Shown here one piece after another: positions 1-33,221 of a stretch of DNA of 33,221 nt. Made by a program: the position numbers and the translations under genes. Position 1 is the stretch's first letter. Each line of letters opens with the position of its first letter. Origin of the DNA: a virus; the IMG/VR virus record IMGVR_UViG_3300033149_004203, positions 1-33,221 of that record, one strand, 5' to 3'. The notes under the pieces are model-generated. The model was given only the letters and a program-made list of their open reading frames with translations, was not told the DNA's origin and ran no database searches.

Positions 1-194
1 AGGTCGTTGTAGACCTCCGCCTTGGCGGGCTGTTTGGCGAACAGGACCCAGCCGGCCCCTCCGAATACTTCGACGTAGCAGGTGTGCTCGGGCAGCAGGG
101 CCACGATGGTCTTTGCCAGGGCTCTCTTGCCTCCGACCCATCCCATGAAAGACTGCATGGTTGCGTCCGTTTCCAGCGTTCCGGTTGTTGACAT
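1..194 (-). CDS. D12-class adenine DNA methyltransferase, N-terminal part (runs off the left edge)
   Basis: Reading leftwards from an ATG at 194 gives an open frame of 64 codons to the window edge. It contains GWVGGKRALAK (residues 18-28), the usual FxGGK-type N-terminal motif, and YVEVFGGAGWVLF (40-52), the S-adenosylmethionine-binding motif I of Dam-type enzymes, normally written as VEPFxGGGxVFF. Such enzymes methylate adenine N6, often to protect phage DNA from host restriction. The catalytic DPPY motif would lie beyond the edge, so activity cannot be judged. It starts 19 bp after the stop of the neighbouring glycosyltransferase and is probably in the same operon. The family call is solid; target site and role are not visible. 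Confidence 0.85.
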   Translation of the reverse strand, partial: MSTTGTLETDATMQSFMGWVGGKRALAKTIVALLPEHTCYVEVFGGAGWVLFAKQPAKAEVYND

Positions 195-213
195 CGTTGC
201 TTTCAGAGGTAAG

Positions 214-1161
214 CTAACGGCTATTCCTGGCTGGCCCCCTCGGTGAAGCTGTTCGAGCAGCTTCGCGGGCAGGTGCTTGCGTTCCGACCTGCCTGGGGCC
301 GGCCTTCCTGTCTATGCGGTCCACGGGCTGGCCGGCTTTGTAGACGATCTCGAAGCGGCCGGGGAGGGCTGCCTCTATCACTTCGGGGCGGCGGGGGGCG
401 TTGGGGTCCGGGCTTCCTCGATATGTCGGCGTGAGCCTGTCCTGTCTGCTGTGGAGCAGCATGCGCAGGGCGAGGGCGTGGATCTCCTCCTCTGTCATCT
501 CCCCGATCGGGGAGGCGTGCTTCTTGCCGGCGTAGACCCGCAGGCCGTCAGGACGATCGGGGGCGCGCAGGTAGTCTCGCATCCGCTGGCGCTCCACCAG
601 CCTCCGGTCGGGCTTGACTCCCTTGATGTGGAACAGCAGCGGACCGGGGCCGTTCTTGGAGACGATGGCCCGTTCGCGGCCCTCTCCCTCCGGCCGGGCA
701 CAGGTGCCGCCGGTCCAGAAGAAGTCACTGAACGCGCGGCGGTTGACGTAGACGTGGCAGCGATCGTAGTGGCGCAGGCGCTGGGTGGTGTGGTGGAAGT
801 CGCCCCACATCTCGCACAACGGCAAGCGGGTCACAGCCGAGGGCGACTGTGCCACACGCTCCAAGAGGTCGGCGTTGTATTCGCAGAGCACGTCGTCTGA
901 GTCCAGCCAGAACAGGTGGTCCGCGTCGGTCAGCGTGGCCAGCCGGTTGCGGGCTTCGATCCATCCGAGCTGGCGTCCCTCGTGGCGGACGTATCGCACG
1001 TTCTTGTGCCGGCGCGCGAAGTCGGCGGCGACGTCGGGCGTGTGGTCGGTGGAGGCGTCGTCCAGGACGATGATCTGGTCGAAGCGGTCGACGATGGAAG
1101 CCAGACAGAAGCGCAGGGCGTAGTCGTCATTGTAGGCTGGGATGAGGGCGGTCAGGTTCAT
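214..1161 (-). CDS. Family 2 (GT-A) glycosyltransferase
   Basis: A 315-residue protein starting at the ATG at 1161, behind a GGAGGGGA ribosome site; the reading frame is open further upstream, but this start overlaps the previous stop as ATGA. The N-terminus MNLTALIPAYNDD, the nucleotide-binding LDDAST (33-38) and the metal-binding WLDSDD (85-90) are standard GT2 features. Such enzymes transfer a sugar from a nucleotide sugar to an acceptor in the cytoplasm. The last 100 residues are charged and have no fold I recognise. An interspersed repeat encodes VAQSPSAV near residue 103. It is the last glycosyltransferase of the cassette. Acceptor and sugar cannot be read from the sequence; virion protein, host polysaccharide or modified DNA are all possible. 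Confidence 0.85.
   Translation of the reverse strand: MNLTALIPAYNDDYALRFCLASIVDRFDQIIVLDDASTDHTPDVAADFARRHKNVRYVRHEGRQLGWIEARNRLATLTDADHLFWLDSDDVLCEYNADLLERVAQSPSAVTRLPLCEMWGDFHHTTQRLRHYDRCHVYVNRRAFSDFFWTGGTCARPEGEGRERAIVSKNGPGPLLFHIKGVKPDRRLVERQRMRDYLRAPDRPDGLRVYAGKKHASPIGEMTEEEIHALALRMLLHSRQDRLTPTYRGSPDPNAPRRPEVIEAALPGRFEIVYKAGQPVDRIDRKAGPRQVGTQAPAREAARTASPRGPARNSR
832..856. repeat. Interspersed repeat, CACAGCCG...CTGTGCCAC type, copy 1
   Basis: CACAGCCGAGGGCGACTGTG followed by CCAC, an imperfect palindrome lying in frame inside a glycosyltransferase gene. A second copy sits at 6508-6534 in the sulfatase-like gene, where it encodes the related peptide VAQPPPAV. Confidence 0.6.
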
Positions 1162-1571
1162 GGCGTTCTCCCCTCCGCTTCGTAGAGGTCGAACAGCACG
1201 CCCGCGATCCGGTTCGCCAGGAGTTCCCACGCCGCGAAGTGCTTGTCGTCCGGATCGAGATCCCCGGCCGTGTCCGCTGTGAGCAGGTGGGCGACCTCAT
1301 GACACACGATCCACCGCGGGTCGCGGGTCCCGCTGATGTCTGCCTCGCGGCACTGCGTGAGGTTGACGGCGATGACGGCATGCATCGTCGGCGCGTAGTG
1401 GGTCACTCCCCCGAACTGCTGGTCGAAGGCGGTCATGCCGGCCGTCCGCGCCGTGGCTGCGTCCGTGGTGAGCGCCAGCGTCCAGTCGCGCAGCGAGAGC
1501 TTCCTCTGCGCCCAGCGCATGATCCGGGGGAGTTCAGCGGGATCACATTCGATGTATGGGGGGATCCTCAC
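1158..1571 (-). CDS. HExxH metallopeptidase-like small protein
   Basis: A 137-residue protein with CHEVAHLLTAD at residues 90-100, so H91-E92-x-x-H95 forms a zincin-type zinc-binding and catalytic motif. No signal peptide or transmembrane segment is visible, so it should act in the cytoplasm. The protein is shorter than most secreted zincins and resembles the compact HExxH proteins found as accessory genes in phages. The third zinc ligand is not obvious; candidates are the acidic residues in DLDPDDKHFAAWE (about 104-116). It overlaps the flanking glycosyltransferase genes by ATGA on both sides, so it is cotranslated with them. A role in trimming a virion protein or regulating a host factor is only a guess. 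Confidence 0.65.
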   Translation of the reverse strand: MRIPPYIECDPAELPRIMRWAQRKLSLRDWTLALTTDAATARTAGMTAFDQQFGGVTHYAPTMHAVIAVNLTQCREADISGTRDPRWIVCHEVAHLLTADTAGDLDPDDKHFAAWELLANRIAGVLFDLYEAEGRTP

Positions 1572-2467
1572 GCGGGGGCCTCCTCGGGAACGGCAGGACT
1601 ATCCGCAGGATCACGTCGGGCGCGCGCGCCCTTAGCGCCAATCGAAGATTGGCTCGCAGATGCCGCAGATGGAATGAGAGACCAGTAGGGCTCCAGGTCG
1701 CCGGGGGTGAGGGGTTCGCCGTTGCCGAAGTCCTGGTTGACCTGGCGGAATCGCTCGGCGGCGTCGGGCTTGTTGCCGATGCTGGATATGTGGCCGACGT
1801 TCTGGCCCCAGCGGTAGACGTATGAAGGCAAGTTCGGACCCTTGTCATCGGTGATGTGCCGGTCGCCGATCTTGTGGAGTCGGCCGGCCTTGCGGAAGGC
1901 GGTCAGGAGCGCCTTGGCCTGGCCGCTGTGTTTGGGCGGATAGCCGCCGAGATCGAGGGCTTCCTGGCGGCGGAAGACCATCGATCCCTCGAACACGTTG
2001 TGGCGGGCGCCCTTGAACTGGAGGGCTTCGCGCGGCCCGGTGAGATACCAGGCGCCCCTTGCCTTCACGCAGCCCGTGTCGCGCGCCAGGAGGGCCGCTA
2101 CGCTCCGTGATAGGTGCCAGGGCAGGTATAGGTCATCGTCGTCCCAGTGTGCCACCAGCGGCGTTTCTGCGAGTTCCAAGAGCGCCTGGCGCTTGTGGCC
2201 CAGGTTCGGACAATGCCCGTCCGGCACGTTCTGGATGGTGACTGGCATAGGGGGACAGGACCCTGAACGGCCTAAGGGTCCAGTCCCCTCCTCTACGCGG
2301 ATCGGCACGGGCGCGTCATTCAGGATCAGCAGATGCTTGTTCGGGTAGTCCTGGGCCAGGAAACAGGCCAGAGCCTCGCGCAGGCGGGCGAACCGGCCGT
2401 AGGTCGGGCACAGGCACGTCACGGCCGGAAGTGCGGATTGCGGATCGCGGATTGCGGATTCAGTCAT
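1568..2467 (-). CDS. GT-A glycosyltransferase with an in-frame palindromic insert (tandem paralogue of the next gene upstream)
   Basis: A 299-residue protein started at the ATG at 2467, preceded by GGAGG at 7-nt spacing, rather than at the in-frame ATG at 2485. TCLCPTYGRF (17-26), LLILNDA (46-52) and AHWDDDDLYLPWHL (106-119) mark a GT-A fold with an Asp-rich metal site. It is clearly homologous to the protein at 2460-3230; both end with a FGNGEPLTP motif. Residues 61-73 (GTGPLGRSGSCPP) are encoded by a palindromic element and interrupt the alignment to the paralogue. Residues 4-13 (SAIRDPQSAL) come from an ATTGCGG heptamer repeat. The C-terminal 30 residues also look repeat-derived. Both inserts are in loops or tails, so the enzyme could still work. 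Acceptor unknown. Confidence 0.82.
   Translation of the reverse strand: MTESAIRDPQSALPAVTCLCPTYGRFARLREALACFLAQDYPNKHLLILNDAPVPIRVEEGTGPLGRSGSCPPMPVTIQNVPDGHCPNLGHKRQALLELAETPLVAHWDDDDLYLPWHLSRSVAALLARDTGCVKARGAWYLTGPREALQFKGARHNVFEGSMVFRRQEALDLGGYPPKHSGQAKALLTAFRKAGRLHKIGDRHITDDKGPNLPSYVYRWGQNVGHISSIGNKPDAAERFRQVNQDFGNGEPLTPGDLEPYWSLIPSAASASQSSIGAKGARARRDPADSPAVPEEAPA
1637..1653. repeat. 17-bp palindrome GCCAATC-N3-GATTGGC, copy 1
   Basis: A perfect 7-bp inverted repeat with a 3-nt loop, found again at 8449-8465. Both copies lie near the 3' end of glycosyltransferase genes. Confidence 0.6.
2251..2288. repeat. Palindromic element P1 (in frame within glycosyltransferase)
   Basis: Core GGGGACAGGACCCT at the left end and AGGGTCCAGTCCCC at the right end form a hairpin of about 38 bp. 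Read on the minus strand it encodes GTGPLGRSGSCPP. Confidence 0.9.
2432..2460. repeat. ATTGCGG heptamer repeat, array 1
   Basis: About four imperfect copies of a 7-bp unit at the 5' end of a glycosyltransferase gene. A longer array of the same unit lies at 9227-9259. On the minus strand it encodes the NPQSAIR-type peptide. Confidence 0.75.
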
Positions 2468-3230
2468 GGGAAAGCCTCCGTTCAAGCTCGGCGTGGTCGG
2501 CGGGGCGCATCCGGGGCCGGGTGTCGCGGATGATCGTGTCCCACATCGGGCGCAGGTCGGCGGGCGTGAGCGGCTCGCCGTTGCCGAAGTCGGTGTTGGC
2601 CGCGCGGAACGCTTCGGCGCTCTTCAGCGCGACGTTGTGCGCGCCCTCCGTGCGGCGCACCACGACGCCGTGGATGCCGTGCTGGTCCATCGGGGCATAG
2701 AGCCCGGCCTCCTGGAAGGCGTGAAGGAGTTTGATGTTCTGGCCGACCTGGGCATCGGGGTAGCCGCCGAGCGCCAGGGCGGTCTCGCGGTTGAAGACCA
2801 TCGAGCCATCGTTGCCGCCAAACTCTCGGCCGGTGATCGCCCATCGGCCATCGACGAGGCGCATCCTCCAGGCCCTGCGCACCTTCGTGCATTCGAGGCC
2901 ACTCTCCAGCGTGCGGACGGCCTCCGAGAGGTGCCAGGGCAGGTAGAGGTCGTCATCGTCCCAGTGGGCTACTATAGGCGTTCCTGCGCATTCCAAGAGC
3001 CTCTGGCGCTTGAGGCCGAGGTTCTGGAACGGGGGATAATGGTTGACGACGAATACTTCTTCAAGTCTCGGGCCGCTGGCCGGAATGGGTTGTACTCCAT
3101 CATTGAGCACCAGGAGGCGCTTCTCGCCAGGGTAGTCCTGCGCCAGGAAGCAGGCCACAGCCCGGCGCAGAAGTTGAAACCGCCCGTAGGTCGGGCACAG
3201 ACACGTCACGGCCGGCCAGTGGGGTGTCAT
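2460..3230 (-). CDS. GT-A glycosyltransferase (tandem paralogue, element-free)
   Basis: A 256-residue protein; the ATG at 3230 overlaps the preceding stop as ATGA, which fixes the start despite an open frame upstream. TCLCPTYGRF (9-18), LLVLNDG (39-45) and AHWDDDDLYLPWHL (88-101) give the GT-A fold and Asp cluster. GSMVFNRETALALGGYP is the usual second half motif, where the enzyme inspects the acceptor. It aligns along most of its length with the downstream gene but lacks the palindromic insert, showing what the uninterrupted loop looks like. Its end overlaps the next start by 8 bp. Likely function is sugar transfer inside the same glycan-building cassette; specificity is not readable. Confidence 0.83.
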   Translation of the reverse strand: MTPHWPAVTCLCPTYGRFQLLRRAVACFLAQDYPGEKRLLVLNDGVQPIPASGPRLEEVFVVNHYPPFQNLGLKRQRLLECAGTPIVAHWDDDDLYLPWHLSEAVRTLESGLECTKVRRAWRMRLVDGRWAITGREFGGNDGSMVFNRETALALGGYPDAQVGQNIKLLHAFQEAGLYAPMDQHGIHGVVVRRTEGAHNVALKSAEAFRAANTDFGNGEPLTPADLRPMWDTIIRDTRPRMRPADHAELERRLSHD

Positions 3231-3898
3231 TGGTCGGTTCTCCTGTACGGGAAGACGTAGTTGTTGTGCGCCTCGTGGTGGATGACGCCGTGGGGTTCGC
3301 CCTCGAAGCTGATCTGTTCCTGCCCCCACCAGTCGGTGTCCTGGTCTCGCACGCCGGCCACGGCCAGGGCCAGCGCGAAGGCCGCCTGGGCGTGATGGTA
3401 GGCCCGCGAGAGCCGCTGCCCGCGCGCGTCGATCCATTCCCGCCAGTATCCGACGCGGGGCAGCATCGCGTTGGCGAGTTCCCCTCGCAGCAGGAAGGCG
3501 CAGGTTGTGCCGAGCGGGCGGTAGGCGAGGCCGGCGTCATTGAACAGCCCCTCGTATAGGTCCTGGCGCCAGCCGTTCCGCGCCTGGACCTGAAGGGGCG
3601 AGGCGCGCAGGGCGGCGGTCGCGCCCCGGCCCAGCGCACGGTGCACAAGCTCGCGGACGTGGCCGTAGACGAGGGAGTCCGCGTCTATGGACAACAGCCA
3701 GTCGGTCTGGACGCCGCCCAGAACCTCGTATCCCGTGGCGATCCGGAGCCACTCGGGCGCCTCGGCGCTATATCGGTGGATCTCCACCCGGTCGGGGCAG
3801 GCGTGCTCGTAGAGCATGAGGGCGGCGGCGGCCGCGCGCCGGCCCCATATCGAGTCCGTCACTCGGAACACGACGGTCAGGCTTTCAGACTTGGCCAT
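3227..3898 (-). CDS. DxD-motif glycosyltransferase-like protein (cassette paralogue A)
   Basis: A 223-residue protein with a predicted GT-A Rossmann-like start (LTVVFRVTDSIWGRRAA) and LLSIDADSL (68-76), where D72-A-D74 is the metal and nucleotide-sugar binding DxD. Near the C-terminus, GVIHHEAHNN holds a His-His pair that recurs in the two other DxD enzymes of this cassette (GIVHHLG and GVIHHFN). The three are therefore likely paralogues that arose by duplication and diverged strongly. The order resembles GT8-like enzymes, but the family number is uncertain. It overlaps the upstream gene by 22 bp and the downstream gene by ATGA, so it belongs to the same translationally coupled operon. Confidence 0.75.
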   Translation of the reverse strand: MAKSESLTVVFRVTDSIWGRRAAAAALMLYEHACPDRVEIHRYSAEAPEWLRIATGYEVLGGVQTDWLLSIDADSLVYGHVRELVHRALGRGATAALRASPLQVQARNGWRQDLYEGLFNDAGLAYRPLGTTCAFLLRGELANAMLPRVGYWREWIDARGQRLSRAYHHAQAAFALALAVAGVRDQDTDWWGQEQISFEGEPHGVIHHEAHNNYVFPYRRTDQ

Positions 3899-4551
3899 GC
3901 CTCATCTCCAAAGGGGTCGGCGTCCGAGCCGAGGTGATGGACGATGCCGGGCGGCTCGTCCTTCCAATGGAAGCTGTGTTCGCGCGAGGTCAGCTCCCCG
4001 ACCTGCCAGCCATCGTTCGCGACGAGGGCGGCCAGCGCGAACTGGTCGCGCATCCACCACTCGGGCTTGCCGCGGAAGCGCATGAGGGGGTCGGGCAGGC
4101 CGCACGCGCGTATGGCGGCGGACCAGCCAGACAGCTCATCACGCAGCACACTGGAGACCCTCGGCCGGCACAGGATCAGACCGCAGTTGTATACGGGCAG
4201 GTGAGGCAGGCGGAACCGATCGAGGATGGCATACCATTTCTGCCGGTCGATCTTCCCGCCCGTCCAGGCCGAGCCGACGCGCAGGTAGATATCGGCGTCG
4301 CACACGAACAGGCCGTTCAGGTTCGAGTTGGCCCAGGTGTCGGCGTCGAGCGTCAGCACCCATTCTGTGGCGCATTCCTCGCCTGGCATCACGGAGGCCC
4401 GCACACCCCAGGGGTGCTCGCCGCCGTCTACCTCGGCGATCCGCACGCGGACGCCGGGGTTGGCGCGGGCGACGCTGTATGCGCTGGCGGCCGCGCGGCG
4501 CTGCCACTGGGCGTCATGCGTCACGGCATAGCAGACGGTTATGTCAGTCAT
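3877..4551 (-). CDS. DxD-motif glycosyltransferase-like protein (cassette paralogue B)
   Basis: A 224-residue protein; the ATG at 4551 overlaps the methyltransferase stop as ATGA. MTDITVCYAVTHDAQWQRRA at the start and WVLTLDADTW (64-73, D69-A-D71) indicate a GT-A-type nucleotide-sugar binding domain. YNCGLILCRP in the middle is typical of GT8-like enzymes, which have an N-C-G-type stretch after the DxD. The C-terminal GIVHHLGSDADPF matches the His-His motif of the two sister proteins. No membrane segment is seen. It probably adds one sugar to a glycan started by another enzyme of the cassette. Confidence 0.75.
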   Translation of the reverse strand: MTDITVCYAVTHDAQWQRRAAASAYSVARANPGVRVRIAEVDGGEHPWGVRASVMPGEECATEWVLTLDADTWANSNLNGLFVCDADIYLRVGSAWTGGKIDRQKWYAILDRFRLPHLPVYNCGLILCRPRVSSVLRDELSGWSAAIRACGLPDPLMRFRGKPEWWMRDQFALAALVANDGWQVGELTSREHSFHWKDEPPGIVHHLGSDADPFGDEAWPSLKA

Positions 4552-5114
4552 GGCCCCCCCCGCTTCTCCGCCCACCACACGTCGTGCAGTTCTGTGTGGG
4601 CGCGATCGGCGAACGCCTCGCGGACGGCACGGACCACTCCCCAGTCTTCGCCCTTCGGCGACGTGGCCCGATAATCGTGTCCGCTCACGAACCCGCCGGC
4701 GCGGACCTTCGGGGTCCACAGCGCGATGTCCTGCCGCACGTAGTCGTAGAAATGGTTCCCGTCGATGAACACGAAGTCGAGGCTGGCCTCCGGGATCATC
4801 CCTGCGGCCTCGACACTGAAGGCGCGCATGACGAACACGCGCGCTGCGAAGGGCTGGGCGCGCCGCAGGTAGTCGAGGTAGTCCCGGTCGAAAGTTTCTT
4901 GAGTGCGCTGCTTGGTGGGGGCCAGGCTCTTGTCATACTCAGAGTAGGCCCGCCAGGGATCCACTGCATAGATCAACTCCAGGTCCGGCAGATGCTCAAG
5001 GAGTTGGATCTGCGTCGTGCCGTGGTTCACGCCGATCTCCGCGCCGATGCGGTGGGGCCGGTCGCGCAGCAGCTTCACCAACACGGCGGCGTGCTTGGTC
5101 GGTTTATGCGGCAT
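4548..5114 (-). CDS. Class I SAM-dependent methyltransferase
   Basis: A 188-residue protein with GAEIGVNHGTTQIQLL (24-39), a motif I glycine loop, then LIYAVDPW (motif II acidic residue binding the SAM ribose), and LDFVFIDGNHFYDYVRQDI, the motif typical of Methyltransf_24-type enzymes, followed by GGFVSGHDY. These enzymes often methylate sugars or O-linked groups in polysaccharide and antibiotic clusters. Sitting between two glycosyltransferase genes, with an 11-bp overlap upstream and an ATGA overlap downstream, it is a plausible glycan-capping methyltransferase. The substrate is inferred only from context; a protein or small-molecule target cannot be excluded. Confidence 0.8.
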   Translation of the reverse strand: MPHKPTKHAAVLVKLLRDRPHRIGAEIGVNHGTTQIQLLEHLPDLELIYAVDPWRAYSEYDKSLAPTKQRTQETFDRDYLDYLRRAQPFAARVFVMRAFSVEAAGMIPEASLDFVFIDGNHFYDYVRQDIALWTPKVRAGGFVSGHDYRATSPKGEDWGVVRAVREAFADRAHTELHDVWWAEKRGGP

Positions 5115-5826
5115 GTGCTTCCCTCCTCCTGTCGATCTCGGCCTCGATGGCGCCCTCGCGCTCCAGGTCCCGGTAGATCCGGCCGTTGAAGTGGTGGATG
5201 ACGCCGAGTTCTTCCGGCCTCGAATGCCATGAGAAGGCGTGGGGGCCGGCCCAGCAGGTATCGGCGTCGAGAATGCCAGCCTCCGCCAGGGCGAGCGTGA
5301 TGCTGTGCTGATCGGGTTTCTTGTGCGGGCGGGTGAAGATGTCCTCGTCGTAAGCCAGGTAGCGTTTCCGCCACACCGGGATGCGGGGCACCCATTCGGA
5401 GGCCGCCCGGCAGTCCACGAGCATGGCGCCGTTCCAGACGATGTCGCGTTGCATGGATTCGTAGCGGTCGAGGAGGTGGAGCCAGCGGCCCTCGTGCCAT
5501 TGCGGATGGTCGTGCAGATTCGAGCGGCGGGCCATGATCAGGCAGCCCACGGAACGTGCCTGGGACACCAGCGGGCGCACGTCGCCCGTGCACAGCACGT
5601 CGGCGTCCAGGAACAGGACCCAGCGCGTCTGCGCGTCGAGGATGCCCTCGAACCGGTTCTGCGATGTCCCGTAGGGATACAGGAGCGTGTCCACGTCGGG
5701 GGAGTGTTCTCTGACCGAGTTCAGGGCGCGCTTGGCGCGCTCCATCCAGACGCCGGGCGTGGCGGCGCAGACGACCGTCATCTCCCGCTGCCGCCACTTC
5801 CTGGCCGTGTGTGATCTCTCAGACAT
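5104..5826 (-). CDS. DxD-motif glycosyltransferase-like protein (cassette paralogue C)
   Basis: A 240-residue protein starting at the ATG at 5826 (GGAGG 10 nt upstream); an internal ATG at 5781 (MTVVCAATPG) is a possible alternative that begins right at the fold. WVLFLDADVLCTG (69-81, D74-A-D76) is the metal site. NGAMLVDC and ELGVIHHFNGRIYRDLE match the central and C-terminal motifs of the two sister enzymes. Its stop codon lies inside the methyltransferase gene (11-bp overlap) and its start overlaps the sulfatase-like gene by 8 bp. Likely a cytoplasmic sugar transferase in the same pathway. Confidence 0.75.
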   Translation of the reverse strand: MSERSHTARKWRQREMTVVCAATPGVWMERAKRALNSVREHSPDVDTLLYPYGTSQNRFEGILDAQTRWVLFLDADVLCTGDVRPLVSQARSVGCLIMARRSNLHDHPQWHEGRWLHLLDRYESMQRDIVWNGAMLVDCRAASEWVPRIPVWRKRYLAYDEDIFTRPHKKPDQHSITLALAEAGILDADTCWAGPHAFSWHSRPEELGVIHHFNGRIYRDLEREGAIEAEIDRRREAHAA

Positions 5827-6619
5827 AGCCCAGCGCCTCCAGTTTCTGCATGGTGGTGGCCTGTTCAGCGCCGGCGATCTCCGCGCCCGTGGCCTCCAGC
5901 CAGGGGACCTCGAACAACTCGTCGTTGCGCCAGTTGCACTCGTGGCCGAACTTCCCGCCGTCCTCGCCCAGCATCTCGCCGTGGTCGCTGGTGACGACGA
6001 ACCGCTTGTCGGGCAGCGCGCCCGCCAGCATCCGCACGGCCTCCCAGACCAGGGACAGGTTCGCCAGGTATGCATCGCGCACTTCGGGCCACGTGAGCCG
6101 GCCAGCCTCCACCTCGTGGTCCGGACGCGCCAGCGCGTGGCAGCCTGAGATGAGGGGATGCTTGCCCCGGCCCCACCGACAGAGATTCAGCGGCACGGCG
6201 CCGATGTAGGGGCTGTGCGGCTGCAGGTAGTGCACGACGCAGCGGCAGCCGGCACTCGGCAGTGGGCAGCAGGCATCAACGGCTACGGCTGTCACGCTCA
6301 GCGGGTGGACGCTGGGGATCTGCAGATCGGTGAACCGGCCCCAGAGCTTGTCCCAGATCGGCTCGGTGCACAGCATCATCGACCGCGCCTGCACCGTGCG
6401 CTCCACTACGGGGTTGGCGCTGAAGTAGGTCACGTCCAGCCCGGCCAGGTGCGGCCCCACGCGGGAGATCCACGCCTCGGTGCACGGGGCGGGGGAACGG
6501 ACGGCCTCCACAGCCGGGGGCGGCTGTGCCACATTGCGGAACGCGTCGGCGCGGCAGGCGTCCAGGATTACCAGGACGTCCCAGTCGGTGTCTCTCAGCA
6601 GTGTGAGTTGCTCTCTCAT
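5819..6619 (-). CDS. Sulfatase / alkaline-phosphatase superfamily hydrolase-like protein
   Basis: A 266-residue protein with VLVILDACRADAF (15-27), where D20 is a metal ligand and C22-R23 lie near the usual nucleophile position, HYLQPHSPYIG (130-140), and VVTSDHGEMLGEDGGKFGHE (208-227) carrying the D212-H213 and H226 metal ligands. This layout matches short sulfatase-like proteins found beside glycosyltransferases in bacterial and archaeal surface-glycan clusters. The canonical sulfatase C-x-P-x-R is not present, so sulfate hydrolysis is not assured; transfer or removal of a phosphate-type group on a glycan is equally possible. Residues 31-38 (AQPPPAVE) and about 117-126 derive from interspersed repeats. 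Both ends overlap neighbours, so it is coupled to the cassette. Confidence 0.75.
   Translation of the reverse strand: MREQLTLLRDTDWDVLVILDACRADAFRNVAQPPPAVEAVRSPAPCTEAWISRVGPHLAGLDVTYFSANPVVERTVQARSMMLCTEPIWDKLWGRFTDLQIPSVHPLSVTAVAVDACCPLPSAGCRCVVHYLQPHSPYIGAVPLNLCRWGRGKHPLISGCHALARPDHEVEAGRLTWPEVRDAYLANLSLVWEAVRMLAGALPDKRFVVTSDHGEMLGEDGGKFGHECNWRNDELFEVPWLEATGAEIAGAEQATTMQKLEALGYV
6508..6534. repeat. Interspersed repeat, CACAGCCG...CTGTGCCAC type, copy 2
   Basis: CCACAGCCGGGGGCGGCTGT followed by GCCACAT, a near-perfect palindrome in frame in the sulfatase-like gene, encoding VAQPPPAV; copy 1 is at 832-856. Confidence 0.65.
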
Positions 6620-7296
6620 GGGGTTGCGCTCTCTGTGGCCGGAGGGGGGAGGGGGTGTAAGGGGACAGGGACCTTAACGTCTTTAGGGTCCCTGTCCCCC
6701 TGGGTCCCCTGGCCGTCCAGTGTTTCGCGCAGGCGTTCCCGCGCGGCCTCGACCTCCTCGCCGGTAGGCTCGGCGCGCAGACCACGGCGGGCCCGCGCGT
6801 GGAACTTCGCCTGGCGCCTCGCGCGCGCCTCGAACGCGTCCGGATCCTCACGCAGGCGCCGCAGTGTTTCCGCCTCGCGCCGCAGGGCGTCTCGTTCCAT
6901 CTCCACCAACAGGCGCTCGGAGCGATCGGCCCGCCGCTTCTCGGCTTCCTGCCGTTTGACTTTGGCCGGCTTCTCGGCCTCGAACACCGTCTCGAACATG
7001 CCCGCGCTCATCAGGCTGGACAGCGAACAGTTCTGCCCGAGGAACTCCTGACCCGCCTCCCACAGTTGCCGCGACTTGTGGATCACGCAGGCAACGGGGT
7101 TGGCCTGCCCACGGTCCTTGTACTCCCGCGCCCGGTTGGCCATGCGGCTGAGGGTCTCGGCCCGCGCGGTGGAGAAGGGCTTGTGCCAGACCTCCCGGTA
7201 GAGCCGGACCATCCTCAGCAGCCACTCACGCTGCTGAGGTGTGTGGCCCATATAGGCCATCGGGTCCTCCGGGACTGTGATCAGTTCGTCACTCAT
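6616..7296 (-). CDS. Charged helical protein of unknown function with element-derived tail
   Basis: A 226-residue protein that I do not recognise. Residues 1-100 look like a small globular domain (MAYMGHTPQQREWLLRMVRL; FLGQNCSLSSLMSAGMFETV). Residues 110-195 are rich in Arg, Glu and Ala in heptad-like order and should form a long helix or coiled coil. Residues 200-213 (GDRDPKDVKVPVP) are encoded by a palindromic element and are followed by a short Pro-rich end. The stop overlaps the start of the sulfatase-like gene by ATGA. No signal peptide or catalytic motif is seen. Possible roles include a scaffold or nucleic-acid-binding helper; none is supported. Confidence 0.7.
   Translation of the reverse strand: MSDELITVPEDPMAYMGHTPQQREWLLRMVRLYREVWHKPFSTARAETLSRMANRAREYKDRGQANPVACVIHKSRQLWEAGQEFLGQNCSLSSLMSAGMFETVFEAEKPAKVKRQEAEKRRADRSERLLVEMERDALRREAETLRRLREDPDAFEARARRQAKFHARARRGLRAEPTGEEVEAARERLRETLDGQGTQGDRDPKDVKVPVPLHPLPPPATESATP
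6661..6699. repeat. Palindromic element P2 (in frame)
   Basis: GGGGACAGGGACC...GGTCCCTGTCCCC hairpin of 39 bp, preceded by GTAA as in several other copies. On the minus strand it encodes GDRDPKDVKVPVP near the C-terminus of an unknown protein. Confidence 0.92.
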
Positions 7297-7302
7297 GGTT
7301 CA

Positions 7303-7330
7303 GCCGCAGATGAACGCAGATTCACGCAGA
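7303..7330. repeat. CGCAGATGAACGCAGAT-type interspersed repeat, forward copy
   Basis: AGCCGCAGATGAACGCAGAT and following bases; an inverted copy lies at 7560-7588 on the other side of the lipoprotein gene, and a diverged copy at 11048-11079. Confidence 0.65.
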
Positions 7331-7333
7331 CAA

Positions 7334-7540
7334 CTATCTGCCGGGATCTCCGGGAGCGGGCGCGGGGACAATGTCCTCGATGTCCAGTTCTCCCGGCTCC
7401 ACGGTGATTGTCGCGTTGCCGTAGATCGGCACGTCGGCCTCGATCTTCGCCCCGCCGAAGCGGCAGCTTGTGAGGCACGCAACCAGCACCAGCCCCACCA
7501 GGATTCCGACCAGAACAGCGACGATATCCCACTCCTTCAT
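7334..7540 (-). CDS. Small predicted lipoprotein
   Basis: A 68-residue protein started at the ATG at 7540 behind GGAGGAGGG (7-nt spacing). MKEWDIVAVL is followed by a strongly hydrophobic segment (about residues 6-22) and a lipobox-like LTSC ending at Cys26, so the mature protein should start at that Cys and be anchored in a membrane. The remaining 40 residues are acidic with a Pro-rich end (VPAPAPGDPG). In phages such small lipoproteins can be outer-membrane spanin subunits or superinfection-exclusion proteins; neither can be shown here. The gene lies between two inverted interspersed repeats, within the accessory cassette. Confidence 0.6.
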   Translation of the reverse strand: MKEWDIVAVLVGILVGLVLVACLTSCRFGGAKIEADVPIYGNATITVEPGELDIEDIVPAPAPGDPGR

Positions 7541-7559
7541 CGTTCTTCCCTCCTCCGAT

Positions 7560-7588
7560 CTGTGTTCATCTGCGTCCATCTGCGGCTA
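7560..7588. repeat. CGCAGATGAACGCAGAT-type interspersed repeat, inverted copy
   Basis: TGTGTTCATCTGCGTCCATC followed by TGCGGCT, the reverse complement of the sequence type at 7303-7330. Confidence 0.65.
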
Positions 7589-8383
7589 CCCGTCGAGTCT
7601 CACATAGTCCCGCTTGCCGTTCGTCCACGTGCCGCTGTTGAACACGTCCACATGCTCCTCGCTCACGCGACGCATCCAGTAGTCCCACTGGTGGGTGTGG
7701 CCGAACACGGCGGTCTGACATCCCATCGCTCGCGCCCGCAGCGCCACCAGGGGCACGTAGCGTTCATTCCCGCCGTGCCGGCCCGTCCCGCCGATCCACC
7801 GCGCCAGCCGTTCACCCCAGAGGTCAACGTCCCGGTGGACGCGCCGTTCCAGCCAGCCCGCCACCCACGTGATCACGCGGGAGGTGCGGGGGAAGCGGCT
7901 GATGAGGGGATCGTGCGCGTGTCCGTGCTCGATCCACACGCACGGGGGCTGACGTGAGGGGACAGGACCCTTAGGCTGTTGGGGGTCCTGTCCGCTTCTC
8001 CCCGTGCGCGCGGGGACATGCGGAGGGGGACAGGACCCTGAACGGATCAGGGGCCCAGTCCCCAGCGCCACCCGAGCGTGAGGCAGCACGCGCACGCCCT
8101 GGATCGTGTGTCCCACCAGGTCCCAGTCGTGGTTCCCGGCGACGTAGACGTCCACCAGCTCGAACAGCGCCCGGATGACCGGCCCGTGCGCGGCGAGGAT
8201 CGATCTGTAGTCGGCCTGCCACAGATCGAACACGTCGCCGGCCAGCACAACGCGGTCGCCGTTGCGCTTCCACTGGTCGATCTTGTCCATCAGCTCCCAG
8301 TCGGCCAGGCCGTCAGCCGGCCCGAAGTCATCGGCCTTTGAGCCGTCTGAGAAGTGCAGGTCACTCAATGCGATCCTTGCCAT
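7586..8383 (-). CDS. Calcineurin-like metallophosphoesterase with two in-frame palindromic inserts
   Basis: A 265-residue protein with all the blocks of the metallophosphoesterase fold: LSDLHFSD (6-13; D8, H10), LAGDVFDLW (47-55; D50), VAGNHDWD (81-88; N84, H85), IEHGHAHD (151-158) and FGHTHQ (227-232). The order and the D-F-D-L spacing resemble LpxH-type or UDP-diacylglucosamine hydrolases, but phage members usually act on unknown phosphoesters. Residues 107-145 come from two tandem palindromic elements placed between the GNHD and HGH blocks, in a loop, so the active site may survive. The gene ends at the edge of an interspersed repeat. It sits between the lipoprotein and the giant glycosyltransferase. 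Confidence 0.83.
   Translation of the reverse strand: MARIALSDLHFSDGSKADDFGPADGLADWELMDKIDQWKRNGDRVVLAGDVFDLWQADYRSILAAHGPVIRALFELVDVYVAGNHDWDLVGHTIQGVRVLPHARVALGTGPLIRSGSCPPPHVPARTGRSGQDPQQPKGPVPSRQPPCVWIEHGHAHDPLISRFPRTSRVITWVAGWLERRVHRDVDLWGERLARWIGGTGRHGGNERYVPLVALRARAMGCQTAVFGHTHQWDYWMRRVSEEHVDVFNSGTWTNGKRDYVRLDG
7958..7994. repeat. Palindromic element P3 (in frame)
   Basis: A 37-bp copy with right end CCTGTCCGC (one base off consensus). It encodes GQDPQQPKGPVP in the metallophosphoesterase, a different reading frame from its neighbour P4. Confidence 0.88.
8026..8063. repeat. Palindromic element P4 (in frame)
   Basis: A 38-bp copy, 31 bp from P3, encoding GTGPLIRSGSCPP in the metallophosphoesterase. 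Confidence 0.9.
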
Positions 8384-8398
8384 AGTCGCTCCGCTCCA

Positions 8399-8430
8399 GT
8401 AGTCAGCAGTCAGTGGTCAGCAGTGAGCCG
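8399..8430. repeat. GTCAGCA heptamer repeat
   Basis: GTAGTCAGCAGTCAGTGGTC and following bases; imperfect 7-bp units related to the arrays at 9277-9316 and 15920-15973. It overlaps the 3' end of the giant glycosyltransferase gene. Confidence 0.6.
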
Positions 8431-11028
8431 GTCTGCGCCCATCTGCCGGCCAATCTCCGATTGGCCCGTAAGGTCGCCTGAGCGACCGACGTCATCCTGC
8501 GGCTGCCTTTGTCCGTAGTAGTCCAGCAACCGGCGCACCATCTTGTCCCGCACCTTGTAGTGGCCCGGCCGCAGGGAGTTGGAGCGGGCGTCCTCCTTCC
8601 CCACCTGCTGCCATCGGCCGGACAGGCAGCCGGGGAGCAGGTGCCCCCCGAGCTTGCCCCGGCTGATCGAGAGGCTCACATAGAGGTCGTCCTCCGCCTG
8701 TAGCACGCCGGGGATGGCGCCGGGCACATCGCGGAGCTGCTCGCGTCGAAACAGCATGAAGCGTCCCTTGACGATGTCCACTGGCGTATCGTGCTTCACG
8801 CGGCCGTTGTAGTGGCGGGCGTCCTTGTAGGTCTTGCCTTCCTGGAGGCGCACGCCGAACATGCCCACGATGCCGTCGGGGCACAGCGTGCGGTGCGCGG
8901 TGACGGCGTCCGCCAGGACGCGCGGATCCTTGAACATCAGGTCATCGTCCAGGGAGCAGACGTATTCCGTCTGGCAGTGCGTCGCCAGTTGCCAGCGGGG
9001 GAAGCACCCGAGGTTGCGGCTGGAGTAGACGGCGAGGTCCACCAGCGGGTGCGCCTCGATGGGCATCATCGGCCCGTTCGCCGGCCTGATCTTCAGCCCA
9101 CCCTCCTCGCCGAACCCGTTGTCCCAGACCACGACGCGCGGCCTCGCGGTCTGCTGTTGGAGGCAGTTCAGCAGGAGCATGATGTTCTCGGCCCGCTGCC
9201 AGTTGAGGAGAACGACGGTGACGGACGATTGCGGATTGCGGATTGCGGATTGCGGATTAGCGGCAGGGCGGCGCGCCTGCTTACTGCTCACTGCTGACTG
9301 CTTACTGCCTGCTGCCTTGAGCCGTTCCCCGGCCTTCCTGCGTTCGGCGTCCTCGATCTGGAGGGCGTCGGCCGTGGGGTTGACGACGATCCGGCCTCCT
9401 TGGGCGAGGAGCCCCTTGGCAGCGGCCCGACACTCCTCCGCCAACTCGCCGCCGATCGTGATCAGGTCGAAGGGCGCCTGCCCTTTCAGGAAGCCTGCTT
9501 GAACGGGGTTCGTCCAGGCTTCGAGGGTGGTTTGATGCAGCTTCACGCGGAGGCGTTTGCACAGGCCGCGCCAGTTCTGCGTGCGGTGCGGGAACCACTC
9601 CAGGGCGGTGATCTCGGCGTTGGGCAGGGCTTCGCGCAGCATGAGCGTGCTCTCGCCAGGACGCCATTGCAGAATGCGTAAGGGGGCAGGGACCTTAACG
9701 TCTTTAGGGTCCCTGTCCCCCTCGCTGGGCGCGGGGCCGGTTGAAGGGGACAGGACCCTGGACGGACTTAAGGGTCCAGTCCCCAACTCCGCGAGCCAGG
9801 CGTGGTCGGGGTGGGGCTCTGTGATTGGGGCGCTACGGCCCAGCAGGTGGGTCCAGATCATGTCCTCGCGCGGGGGATCGCAGGGCCGGTATGACCCAGC
9901 CTGGGCTGCAGCATCCCGCGCCTGCGCGGTGATCCGGCGGGCCTGCTCTCTGCCCAGACGCGCGTCGCAGAAGTCCCGGAAGCGGAGGTCGAACGCCTCG
10001 TCGCTGAGCAGCGCCGCCATCGACCAGCAGACGTTCTTCCAGGTCTCCACGCCGGCGTTCGGCACGGGGTTGGCGTTGCGGTAGTGGTGATGGGTGGCCA
10101 GGTCGCGGCTGACCAGGACGGGGATGTCCAGCAGAAACGCCTTCACGGCGATGGCCTGTTCGCTGAACCCCCACCTGCCGGCCACGTCATCCCACAGCCG
10201 CCCGGTCGGCGCCATGAGACGCTCGATGGCCCGGCGCCCGAACACGTAGCAGGCGCCCATCGGGCAGGGGACGCGCGCCCATTCTGGGGACTGGACCCTT
10301 AGGCCGTTGGGGTCCTGTCCCCTTGCGTGTCCAGGATCCGCATCGGTTGACGGGGATAGGACCGGGGGGGACAGGGACCCTAAAGGAGTTGAGGTCCCTG
10401 TCCCCTTACGGGGTCCAGTCCCCGGCTTGGCGTAGATGCGATACTTCGGCTGGAGGCCGTAGCCGCTGTTCCAGTGCATGTCCGCCCCCCAGGCGCGGAA
10501 GGGGCGCTCGTCGCCGGCCTTCACCTTCCCCGCCTTCACCTGGGGGTGGTCCTCGCCAAACCACCAGCCCTTGGCCTTGCTGGTGACGATGGCGGGCGAT
10601 TCCAGGGCCTTGGCCGCCAGGGCTTCCATCACACCCTCGGGGAAGCGCATGTGTCCATCGTGGAAGGACACCACGTCCGCGCCCCACTGAAGGGCCACGG
10701 CCAGGCCGGCGTTGCGCGCGCGGCCCACGCCCTGGGGTTTGTCGTGACGCACGACGCGCAAGGTGTAAGGGGACAGGCCCCCTGACGGACTTAAGGGGCC
10801 AGTCCCCAGCCCTTCACACGATCCGTCCGTCGAGCCGTCGTCCACCACCACGATGAGCAGCTCGGAGGGGGACAGGGACGAGGGGGACAGGGACCCTAAA
10901 GGAGTTGAGGTCCCTGTCCCCTTACAGGTCCCGGTCCCCTTTCCCCGCATGGATTCCGCCATGCTGGCGACGGTGGCCGCCACCTCCGCCCCTTCGTTGT
11001 ACGCTGTGATAACGGTTGCGATCTTCAC
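8410..11028 (-). CDS. Three-domain protein: pp-GalNAc-T-like glycosyltransferase, methyltransferase-like domain, second GT2 domain
   Basis: An 872-residue protein starting at GTG 11028 with GGGAG about 9 nt upstream. Domain 1 (1-400) is GT2-like: MKIATVITAYNEG, VVDDGSTDGS (61-70), GRARNAGLA, then FHDGHMRFP (122-130). Its D124-G-H126 has the DxH form typical of polypeptide N-acetylgalactosaminyltransferases (GT27) instead of DxD. MGACYVFGRRA and GRWGFSEQA (284-292) match the later acceptor-side block. Domain 2 (450-560) reads like a class I SAM-binding fold (LRILQWRPGES; FDLITIGGE; GGRIVVNP) but lacks a clear glycine loop. Domain 3 (602-860) is a second GT-A with VLLNWQRAEN and LDDDLMF (693-699). 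Six palindromic elements (residues about 30-54, 75-87, 203-226, 236-248, 416-428, 437-449) and a heptamer array (590-602) are inserted in frame, always between core blocks. Confidence 0.8.
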   Translation of the reverse strand: MKIATVITAYNEGAEVAATVASMAESMRGKGTGTCKGTGTSTPLGSLSPSSLSPSELLIVVVDDGSTDGSCEGLGTGPLSPSGGLSPYTLRVVRHDKPQGVGRARNAGLAVALQWGADVVSFHDGHMRFPEGVMEALAAKALESPAIVTSKAKGWWFGEDHPQVKAGKVKAGDERPFRAWGADMHWNSGYGLQPKYRIYAKPGTGPRKGTGTSTPLGSLSPPVLSPSTDADPGHARGQDPNGLRVQSPEWARVPCPMGACYVFGRRAIERLMAPTGRLWDDVAGRWGFSEQAIAVKAFLLDIPVLVSRDLATHHHYRNANPVPNAGVETWKNVCWSMAALLSDEAFDLRFRDFCDARLGREQARRITAQARDAAAQAGSYRPCDPPREDMIWTHLLGRSAPITEPHPDHAWLAELGTGPLSPSRVLSPSTGPAPSEGDRDPKDVKVPAPLRILQWRPGESTLMLREALPNAEITALEWFPHRTQNWRGLCKRLRVKLHQTTLEAWTNPVQAGFLKGQAPFDLITIGGELAEECRAAAKGLLAQGGRIVVNPTADALQIEDAERRKAGERLKAAGSKQSAVSSKQARRPAANPQSAIRNPQSSVTVVLLNWQRAENIMLLLNCLQQQTARPRVVVWDNGFGEEGGLKIRPANGPMMPIEAHPLVDLAVYSSRNLGCFPRWQLATHCQTEYVCSLDDDLMFKDPRVLADAVTAHRTLCPDGIVGMFGVRLQEGKTYKDARHYNGRVKHDTPVDIVKGRFMLFRREQLRDVPGAIPGVLQAEDDLYVSLSISRGKLGGHLLPGCLSGRWQQVGKEDARSNSLRPGHYKVRDKMVRRLLDYYGQRQPQDDVGRSGDLTGQSEIGRQMGADRLTADH
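8449..8465. repeat. 17-bp palindrome GCCAATC-N3-GATTGGC, copy 2
   Basis: A perfect 7-bp inverted repeat with loop TCC, followed at 8470-8485 by another short palindrome, GGTCGC-N4-GCGACC. Copy 1 is at 1637-1653. Confidence 0.6.
9227..9259. repeat. ATTGCGG heptamer repeat, array 2
   Basis: Four exact tandem copies of a 7-bp unit, encoding NPQSAIRNPQS in frame at the junction before the third domain of the giant glycosyltransferase. Confidence 0.85.
9277..9316. repeat. GCAGTRA heptamer repeat, array 2
   Basis: Imperfect units TTACTGC/TCACTGC/TGACTGC, in frame in the same linker as the ATTGCGG array, encoding the GSKQSAVSSKQ stretch. Confidence 0.8.
9682..9720. repeat. Palindromic element P5 (in frame)
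   Basis: A 39-bp copy with a single change (GGGGGCAGG) at the left end; encodes GDRDPKDVKVPAP directly before the methyltransferase-like domain. Confidence 0.9.
9746..9784. repeat. Palindromic element P6 (in frame)
   Basis: A 39-bp copy 25 bp from P5; encodes GTGPLSPSRVLSP at the end of the first glycosyltransferase domain. Confidence 0.9.
10286..10322. repeat. Palindromic element P7 (in frame)
   Basis: A 37-bp copy with left end GGGGACTGGACCC; encodes GQDPNGLRVQSP in the giant glycosyltransferase. Confidence 0.88.
10352..10423. repeat. Palindromic element P8, nested inside a split older copy (in frame)
   Basis: The core copy is 10367-10405. It is flanked on the left by GGGGATAGGACC and on the right by GGGGTCCAGTCCCC, which are the two halves of another copy. 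This is the structure expected if one element inserted into another. The whole array stays in frame (residues 203-226 of the glycosyltransferase). Confidence 0.85.
10769..10807. repeat. Palindromic element P9 (in frame)
   Basis: A 39-bp copy, left end GGGGACAGGCCCC and right end GGGGCCAGTCCCC: the stem changes on the two sides are compensatory, keeping the pairing. Encodes GTGPLSPSGGLSP between DDGSTDGS and the next strand. Confidence 0.9.
10868..10939. repeat. Palindromic element P10, nested inside a split older copy (in frame)
   Basis: The core copy is 10883-10921. Outer halves GGGGACAGGGAC (from 10868) and GTCCCGGTCCCC (to 10939) pair with each other around it. Encodes residues about 30-54 of the glycosyltransferase, in the loop between the first helix and second strand. 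Confidence 0.87.
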
Positions 11029-11047
11029 ACGCCTGGCTCCCTGGTCG

Positions 11048-11079
11048 TCTATCTGCGTTCTCCGCGTCCATCCGCGGCT
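11048..11079. repeat. CGCAGAT-type interspersed repeat, diverged copy
   Basis: CTATCTGCGTTCTCCGCGTC followed by CATCCGCGGCT; it forms the 3' end of the small cysteine protein gene, providing its last basic residues. Confidence 0.5.
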
Positions 11080-11312
11080 CGCCGTCTCTTTGCCCGCATC
11101 TTCGCCAGCATCTTCTTGCGGCAGCCCGAGCAGCCGCGCAGGTCCCGGCGCACGGGTTGCGTGACGGGGACTGGACCCTTAGGCAGTTCAGGGTCCTGTC
11201 CCTCTGTGTGCGCGGAAGGGGACAGGACCCCAGACGGATTAAGGGTCCTGTCCCCCTCGGCCCTGCGACGTCCGCCCGCCGCTTCCATGATCCGTTCGCG
11301 CAGTGTCGTCAT
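11049..11312 (-). CDS. Small C-x-x-C protein inflated by two palindromic elements
   Basis: An 87-residue protein with a short N-terminal helix (MTTLRERIMEAAGG), then two element-encoded stretches (residues 20-32 and 37-50) and a C-terminal basic part starting with LRGCSGCRKKMLAKM. The CxxC followed by Lys/Arg resembles short phage zinc-knuckle proteins, which normally have few residues between the N-terminal helix and the CxxC. Roughly 30 percent of the protein is repeat sequence. The reading frame is intact, but whether a product folds is doubtful. It lies between the zinc-ribbon protein and the giant glycosyltransferase. Confidence 0.5.
   Translation of the reverse strand: MTTLRERIMEAAGGRRRAEGDRTLNPSGVLSPSAHTEGQDPELPKGPVPVTQPVRRDLRGCSGCRKKMLAKMRAKRRRAADGRGERR
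11166..11203. repeat. Palindromic element P11 (in frame)
   Basis: Left end GGGGACTGGACCC, right end GGGTCCTGTCCC; encodes GQDPELPKGPVP in the small CxxC protein. Confidence 0.88.
11218..11255. repeat. Palindromic element P12 (in frame)
   Basis: A 38-bp copy 14 bp from P11; encodes GDRTLNPSGVLSP, a different frame from P11, in the same small gene. Confidence 0.9.
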
Positions 11313-11399
11313 GGCTCGTCGGCCTCCATCTGTGCGTCCGCCGATAGCTGGAGAGAATTGACATCAGAGCGTTGTCTGGCTATCATCGAAGTGAGTGCT

Positions 11400-11648
11400 T
11401 CAATCATGGGCAACATGGGTCTGGTTCTTCGTGCCTGAGCCAGGTGGTTCGGGAAACTCGTCTTCGCAAGCCTGCCAGTAAAGAGTCATGCCTTGCTGTC
11501 GTGCTGCGCTGTCGAGGCATGTGGGGCAGAGCACACCGCCGCCATCACTTCGCCCGGTTATGCGCTCCCACAAGTGGTTCTGGACACGGTAGACCGTCGC
11601 ATAGGGTTGTCCGCACCTTTGGCAGACTTCGCATCCTTGCGTCGTCAT
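11400..11648 (-). CDS. Small zinc-ribbon-like protein
   Basis: An 82-residue protein with CEVCQRCGQPY (6-16) and LCPTCLD (40-46), giving two Cys pairs at the spacing of a zinc ribbon, separated by a stretch with Asn-His-Leu-Trp. The remainder is short and charged, without a signal peptide. Zinc-ribbon proteins of this size are common next to tail genes in phages; some bind nucleic acid, others are structural. The ATG at 11648 overlaps the previous stop as ATGA, so it is coupled to the PVHC-domain protein. No specific role can be assigned. Confidence 0.65.
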   Translation of the reverse strand: MTTQGCEVCQRCGQPYATVYRVQNHLWERITGRSDGGGVLCPTCLDSAARQQGMTLYWQACEDEFPEPPGSGTKNQTHVAHD

Positions 11649-12031
11649 GGCTCCGCAACCTCCAGGTCTACGTCAATGCCCAGGGCGGTCAGGGAATCTA
11701 TGGCCTGCTGGGCGGTGATCTTGCCATCCGCCACGCGCTGAACGGTCCTCTCGGCGCAGGCCTCGCGCGCGCCATCGAAGGTCTCCCCCCAGGGACACCG
11801 ACGCAACGGCGGCGGCGTGAAGCTGTTCTCAAGCCCCGGCTTCACCAGCGTCCCGTCCTCCTTGCAATACACGTCCTTGATGGGGAACAGCCACTCCACG
11901 TCGGCATACTCCACCGGCCGGGCGAACACGTAGGGGCAGTAGGCGCAGTGGACGGGCCGGTCCCGGCACGCCGCGCCGTCGGTCCAGGGCCGCTTCTCCA
12001 TGCCGGGCAGTTCTGTTTCTGCTATTGCCAT
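11645..12031 (-). CDS. PVHC-domain protein 1 (cytoplasmic form)
   Basis: A 128-residue protein I do not recognise from a named family. It has ACRDRPVHCAYCPYV (residues 21-35) followed by a variable stretch, then FTPPPLRRCPWGETFDGARE (72-91) and a C-terminal helix (VADGKITAQQAIDSLTALGI). The same set of motifs in the same order occurs in the exported protein at 30953-31696, so the window encodes two copies of one domain. The conserved Cys and His residues suggest metal binding or disulfides. It has no signal peptide. It begins 4 bp after the huge tail adhesin gene, so it may be a chaperone or partner for it; this is inference from position. Confidence 0.65.
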   Translation of the reverse strand: MAIAETELPGMEKRPWTDGAACRDRPVHCAYCPYVFARPVEYADVEWLFPIKDVYCKEDGTLVKPGLENSFTPPPLRRCPWGETFDGAREACAERTVQRVADGKITAQQAIDSLTALGIDVDLEVAEP

Positions 12032-12035
12032 GTGT

Positions 12036-15000
12036 CTAATCCCATGAGAGGCTCATGCTCGCAGCACCGACGTCGCACGTGCTGTAGCCCGCGTCTGCGG
12101 TCCACGCCCCTGCCGCAGTCGGCGGGCAGCCGTTACCCAGGGGCGCGGCGGTGAACCGCACGCAGGTGTTCGCAGCGTGAATGTCCAGATACCACACGTT
12201 GTCAGAGCAGTAGAGATCGAACAGCACCAGGGCCTGCGTTGCATACCAGCGGCAATCAGTGCCGACGTCGCGCACCAGGGGCACGACCTGGTTTCCGCGC
12301 CAGCACTGGCCCTTCTTGAAGCCGCCGCAGGTGCCCGCAAGGTTCGTGACGGTGACGGTGACCGTGTTGTCATCGTCGCAGACGCTGCAGTCATCCGGGC
12401 ACGCGGGCGGCGCTTCCGTCGTGGTGCTCGTGGTGGGCGCGGCTGTGGTGGTCGGCGGGGGCGCGGCCGTCGTGGTGGTCGGGGCCGCCGTGGTGGTCGT
12501 AGTCACGCCGGGGCAGAGGGCCTGCGTCACTGTCACCGTGCCGCCGCCGTCGCCGGCGCAGCTATAGGCCCCCTCCGGATCGCAGAAGTCGAACGGATCG
12601 TCGTCCTTGGTCCAGACGGCCTCGCCCACCAGGATCATCCAGCCCATCGCCGGGTGATACGTCAGGTCGGCCAGGCCCATCCAGGGGAGGCCCGAGTAGA
12701 CGGTGCAACGGGCCCCCGTCGAATACGCGCAGCTCCAGTTGTCCGCACAGGCGTCGTTCCAGCAATGATCCAGCCGGAACTCCCCCACAACGGCGCACGC
12801 CTCCGCTGGCGCGGGGTAGCTCTCCCACCGGATCGCGCAGGCATCGCCCGGCGTGGTGCTGGTCGTGCCGCTCACCGGTGGAATGGACCCTGACAGCACC
12901 AGTTCGACAAACCAACTGCTGGCGTCGTCGTCCCAATACACCCTCAGGGTCGTGCCGTCCGCGAGGGTAGCGGCCCACTCGCACGGGCCCGTCTCCCGCA
13001 CGCAGTGCTCCCCGTTGTAGGGGGCGAAGTCCCGCTCCAGGTCCCTGAGGCTCACAATTATGATCTGCCGCATGGGATCGTAGCCGAGGGGGCCGCAAGC
13101 GGCGCCGTGGCAGTCCGAATCCTGCGCCTCCACCAGCCCCTGCCACAGGCACATGAACCCTTCCGGCTGGGACTCGCTTCTGCTCCATTCCACCAGGGCG
13201 GAAAGGCCGTCCCAATTGCCGTTCGCGCACGCGCCTCCTTCGCCGTCGCCGCACTCCCCGGCGAAGTCCAGCCGGTAACAATTCTCCCACAACGCCCGGC
13301 AGTCCTCGCACCACTCCGTCGTGGTGGATGTGGTGGGGCAGGAGGCGCCCGCGTCGCTCACCTCGCAGGTGGCGCCGATGCTGTCCTCGCAGCTCTCATG
13401 GTCGGCGCAGGTGTCGTCCAGGCAGTCAAGCTCCACATAGAAGGCGCTCTGCGGCGTGCAGCCGGGGATGTCTCCCTGTATCCATCTCTTGCGGCAGGAA
13501 GTGCCGCGAGTCACGTTCAGCGTCACGATCCAGCTCGCGCCCGAGTAGGCCAGCTCGATCCACGCATCCTCAAGCTCCAGCCGCCACAGGCAGTAGCTGA
13601 CGTAGGTCAGCGTGTGATCGCCGTTGTAGGGGGCGAGGTCGCCGGCCAGGCCGCACAGCGTCACGTGCAGCGTGTCCGGGATCGCCGGGTCGCAGGCGTT
13701 GCAGTCGCCCAAGGTAGTAGTGGTCGTCGTGGGCAGGGCTACCGTGGTAGTGGAGGGACACTCAACCTCAGCGACCACAACGATACCGTCGCCTCCCACG
13801 CTGCAGTTGTAGGTTCCTACTGGCCCCACGCCCTCGGCCTTTACCCACTTCGCTGCGAACCCGGTGGCGGTAAGCCCGTACACGACAAACCACTCGTTGT
13901 CTACTGGGTCGAACCCCAGCTTGAAAGCCCCCGTTCCGTTCTCCCAGAGGCACCAGTAACTTCCGGATTCCGGCCCGGACGCTCCGCTTACGACAACTGC
14001 GTCCATCGCCGTGTAGTCAGTGCCACCACACGAGTCCGTGAAATCAAGGCTGTAGCAGTTGCCCGTGTGGGGCCGGCAATCCTCCACTTCGTCGTCTTCC
14101 GACCCGCTGCCCGGCCCCACCTGGCAGTCGACGATGTCCTCGCTGAAGCCGAACTCCCTCTCGGCGAACAGGTTCAGGCGCAGCCGCTCCTTGATGGCGC
14201 TGTAGCCTTCCAGCATGAAGAACGTGTTGGCCAGCGTCAGCTCCACGGTGTTCAGTGAGAAATCCCACGTCACTTCCACGGCGTTCAGCGCCAGGCGGCC
14301 CCAGTCCAGGGGATCGGGCCAGCAGGCCTCGGTGGTGCTCGTGGTCGTGGGTGGCGCGGGGGTGCTGGTGGGCGGCGCCTCGGTTGTGAACGGCGCCAGG
14401 CGCGTGACGTTGTAGCGCCTCTGCAGCGTGAGGGAGGCGTCCACACCGTCGCACTCGATCCGCCCCTGCACGCGCACGTCCTTGAGCTGCTCAAGCAACC
14501 GCCCGGCGAGGATGCCCATCGCCGTCTCATCGTCCGGCTGACCCTCCTGGGGCCAGCTCGTGGTGTGCCTGTAGGCGGGGTCGAAGACCTTCAGGGTCCG
14601 CTGGTAGCCCAGGCACACGTAGGCATTGCCCGAAGGGCCGGCCGTCACGGTGAACGGCTGCCTCGCCCAATACCAGCCCCACAGCTTCTCGCCCGGATCC
14701 AGGTCGGCCGCCACGTCCCAGTAGAACATCACGATCCCGGTGCGCAGGTTCACCCGCCAGTTGAAGCCGCCCATCGGCGGGTTCACGATGCCCTTCGCGC
14801 CGGCGTCCGTGCCGCGGTAGATCCGCGCGCCGCTGTAGACGCCGCCCAGGCCGGCCGGGATGCCGCACTCGCATTCGTCCCGCCAGTTCTCGCACGACCC
14901 ACTGAAGCCCACGGGCTTCCAGGTCCACGGCCGGTAGGGCTGCTCTAAGGCGCGGTAGGCGCAGTCCCAGTCCTTCCACGGCTGGTTGACCAACTCCAGC

Positions 15001-15833
15001 TCACCCCCGCCGTTCAGCGCGGCGTTGGCGCACCCGTCCAGGTTCGCCGGCTTGACCTCCACCGTCCGGTCGGTGCCCTGCACCATCACCTCGGAGTAGA
15101 CGCCGTCCAGGCTCCAGTCCAGGCGGTTGTCCAGCAGCGAGTAGGCCGTGCCGCCGGCGTCCTGCCACTGGCCCAGTTCCCCCGCCTCGACGTCCGTCTC
15201 GGGCAGCGAGTTCAGGTTGTGCAGCCGCAGCACGCCGTAGGGGTCGATATACCAGCCGTAGAAGCCGCCGTTCATGCTGAGCAGCTCGGAGATCGCCACG
15301 GCAACGGGCGTGTTGTCCACACTGAACTCGCCGATCACGCTGTCCAGGGCGAGCCAGTCGGAGGCGTCGTATGAGAGGATGTCGTCAGTGGTCAAGTAGG
15401 TGTCTGTGACGCAGCCCGCGCAGGAATGGTGGCCGGGGATATCGCTGCCCGCATCCGGTAGGCCGAGGGCGTGCTCGAGGATGTCGATGATGATCTCGCC
15501 GGCCGTCCACTTGCCGCCGTCGCGGCCGGGGGAGTCCTCGCCGCTGCCGTGACTGCACAGGTGGCCTCGCGGGTTCCAGACGTAGACGCCCGAGCCGTTG
15601 ATGTTGACCGGCTCGTTCTCAAGTCTGAACCGCCGCCCCTGGGCGATGAAGTCGATCCCCTCGTCGGCCACGCCGCCTGGGGAGATCTGCACGATGTTGC
15701 CCCGGAAGATAAGCTGCCCCGAGTCGGCGTCGCGCACGTGGACCCAATCATTGACGCTGCACGGCTGCGGCTGCACGTCATGCCGACCCACGTAAGCCAG
15801 CTCACAGGCCCAGGGCGCAACGTAGGACTGCAC
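12036..15833 (-). CDS. Giant tail hub/adhesin with Cys-rich domains and mucin-like linkers
   Basis: A protein of at least 1265 residues. Residues 1-475 and about 505-570 resemble phage tail hub proteins (WVHVRDADSGQLIFRGNI; NGGFYGWYIDPYGVLRLHNL). After that come four Cys-rich segments (about 590-692, 712-830, 842-1105, 1146-1265) sharing patterns such as LAPYNGDH / FAPYNGEH, C-x-W, and CADHESCEDSIGA / CADNWSCAYSTGA. They are separated by Thr/Pro/Ala linkers at residues about 479-503, 693-712, 831-842, 987-998 and 1107-1145, the last reading TTTTTAAPTTTTAAPPPTTT. The first linker lies within the hub region. The layout suggests a tip protein with exposed disulfide-stabilised receptor-binding domains on O-glycosylatable stalks. 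The start is uncertain: GTG 15833 is used, but the frame stays open upstream (TDTTITIDAVART) into a heptamer repeat with no ATG. Confidence 0.75.
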   Translation of the reverse strand: MQSYVAPWACELAYVGRHDVQPQPCSVNDWVHVRDADSGQLIFRGNIVQISPGGVADEGIDFIAQGRRFRLENEPVNINGSGVYVWNPRGHLCSHGSGEDSPGRDGGKWTAGEIIIDILEHALGLPDAGSDIPGHHSCAGCVTDTYLTTDDILSYDASDWLALDSVIGEFSVDNTPVAVAISELLSMNGGFYGWYIDPYGVLRLHNLNSLPETDVEAGELGQWQDAGGTAYSLLDNRLDWSLDGVYSEVMVQGTDRTVEVKPANLDGCANAALNGGGELELVNQPWKDWDCAYRALEQPYRPWTWKPVGFSGSCENWRDECECGIPAGLGGVYSGARIYRGTDAGAKGIVNPPMGGFNWRVNLRTGIVMFYWDVAADLDPGEKLWGWYWARQPFTVTAGPSGNAYVCLGYQRTLKVFDPAYRHTTSWPQEGQPDDETAMGILAGRLLEQLKDVRVQGRIECDGVDASLTLQRRYNVTRLAPFTTEAPPTSTPAPPTTTSTTEACWPDPLDWGRLALNAVEVTWDFSLNTVELTLANTFFMLEGYSAIKERLRLNLFAEREFGFSEDIVDCQVGPGSGSEDDEVEDCRPHTGNCYSLDFTDSCGGTDYTAMDAVVVSGASGPESGSYWCLWENGTGAFKLGFDPVDNEWFVVYGLTATGFAAKWVKAEGVGPVGTYNCSVGGDGIVVVAEVECPSTTTVALPTTTTTTLGDCNACDPAIPDTLHVTLCGLAGDLAPYNGDHTLTYVSYCLWRLELEDAWIELAYSGASWIVTLNVTRGTSCRKRWIQGDIPGCTPQSAFYVELDCLDDTCADHESCEDSIGATCEVSDAGASCPTTSTTTEWCEDCRALWENCYRLDFAGECGDGEGGACANGNWDGLSALVEWSRSESQPEGFMCLWQGLVEAQDSDCHGAACGPLGYDPMRQIIIVSLRDLERDFAPYNGEHCVRETGPCEWAATLADGTTLRVYWDDDASSWFVELVLSGSIPPVSGTTSTTPGDACAIRWESYPAPAEACAVVGEFRLDHCWNDACADNWSCAYSTGARCTVYSGLPWMGLADLTYHPAMGWMILVGEAVWTKDDDPFDFCDPEGAYSCAGDGGGTVTVTQALCPGVTTTTTAAPTTTTAAPPPTTTAAPTTSTTTEAPPACPDDCSVCDDDNTVTVTVTNLAGTCGGFKKGQCWRGNQVVPLVRDVGTDCRWYATQALVLFDLYCSDNVWYLDIHAANTCVRFTAAPLGNGCPPTAAGAWTADAGYSTCDVGAASMSLSWD

Positions 15834-15919
15834 GATCCGCCGGACCGTGAGGTCCGTCCGCGCAACAGCGTCGATGGTTATCGTCGTGTCCGTCGCTTCG
15901 CTCCAGTGGTCAGGAGTTG

Positions 15920-15973
15920 GCAGTAAGCAGTGAGCAGTGAGCAGTGAGCAGTAAGCAGTGAGCAGTGAGCAGT
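15920..15973. repeat. GCAGTRA heptamer array
   Basis: Seven to eight tandem 7-bp units (CAGTAAG/CAGTGAG) directly upstream of the giant tail gene, the longest array of this family here. It may have displaced that gene's original start. Confidence 0.9.
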
Positions 15974-16012
15974 CGCCTACTCCGCCGAAGTAGCTTCGGC
16001 TACGAAGGCGGG
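15974..16012. repeat. Interspersed inverted repeat CTCCGCCGAAG...TACGAAGGCGG
   Basis: An imperfect hairpin (CCGCCGAAGTAGCTTCGGC and CTACGAAGGCGGG) directly after the heptamer array; a single copy in this window. Next to it, 16030-16052 holds GGGGTCAGGGGTTAG, another short-unit repeat. Confidence 0.6.
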
Positions 16013-16032
16013 AAGCGGTCAGCAGACAGCAG

Positions 16033-16341
16033 TTAGGGGTCAGGGGTTAGCATTGAGCACGTAGCAATCTGCCGTGAGTAGCATCCAGAAGGGAATCGCG
16101 AGTCATCAGAGGCTTCCAGGGCCGCCACGCACACGGCGGCCAGCTTCACCACGGCGCGGTACCACGGCTTCTCGTCCCGATTGTTGAGTGCGCTGTCGGC
16201 CGCGCAGCCAAGTTCATGGGTGAAGATCGCCACCCACTCCTTGGGGCTGTGATCCCTGTCATGCTCGAAGGTCCAGCCCTTCTGATGGATCTGATACTGC
16301 CGCTCGTCGTGTATCACCGCCATTACTTCTTTCCGAGTCAT
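16033..16341 (-). CDS. Small MazG-like helical phage protein
   Basis: A 102-residue protein starting at ATG 16341 with GAGGAG about 5 nt upstream. The pattern VIHDERQYQIHQKGW, then PKEWVAIFTHELG and WYRAVVKLAAVCVAALEA is that of a widespread small phage protein related to all-alpha NTP pyrophosphohydrolases (MazG-like), which start with an ERxRQ-type helix, have an EExGE-type metal site and end with an ElvqvAAVaxaxiE-type helix. Here the metal site is degenerate (HELG), so nucleotide hydrolysis is doubtful. The last 20 residues run into interspersed repeat DNA (ending LTPDP), suggesting that the original C-terminus was replaced. It sits between two tail genes, an unusual place for this family. 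Confidence 0.55.
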   Translation of the reverse strand: MTRKEVMAVIHDERQYQIHQKGWTFEHDRDHSPKEWVAIFTHELGCAADSALNNRDEKPWYRAVVKLAAVCVAALEASDDSRFPSGCYSRQIATCSMLTPDP

Positions 16342-16357
16342 CTTGGCTCCTCTCTCC

Positions 16358-16385
16358 GTTCTCTGTGTCCTCTGTGCCTCTGTGG
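16358..16385. repeat. CACAGAGGCACAGAGG-type interspersed repeat
   Basis: TTCTCTGTGTCCTCTGTGCC followed by TCTGTGGT, overlapping the gap between the MazG-like gene and the distal tail gene. I have seen this sequence type repeated in other environmental bacterial genomes; only one copy is here. Confidence 0.5.
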
Positions 16386-16389
16386 TGAA

Positions 16390-17247
16390 TCACGGCGTTG
16401 TTGTCGTGGTGGTCGTCGGCGCCGCCGTGGTCGTCGTGCCGCTCCATGCACCCGCGCCGCCCGCCGACAGGTCCTTGACGAAGCTGAACTGCACCATCGT
16501 GAACTTCCGGTCCGTATGACTCGGCCGCATCCGCTCCAGCAGAACGTCGGTGAACGTGTTCCCATTAGCCGTCAGGTTGACCAACCCGGAGATCGACCGG
16601 GCCAGGTCCTCCAGGTCGGTGGCCAGGCTCTCCGTGCCGGCCACGCGGGCGGCGTCAATGATGAAGCGGATCACAGCGCGGGCCTGCGGCACGGTCGCCC
16701 GCGCGCCGCGCGCCCTGGGGATCTCCCGCAGCGGATAGTCGCGGGACATCTCGATCCGCATCCGCCCGCCCACGCCGAGCGTGACGCCGCCGGCCGCGTA
16801 GTCCTGAAGCGTGTCCGTGCCGGCGTAGACGCCGGGCGCGGCCGGCGCGCCGACCCAGGCCGGCTCGGCCGACTTCTCGGGGCAGGCGAAGTCCAGGCGC
16901 ATGTCGGCAAACTCGCATGCTTCCACCACGCCGCTTCCACCCACGCAGACGGCGTCGCCGAACACGTGCCGGTGTCCCCGGTTGTCCTCGTAGGCCAGGT
17001 TGCCGGGGCCGCTGTCGGACAGGGCCAGGAGCTGCTCGTAGATATATCGTTCGGCGTCGCCCAGGTTGGTGCGGACGCGCTGTGCGGTGACCTCCAACTC
17101 CAGGATCCCGCCGCCGGAGTCCAGCACAGCGGCCGGCGCGGAGTGCGGGTCGAGCGTAACGATCCGACGCCGGGCCGAGGGCGAGGCGAACACGTGCTCC
17201 CCCAGCTCGATGTCGACCGTCCCGTCGTTGAAGTAACCCACAGCCAT
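16390..17247 (-). CDS. Distal tail protein-like, with mucin-like C-terminus
   Basis: A 285-residue protein directly after the tape measure gene (8-bp gap) and before the hub gene, the position of the distal tail protein in siphovirus-type modules. It is rich in predicted beta strand (MAVGYFNDGTVDIELGEHVF; RMRIEMSRDYPLREIP). No named family motif is certain to me, so the role rests on position. The last 17 residues are GTTTTAAPTTTTTTTP, with Thr codons mixed (ACG, ACC, ACA), so it is not a simple recent expansion of one codon. This tail is of the same kind as in the decoration, capsid and tube proteins. Confidence 0.65.
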   Translation of the reverse strand: MAVGYFNDGTVDIELGEHVFASPSARRRIVTLDPHSAPAAVLDSGGGILELEVTAQRVRTNLGDAERYIYEQLLALSDSGPGNLAYEDNRGHRHVFGDAVCVGGSGVVEACEFADMRLDFACPEKSAEPAWVGAPAAPGVYAGTDTLQDYAAGGVTLGVGGRMRIEMSRDYPLREIPRARGARATVPQARAVIRFIIDAARVAGTESLATDLEDLARSISGLVNLTANGNTFTDVLLERMRPSHTDRKFTMVQFSFVKDLSAGGAGAWSGTTTTAAPTTTTTTTP

Positions 17248-17255
17248 GAGAACCC

Positions 17256-19430
17256 TTATCGTGCTCGCGCAGTGCCGATGTTCTTGAGTTTGTTCCCGTG
17301 CCGGCGCAGGGTGTCGCCCATCTCTTTCTGCTTCTCGTCCAGGCGCTCGAACGCGTCCTCGGCCTTGTCCAAATACGCGTCCAGGTAGAGCTGCAACTGG
17401 TCGGCCTCGGCGACCAAGCGCTCGGCGTCCTCGATGTAGCCGGCCGCGCGCGCGTAGCCGGCCGTCTTCCGCTTCTTGGCGATCTGGGCGGCGCGGCCCT
17501 TGTACCCTGGAGTCTGACGCAGGGCCGCCTGGCGCTCGGCGGCGACGTCTGCCGGCGACTTCACCGGGAACGTCTCGCGGATGACCCGGCCGGCCTTCTG
17601 CCAGACGCCCCCCAATTCGGCCTTCAATGGTCGCTCCTTCTCCGCAGCGTCCAGCCTCCTGTTGAGTGCATCGATCTCGGCGTTGAGGTCCGCGATTCGG
17701 CCGGCTGAATCACTCGCGTTCTCGCCGGCCTTGTGCGCCGCCGTCGCCATGTCGCTCATGCCGTCAGCCGCAGCCTTGAACGCCTTGACCTGTTCCCCTT
17801 CTGCTATGGACACGAACTCGGAGGCCGGGGTCGCCCCAACAAGCCGGATCATCTCCTCGTTTGATGTGAACGGCGCCCTCGCCCTGAGGCCCTTCGGATA
17901 GTCCCAGATCGCGGTCTGTTGATTGGGATCACGGAGCTGGCGAAGCAGCGCCTGCTTGTCCCGCTCCCCGACTTGATTCGCCATCCTGTTGAAGACGCCG
18001 CTCAGCTTGTTGAACACGTCGCGAGTGGTCTCCATCGCGCGCTGGCCGATGGCGCCCCACAGCCCCTCGAGGATCTTCAGGGCTTCCAGCTTCAGCCGCT
18101 CGAGACCGCCCAGGATCTTCTCGCTGACCGGCCCCATCACCCAGCCTTCCGCCGTCTTCTCCGCGAACAGCTTTCCGATATCGGGGATCACCTCATCCCA
18201 CATCCGCTGGGGGAAGGACAGCATGCCCTTCCACGCCGCCGCCCAGTCGGTATCGATCAGATTGCGAACGAACCTATCCACCGCGTCCGCCGCAGCCTCG
18301 CTCCCGGCCATGATGGCCCGCCACGCGCCGGTGTCCTTCAGACTGAGCAGCCAGCCGTTCATGTCCTTCAAGGCATTGTTGAAGCGCTCATACCAGGGGC
18401 CAGACAGCTCCATGCGGAGGTCCTGGATCACGCCGACGAAGGTCGACCACGGCCCGCTGCCGACCTCGGCCGCCTGCCGGGCCATGTTAGCGAAGCGGCT
18501 GCGGATCACCTTCGCGATGCCGCGCAACGCCTCATCCGGCGTGCCCATGAACTGGCCGGCCTTGCTGAACGTCAGGCCCGCCGCCTCCAGTTCCGGCCGG
18601 GAGATCGTCATCTCGCGCAGCCGCTCGAAGGCCTCGCCGAAGCTCCCCGAGCGGACCCGCGCGAAGACCCGAGCCACGTCCTCCAGCCGGATGCCCAGAC
18701 CCTTGGTGGCGGCGGCCAGGTCCAGCACGTCGCCGATATACTTCTTCACCTCCACCCGCGCAGCGCCCAGCGTGGTGACCGTGCGCAATACTTCCATCGG
18801 CGTGAAGGGCGTTGCCAGGGATAGCGTGCGCGCGAGCTTCTCCATCTCGGCCGCCAGGGGGCCGAACGTCTTCTGCATGACCGCCCGGATGTCCGCAAGC
18901 TGCATGTTCTCGCGGATGCCCTTTATCATCTGCCAGCCGAGCACGGCCCCGACCGCGAGCCCAATGCCGGCCGCCACCTTGACCAGCTTGCCGAGGATGC
19001 GGCCCGCCACAGCCACCATCCGCGTGAATATCCGGGCGGCTGCGGCGACCAGCTTGCCCAGGGCGTTGACGATCCCGCCCACCACGTTGGCCGCAATGCC
19101 GACGAGGCCCTGGAGGATGTTCGCTCCGGTGGAGACCACGCCGCCGAGGATGCCCCCGATGCCGGGGATCAACTTGGCGAATCCGGCCAGGATGCGGACC
19201 GGCGCCATCGCCAGGCCGGTCGCGCCCTGCACCAGGCCGGAAAGGATCCCGCCCGCGCCGCCCGGCCGGAACCTGCCGCCGATGCCGGCGAAGCCTGCGC
19301 CGAGGCCGGCGCTGCGTGTCATGCCCTGGACGGACCGCGTGAAGCCACGGGCGAACCGGCGCAGCCCGCGCATCGCTGCGCGCCCGTCGAAGAACGCCTT
19401 CAGGCTGAACGCCATGTCTCGGTCAGGCAT
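17256..19430 (-). CDS. Tail tape measure protein
   Basis: A 724-residue protein that sets tail length and passes through the tube during infection. Residues 1-50 are basic; 50-170 are Gly/Ala/Val-rich and hydrophobic (GIGGILGGVVSTGANILQGL), predicted to insert in the host membrane; 175-330 form the conserved tape-measure domain (LSLATPFTPMEVLRTVTTLG; DLAAATKGLG). Residues about 565-600 (IADLNAEIDALNRRLDAAEK) and 660-720 are coiled coil. Its size suggests a modest tail of perhaps 100 nm by the usual rule of about 1.5 angstrom per residue. The start ATG 19430 has a GGAGT site. It follows the frameshifted chaperone gene, as in lambda-like phages. Confidence 0.88.
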   Translation of the reverse strand: MPDRDMAFSLKAFFDGRAAMRGLRRFARGFTRSVQGMTRSAGLGAGFAGIGGRFRPGGAGGILSGLVQGATGLAMAPVRILAGFAKLIPGIGGILGGVVSTGANILQGLVGIAANVVGGIVNALGKLVAAAARIFTRMVAVAGRILGKLVKVAAGIGLAVGAVLGWQMIKGIRENMQLADIRAVMQKTFGPLAAEMEKLARTLSLATPFTPMEVLRTVTTLGAARVEVKKYIGDVLDLAAATKGLGIRLEDVARVFARVRSGSFGEAFERLREMTISRPELEAAGLTFSKAGQFMGTPDEALRGIAKVIRSRFANMARQAAEVGSGPWSTFVGVIQDLRMELSGPWYERFNNALKDMNGWLLSLKDTGAWRAIMAGSEAAADAVDRFVRNLIDTDWAAAWKGMLSFPQRMWDEVIPDIGKLFAEKTAEGWVMGPVSEKILGGLERLKLEALKILEGLWGAIGQRAMETTRDVFNKLSGVFNRMANQVGERDKQALLRQLRDPNQQTAIWDYPKGLRARAPFTSNEEMIRLVGATPASEFVSIAEGEQVKAFKAAADGMSDMATAAHKAGENASDSAGRIADLNAEIDALNRRLDAAEKERPLKAELGGVWQKAGRVIRETFPVKSPADVAAERQAALRQTPGYKGRAAQIAKKRKTAGYARAAGYIEDAERLVAEADQLQLYLDAYLDKAEDAFERLDEKQKEMGDTLRRHGNKLKNIGTARAR

Positions 19431-19461
19431 ACGTCACTCCAGTGCGTCAGGTGTCAGTGAA

Positions 19462-19551
19462 GGGGACAGGATCAAGGGGGACAGGACCCTTAAAGGCGTT
19501 AGGGGTCCTGTCCCCTTACAGCGTCCTGTCCCCTTACGCCGTCCTGTCCCC
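19462..19551. repeat. Palindromic element P13 in a compound array
   Basis: The core copy is 19477-19515. On the left is GGGGACAGGATC (from 19462); on the right are two half copies, GCGTCCTGTCCCC (19521-19533) and CCGTCCTGTCCCC (to 19551), each preceded by TTAC. It lies between the tape measure start and the chaperone gene and forms the 3' end of the frameshifted product. Confidence 0.88.
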
Positions 19552-20226
19552 TTTCCGCGTCCAGCGCCTCCCTCAGCGCGACCGCGATCGTGTATGGTTC
19601 GCCGAGCTGGTCGGCCACGAAGCACAGGGCGGGCCGAAGTTCCGGCCGCACCGGTTGGCCCCATTTCGCCCATCGGTATAGCTCCAGCAGTTCGCAGGAG
19701 GCCGAGCCGCTCAGGCCGGCTTCGACCTCCGAAGTGAGTTTTTTGCCAACCACATGCTGCCGATCAGGACCGCGCCGATCACGGACAGCGGCAGGCCCTT
19801 CAGTATCTCCATGCGGTCGGCGACCGGCAGGGTGGCGTTCGGCACGGGCAGCGTCATGCCAGGGAAGTAGAGTGCCTGGAGCCCGGGGACGTTCCATTCG
19901 TGGAGGCAGCAGGCGAACACCTCGTCAATGAGATCCCACAGTTGCTGCTGGCCTTCCTCGCCCAGCGTCTCTTCGAGTATCTCCACGACCTGGGCGGGAT
20001 CGCCGTCGGAGCGCCCAGCCCCCAGGCGGAGTAGCTTGGCGAAGTGCCCGCGCAGGAAGGTGACGGCCTTCTGTGCGACGCCGGCGGGGGCCACGCGCAG
20101 TGTGAGGGTGTCGCTGTCCAGGGTGATTGTCGCCCGGTAGGCGTCGTCTCGCTCGATCCAGTCGATGGAATCGAGGAAGTCGTTCAGCCCCTGCTCGGCA
20201 ACGGTATCGGCGGAAGATTCGTCCAT
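19499..20226 (-). CDS. Tail assembly chaperone, -1 frameshift extended form (gpGT-like)
   Basis: Predicted 242-residue product made when about one ribosome in many slips back by one base at 19738-19744. Residues 1-163 are shared with the short form; then the -1 frame adds 79 residues beginning LTSEVEAGL and containing LELYRWAKWGQPVRPELR and FVADQLGEPYTIAVALREAL, which looks like a real helical domain. In lambda and many siphoviruses the G and GT proteins hold the tape measure for tube assembly, and the GT extension binds the tube protein. The last 18 residues (GQDGVRGQDAVRGQDP) and the stop codon come from palindromic elements, so the natural C-terminus has been replaced. Position directly before the tape measure gene fits. 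Confidence 0.75.
19711..20226 (-). CDS. Tail assembly chaperone, unshifted form (gpG-like)
   Basis: A 171-residue protein between the tube gene and the tape measure gene, with an acidic helical domain at residues 1-110 (IDWIERDDAYRATITLDSDT; VVEILEETLGEEGQQQLWDL), typical in size for gpG-like chaperones. Residues 141-160 (ILKGLPLSVIGAVLIGSMWL) are hydrophobic, which is unusual for this family. After the slippery codons A161-K162-N163 the zero frame runs only eight more residues to the stop. The start ATG 20226 is preceded by AGGAGG-like sequence. The family call rests on position, size and the frameshift, not on a named motif. Confidence 0.7.
   Translation of the reverse strand: MDESSADTVAEQGLNDFLDSIDWIERDDAYRATITLDSDTLTLRVAPAGVAQKAVTFLRGHFAKLLRLGAGRSDGDPAQVVEILEETLGEEGQQQLWDLIDEVFACCLHEWNVPGLQALYFPGMTLPVPNATLPVADRMEILKGLPLSVIGAVLIGSMWLAKNSLRRSKPA
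19738..19744 (-). promoter_or_regulatory. Programmed -1 ribosomal frameshift site A_AAA_AAC
   Basis: On the minus strand the sequence reads GC-A AAA AAC-TC, with the heptamer phased exactly as X XXY YYZ relative to the chaperone start at 20226 (codons 161-163). Slipping leads into an 80-codon open frame encoding a plausible domain. Confidence 0.8.
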
Positions 20227-20347
20227 CTCTCAGTCCTCCTGGCTCCAAGAGGAGGATGTATGCCGGGGGGCCGTTGGAGCCGGCCCCGTTCAGGGCGCGG
20301 CCCCCCGGCGGGGCGAACCCGTCCATTGGCGGATTCGCCTTACGCTC
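20227..20347. other. Gap between tube and chaperone genes
   Basis: A 121-bp stretch with a strong GC-rich inverted repeat near 20262-20318 and the chaperone ribosome site (AGGAGG) at its left end. An ATG at 20326 (minus strand) opens MDGFAPPGGRALNGAGSNG and then PPAYILLLEPGG, which looks like a remnant of a short tail peptide, but the frame has no stop before the chaperone gene. I do not call it a gene. Confidence 0.35.
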
Positions 20348-21382
20348 CTACGGCGCGGCCGTGGTGGTCGTCGTCGTCGCAGCGGCGGTTGTGGTGAACG
20401 GCGCAAAGGTTGTGGTGCCTCCGGTTGCGAGGTCCACGTCGTAAACGATGTCCTGACCCTCGTAGTCCTGGCCCTCCGGCGCCTCCAGCGCCCGCATCCG
20501 GGGGCTCTCCTTGGCCTGCTGGCTCGGCGTGCCGTCGTTGTCGGACTCCTCGACGGCGAGCCACGGCAGGAAGATGGCCATGTAGTGGCCGGCCGGGTGC
20601 CAGAACTCCGCAGAGAACGTCATGTGAGCGCCGTCCCGCACGGCCGCGTCGAAGTCGTCCGAGTTGTGCAACTCGGTCAGGTCAAGGGTGATCTGCCGCT
20701 TGTTGCCGTGCGTGAAGGCGATCGCGCTCACGCCGGCGGCCTGCCGCGTGAGCGGGCCGCGCCCGACGTTGTTCGTGACGTTGATCGCCCACCGCTCCAC
20801 GTCCGTGATGAGGATGGTGTTGACCCGCAGCTCGGCGTGCCCGTGCATAAACGGGACGACCTCTAAGGCGTCGTAGGCCGCCTCGAACGTAGCTTCCGAC
20901 AGACTGTCCTCCTTGGCCTCGTCGCGGGCGATGAGCCCGAGCGCCACCTGGATCTCCCCGTCCCCCTCGCCCGTCCCCTCGATCCGCAGCGTGTCGGCCA
21001 CGACGCCCGTGTAGCGGCGCGGATCCTCGGGGTTGTATTCGTCCATCACGTGCTGGTAGATGTCCTGGTAGTCGTCGCCGACGGTGGCGACGCGCGCCAG
21101 GGCCATGTCCAGCAGGAACTGGGCGCTGCCTGGATAGAGGAGCGTCCGGAACTCGCCCTCCACCGTGAGGCGGTGGTGGATGGCGACACGCTCCCGGAAG
21201 CCACCGATCTCCGTGTCAGGCACATAGCGGGGGGCGCTCGCCTTCAGCCCCTGCCCGTCGCCGAGGCGTGGGATGTAGACCCAGGCCGGCGCGCCGGGCA
21301 CCGTGCCGTAAGCCGAGTGCGCGGCCACCCGGCAGAACCTCTGCATGCGGCGCCACCCGCCGTGGCTTCTTACTCCTGGCAT
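20348..21382 (-). CDS. Tail tube protein with mucin-like C-terminus
   Basis: A 344-residue protein, start ATG 21382 with GGAGGAAGG upstream. It sits directly before the chaperone/tape measure pair, where the major tail tube protein lies in siphoviruses. Sequence supports a beta-rich fold (EFRTLLYPGSAQFLLDMALA; LRVNTILITDVERWAINVTN; KRQITLDLTELHNSDDF) with an internal repeat of two similar beta halves, as in tube proteins built from a duplicated fold. The last 25 residues are GGTTTFAPFTTTAAATTTTT and on to AAP, a mucin-like tail; if this is the tube subunit, such a tail would decorate the outside of the tube in hundreds of copies. Confidence 0.75.
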   Translation of the reverse strand: MPGVRSHGGWRRMQRFCRVAAHSAYGTVPGAPAWVYIPRLGDGQGLKASAPRYVPDTEIGGFRERVAIHHRLTVEGEFRTLLYPGSAQFLLDMALARVATVGDDYQDIYQHVMDEYNPEDPRRYTGVVADTLRIEGTGEGDGEIQVALGLIARDEAKEDSLSEATFEAAYDALEVVPFMHGHAELRVNTILITDVERWAINVTNNVGRGPLTRQAAGVSAIAFTHGNKRQITLDLTELHNSDDFDAAVRDGAHMTFSAEFWHPAGHYMAIFLPWLAVEESDNDGTPSQQAKESPRMRALEAPEGQDYEGQDIVYDVDLATGGTTTFAPFTTTAAATTTTTTAAP

Positions 21383-21395
21383 TGTCCTTCCTCCT

Positions 21396-21854
21396 CTAAG
21401 CGAATCTGCGGCGTATCCATCTCAGGCCAACGGTCACCGTGGCCTGCCACATCAGCCATTTCTCTTCCTCATTGCGCCAGGCCTGCATCGCCACGGTCGG
21501 CACGATGTTCGCCAGGCCGTCGCCCGACAGGCCGAGCATGTCGGCCCGAGCCAGCCGGCAGCGATCCAGCGTCAGCGCCACCAGGTTCTCGCACGGCTCC
21601 GGATCGTCCCCCTCCGTGGTGATCTGAATCGCGATGCGCTGCTCGATGTCGTAGGCGATCTCCTTGCGCAGTTCCGGCTCGACGATCGGGCCGGGATACA
21701 GCGCGTAGACCGGGCAGTCAGCCGGCACTATCTCGTATGGCTGCAGCAGGCCTCCCTTGAACGCGTACCACTTCTTGACGAGGGGGTTGATCGCCGCGTC
21801 CGCCTCGATGGCGGTGCGCAGCGCGACGCGGCCGTCCGTGAGGAAGTTAGCCAC
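21396..21854 (-). CDS. Tail terminator / head-tail joining protein
   Basis: A 152-residue protein. GTG at 21854 is preferred because GGGAGG lies 9 nt upstream; the TTG at 21860 has only a 3-nt spacing. The layout (VALRTAIEADAAINPLVKKW at the start, IAIQITTEGDDPEPCENLVA in the middle, then TVTVGLRWI at the end) fits the small alpha-beta tail terminators of siphoviruses, which cap the tube and join it to the head. The pattern of a short N-terminal helix followed by strands and a paired C-terminal strand is consistent. It lies between the virion morphogenesis protein and the tube protein, the expected place. I do not recognise a named family. Confidence 0.55.
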   Translation of the reverse strand: MANFLTDGRVALRTAIEADAAINPLVKKWYAFKGGLLQPYEIVPADCPVYALYPGPIVEPELRKEIAYDIEQRIAIQITTEGDDPEPCENLVALTLDRCRLARADMLGLSGDGLANIVPTVAMQAWRNEEEKWLMWQATVTVGLRWIRRRFA

Positions 21855-22452
21855 GGCCAAATGCCTCCCTGTCGAATTGGCGTTCGAGCGCCTCGCCGAG
21901 ATATTCCTCGTCGGAGTCGGTGATGCCCAGCCACGGGCGCGGCTCGATAGTCACCGCCGTGCGCAGCGCAAAGAGCGGCACGACGGAATCGCCCGAGCCG
22001 GCGATGGCCAGGATCCCGACGTCCTCCGGCTCCGACCCCGGCCCGGCCGGCACGCGGAAGATGCCGGCGAAGTCGCGCGCCCTCTTGCCCCGCGCCCTCG
22101 GGCTGATCGGGATGGTGAGGGCCTTCGCGTTCTTCGGCCGGATCGGCCCGCCCAGCGCTTCTTGTGTGCCGCGATGCAGGACCTCGCCATGCGTCAGGGG
22201 CGTGCCGATCTCCACGCCCTCGCCATTCGGCAGAACGTTGAAGGTGACACTGCCGGCCAGGCCGCGTCCGCCCCGATGCGTGGCCGGGACCTCTCCGGGC
22301 GCGCTGGCCTCGCCCTGGCGCTGGAACGAGTCCTTGATCCGGCGCACCACGTGCCCGCCGAAATCGCGGGCGACGGGTGTCAGATCCTTCACGGCGCGGA
22401 CGAGACGCTTGATGCGCTTCTCGAACTGCCGAAGATCAGCTTCCAGCCTCAC
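21847..22452 (-). CDS. Phage virion morphogenesis / tail completion-like protein
   Basis: A 201-residue protein starting at GTG 22452. The N-terminal helix (LEADLRQFEKRIKRLVRAVK), the basic middle part with VVRRIKDSFQRQGEA, and EVLHRGTQEALGGPIRPKNA (about residues 90-110) resemble the Mu G / P2 S family of morphogenesis proteins, where a His/Gly-rich segment is followed by an R-P loop. These proteins act at the head-tail junction in phage assembly. The protein is somewhat longer than the usual 130-170 residues. The stop overlaps the next start region by 8 bp. Confidence 0.6.
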   Translation of the reverse strand: MRLEADLRQFEKRIKRLVRAVKDLTPVARDFGGHVVRRIKDSFQRQGEASAPGEVPATHRGGRGLAGSVTFNVLPNGEGVEIGTPLTHGEVLHRGTQEALGGPIRPKNAKALTIPISPRARGKRARDFAGIFRVPAGPGSEPEDVGILAIAGSGDSVVPLFALRTAVTIEPRPWLGITDSDEEYLGEALERQFDREAFGRG

Positions 22453-22458
22453 GGTATA

Positions 22459-22550
22459 GACACCCTTCGAATAGACACAGATTCACACTGATCAAACTGA
22501 TCAAACCATAACAATGGACTTGTCTGTTGCCGTATCAGTGTCGATCAGTG
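22459..22550. repeat. CACTGATCAAACTGATCA-type interspersed repeat region
   Basis: Between the morphogenesis and gp36-like genes: ACACAGATTCACACTGATCA on the left and GTATCAGTGTCGATCAGTGT on the right, in opposite orientation, a form of the AC(A)CAGAT repeats seen elsewhere in the window. No gene is visible in these 92 bp. Confidence 0.5.
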
Positions 22551-22555
22551 TCCTG

Positions 22556-22981
22556 TTAGAGCGGTTCGTCGCGTCCGAAGACGCGGTCCTTCACGCTGTG
22601 TCTCACCCCGCCGGCGCCGGCGCTCTCGCTGGGTTTCGGCAGGATGCCAAGTCCCGCCTTGCCGGCGACGATGTCCTTGAGCCAGGCGATGCAGGCCTTG
22701 TAGTTGTCCTTGATGTCCTCGCTGAGCGCCCGCCGCCCCTTGTAGAGGAAGTAACAGGCCATCGTCACGGCCTTCTGCTGGAGCACTTTCGGCACGGGCG
22801 CGGGGATCGGCACGACGTAGACCTTGCCCAGGTAGGAGTCGATCTCTCCCTCGGCGTCCTCGATGGCCTGGCTGACCACGGCCGCGTCGGCCGTCCCGTC
22901 CTCGTCGTGGTCCGCCAGGCGCACCAGGTCGGCGGGCGAGATCCGCCGCTCGATGTCGGCCAGCGCGATGTAATTCCCCAT
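22556..22981 (-). CDS. Head-tail adaptor protein, Mu gp36 family (DUF1320)
   Basis: A 141-residue protein. MGNYIALADIERRISPADLV, SQAIEDAEGEIDSYLGKVYVV and LQQKAVTMACYFLYKGRR match the gp36/DUF1320 family of Mu-like phages: a short N-terminal helix, a helix with acidic residues, a Y-Lys loop and a long basic helix. Typical members are 130-145 residues, so the length fits. These proteins connect the portal to the tail in Mu-like virions. It lies directly after the major capsid gene, as in Mu, separated by a palindromic element. Confidence 0.85.
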   Translation of the reverse strand: MGNYIALADIERRISPADLVRLADHDEDGTADAAVVSQAIEDAEGEIDSYLGKVYVVPIPAPVPKVLQQKAVTMACYFLYKGRRALSEDIKDNYKACIAWLKDIVAGKAGLGILPKPSESAGAGGVRHSVKDRVFGRDEPL

Positions 22982-23022
22982 CGCTCGCCTCGCGTTATCG
23001 GAAGGGCGACAGAACCCTGTAG

Positions 23023-23060
23023 GGGGACAGGACCCTTAAGGCGTTAGGGGTCCTGTCCCC
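23023..23060. repeat. Palindromic element P14 (intergenic)
   Basis: A 38-bp copy between the major capsid and gp36-like genes. The sequence GGGCGACAGAACCCTGTA to its left looks like a decayed half copy. The right end is followed by TTCTCA rather than TTAC. Confidence 0.9.
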
Positions 23061-23091
23061 TTCTCACGTGGGCTCATGGCCCTGTTGTGGT

Positions 23092-24024
23092 TTATCCTCC
23101 TGCCGTTGTGGTGGTCTCGCCCTCAGCGCCCCACTGCGAAGCCTCAATGAGGTGCGGGAGCACGATGGCGCGGCCATAACGCCGGGCCGTCTTGAACTCG
23201 TAGATCTCCTGGTAGAACACGTTGGCGTCGCTCGGATCGGTCTTTGCGGTGAGGGCCGGGGCATCGCGGTTCTGCACGATGATCGGCTTCTCGTCGCTCG
23301 TGTCCACGAGGAACCAGTAGTTGGCAGAGGCGCCGGTCAGCGCGCCCCAGACCACAATCTTGACAGCCTCGTCCCGGTCGGGGTTGGTGACTCCCGGCGC
23401 GCTGTTTTCCGCGCGCAGGATGGCCTTCGCGACCGTCTCATTGCTCGGGCCGCAGATGAGGTGCGTGGGCCTCAGTTCCAGCGCTTGGCCATCCGGGCCC
23501 GGGCGCGTCCGAAGCTTCAGCCGGGCCGCGCGATAGTTGACGACGTTCAGCGGCCCGTTCGTGATGTTGCTCCAACCCGCCCCGCCAGGCCATTGGTGGT
23601 TGGCCGAAAAGACGTTTGCGCCGTCCGGCCCCCAGGGCGTCGCGAACCCGTTGATGAAGAGCTGCGGCAGCCGGCGATAGGGGTGCGTGGCGGCCAGCCG
23701 CCCGAACCGCTGCATCGCGAGATTGTAGACGCCCATGTCCTCATCCTCGATGTTGCCCCGAGGAACCCTGAGGATCCTGCCGAAGAACCGGTTCGGGATC
23801 TCCTGGACGAACTTGCCGAGATCCAGCGTCGTGTACTGATCGAGCAACTCCTCGAGATCGCCCAGCAGGGCGCCCGTCGGATACTCCTCCTTGGACTTCG
23901 AGGACGGGACTTCGACAACGAAGTCCACCACATCCTCAGGAAGCTTCGCTTCCTTGACTGCGGCCAGCAACAGGGCTTTGAAGCCCGTGAAGAGCCGCAC
24001 CAGATTACCTTGCGTGATGTCCAT
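23092..24024 (-). CDS. Major capsid protein, Mu gpT-like
   Basis: A 310-residue protein with ATG 24024 behind a strong AGGAGG. The first 120 residues are helical and acidic, then come FINGFATPWGPDGANVFSAN, NVVNYRAARLKLRTRPGPDG, LRPTHLICGPSNETVAKAIL and FLVDTSDEKPIIVQNRDAPA, the arrangement of the gpT-type HK97-fold capsids of Mu-like phages. It lies after the protease/scaffold and decoration-type genes, as in Mu. The C-terminus ends ETTTTAGG, a short version of the Thr tails seen on neighbouring virion proteins. The protein should form the icosahedral shell (several hundred copies), so a surface-exposed tail would be highly multivalent. Confidence 0.87.
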   Translation of the reverse strand: MDITQGNLVRLFTGFKALLLAAVKEAKLPEDVVDFVVEVPSSKSKEEYPTGALLGDLEELLDQYTTLDLGKFVQEIPNRFFGRILRVPRGNIEDEDMGVYNLAMQRFGRLAATHPYRRLPQLFINGFATPWGPDGANVFSANHQWPGGAGWSNITNGPLNVVNYRAARLKLRTRPGPDGQALELRPTHLICGPSNETVAKAILRAENSAPGVTNPDRDEAVKIVVWGALTGASANYWFLVDTSDEKPIIVQNRDAPALTAKTDPSDANVFYQEIYEFKTARRYGRAIVLPHLIEASQWGAEGETTTTAGG

Positions 24025-24057
24025 CTCTTCGCATCCTCCTGTAGTTGGCGTTCCAAG

Positions 24058-24096
24058 GGGGACAGGCCCCCTAATGGCGTTAGGGGTCCTGTCCCC
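24058..24096. repeat. Palindromic element P15 (intergenic)
   Basis: A 39-bp copy between the decoration-type and major capsid genes; left end GGGGACAGGCCCC, right end GGGGTCCTGTCCCC, followed by TTAC. Confidence 0.92.
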
Positions 24097-24107
24097 TTAC
24101 GGGGTCG

Positions 24108-24674
24108 CTACGCCTGCGCCGTCGTCGTGGTTGTGGTCGGCGCCGCGGTGGTCGTGCCGAGCAGCCACTCATACGGCGTGCCGCCGAACTCGATCTCGAC
24201 CTCATTCGACCCGATGTCCGTTTCCGGATGGGCAGCGAGTGTCGTGCCCGGCAGGCGCATGATCTGCCCGCACCAGATGTCGTTCGTCACGTCCTCGCGG
24301 CAGACGGCAACGGTCTGATCGTCGGCGATATAGACCTTCGCGAAGAGCATGTTCTGCAGCGGGGTCCGGTCCGCCAGGTAGAACCTGACGCGCCCCTTAT
24401 AGAGCACGATGACTTCCTTGGCGCCGGCGTCGCCGCCGTAGTTGTCATACTTGCTGTTCGGGTGCGTGGCCGTGGGATCCTGCGGGTCCGCCATCGCGAG
24501 ACCGGCGAACTTGTGGCCGGCGGTGTCGGACGCAGGGACCGCATAGCCGTCGCTGTCGACGTTCACCAGCCCGCCGACGAAGATGATGGCGTCGGCTGCC
24601 ATCGGGATCCGCAGAAGATCGCCCGACCGCACGCGCATGGTGACCGTGCTTCGCGCTACTGTGAGAGCTGTCAT
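24108..24674 (-). CDS. Capsid decoration-type protein with mucin-like C-terminus
   Basis: A 188-residue protein, ATG 24674 with GGAGGAG upstream. AIIFVGGLVNVDSDGYAVPA and HKFAGLAMADPQD are the pattern of DUF2190-like or gpD-like capsid decoration proteins, a small beta-barrel with a G-x-L-V-N-V start and a G-L-A strand. The following domain (EVIVLYKGRVRFYLADRTPL; LFAKVYIADDQTV) continues the beta fold. Its C-terminus is LLGTTTAAPTTTTTTAQA, a mucin-like tail whose Thr codons are mixed. Its position between the protease and the capsid gene matches Mu gp33. If it is a decoration protein, the tail would project from the capsid surface. Confidence 0.75.
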   Translation of the reverse strand: MTALTVARSTVTMRVRSGDLLRIPMAADAIIFVGGLVNVDSDGYAVPASDTAGHKFAGLAMADPQDPTATHPNSKYDNYGGDAGAKEVIVLYKGRVRFYLADRTPLQNMLFAKVYIADDQTVAVCREDVTNDIWCGQIMRLPGTTLAAHPETDIGSNEVEIEFGGTPYEWLLGTTTAAPTTTTTTAQA

Positions 24675-24717
24675 TTAGGTCTCCTCCGTTTCTGCTTCTG
24701 GTCTGTGGCGCCGGCCC

Positions 24718-25371
24718 TTATCGAGCGGCCAGGTATGCCTCCTTGGAGATGTCGAGCATCTCGCAGACCGCCTTGTCGTCGGCGTCGAACTTCGCCGTCC
24801 CGCCGCCGTCCGCCGGGCGGTCGTGGGCCTGGCCGGCAGTGACGACCGGCAGCGAGTTGATCGCCTCGCGGGCCACGCCGATGTTGTCCTTCGCCGCCAT
24901 GAGGAAGAACTCCCGTTGCGCGGGCGGGATCTTGCCCGCCTCGATGGCGCCGTCCACCAGGGCTTCGGCTTCGTCCTTGCGGTGCGAGGCCTGCAGCTCG
25001 CCGATGGCGTTCAAGATCAGGCCGCTGTCGGCGTCGTCGGCCAAACCGAGCTTGCGCTGCACGGCCCGCACGTCCGACCCCGCCTGGAGCTTGAGGATCG
25101 CAGCCCGGACGGCCGTCTCGTCACTGCCGGCGGCCACGCCGAGCATGCCGGCGATGGCCGCGTTCACAGCCTGCGCCGGCTGGGCTGCGAGCTGTGCCTC
25201 CAGGTCCGTGATCTTTGCCTCCAGGTCCGTGATCTTCGCGGCGTTGGCGACGTTGCCGACGCACGCCTCCGCCACGACCTTGACCTCCGCGTCGACGGCC
25301 AGCCCGAGCTTGGAGGCCAAGTCCTCGGGCGTGATACCGAGCGCGGTTGCGATGAGCTTGAGTAGATCCAT
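24718..25371 (-). CDS. Internal scaffold protein in the protease frame (Mu Z-like)
   Basis: A 217-residue in-frame product starting at ATG 25371 (MDLLKLIATALGITPEDLAS), preceded by a perfect AAGGAGG at 25379-25385 with 7-nt spacing. It contains the coiled coil and a helical domain with LPVVTAGQAHDRPADGGGTA near the end. In Mu the scaffold gpZ starts inside the I gene in exactly this way and builds the prohead core; lambda does the same with Nu3. The strength of the site makes this start credible. The product has no protease block. Confidence 0.75.
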   Translation of the reverse strand: MDLLKLIATALGITPEDLASKLGLAVDAEVKVVAEACVGNVANAAKITDLEAKITDLEAQLAAQPAQAVNAAIAGMLGVAAGSDETAVRAAILKLQAGSDVRAVQRKLGLADDADSGLILNAIGELQASHRKDEAEALVDGAIEAGKIPPAQREFFLMAAKDNIGVAREAINSLPVVTAGQAHDRPADGGGTAKFDADDKAVCEMLDISKEAYLAAR

Positions 25372-25941
25372 GCTCTCGCCTCCTTGTGATGAAGTGCCCG
25401 CCTCATGTTCGGGCGGATCGATCTCGCCGGCATCCGTGCCGGCCAGCTTGTCCTCGTTGAGCGCTTGCAGTTCCGTCATGAATGGCGTGTTCGTCAGCGC
25501 TACGCTGTGGATCAGCATCGGCACCGGATCGCCCGTCACGCGATCGGGCGCGTTCCACCTCAGCACGGGGGAGATGTAGCGGAACGCCCGAGCGGCGACC
25601 TCGCGCGCGGCCTCGGCTACCCACAGGACCTTGCCCCACAGCTCCGTCCCGTTCGCCCGCAGATCCATCGCCTGTATCCACCCGGCAGCCGGGGCCTTCC
25701 CGATCCGGCCGGGCACCGCCAGGCTGGCGTGGTGGTAGTCCAGGGTCAGGTCCGCGTTGTTGGCCTTGTAGTGCCGGCCGAAGTAGTCCAGGGCGCTGGC
25801 CAGGTGGGCCGTGGTCACCACCTCCGGCCCCGAAGGATGTCCCGCCCACGCGCCCGTCCGGGCGAGCATGATCCATTCGGGCACGCCGCCGTCCTGCGCG
25901 ATCGGGATCTCTGAGTTGAGTGCCTGGCGTCTCTTCTTCAT
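24718..25941 (-). CDS. Prohead protease, Mu I-like, with scaffold domain
   Basis: A 407-residue protein started at ATG 25941 (GGAGG, 5-nt spacing); the frame is open upstream through a palindromic element, but no better start is seen. Residues 20-130 (PEWIMLARTGAWAGH; DLTLDYHHASLAV; FRYISPVLRW) match the Mu I-type protease, where the D-Y-x-H and Y-I-S-P blocks are conserved. Residues 191-407 are a helical scaffold with a coiled coil (AAKITDLEAKITDLEAQLAA). An internal start at 25371 with its own strong ribosome site likely yields the scaffold alone, as Mu gpZ does. It follows the portal fusion and precedes the decoration-type gene, the order of Mu. Confidence 0.85.
   Translation of the reverse strand: MKKRRQALNSEIPIAQDGGVPEWIMLARTGAWAGHPSGPEVVTTAHLASALDYFGRHYKANNADLTLDYHHASLAVPGRIGKAPAAGWIQAMDLRANGTELWGKVLWVAEAAREVAARAFRYISPVLRWNAPDRVTGDPVPMLIHSVALTNTPFMTELQALNEDKLAGTDAGEIDPPEHEAGTSSQGGESMDLLKLIATALGITPEDLASKLGLAVDAEVKVVAEACVGNVANAAKITDLEAKITDLEAQLAAQPAQAVNAAIAGMLGVAAGSDETAVRAAILKLQAGSDVRAVQRKLGLADDADSGLILNAIGELQASHRKDEAEALVDGAIEAGKIPPAQREFFLMAAKDNIGVAREAINSLPVVTAGQAHDRPADGGGTAKFDADDKAVCEMLDISKEAYLAAR
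25196..25236. repeat. 21-bp tandem duplication in scaffold coiled coil
   Basis: GCCTCCAGGTCCGTGATCTT occurs twice with a 21-bp period (25196 and 25217), encoding ITDLEAK twice. One period is seven residues, i.e. exactly one coiled-coil heptad. Confidence 0.8.
25379..25385 (-). promoter_or_regulatory. Internal ribosome-binding site for scaffold start
   Basis: AAGGAGG on the minus strand, 7 nt before the internal ATG at 25371; stronger than the site of the full-length gene. Confidence 0.75.
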
Positions 25942-25963
25942 TACATCCTCCGTAGCGGTCCAG

Positions 25964-26002
25964 GGGGACAGGACCCTTAAAGTCGTTAGGGGTCCTGTCC
26001 CC
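25964..26002. repeat. Palindromic element P16 (abuts the portal stop codon)
   Basis: A 39-bp copy between the portal and protease genes. Its flank TTAC supplies the stop of the portal fusion: on the minus strand the gene ends AAG TAA GGGG, where GTAA is part of the extended element end. Confidence 0.92.
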
Positions 26003-28126
26003 TTACTTGTCATGTCCCAGGAGCGCCGCCGGCAGCGACAGCCCGGCGAGCAGCTCCGCGTCGGCGCGGCCCTCCTCGGTGGCCGGCTGCTGCCCGCCCG
26101 CCTCCAGGTAGTAGGCGTCGTTTCGGTTGAACATCCAGTCCGGGTTCGGCGGCACGGTGGGCTGCCCCTCTGTGACGGACCGTCCCTCCGCCTGCATTTC
26201 GGACGGGCTGATGGTGGTGGTCCAGCAGCGGCAGTTGAACTCCCACGGCGGCAGGAAGCTGCCCCAGAACGGGTCGTCAATCGGTTTGATCGTGCCGTCC
26301 AGCGCAGCGTGGGTCGGCCGCGCATCGGCGACCGCGTGGTATTGCATGAAGGGCCGTTCGGCCATGCCCTCGACGGCCTTGATCCAGGCGTCGGCCGCGT
26401 TCAGGGTCGCGACGTTCTGGCCGTAGAGGAGGCGGGCGCGGTAGTGGGGGAGCTGCCCCTCGCCGGGTTCCTGCGAGCCGGGCACGGAGATCCCCAACCC
26501 CTCCAGGCGGCCGAGGAAGTCGGACTCGCCCTCGCCCGCGTTGACTACCCCGCTGAACGCCTCGGCGATCCGCGCGATATCGAGGAGGTCCACGCCGCTC
26601 GAGTACCACACGCGCTGCCGGCCGGCGGGGCTGAGCGCCTCCCACGCATCGGGTGTGGCGACCCGCCGTTCGGCGAGCCAGTCCATACCCCTCTCTAACT
26701 CCACCGACTGCGGCGCCTCCGCCTGGTTAGTTGCACCGGCGGGGGCAGCGTGCGTGCGCGCGCCCCGTAAGGGGACAGGACCCCGTAAGGGGACAGGGAC
26801 CTTAACGACTTTAGGGTCCCTGTCCCCTTCAGGCAGCGGAGCATTCGCAAAAGCGCCTGCGCCGAACCCGGCCGTCGCTGGGACGAGCACCGGCTCGTCG
26901 CCCTCGGGCTCGGGGATGTTGAATTTCCTCCGGGCGTGGCTGACGGGGATCGGCATCCCCGCCTCGGCCAGCGTCTTGAAAGTGGTGGCCAGTTGCGGCA
27001 GGTCCTCCGGCTCCTGGAACGCGGTGTGCCAGAACGGCACCGGCGCGTTCGGGCCCTTGTTCAGGTGGATGATGGGCGCCAGAAGCTGCTGCGTCAGCGT
27101 CTCGTCCAGGCCCAACGCGTCCGTCTCGGTCAGATCGCCGCGGACCTCGTTGTGCACCTTGCCAAGGGCGTAGCTCCCGCCGCCCTCGCCGCCGCTGGTG
27201 AGCGTCTGCCCCAGGATCGCCTTCGTCATTTCCCGGTCGGCATGGTCCATGAGGCGCTCGAATATCTGCCCCTCGCCGGCCGCCGCCGTGTTGAGGACCT
27301 CGATCACGTTGCCCTCGCGCACGACGGCTGCCATGTCCACGCCCATTGCCTGGACGGCCGCGTAGAGATGCTGCGCCTCGTCGCTGTCCCAGGCCACACC
27401 TTCCCGGAGGTGGCCGATCCGGGGCGGCATGCCGTAGACCTCGGCGAACGCCAGCCAGTCCTTCACTCCATACTGGCGCATCACGAACGGCCGGACGCAC
27501 GATTTCAACAGCGACCAGTTCCACAGGAACCCGCTGCGCGCCTGGGCGCGGTGGATGATGAAACTCAGCGGGTTGATCTCCTGATCGTCGCCGTAGTTCT
27601 CCCCCTTCAGCAGCAGCGTCATGCCGTCCGCAGCGAGCGTGAACCATCTTTGAGGGCGGTAGTGTAGGCGCGCCGGCGTCCACTCGCTCTTCGTTGTCAG
27701 CCACTCGATCTCCAGGATGGCGACGCCCTTCCCGACGGCGTCGAGCAGGTCCATTTTTGCTTCGCGCATGCCCGAGATCCCCGCCACCACGTCGCGGGCG
27801 TATTCGGCCATCGCATCCGCCTCGGGGCTGTCGTCGGCCGGCAGGATCTCGTGGGCGAGGGACGCGACCGCGTTCTTCCGGGTCCGGAGGTGGGTGTCAA
27901 GGAGGGAATCGCGGCGCTCCATCTCCTCGAACAACTCGCACTGCGCCGACATGTCCCCGCCCTGTGCGTCCAGCAGATACTGCCGGATCTGCGTGGGCGT
28001 GAGGTTGATCTGTGTCAGAGACGATTCAACGGTCCGCGACCCCCACTGGGTGGCCGTCGCCACCAGCTTCTTCTCGGGCTTCTTCGCCGGCCGCCCGTAC
28101 TGGTCAAGGATCGTTGACTCTTTCAT
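26003..28126 (-). CDS. Portal (DUF935) fused to MuF head morphogenesis domain
   Basis: A 707-residue protein. Residues 1-430 are a Mu gp29-like portal (TQINLTPTQIRQYLLDAQGG; HLRTRKNAVASLAHEILPAD; LAFAEVYGMPPRIGHLREG; ILGQTLTSGGEGGGSYALGK), which forms the ring through which DNA enters. Residues 470-650 are a MuF / SPP1 gp7-type domain (YHAVADARPTHAALDGTIKP; PPWEFNCRCWTTT, the C-R-C end mark). In Mu these are separate genes, gp29 and gp30. Residues 433-455 (GDRDPKVVKVPVPLRGPVPL) at the junction are encoded by a nested palindromic element, so the repeat is the linker. After the MuF end mark come about 60 residues of unclear fold. The stop codon is supplied by a further element. Confidence 0.88.
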   Translation of the reverse strand: MKESTILDQYGRPAKKPEKKLVATATQWGSRTVESSLTQINLTPTQIRQYLLDAQGGDMSAQCELFEEMERRDSLLDTHLRTRKNAVASLAHEILPADDSPEADAMAEYARDVVAGISGMREAKMDLLDAVGKGVAILEIEWLTTKSEWTPARLHYRPQRWFTLAADGMTLLLKGENYGDDQEINPLSFIIHRAQARSGFLWNWSLLKSCVRPFVMRQYGVKDWLAFAEVYGMPPRIGHLREGVAWDSDEAQHLYAAVQAMGVDMAAVVREGNVIEVLNTAAAGEGQIFERLMDHADREMTKAILGQTLTSGGEGGGSYALGKVHNEVRGDLTETDALGLDETLTQQLLAPIIHLNKGPNAPVPFWHTAFQEPEDLPQLATTFKTLAEAGMPIPVSHARRKFNIPEPEGDEPVLVPATAGFGAGAFANAPLPEGDRDPKVVKVPVPLRGPVPLRGARTHAAPAGATNQAEAPQSVELERGMDWLAERRVATPDAWEALSPAGRQRVWYSSGVDLLDIARIAEAFSGVVNAGEGESDFLGRLEGLGISVPGSQEPGEGQLPHYRARLLYGQNVATLNAADAWIKAVEGMAERPFMQYHAVADARPTHAALDGTIKPIDDPFWGSFLPPWEFNCRCWTTTISPSEMQAEGRSVTEGQPTVPPNPDWMFNRNDAYYLEAGGQQPATEEGRADAELLAGLSLPAALLGHDK
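26771..26827. repeat. Palindromic element P17, nested with a half copy (in frame)
   Basis: The core copy is 26789-26827. A left half copy GGGGACAGGACCCC begins at 26771; both are preceded by GTAA. Encodes the linker between portal and MuF domains. Confidence 0.9.
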
Positions 28127-28141
28127 CTTCTCCGTCCAAGA

Positions 28142-28197
28142 GGGACAGGGCTCCGTAAGGGGACAGGGACCTTAAGGCCTTTAGGGTCCCAGTCCCC
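28142..28197. repeat. Palindromic element P18, nested with degraded flanks (intergenic)
   Basis: The core copy is 28159-28197 (GGGGACAGGGACC...GGTCCCAGTCCCC). GGGACAGGGCTCC to its left and TTTGTCCCT to its right look like halves of an older copy. It lies between the large terminase and portal genes. Confidence 0.87.
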
Positions 28198-28218
28198 CTG
28201 ACTTTGTCCCTTTCTGCC

Positions 28219-29757
28219 TTAGACACATGCAAAATCTGTGCGCTTCTGCAACGTCCTGTAGGGCGTCCCCCCGCCGCGCGGGGCGAACCAGCCGGGCAGC
28301 ATCGCGTCAGCGCTGGCCAGGGCGTCGGGGCCGTCCACGAACCCGTCCGGGTAGTTCAACAACTGCTCGATGAGCGCGCGCACGCCGGGGCCGGCGTCCT
28401 TGGGGAACTTCCATTTCCCCTGTTCCATCGGCGCCTGCAGCGCCATGATCCGCACGTCCTTGTTCTCCGTCTGGTTCACGTAGCGGACGGGCAGACCGCC
28501 GCGCCTGCTCCCCTGGACGTTGAGCAGATCCCGCAGCAGCGCGTAGCCGCCGTTCGATTCGATGCCCATCAGGTAGGGCTGCCAGCGCTCGAAGAACTCG
28601 TAGAGCTTGTCCAGCATCGAGTCGGGCGTGCCGCGGGCGATCCAGGCGTCCAGCACGTAGCGGTCGCCCGTCTGCCGGTGCGCGCCCACGGCGACCAGGG
28701 CGCGGGGGCAGCCCTTCGGCGACTCGCTCAGGGCGGGGTCCAGGAAGCACACCTTCAGGAGCGATCCGACATCGAGATTGGCGGGGTCGTATTCACCCAT
28801 CCAGTCCGCCTGAAACGGCTTGTCGGGATCCTCAGCGACCAGGGCGAAGTTGCGGTTCCAGTTGCGGAGGCCGATCTGCGCGCGGACCCGACCTAAGGCG
28901 GCGTCGCTGAACCGCTCGGGCCAGACGCTGTGGCCGTTCTCGTCGGTCGCCGCCTGCATGAACCGGCGCCCGAGGGCGCGGCCCGTGGCGTCCGTCTTGG
29001 CCGCGAGTTCCTTCGCCCGTTCCATCATGCAGCCGGGGCCGAAGATCGTGCCCAGCACGGTGAAGACGTAGGCTTCAGGCTCCATCGCCGGCATGACCTC
29101 GTCCATCATCCAGTCCCACAGGTTCTTCTCGCGCTGCGGGTTGCGGGCGAGCTCGGCGTCCTCCAGGTCATCGCCCACAAACTCCAGGGGCCGGTAGTGT
29201 CCGAAGCGCCGGCCGCGCGGCGACATGCCGATGCCGAACGCCTCGAACTTGCAGCTCTGCCGTGACCAGCGCCCCTTGTCGCGCACGCGCGGCAGCTCCA
29301 CCGTCCACACCTCTCCCGGGCCGTCGACCGACAGCGCCCCGTAGTCACACAGCAGGCGTGGGTTGTGCTCCAGCTCGAGCCGCACGTAGTCCATGTTCTG
29401 CGCGGCCAACACCTGCACCCGGCTGCCGTAGATGAAATACGGGACCTTGCCGGTAAGCGCGCGGTAGAGCGGCCGGGCCAGGGCAAGCAGGACGCTCTTG
29501 CCCGCGCCACGGAAGGCACTGACGAACGTCGGCATTCCGGGCTCGCCGGCCGCCTCGGTCATGCGGTGGTGGAAGCGCGCGAAGGGTGCGCTGAAGTAGT
29601 GGGGGAGGTAGGCCTGGCACCACTCCATGAAGGGTAACCCGCGGCGGGCCTTGATAGCGGCGTCACTGAGATCCTCGAACGGCGCCGCCTCACGCTGCTG
29701 GCGCTCGATGATCTGCTGCCTGAGCCGTTCGTGTTCCCGTCCCCAGTCCGACGCCAC
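28219..29757 (-). CDS. Terminase large subunit, Mu gp28-like
   Basis: A 512-residue protein starting at GTG 29757. The ATPase has FRGAGKS (82-88, Walker A) and PLEFVGDDLED (190-200, Walker B), with VQVLAAQN and VLGTIFGPG (C-motif region) between and after. The nuclease half has FLDPALS with D340, GIESNGG with E400, and GPDALASADAM with D478, the three acidic residues of the RNase H-like terminase nuclease. It packages DNA into the prohead and cuts it. Length and motif order fit gp28-like terminases. The neighbours (small terminase and helical proteins upstream, portal downstream) match the Mu order. Confidence 0.92.
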   Translation of the reverse strand: MASDWGREHERLRQQIIERQQREAAPFEDLSDAAIKARRGLPFMEWCQAYLPHYFSAPFARFHHRMTEAAGEPGMPTFVSAFRGAGKSVLLALARPLYRALTGKVPYFIYGSRVQVLAAQNMDYVRLELEHNPRLLCDYGALSVDGPGEVWTVELPRVRDKGRWSRQSCKFEAFGIGMSPRGRRFGHYRPLEFVGDDLEDAELARNPQREKNLWDWMMDEVMPAMEPEAYVFTVLGTIFGPGCMMERAKELAAKTDATGRALGRRFMQAATDENGHSVWPERFSDAALGRVRAQIGLRNWNRNFALVAEDPDKPFQADWMGEYDPANLDVGSLLKVCFLDPALSESPKGCPRALVAVGAHRQTGDRYVLDAWIARGTPDSMLDKLYEFFERWQPYLMGIESNGGYALLRDLLNVQGSRRGGLPVRYVNQTENKDVRIMALQAPMEQGKWKFPKDAGPGVRALIEQLLNYPDGFVDGPDALASADAMLPGWFAPRGGGTPYRTLQKRTDFACV

Positions 29758-29767
29758 GGTGAATCCC

Positions 29768-30007
29768 CTACATCAAGAGTTCCCGCACCTTCCGGGCGAA
29801 GTCGGCCAGTAGTTGCAGTTCACGGACAGCGGCCGCGTAGTCGTCGGCCGCGCCTTCGATCTGCTGGGGGTCCTGCTCATCCAGCGGCGTCAGCAAGCTT
29901 GCCGTCCGCACAAGTCCCTCGGCCGCCTTCGTCGCGCGGGCCTCGGCCTCTTCGCGGCGACGCTGGATCTCCACCAGGAGCTTCTCGATCTTCTCGCGTT
30001 CAGCCAT
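29768..30007 (-). CDS. Small coiled-coil protein of the terminase region
   Basis: A 79-residue protein, nearly all helix: MAEREKIEKLLVEIQRRREE, then ATKAAEGLVRTASLLTPLDE and a C-terminal helix YAAAVRELQLLADFARKVRE. No membrane segment, Cys pair or catalytic motif is present. In Mu-like phages several small helical proteins of unknown role lie near the terminase genes; this fits such a gene. Its start overlaps the upstream stop by one base (TGATG), so it is coupled to the membrane protein before it. Function unknown. Confidence 0.65.
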   Translation of the reverse strand: MAEREKIEKLLVEIQRRREEAEARATKAAEGLVRTASLLTPLDEQDPQQIEGAADDYAAAVRELQLLADFARKVRELLM

Positions 30008-30294
30008 CAGTCATGTCTCCTGTCGCATGCGTCCTTTGTCACGACCCCCTTGAAGTCCTCGCGGAGTTCCTTCCGCAGCCCGCGGAACTCCTCGATCAGC
30101 ACGTTCAGGCGCGCCTCGAGTACGGGCACCGCGTCGACCGCCGGGTTGCCCTTCTGCAGGCGGGCCTCGTGCACGGCGAGTTGGTCCTCCACCTTCTGCC
30201 GCCATCGGCCCATGCGATAGGCCACGAACCAGCCGCCCGCGAACCCGCCCGGCACAGCGCCGAGTCCCGTCACCAAGACCTGTAGCCAGCTCAC
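30007..30294 (-). CDS. Small membrane-anchored coiled-coil protein (Mu gp25/DUF2730-like)
   Basis: A 95-residue protein starting at GTG 30294, which overlaps the small terminase stop as GTGA; a longer open frame upstream exists but lies over the terminase gene. An N-terminal transmembrane segment (WLQVLVTGLGAVPGGFAGGW, residues 3-22) is followed by a charged coiled coil (WRQKVEDQLAVHEARLQ; LNVLIEEFRGLRKELREDF). This is the layout of small Mu gp25/DUF2730-like proteins beside the terminase, whose role is unclear; a holin or i-spanin role is also conceivable. The family is inferred from layout and position. Confidence 0.55.
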   Translation of the reverse strand: MSWLQVLVTGLGAVPGGFAGGWFVAYRMGRWRQKVEDQLAVHEARLQKGNPAVDAVPVLEARLNVLIEEFRGLRKELREDFKGVVTKDACDRRHD

Positions 30295-30743
30295 GGGGAG
30301 TCCTCCTTCATTTCGGCCATGCACCCATTCACGGCGCCCCGCAGGATGCGCAGTTCCTCGCCCGTGTAGCGCGCCTCGAACCACGCCGAGAACCAATCCA
30401 TCGCGATCATCTTCTGGAGGTTGTCGCCGAACAGATCGAGCGTCTTCTCCAGGCTGTTGATGAGCTTGATGGTGATATCGGCCCACTTGCCCGGCGGCAT
30501 CGCCGTGTCCTCGACGTGCACGCGCAGACGCACGACGAGCGCGCCGATTACGTCGCGGAGATCAGAGAAGTCGGAGATCTGCTGCTGGGCATCCCAGTCG
30601 CGGCCGGCCTTGCTGTCGGCCGCCATCCAGCGGTAGATCGTGGAGGCGGAGACGCCGAGAGACTCGGCGATCTCATCGGCCGACTGCCCCTGCGCGTATA
30701 GACGCCGAGCGCGTGGCAGTGCCTCTTGTTTCGATGCAGGCAT
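30291..30743 (-). CDS. Terminase small subunit, Mu gp27-like (DUF1804 type)
   Basis: A 150-residue protein. Residues 5-45 form a DNA-binding HTH (LPRARRLYAQGQSADEIAES and LGVSASTIYRWMAADS), followed by a helical region (ISDFSDLRDVIGALVVRLRV; DITIKLINSLEKTLDLFG) that should mediate oligomer formation. Mu gp27-type small terminases have the same order and size. It would recognise the packaging site and recruit the large subunit. It is the first gene after the candidate late promoter. Confidence 0.8.
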   Translation of the reverse strand: MPASKQEALPRARRLYAQGQSADEIAESLGVSASTIYRWMAADSKAGRDWDAQQQISDFSDLRDVIGALVVRLRVHVEDTAMPPGKWADITIKLINSLEKTLDLFGDNLQKMIAMDWFSAWFEARYTGEELRILRGAVNGCMAEMKEDSP

Positions 30744-30814
30744 AAGCGACTCTCGCGCGCAATCCGGTTTTCGACCGGCTGCAGCCGGTTCAGAGACCGT
30801 GACGCACGAAAGCC

Positions 30815-30844
30815 TTTATGCGGGGCACTTGAGGAGGAAGTCAA
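30815..30844 (-). promoter_or_regulatory. Candidate late promoter for the morphogenesis operon
   Basis: On the minus strand TTGACT (30839-30844) is followed after 18 bp by CATAAA (30815-30820), sigma70-like, about 70 bp before the small terminase start. A short palindromic stretch around GTGCAC-N3-GTGCAC (about 30859-30873) lies upstream and could bind an activator. Confidence 0.5.
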
Positions 30845-30894
30845 GCCGATTGCGCGCCGTGCACGCGGTGCACAAAGAAATAGGGAAATGGCAC

Positions 30895-30927
30895 AAAAAA
30901 GGCCCCGCGAGGCAACCTCGCGAGGCC
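30895..30927 (-). terminator. Intrinsic terminator after the exported PVHC-domain gene
   Basis: GGCCCCGCGAGG / CCTCGCGAGGCC forms a 12-bp stem (one mismatch) with a 3-nt loop, followed on the minus strand by six T. It ends the leftward transcript that includes the repressor region and exported protein and separates it from the late promoter. Confidence 0.85.
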
Positions 30928-30952
30928 TCAAAAGGCGGTTCAGTGATTGCGA

Positions 30953-31696
30953 TCAGCCCGCCATGAACACCGGGCACCCCAAACACAGGCCGCCGCAGGC
31001 GGCGCCGCAGCGAACCCTGATCGCGCCCTTCCGGTCGTCCCACATCTGTTCGGTCGGAAGCAACTGCGACCCGTCCCCCCAGGGCGGGGGATCGCCCTGC
31101 TCGATCAGGCCGAGCGAGACGGCGGACCGATAGGCGTCCTCGGCCGAGACCACGCCCTTCAGCACACGCTCCTTCAAGCGCGCCAACGTGGCATCGCGCG
31201 CAGCCTGGAACGTAATGCCGAAGGGGCAGACATTCCCAGGAGGGGGCGTCCACCTCGACAAGTCCTCGGCCTTCCACATGTGGCCCTCGCCGAGCCGCGT
31301 CTCATATCGGTCGATCACAAATGGACACCAGCCGCAGTGTACCGGCCGGTCTCTGCATGCTGCCGACGTGGCGGTCCACAGAGGCTTGTCCCCTCCGTCC
31401 AGCGCGCGGGTTTGCGGCGCCACGTCCGGGGGGGCAGGCCCGGGTCGTTTCAGCTCCCCATTCTCCTTGGGCAAAGCGGGAGGCGCAGGCAGGGGCGCCC
31501 CCACAGCCTCGAGCTTCTCGACACGGGGCTTCAACTGCCTCATGCGGACCTTGAGCAGCGCCACGTCCGCGCTCAGGCCGCGCACGCGCTCTGCCAGCGC
31601 GTCGAACTCGCGCCGCGTAACCTGGGCCGCCGCACCCAGTGCGCACAGCCCGACCAGCAGAGCCAGTCCGGTTCCCACCAATCGCTTGCGCCTCAT
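30953..31696 (-). CDS. Exported PVHC-domain protein 2 with coiled coil
   Basis: A 247-residue protein started at ATG 31696, behind AAGGAGG at 8-nt spacing; the frame upstream is open but has no signal. MRRKRLVGTGLALLVGLCAL then GAAAQ is a signal peptide with a likely cut after AAA. Residues 25-65 are coiled coil (FDALAERVRGLSADVALLKV), followed by a Pro-rich linker. ACRDRPVHCGWCPFV (about residues 114-128) and WTPPPGNVCPFGITFQAARD match PVHC-domain protein 1 at 11645-12031 in order and spacing. A C-terminal Cys cluster (CGAACGGLCLGCPV) is extra. In the periplasm the Cys residues would be oxidised. Position between repressor and terminase suits a lysis or lysogenic-conversion gene; neither is proved. 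Confidence 0.65.
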   Translation of the reverse strand: MRRKRLVGTGLALLVGLCALGAAAQVTRREFDALAERVRGLSADVALLKVRMRQLKPRVEKLEAVGAPLPAPPALPKENGELKRPGPAPPDVAPQTRALDGGDKPLWTATSAACRDRPVHCGWCPFVIDRYETRLGEGHMWKAEDLSRWTPPPGNVCPFGITFQAARDATLARLKERVLKGVVSAEDAYRSAVSLGLIEQGDPPPWGDGSQLLPTEQMWDDRKGAIRVRCGAACGGLCLGCPVFMAG

Positions 31697-31748
31697 CTTG
31701 CGCCTCCTTCCGTTATTGGGTGTCGACGCCGCCTCCCCCCGTCGCAAC

Positions 31749-32180
31749 TCAGTCGAGCCCCTCGGCGGCCTCCGTCCACTGGAGCGTTGCCCCACAATGG
31801 GGGCACTGACGCAGGCGCGGCGCCACCTCGCCGTGGCACTGGCCACAGTGGTAGCCGAGCCTCCGGATGACCTCCGCCACCGGTGGCTTGGGGTCCGGGC
31901 GGCTCAGGGGACCCGTGACGTAGACCGGGCTTTCCTCAGCCATGCTGAACGGTCCCGTGCCTGTCAACAGCCATTCTGCACAGATCTTGAAACATTGCTC
32001 GAATCGCCATGCCGTCTGCTTTGTCAAGGGCGCCCGCCCACGCTTGATCTCCGAAAGGTGGGAGGCCGACATTTGTAACGCCTCCGCGATCTGCTTTTGA
32101 GTGCCGCGAATGTGATTGAGCGCGAATTCGATGCGTTTTCTGTGATCTTCTGCCGATTCGGGAAGAATAGGGCTTGACAT
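31749..32180 (-). CDS. Phage repressor: Cro/CI-type HTH with C-terminal zinc ribbon
   Basis: A 143-residue protein. Residues 26-55 (GTQKQIAEALQMSASHLSEI) form a lambda-type HTH, with the next helix ending in FEQCFKICAEWLL. Residues 112-130 hold HCGQC and CPHCG (C112, C115, C126, C129), a complete zinc-ribbon set in place of the usual LexA-type peptidase domain, so RecA-driven self-cleavage is not expected. The start ATG overlaps the -35 box of the rightward early promoter, and no ribosome site is visible; a divergent promoter at 32231-32258 would give a leader of about 40 nt. It should keep the early operon silent. Confidence 0.78.
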   Translation of the reverse strand: MSSPILPESAEDHRKRIEFALNHIRGTQKQIAEALQMSASHLSEIKRGRAPLTKQTAWRFEQCFKICAEWLLTGTGPFSMAEESPVYVTGPLSRPDPKPPVAEVIRRLGYHCGQCHGEVAPRLRQCPHCGATLQWTEAAEGLD

Positions 32181-32203
32181 GCGTTAGATATCCCGTGTAT
32201 AAT
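32174..32203 (+). promoter_or_regulatory. Rightward early promoter
   Basis: TTGACA (32174-32179) and TATAAT (32198-32203) with 18-bp spacing: both boxes match the sigma70 consensus exactly. It drives the plus-strand early genes. The -35 box overlaps the repressor start. Confidence 0.88.
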
Positions 32204-32220
32204 TCGGGTGGTCGAATCTT

Positions 32221-32237
32221 CTACTATCATATTGTAG
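32221..32237. promoter_or_regulatory. Candidate operator between face-to-face promoters
   Basis: CTACTATCATATTGTAG is an imperfect 17-bp inverted repeat (CTACTA / TTGTAG, one mismatch). It covers the -10 box of the leftward promoter and lies just after the start of the rightward transcript. A second short one, CCCG-N9-CGGG, surrounds the rightward -10 at 32192-32208. Their roles are guesses. Confidence 0.4.
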
Positions 32238-32258
32238 GGCACTGATGGGAAAAGTCAA
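32231..32258 (-). promoter_or_regulatory. Leftward repressor promoter
   Basis: On the minus strand TTGACT (32253-32258) is followed after 16 bp by TACAAT (32231-32236). Its -35 box lies inside the first early gene, so the two promoters face each other and their transcripts overlap by about 15 bp. Confidence 0.6.
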
Positions 32259-32514
32259 GAGAAAAACGGGGGCGGACGCGACGGTCATCACGGCAGCGAA
32301 CCTCCGGGCTTTCATGGGCAGACACATGATTTCATACAGCGAGATCGGCCGGCGCAGGGGGGTGACGTGCGACGCGGTGAGCCAAGCGCTGAGGTCGGAC
32401 CAAACAGGCAGACCGGTGAGTGGGGCGCTCCTCCGGGCGCTCTGGCAGGTAGCAAACGATGTCTTGATCGAGAGGGAGTGTCAAAATGAGAAGCTCTCGG
32501 GAGGAGGAACGTAG
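32245..32514 (+). CDS. Cro-like small HTH protein (early gene 1)
   Basis: An 89-residue protein with HMISYSEIGRRRGVTCDAVS and QALRSD (residues about 31-56), the pattern of a Cro/CI-type helix-turn-helix (I-G-x-x-x-G-V-x-x-x-x-V-S). As the first gene of the rightward operon, opposite the repressor, it is the natural candidate for a Cro or Ner-like protein that represses the repressor promoter during lytic growth. The start ATG 32245 has only a weak ribosome site. It overlaps the next gene by 29 bp. Confidence 0.68.
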   Translation: MGKVKRKTGADATVITAANLRAFMGRHMISYSEIGRRRGVTCDAVSQALRSDQTGRPVSGALLRALWQVANDVLIERECQNEKLSGGGT

Positions 32515-32716
32515 GTGTTCAGTGTGTGGCGGCCCGACAACGCACTGGCTCCGGGCGCAGGAGGTGGCCGACGCCCTCGGTTGTTCTGTGAGGAAGGCGT
32601 ATTACCTGCTCGATAGGGGAGAACTGCGGGGCATCCGGGTGGGCAGGTCGCGCAGGTTCGAACACAAGAGCATTGACGGATACGTGAATGCCCAGCTTCG
32701 GGTGGAGGCCGCCTGA
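32486..32716 (+). CDS. Excisionase-like winged-helix DNA-binding protein (early gene 2)
   Basis: A 76-residue protein starting at ATG 32486 (GGGAG upstream). CSVCGGP (11-17) is an N-terminal Cys pair. HWLRAQEVADALGCSVRKAY (20-39) then LLDRGELRGIRVGRSRRF and a last helix HKSIDGYVNAQL are the pattern of the excisionase/MerR-like HTH_17 family. Such proteins bend DNA or act as recombination directionality factors or regulators. In an early operon the regulator role is as likely as excision. The overlap with gene 1 and the immediate ATG of gene 3 (1 bp after the stop) show operon structure. Confidence 0.72.
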   Translation: MRSSREEERRCSVCGGPTTHWLRAQEVADALGCSVRKAYYLLDRGELRGIRVGRSRRFEHKSIDGYVNAQLRVEAA

Positions 32717-32977
32717 ATGCCAAGCGAAACGGTGCTCGAATGCCGGAGCCTGATCGATACGGCCTTCGGGCTGATCGCGCAGGCCAGCCACGATCTGAAG
32801 GACGCGCGCGGACTGATCGCCATCATGGAGGCGGAGATCGCCCAGGCCGAGCATCCGGCCCTGGAGCGACTCGATCCCGCTGAGGTCGTCGCCCTGCGCG
32901 ACACCCTCGATTGGGACAATGGGCAGGTCTACCTCGTCGTCGGGGAGCCGGGCCAGGGCCAACAGGAGGGCACATGA
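32717..32977 (+). CDS. Small acidic helical protein (early gene 3)
   Basis: An 86-residue protein preceded by GGTGGAGG and starting directly after the previous stop. It has two helices (VLECRSLIDTAFGLIAQASH; ARGLIAIMEAEIAQAEHPAL) and a short C-terminal stretch with WDNGQVYLVVGEPGQGQQEG. No known domain is recognised. It overlaps the next gene as ATGA. Function unknown. Confidence 0.6.
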   Translation: MPSETVLECRSLIDTAFGLIAQASHDLKDARGLIAIMEAEIAQAEHPALERLDPAEVVALRDTLDWDNGQVYLVVGEPGQGQQEGT

Positions 32978-33221
32978 GCGCCGAGATACTCCCCTACGGA
33001 CAGGTCGCCGAGGAGATGGGCGTGTCCCTCCGGTGGGTCCGATCGCTGGTGCGACGGGGCACGCTCCCGACCGCGCCGCTGGGCTATCACAGCAACGGCA
33101 AGGTGGAATACGGCGTCCCCCGCGCCGCCCTGGTCGCCCAGGCCAACGCCGCCCCGCTCACGCCCGAACGATGCACGCTGAAGTTCGAGGGCCGCGTGCC
33201 GCTGACCCGGGACGGCATCCC
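32974..33221 (+). CDS. HTH-containing protein, N-terminal part (runs off the right edge)
   Basis: Starts at ATG 32974 within ATGA and is open for 82 codons to the edge. EILPYGQVAEEMGVSLRWVR (4-23) is a MerR/HTH_17-type helix-turn-helix, followed by SLVRRGTLPTAPLGYHSNGK and VEYGVPRAAL, a wing-like part and a helix. Mu-like phages place the large transposase early in the same transcript, and many such transposases begin with an HTH domain. This could be that gene, but only the N-terminus is visible, so another regulator is equally possible. Confidence 0.5.
   Translation, partial: MSAEILPYGQVAEEMGVSLRWVRSLVRRGTLPTAPLGYHSNGKVEYGVPRAALVAQANAAPLTPERCTLKFEGRVPLTRDGI

Follow-up and report, generated by a model that had tools for sequence, protein, structure and literature searches.

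Threonine-rich, mucin-like tails on phage virion proteins adjoin a cassette with a GT27-like glycosyltransferase

The phages described here carry mucin-like, threonine-rich tails and linkers on exposed virion proteins beside a conserved cassette of sugar-attaching enzymes, one of which, GT_G, is GT27-like in sequence and fold, and from this we conclude that these viruses probably decorate their own particles with sugars. On the genes and models at hand, glycosylation of virion proteins by the phages themselves is the best overall explanation and a likely one, and the interpretation of a virion O-glycosylation system given in a preliminary description of this DNA is supported. The window, by which we mean the whole 33.2-kb stretch that was analyzed, is one entire contig within a 5.55-Mb metagenome-assembled genome (the host assembly).

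In the right part of the window, the minus strand encodes Mu-like gpT head, cement, tail tube, and tape-measure genes, followed by the glycosyltransferase cassette, which runs as far as the contig end (Table 1). Family matches identified the gpT capsid, the tube, and gp36 (PF07030), the tape-measure protein was also recognized, and the match of the cement protein was weak (PF22758/phrog_1731). We scored a Thr tract as at least 6 Thr per 12 residues and found four genes with such a tract, versus 0.26 per round after each protein had been shuffled. The scored tracts span 24120-24155 in the cement gene, 20360-20425 in the tube gene, 16396-16437 in the distal gene, and 14331-14369, 13713-13751, and 12417-12503 in the hub gene. 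The preliminary description had claimed Thr tails on five virion proteins; those of the cement, tube, distal, and hub proteins held up, whereas that of the capsid, being TTTT only, is weak. All five of the linkers that it had counted in the hub were located, three of them as threshold tracts and two as shorter linkers.

The tract-coding pattern occurred three times in the 5.55-Mb assembly, every time inside the window, and a reversed-pattern control occurred zero times. Thus, the Thr tracts are not a host habit, and a compositional quirk of the host was ruled out as their origin. The Thr codons within the tracts are mixed, as had been noticed at the outset; across the lineage described below, 143 of 444 adjacent pairs (32%) were identical versus 37% expected, which gives no sign of codon slippage and ruled this out as the origin of the tracts. 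Tandem expansion does occur in some relatives, as PPPTTTTTEA repeats in L330 and as poly-Thr in G509.

Table 1. Virion genes, threonine tracts, and cassette genes in the window
Feature	Position	Strand	Remarks
GT_A, GT2	214..1167	-	PF00535 2.8e-20; best solved relative SunS
SprT-like metallopeptidase	1158..1571	-	PF10263 below cut-off; G493 cassette has one too
GT_B, GT2	1568..2470	-	PF00535; bait for relatives
GT_C, GT2, paralogue of GT_B	2460..3230	-	PF00535
GT_D, putative GT-A glycosyltransferase	3227..3898	-	No Pfam match; cross-matches in L328
GT_E, putative GT-A glycosyltransferase	3877..4548	-	No Pfam match; cross-matches in L328
Methyltransf_24 SAM methyltransferase	4548..5114	-	PF13578 1.5e-16
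GT_F, putative GT-A glycosyltransferase	5104..5811	-	Sub-threshold PF00535/PF01501; conserved in cassette
Alkaline-phosphatase-superfamily enzyme	5819..6619	-	Invariant Thr47; fold nearest phosphoethanolamine transferases
Metallophosphoesterase-like protein	7586..8383	-	Weak NCBIfam match
GT_G, three-part protein	8410..11028	-	Domain 1, middle alpha/beta domain, C-terminal GT2-like domain
Tail hub/adhesin, five Thr/Pro/Ala linkers separating Cys-rich segments	12036..15833	-	
Hub linkers reaching the Thr tract threshold	14331-14387, 13713-13751, 12417-12503	-	
Hub linkers, two shorter	13314-13334, 12849-12866	-	
Distal tail protein, C-terminal Thr tail	16393..16437	-	Gene 16390-17247; without family match, named by position
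Tail tube protein, C-terminal Thr/Ala/Pro tail	20351..20425	-	Gene 20348-21382; PF18906
gpT major capsid, minimal Thr tail TTTTAGG	23095..23115	-	Gene 23092-24024; PF10124
Cement/decoration protein, C-terminal Thr tail TTTAAPTTTTTTAQA	24111..24155	-	Gene 24108-24674

Domain 1 of GT_G (about residues 1-410) is a GT27-like glycosyltransferase. When solved structures were searched by hmmsearch with a nine-sequence profile of this domain, the best 12 matches were all GALNT enzymes (GALNT2, E 3.8e-13), with chondroitin synthase behind them at 3e-8. In Foldseek, run from an AlphaFold model (mean pLDDT 78), the best 18 matches of domain 1 were GALNTs, and VIA-align placed 29 GALNT entries first, with Z of 22.8-26.6 over 280-290 residues and others at 20.5 or below. 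By profile and predicted fold, the closest solved relatives of domain 1 are therefore the GT27 polypeptide GalNAc-transferases, in keeping with the resemblance that the preliminary description had proposed from a DxH motif. This motif is invariant in the nine domain 1 sequences and aligns with D-S-H of GALNT2; His227 (L378 numbering), a candidate for the third metal-binding His that GT27 enzymes have toward the end of the catalytic domain, is also invariant, in an HxFR or HxYR context, and the HMM alignments to GALNT2 end before it. GT27 enzymes carry a C-terminal ricin-like lectin domain (PMC4202792). We found none in GT_G, in which Pfam finds GT2 domains only, and a sequence search of solved structures with just the C-terminal half of domain 1 gave no GALNT or other significant match; for these reasons we call GT_G GT27-like rather than a GT27 member. 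Its C-terminal GT domain likewise had no significant sequence match among solved structures.

A tblastn search of 50,697 phage records returned no match to GT_G, an enzyme that current annotation pipelines are therefore likely to overlook. Cultured phages also yielded no tblastn match to GT_B, the tube protein, a relative's GT_B, or the stand-alone enzyme of L385 (see below), and we found nothing on point in the literature on Thr-rich phage tails or on phage or bacterial GT27 enzymes.

We also observed a dispersed, REP/MITE-like hairpin repeat of ~56 nt (AAGGGGACAGG...CCTGTCCCC) in at least 15 copies in the window (e.g., 26772-26827, 28142-28197, 10349-10423, and 10865-10939), which lie between genes and in frame within GT_G domain 1; the relatives are without that insert. 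Short tandem repeats are present at window positions 15909-15978 (GCAGTGAGCAGTGA) and 9216-9258 (GCGGATTGCGGATT, encoding NPQSAIRNPQS), and the relative L379 has a different inserted repeat in its glycosyltransferases, encoding SSLTPQA/SSLKPHA.

The seven downstream glycosyltransferase proteins that had been read from the window comprise four with GT2 (PF00535) at or above the Pfam cut-off and three, GT_D, GT_E, and GT_F, that are GT-A-like, mutually related, and without a family match above cut-off. The accompanying methyltransferase was confirmed by its family match (Table 1). For the enzyme at 5819-6619, described earlier as sulfatase-like, the alkaline-phosphatase superfamily stood but the sulfatase label did not: the Pfam 'Sulfatase' match is weak, and the S1 formylglycine motif C/S-x-P-x-R is absent, the aligned residues being (C/N)T-x-x-W. 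Within its family, D20, T47, D212, H213, and H226 are invariant, Thr47 occupies the nucleophile position, and Cys is not invariant. Foldseek ranked MCR-1, EptA, and EptC best, at TM-scores of only about 0.5, with sulfatases close behind. Judged by sequence and model, the protein thus looks closer to Thr-nucleophile phosphoethanolamine transferases; like MCR/EptA it has a Thr where the nucleophile is expected, but unlike them it is short, soluble, and without a membrane domain. A phospho-substituent on the putative glycan is possible. We found no homologue of the metallophosphoesterase-like protein in the lineage cassettes. By hydropathy, all cassette proteins lack predicted membrane segments, which argues against work on a lipid-linked surface polysaccharide.

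To collect relatives, we used GT_B as a bait, chosen blind to Thr content, and obtained three IMG/VR contigs at 49%-59% identity. These carry much of the cassette in the window's order (GT_G, the phosphatase-fold enzyme, then GT_A/B/C); one additionally has GT_F, the methyltransferase, GT_E, and GT_D, and the hubs of all three carry Thr/Pro/Ala linkers. Once we had also scanned with alignments of GT_G, hub-N, and terminase, the set comprised 17 distinct contigs, all from a single lineage, in which the terminase is ~57%-67% identical where present and the gene order agrees with the window.

The C terminus of the cement protein is Thr-rich in 17 of 17 lineage contigs, and the tail varies in length and sequence (e.g., EPTTTTAAPTTTTTTAAA, EPTTTTLAPTTTTTAAG, SPATTTTTAA, and EPTTTTAGA). 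In the cement proteins, Thr accounts for 47% of the final 14 residues versus 7% elsewhere; the corresponding shares are 30% for the tube and 29% for the distal proteins, compared with 1%-8% in terminase, portal, protease, gp36, gpT, and neighbors. No Thr tails were found in the terminase, portal, protease, or glycosyltransferases of the lineage. Tube tails are frequent (TTT close to the C terminus in 11 of 15 tubes), distal tails are patchy (kept in G498, G500, G491, G502, and G505), and both are absent from several relatives that retain the cassette. Capsid tails are rare, and TTTTAGG is mostly not conserved. Thr linkers occur in 11 of 13 hub fragments and differ greatly, the extreme being long TTTTEAP repeats. 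The tails and linkers thus preserve their composition but not their sequence, which would suit either an acceptor with multiple sites or a disordered spacer.

Two observations concern individual relatives. Four of them (L333, L346, L364, and L366) have only ~300 bp between the tube and distal genes, an interval that in the window holds the tape-measure gene and two further genes; they may therefore have a very different (short) tail, and nonetheless keep tube, distal, hub, and cassette. In L330, an extra protein of the cassette region (L330:4307-5749) consists of a globular domain followed by ~12 PPPTTTTTEA repeats and may be another putative glycosylation acceptor.

GT_G lies directly downstream of the hub in 8 of the 8 lineage contigs that run past the hub, three of which (G501, G502, and G509) came from hub or terminase baits, without a GT bait. 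Outside the lineage, the cement homologues of ~27 outgroup gpT prophages from the host genome's phylum have no Thr tail, nor do those of two prophages in other genomes (L296 and L297); these tailless homologues rule out that the tails are an ancient trait of gpT phages. Two gpT/terminase-related viral contigs of 38-41 kb contained no GT2 at all. The co-occurrence of tails and cassette anticipated for related phages was thus found within the lineage, and the outgroup side agreed. As both traits are shared by descent, this co-occurrence amounts to close to one event.

A more distant case is the G220 prophage, from another genome of the host's class, whose tube, distal, and hub proteins are 24%-32% identical to those of the window. 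The C-terminal part of its hub contains long Ser/Gly/Thr repeats, and behind it follow a single-domain GT27-like protein (motifs DAHMR and HLFRSARPY), a GT_B-like enzyme, and a methyltransferase. With this GT27-like protein as a single sequence, GALNT2 was best among solved structures. The arrangement shows that the cassette moves together with the tail hub and its hydroxyl-rich linkers, be they of Thr or of Ser. At L385 (G220:C72), very long (SG)n, (TG)n, and AAPTGTG hub repeats stand beside the stand-alone GT27-like enzyme.

We then surveyed IMG/VR more widely, comparing 100 contigs with TTTAAPTTTT tracts to 50 with Gly/Ser linkers and 50 random contigs. GT2 was above cut-off in 19/100, 3/50, and 1/50, respectively, and the difference between Thr-tract contigs and controls (19/100 versus 4/100) gave p ~0.01 in a length-stratified permutation. 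For contigs up to 60 kb the enrichment falls to p ~0.07, and we therefore regard it as supportive, not decisive. Most Thr-tract contigs are without GT2, and no GT_G-like enzyme was found in their sampled loci. TTTAAPTTTT tracts are common among IMG/VR viral proteins (at least 120 stretches, L002-L121); in 34 of 112 closed reading frames the tract is C-terminal, several of these in recurrent small proteins, and this seems to be a more general phenomenon, as yet unexplained.

That phage enzymes can glycosylate virions is already known from mycobacteriophages: phage-encoded glycosylation at the C termini of capsid and tail tube proteins has been described for Che8, Corndog, and Myrna (PMC12363180, PMC12619734). 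The window's cassette is like these in supplying phage-encoded glycosyltransferases. The putative system of the window differs in that the conserved tail is on cement, mucin-like linkers occur in the hub, a GT27-like enzyme takes the lead, and a phosphoethanolamine-transferase-like enzyme is included. The virion glycosyltransferases of mycobacteriophages are cytoplasmic enzymes. New here is that a GT27-like enzyme is paired with mucin-like putative acceptors, which are carried by the cement and hub proteins. With eukaryotic GT27 and mucin-type O-glycosylation the window shares the fold and profile of domain 1, the DxH motif, and Thr/Pro/Ala-rich putative acceptors; unlike its eukaryotic counterparts, domain 1 is fused to middle and GT2-like domains, with no ricin lectin domain found, and, as part of a phage product, is expected to act in the cytoplasm. 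GT_A, searched as a comparison, is most like SunS, the GT2 peptide S-glycosyltransferase of the SPbeta prophage; the similarity is low and spans about 100 residues. The target of SunS is a cysteine in a bacteriocin.

Could the enzymes serve another target? Genes of the O-antigen-conversion type are often carried by phages, and GT_A and GT_G have weak PHROG matches to GtrB-like proteins, as would suit a cassette that alters the host surface polysaccharide (O-antigen conversion or superinfection exclusion) next to Thr tracts that are unrelated flexible linkers. We consider this quite improbable: besides the missing membrane segments, no flippase-like partner was seen, the cassette keeps its place immediately after the hub gene in the lineage and in the distant prophage, and domain 1 is closest to protein-modifying enzymes. 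Glycosylation of hypermodified phage DNA by the cassette is very improbable. Phage glycosyltransferases can modify DNA, according to work cited in an excerpt of PMC12619734, and a PHROG match of the methyltransferase is labeled DNA methyltransferase; but that enzyme was assigned to the Methyltransf_24/TylF type, no gene for hydroxymethyl-base synthesis was recognized in the part of the genome seen, and the cassette belongs to the operon for virion morphogenesis.

The tracts might instead be unmodified disordered spacers or adhesive tails, with glycosyltransferases that act elsewhere and co-occur by shared descent only. The wide distribution of TTTAAPTTTT in IMG/VR, mostly on contigs without GT2, fits such spacers. 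Against them, GT2 is enriched in Thr-tract contigs, the hydroxyl-rich composition persists despite changing length and sequence, G220 swaps to Ser/Gly/Thr yet keeps the cassette, and the adjacent enzyme is GT27-like. We hold unmodified spacers to be unlikely.

For glycosylation of the phages' own virions, we propose that the GT27-like domain of GT_G, a late-operon product made in the cytoplasm, would initiate a glycan on Thr or Ser within disordered, hydroxyl-rich segments, namely the Thr tails of the cement, tube, and distal proteins and the Thr or Ser linkers of the hub. The remaining glycosyltransferases would lengthen this glycan, and the methyltransferase and the phosphoethanolamine-transferase-like enzyme would modify it. 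The tails as acceptors, the order of these steps, the identity of the sugar, and the purpose (shielding, stability, or adhesion) are what we infer. GalNAc-T2 has been employed with Gne in the bacterial cytoplasm for glycoengineering (PMC13345888), so cytoplasmic action is chemically feasible. A stricter version, in which this phage lineage performs true mucin-type O-glycosylation and the GT27-like enzyme starts GalNAc or another HexNAc on the decoration, tube, and hub tails to give a mucin-like coat, we put forward tentatively as a possibility on the doubtful side; were it to hold, the polypeptide GalNAc-transferase fold would have a prokaryotic branch, or a source, in these phages.

If the phages do glycosylate their virions, the locus would supply phage coat glycosylation with a specific acceptor sequence and a specific initiating enzyme. 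Mucin-like decoration would reach as far as phages that infect uncultured bacteria, for which protection from antibodies is not a likely purpose, and the question would arise of how the GalNAc-transferase folds of eukaryotes and phages are related.
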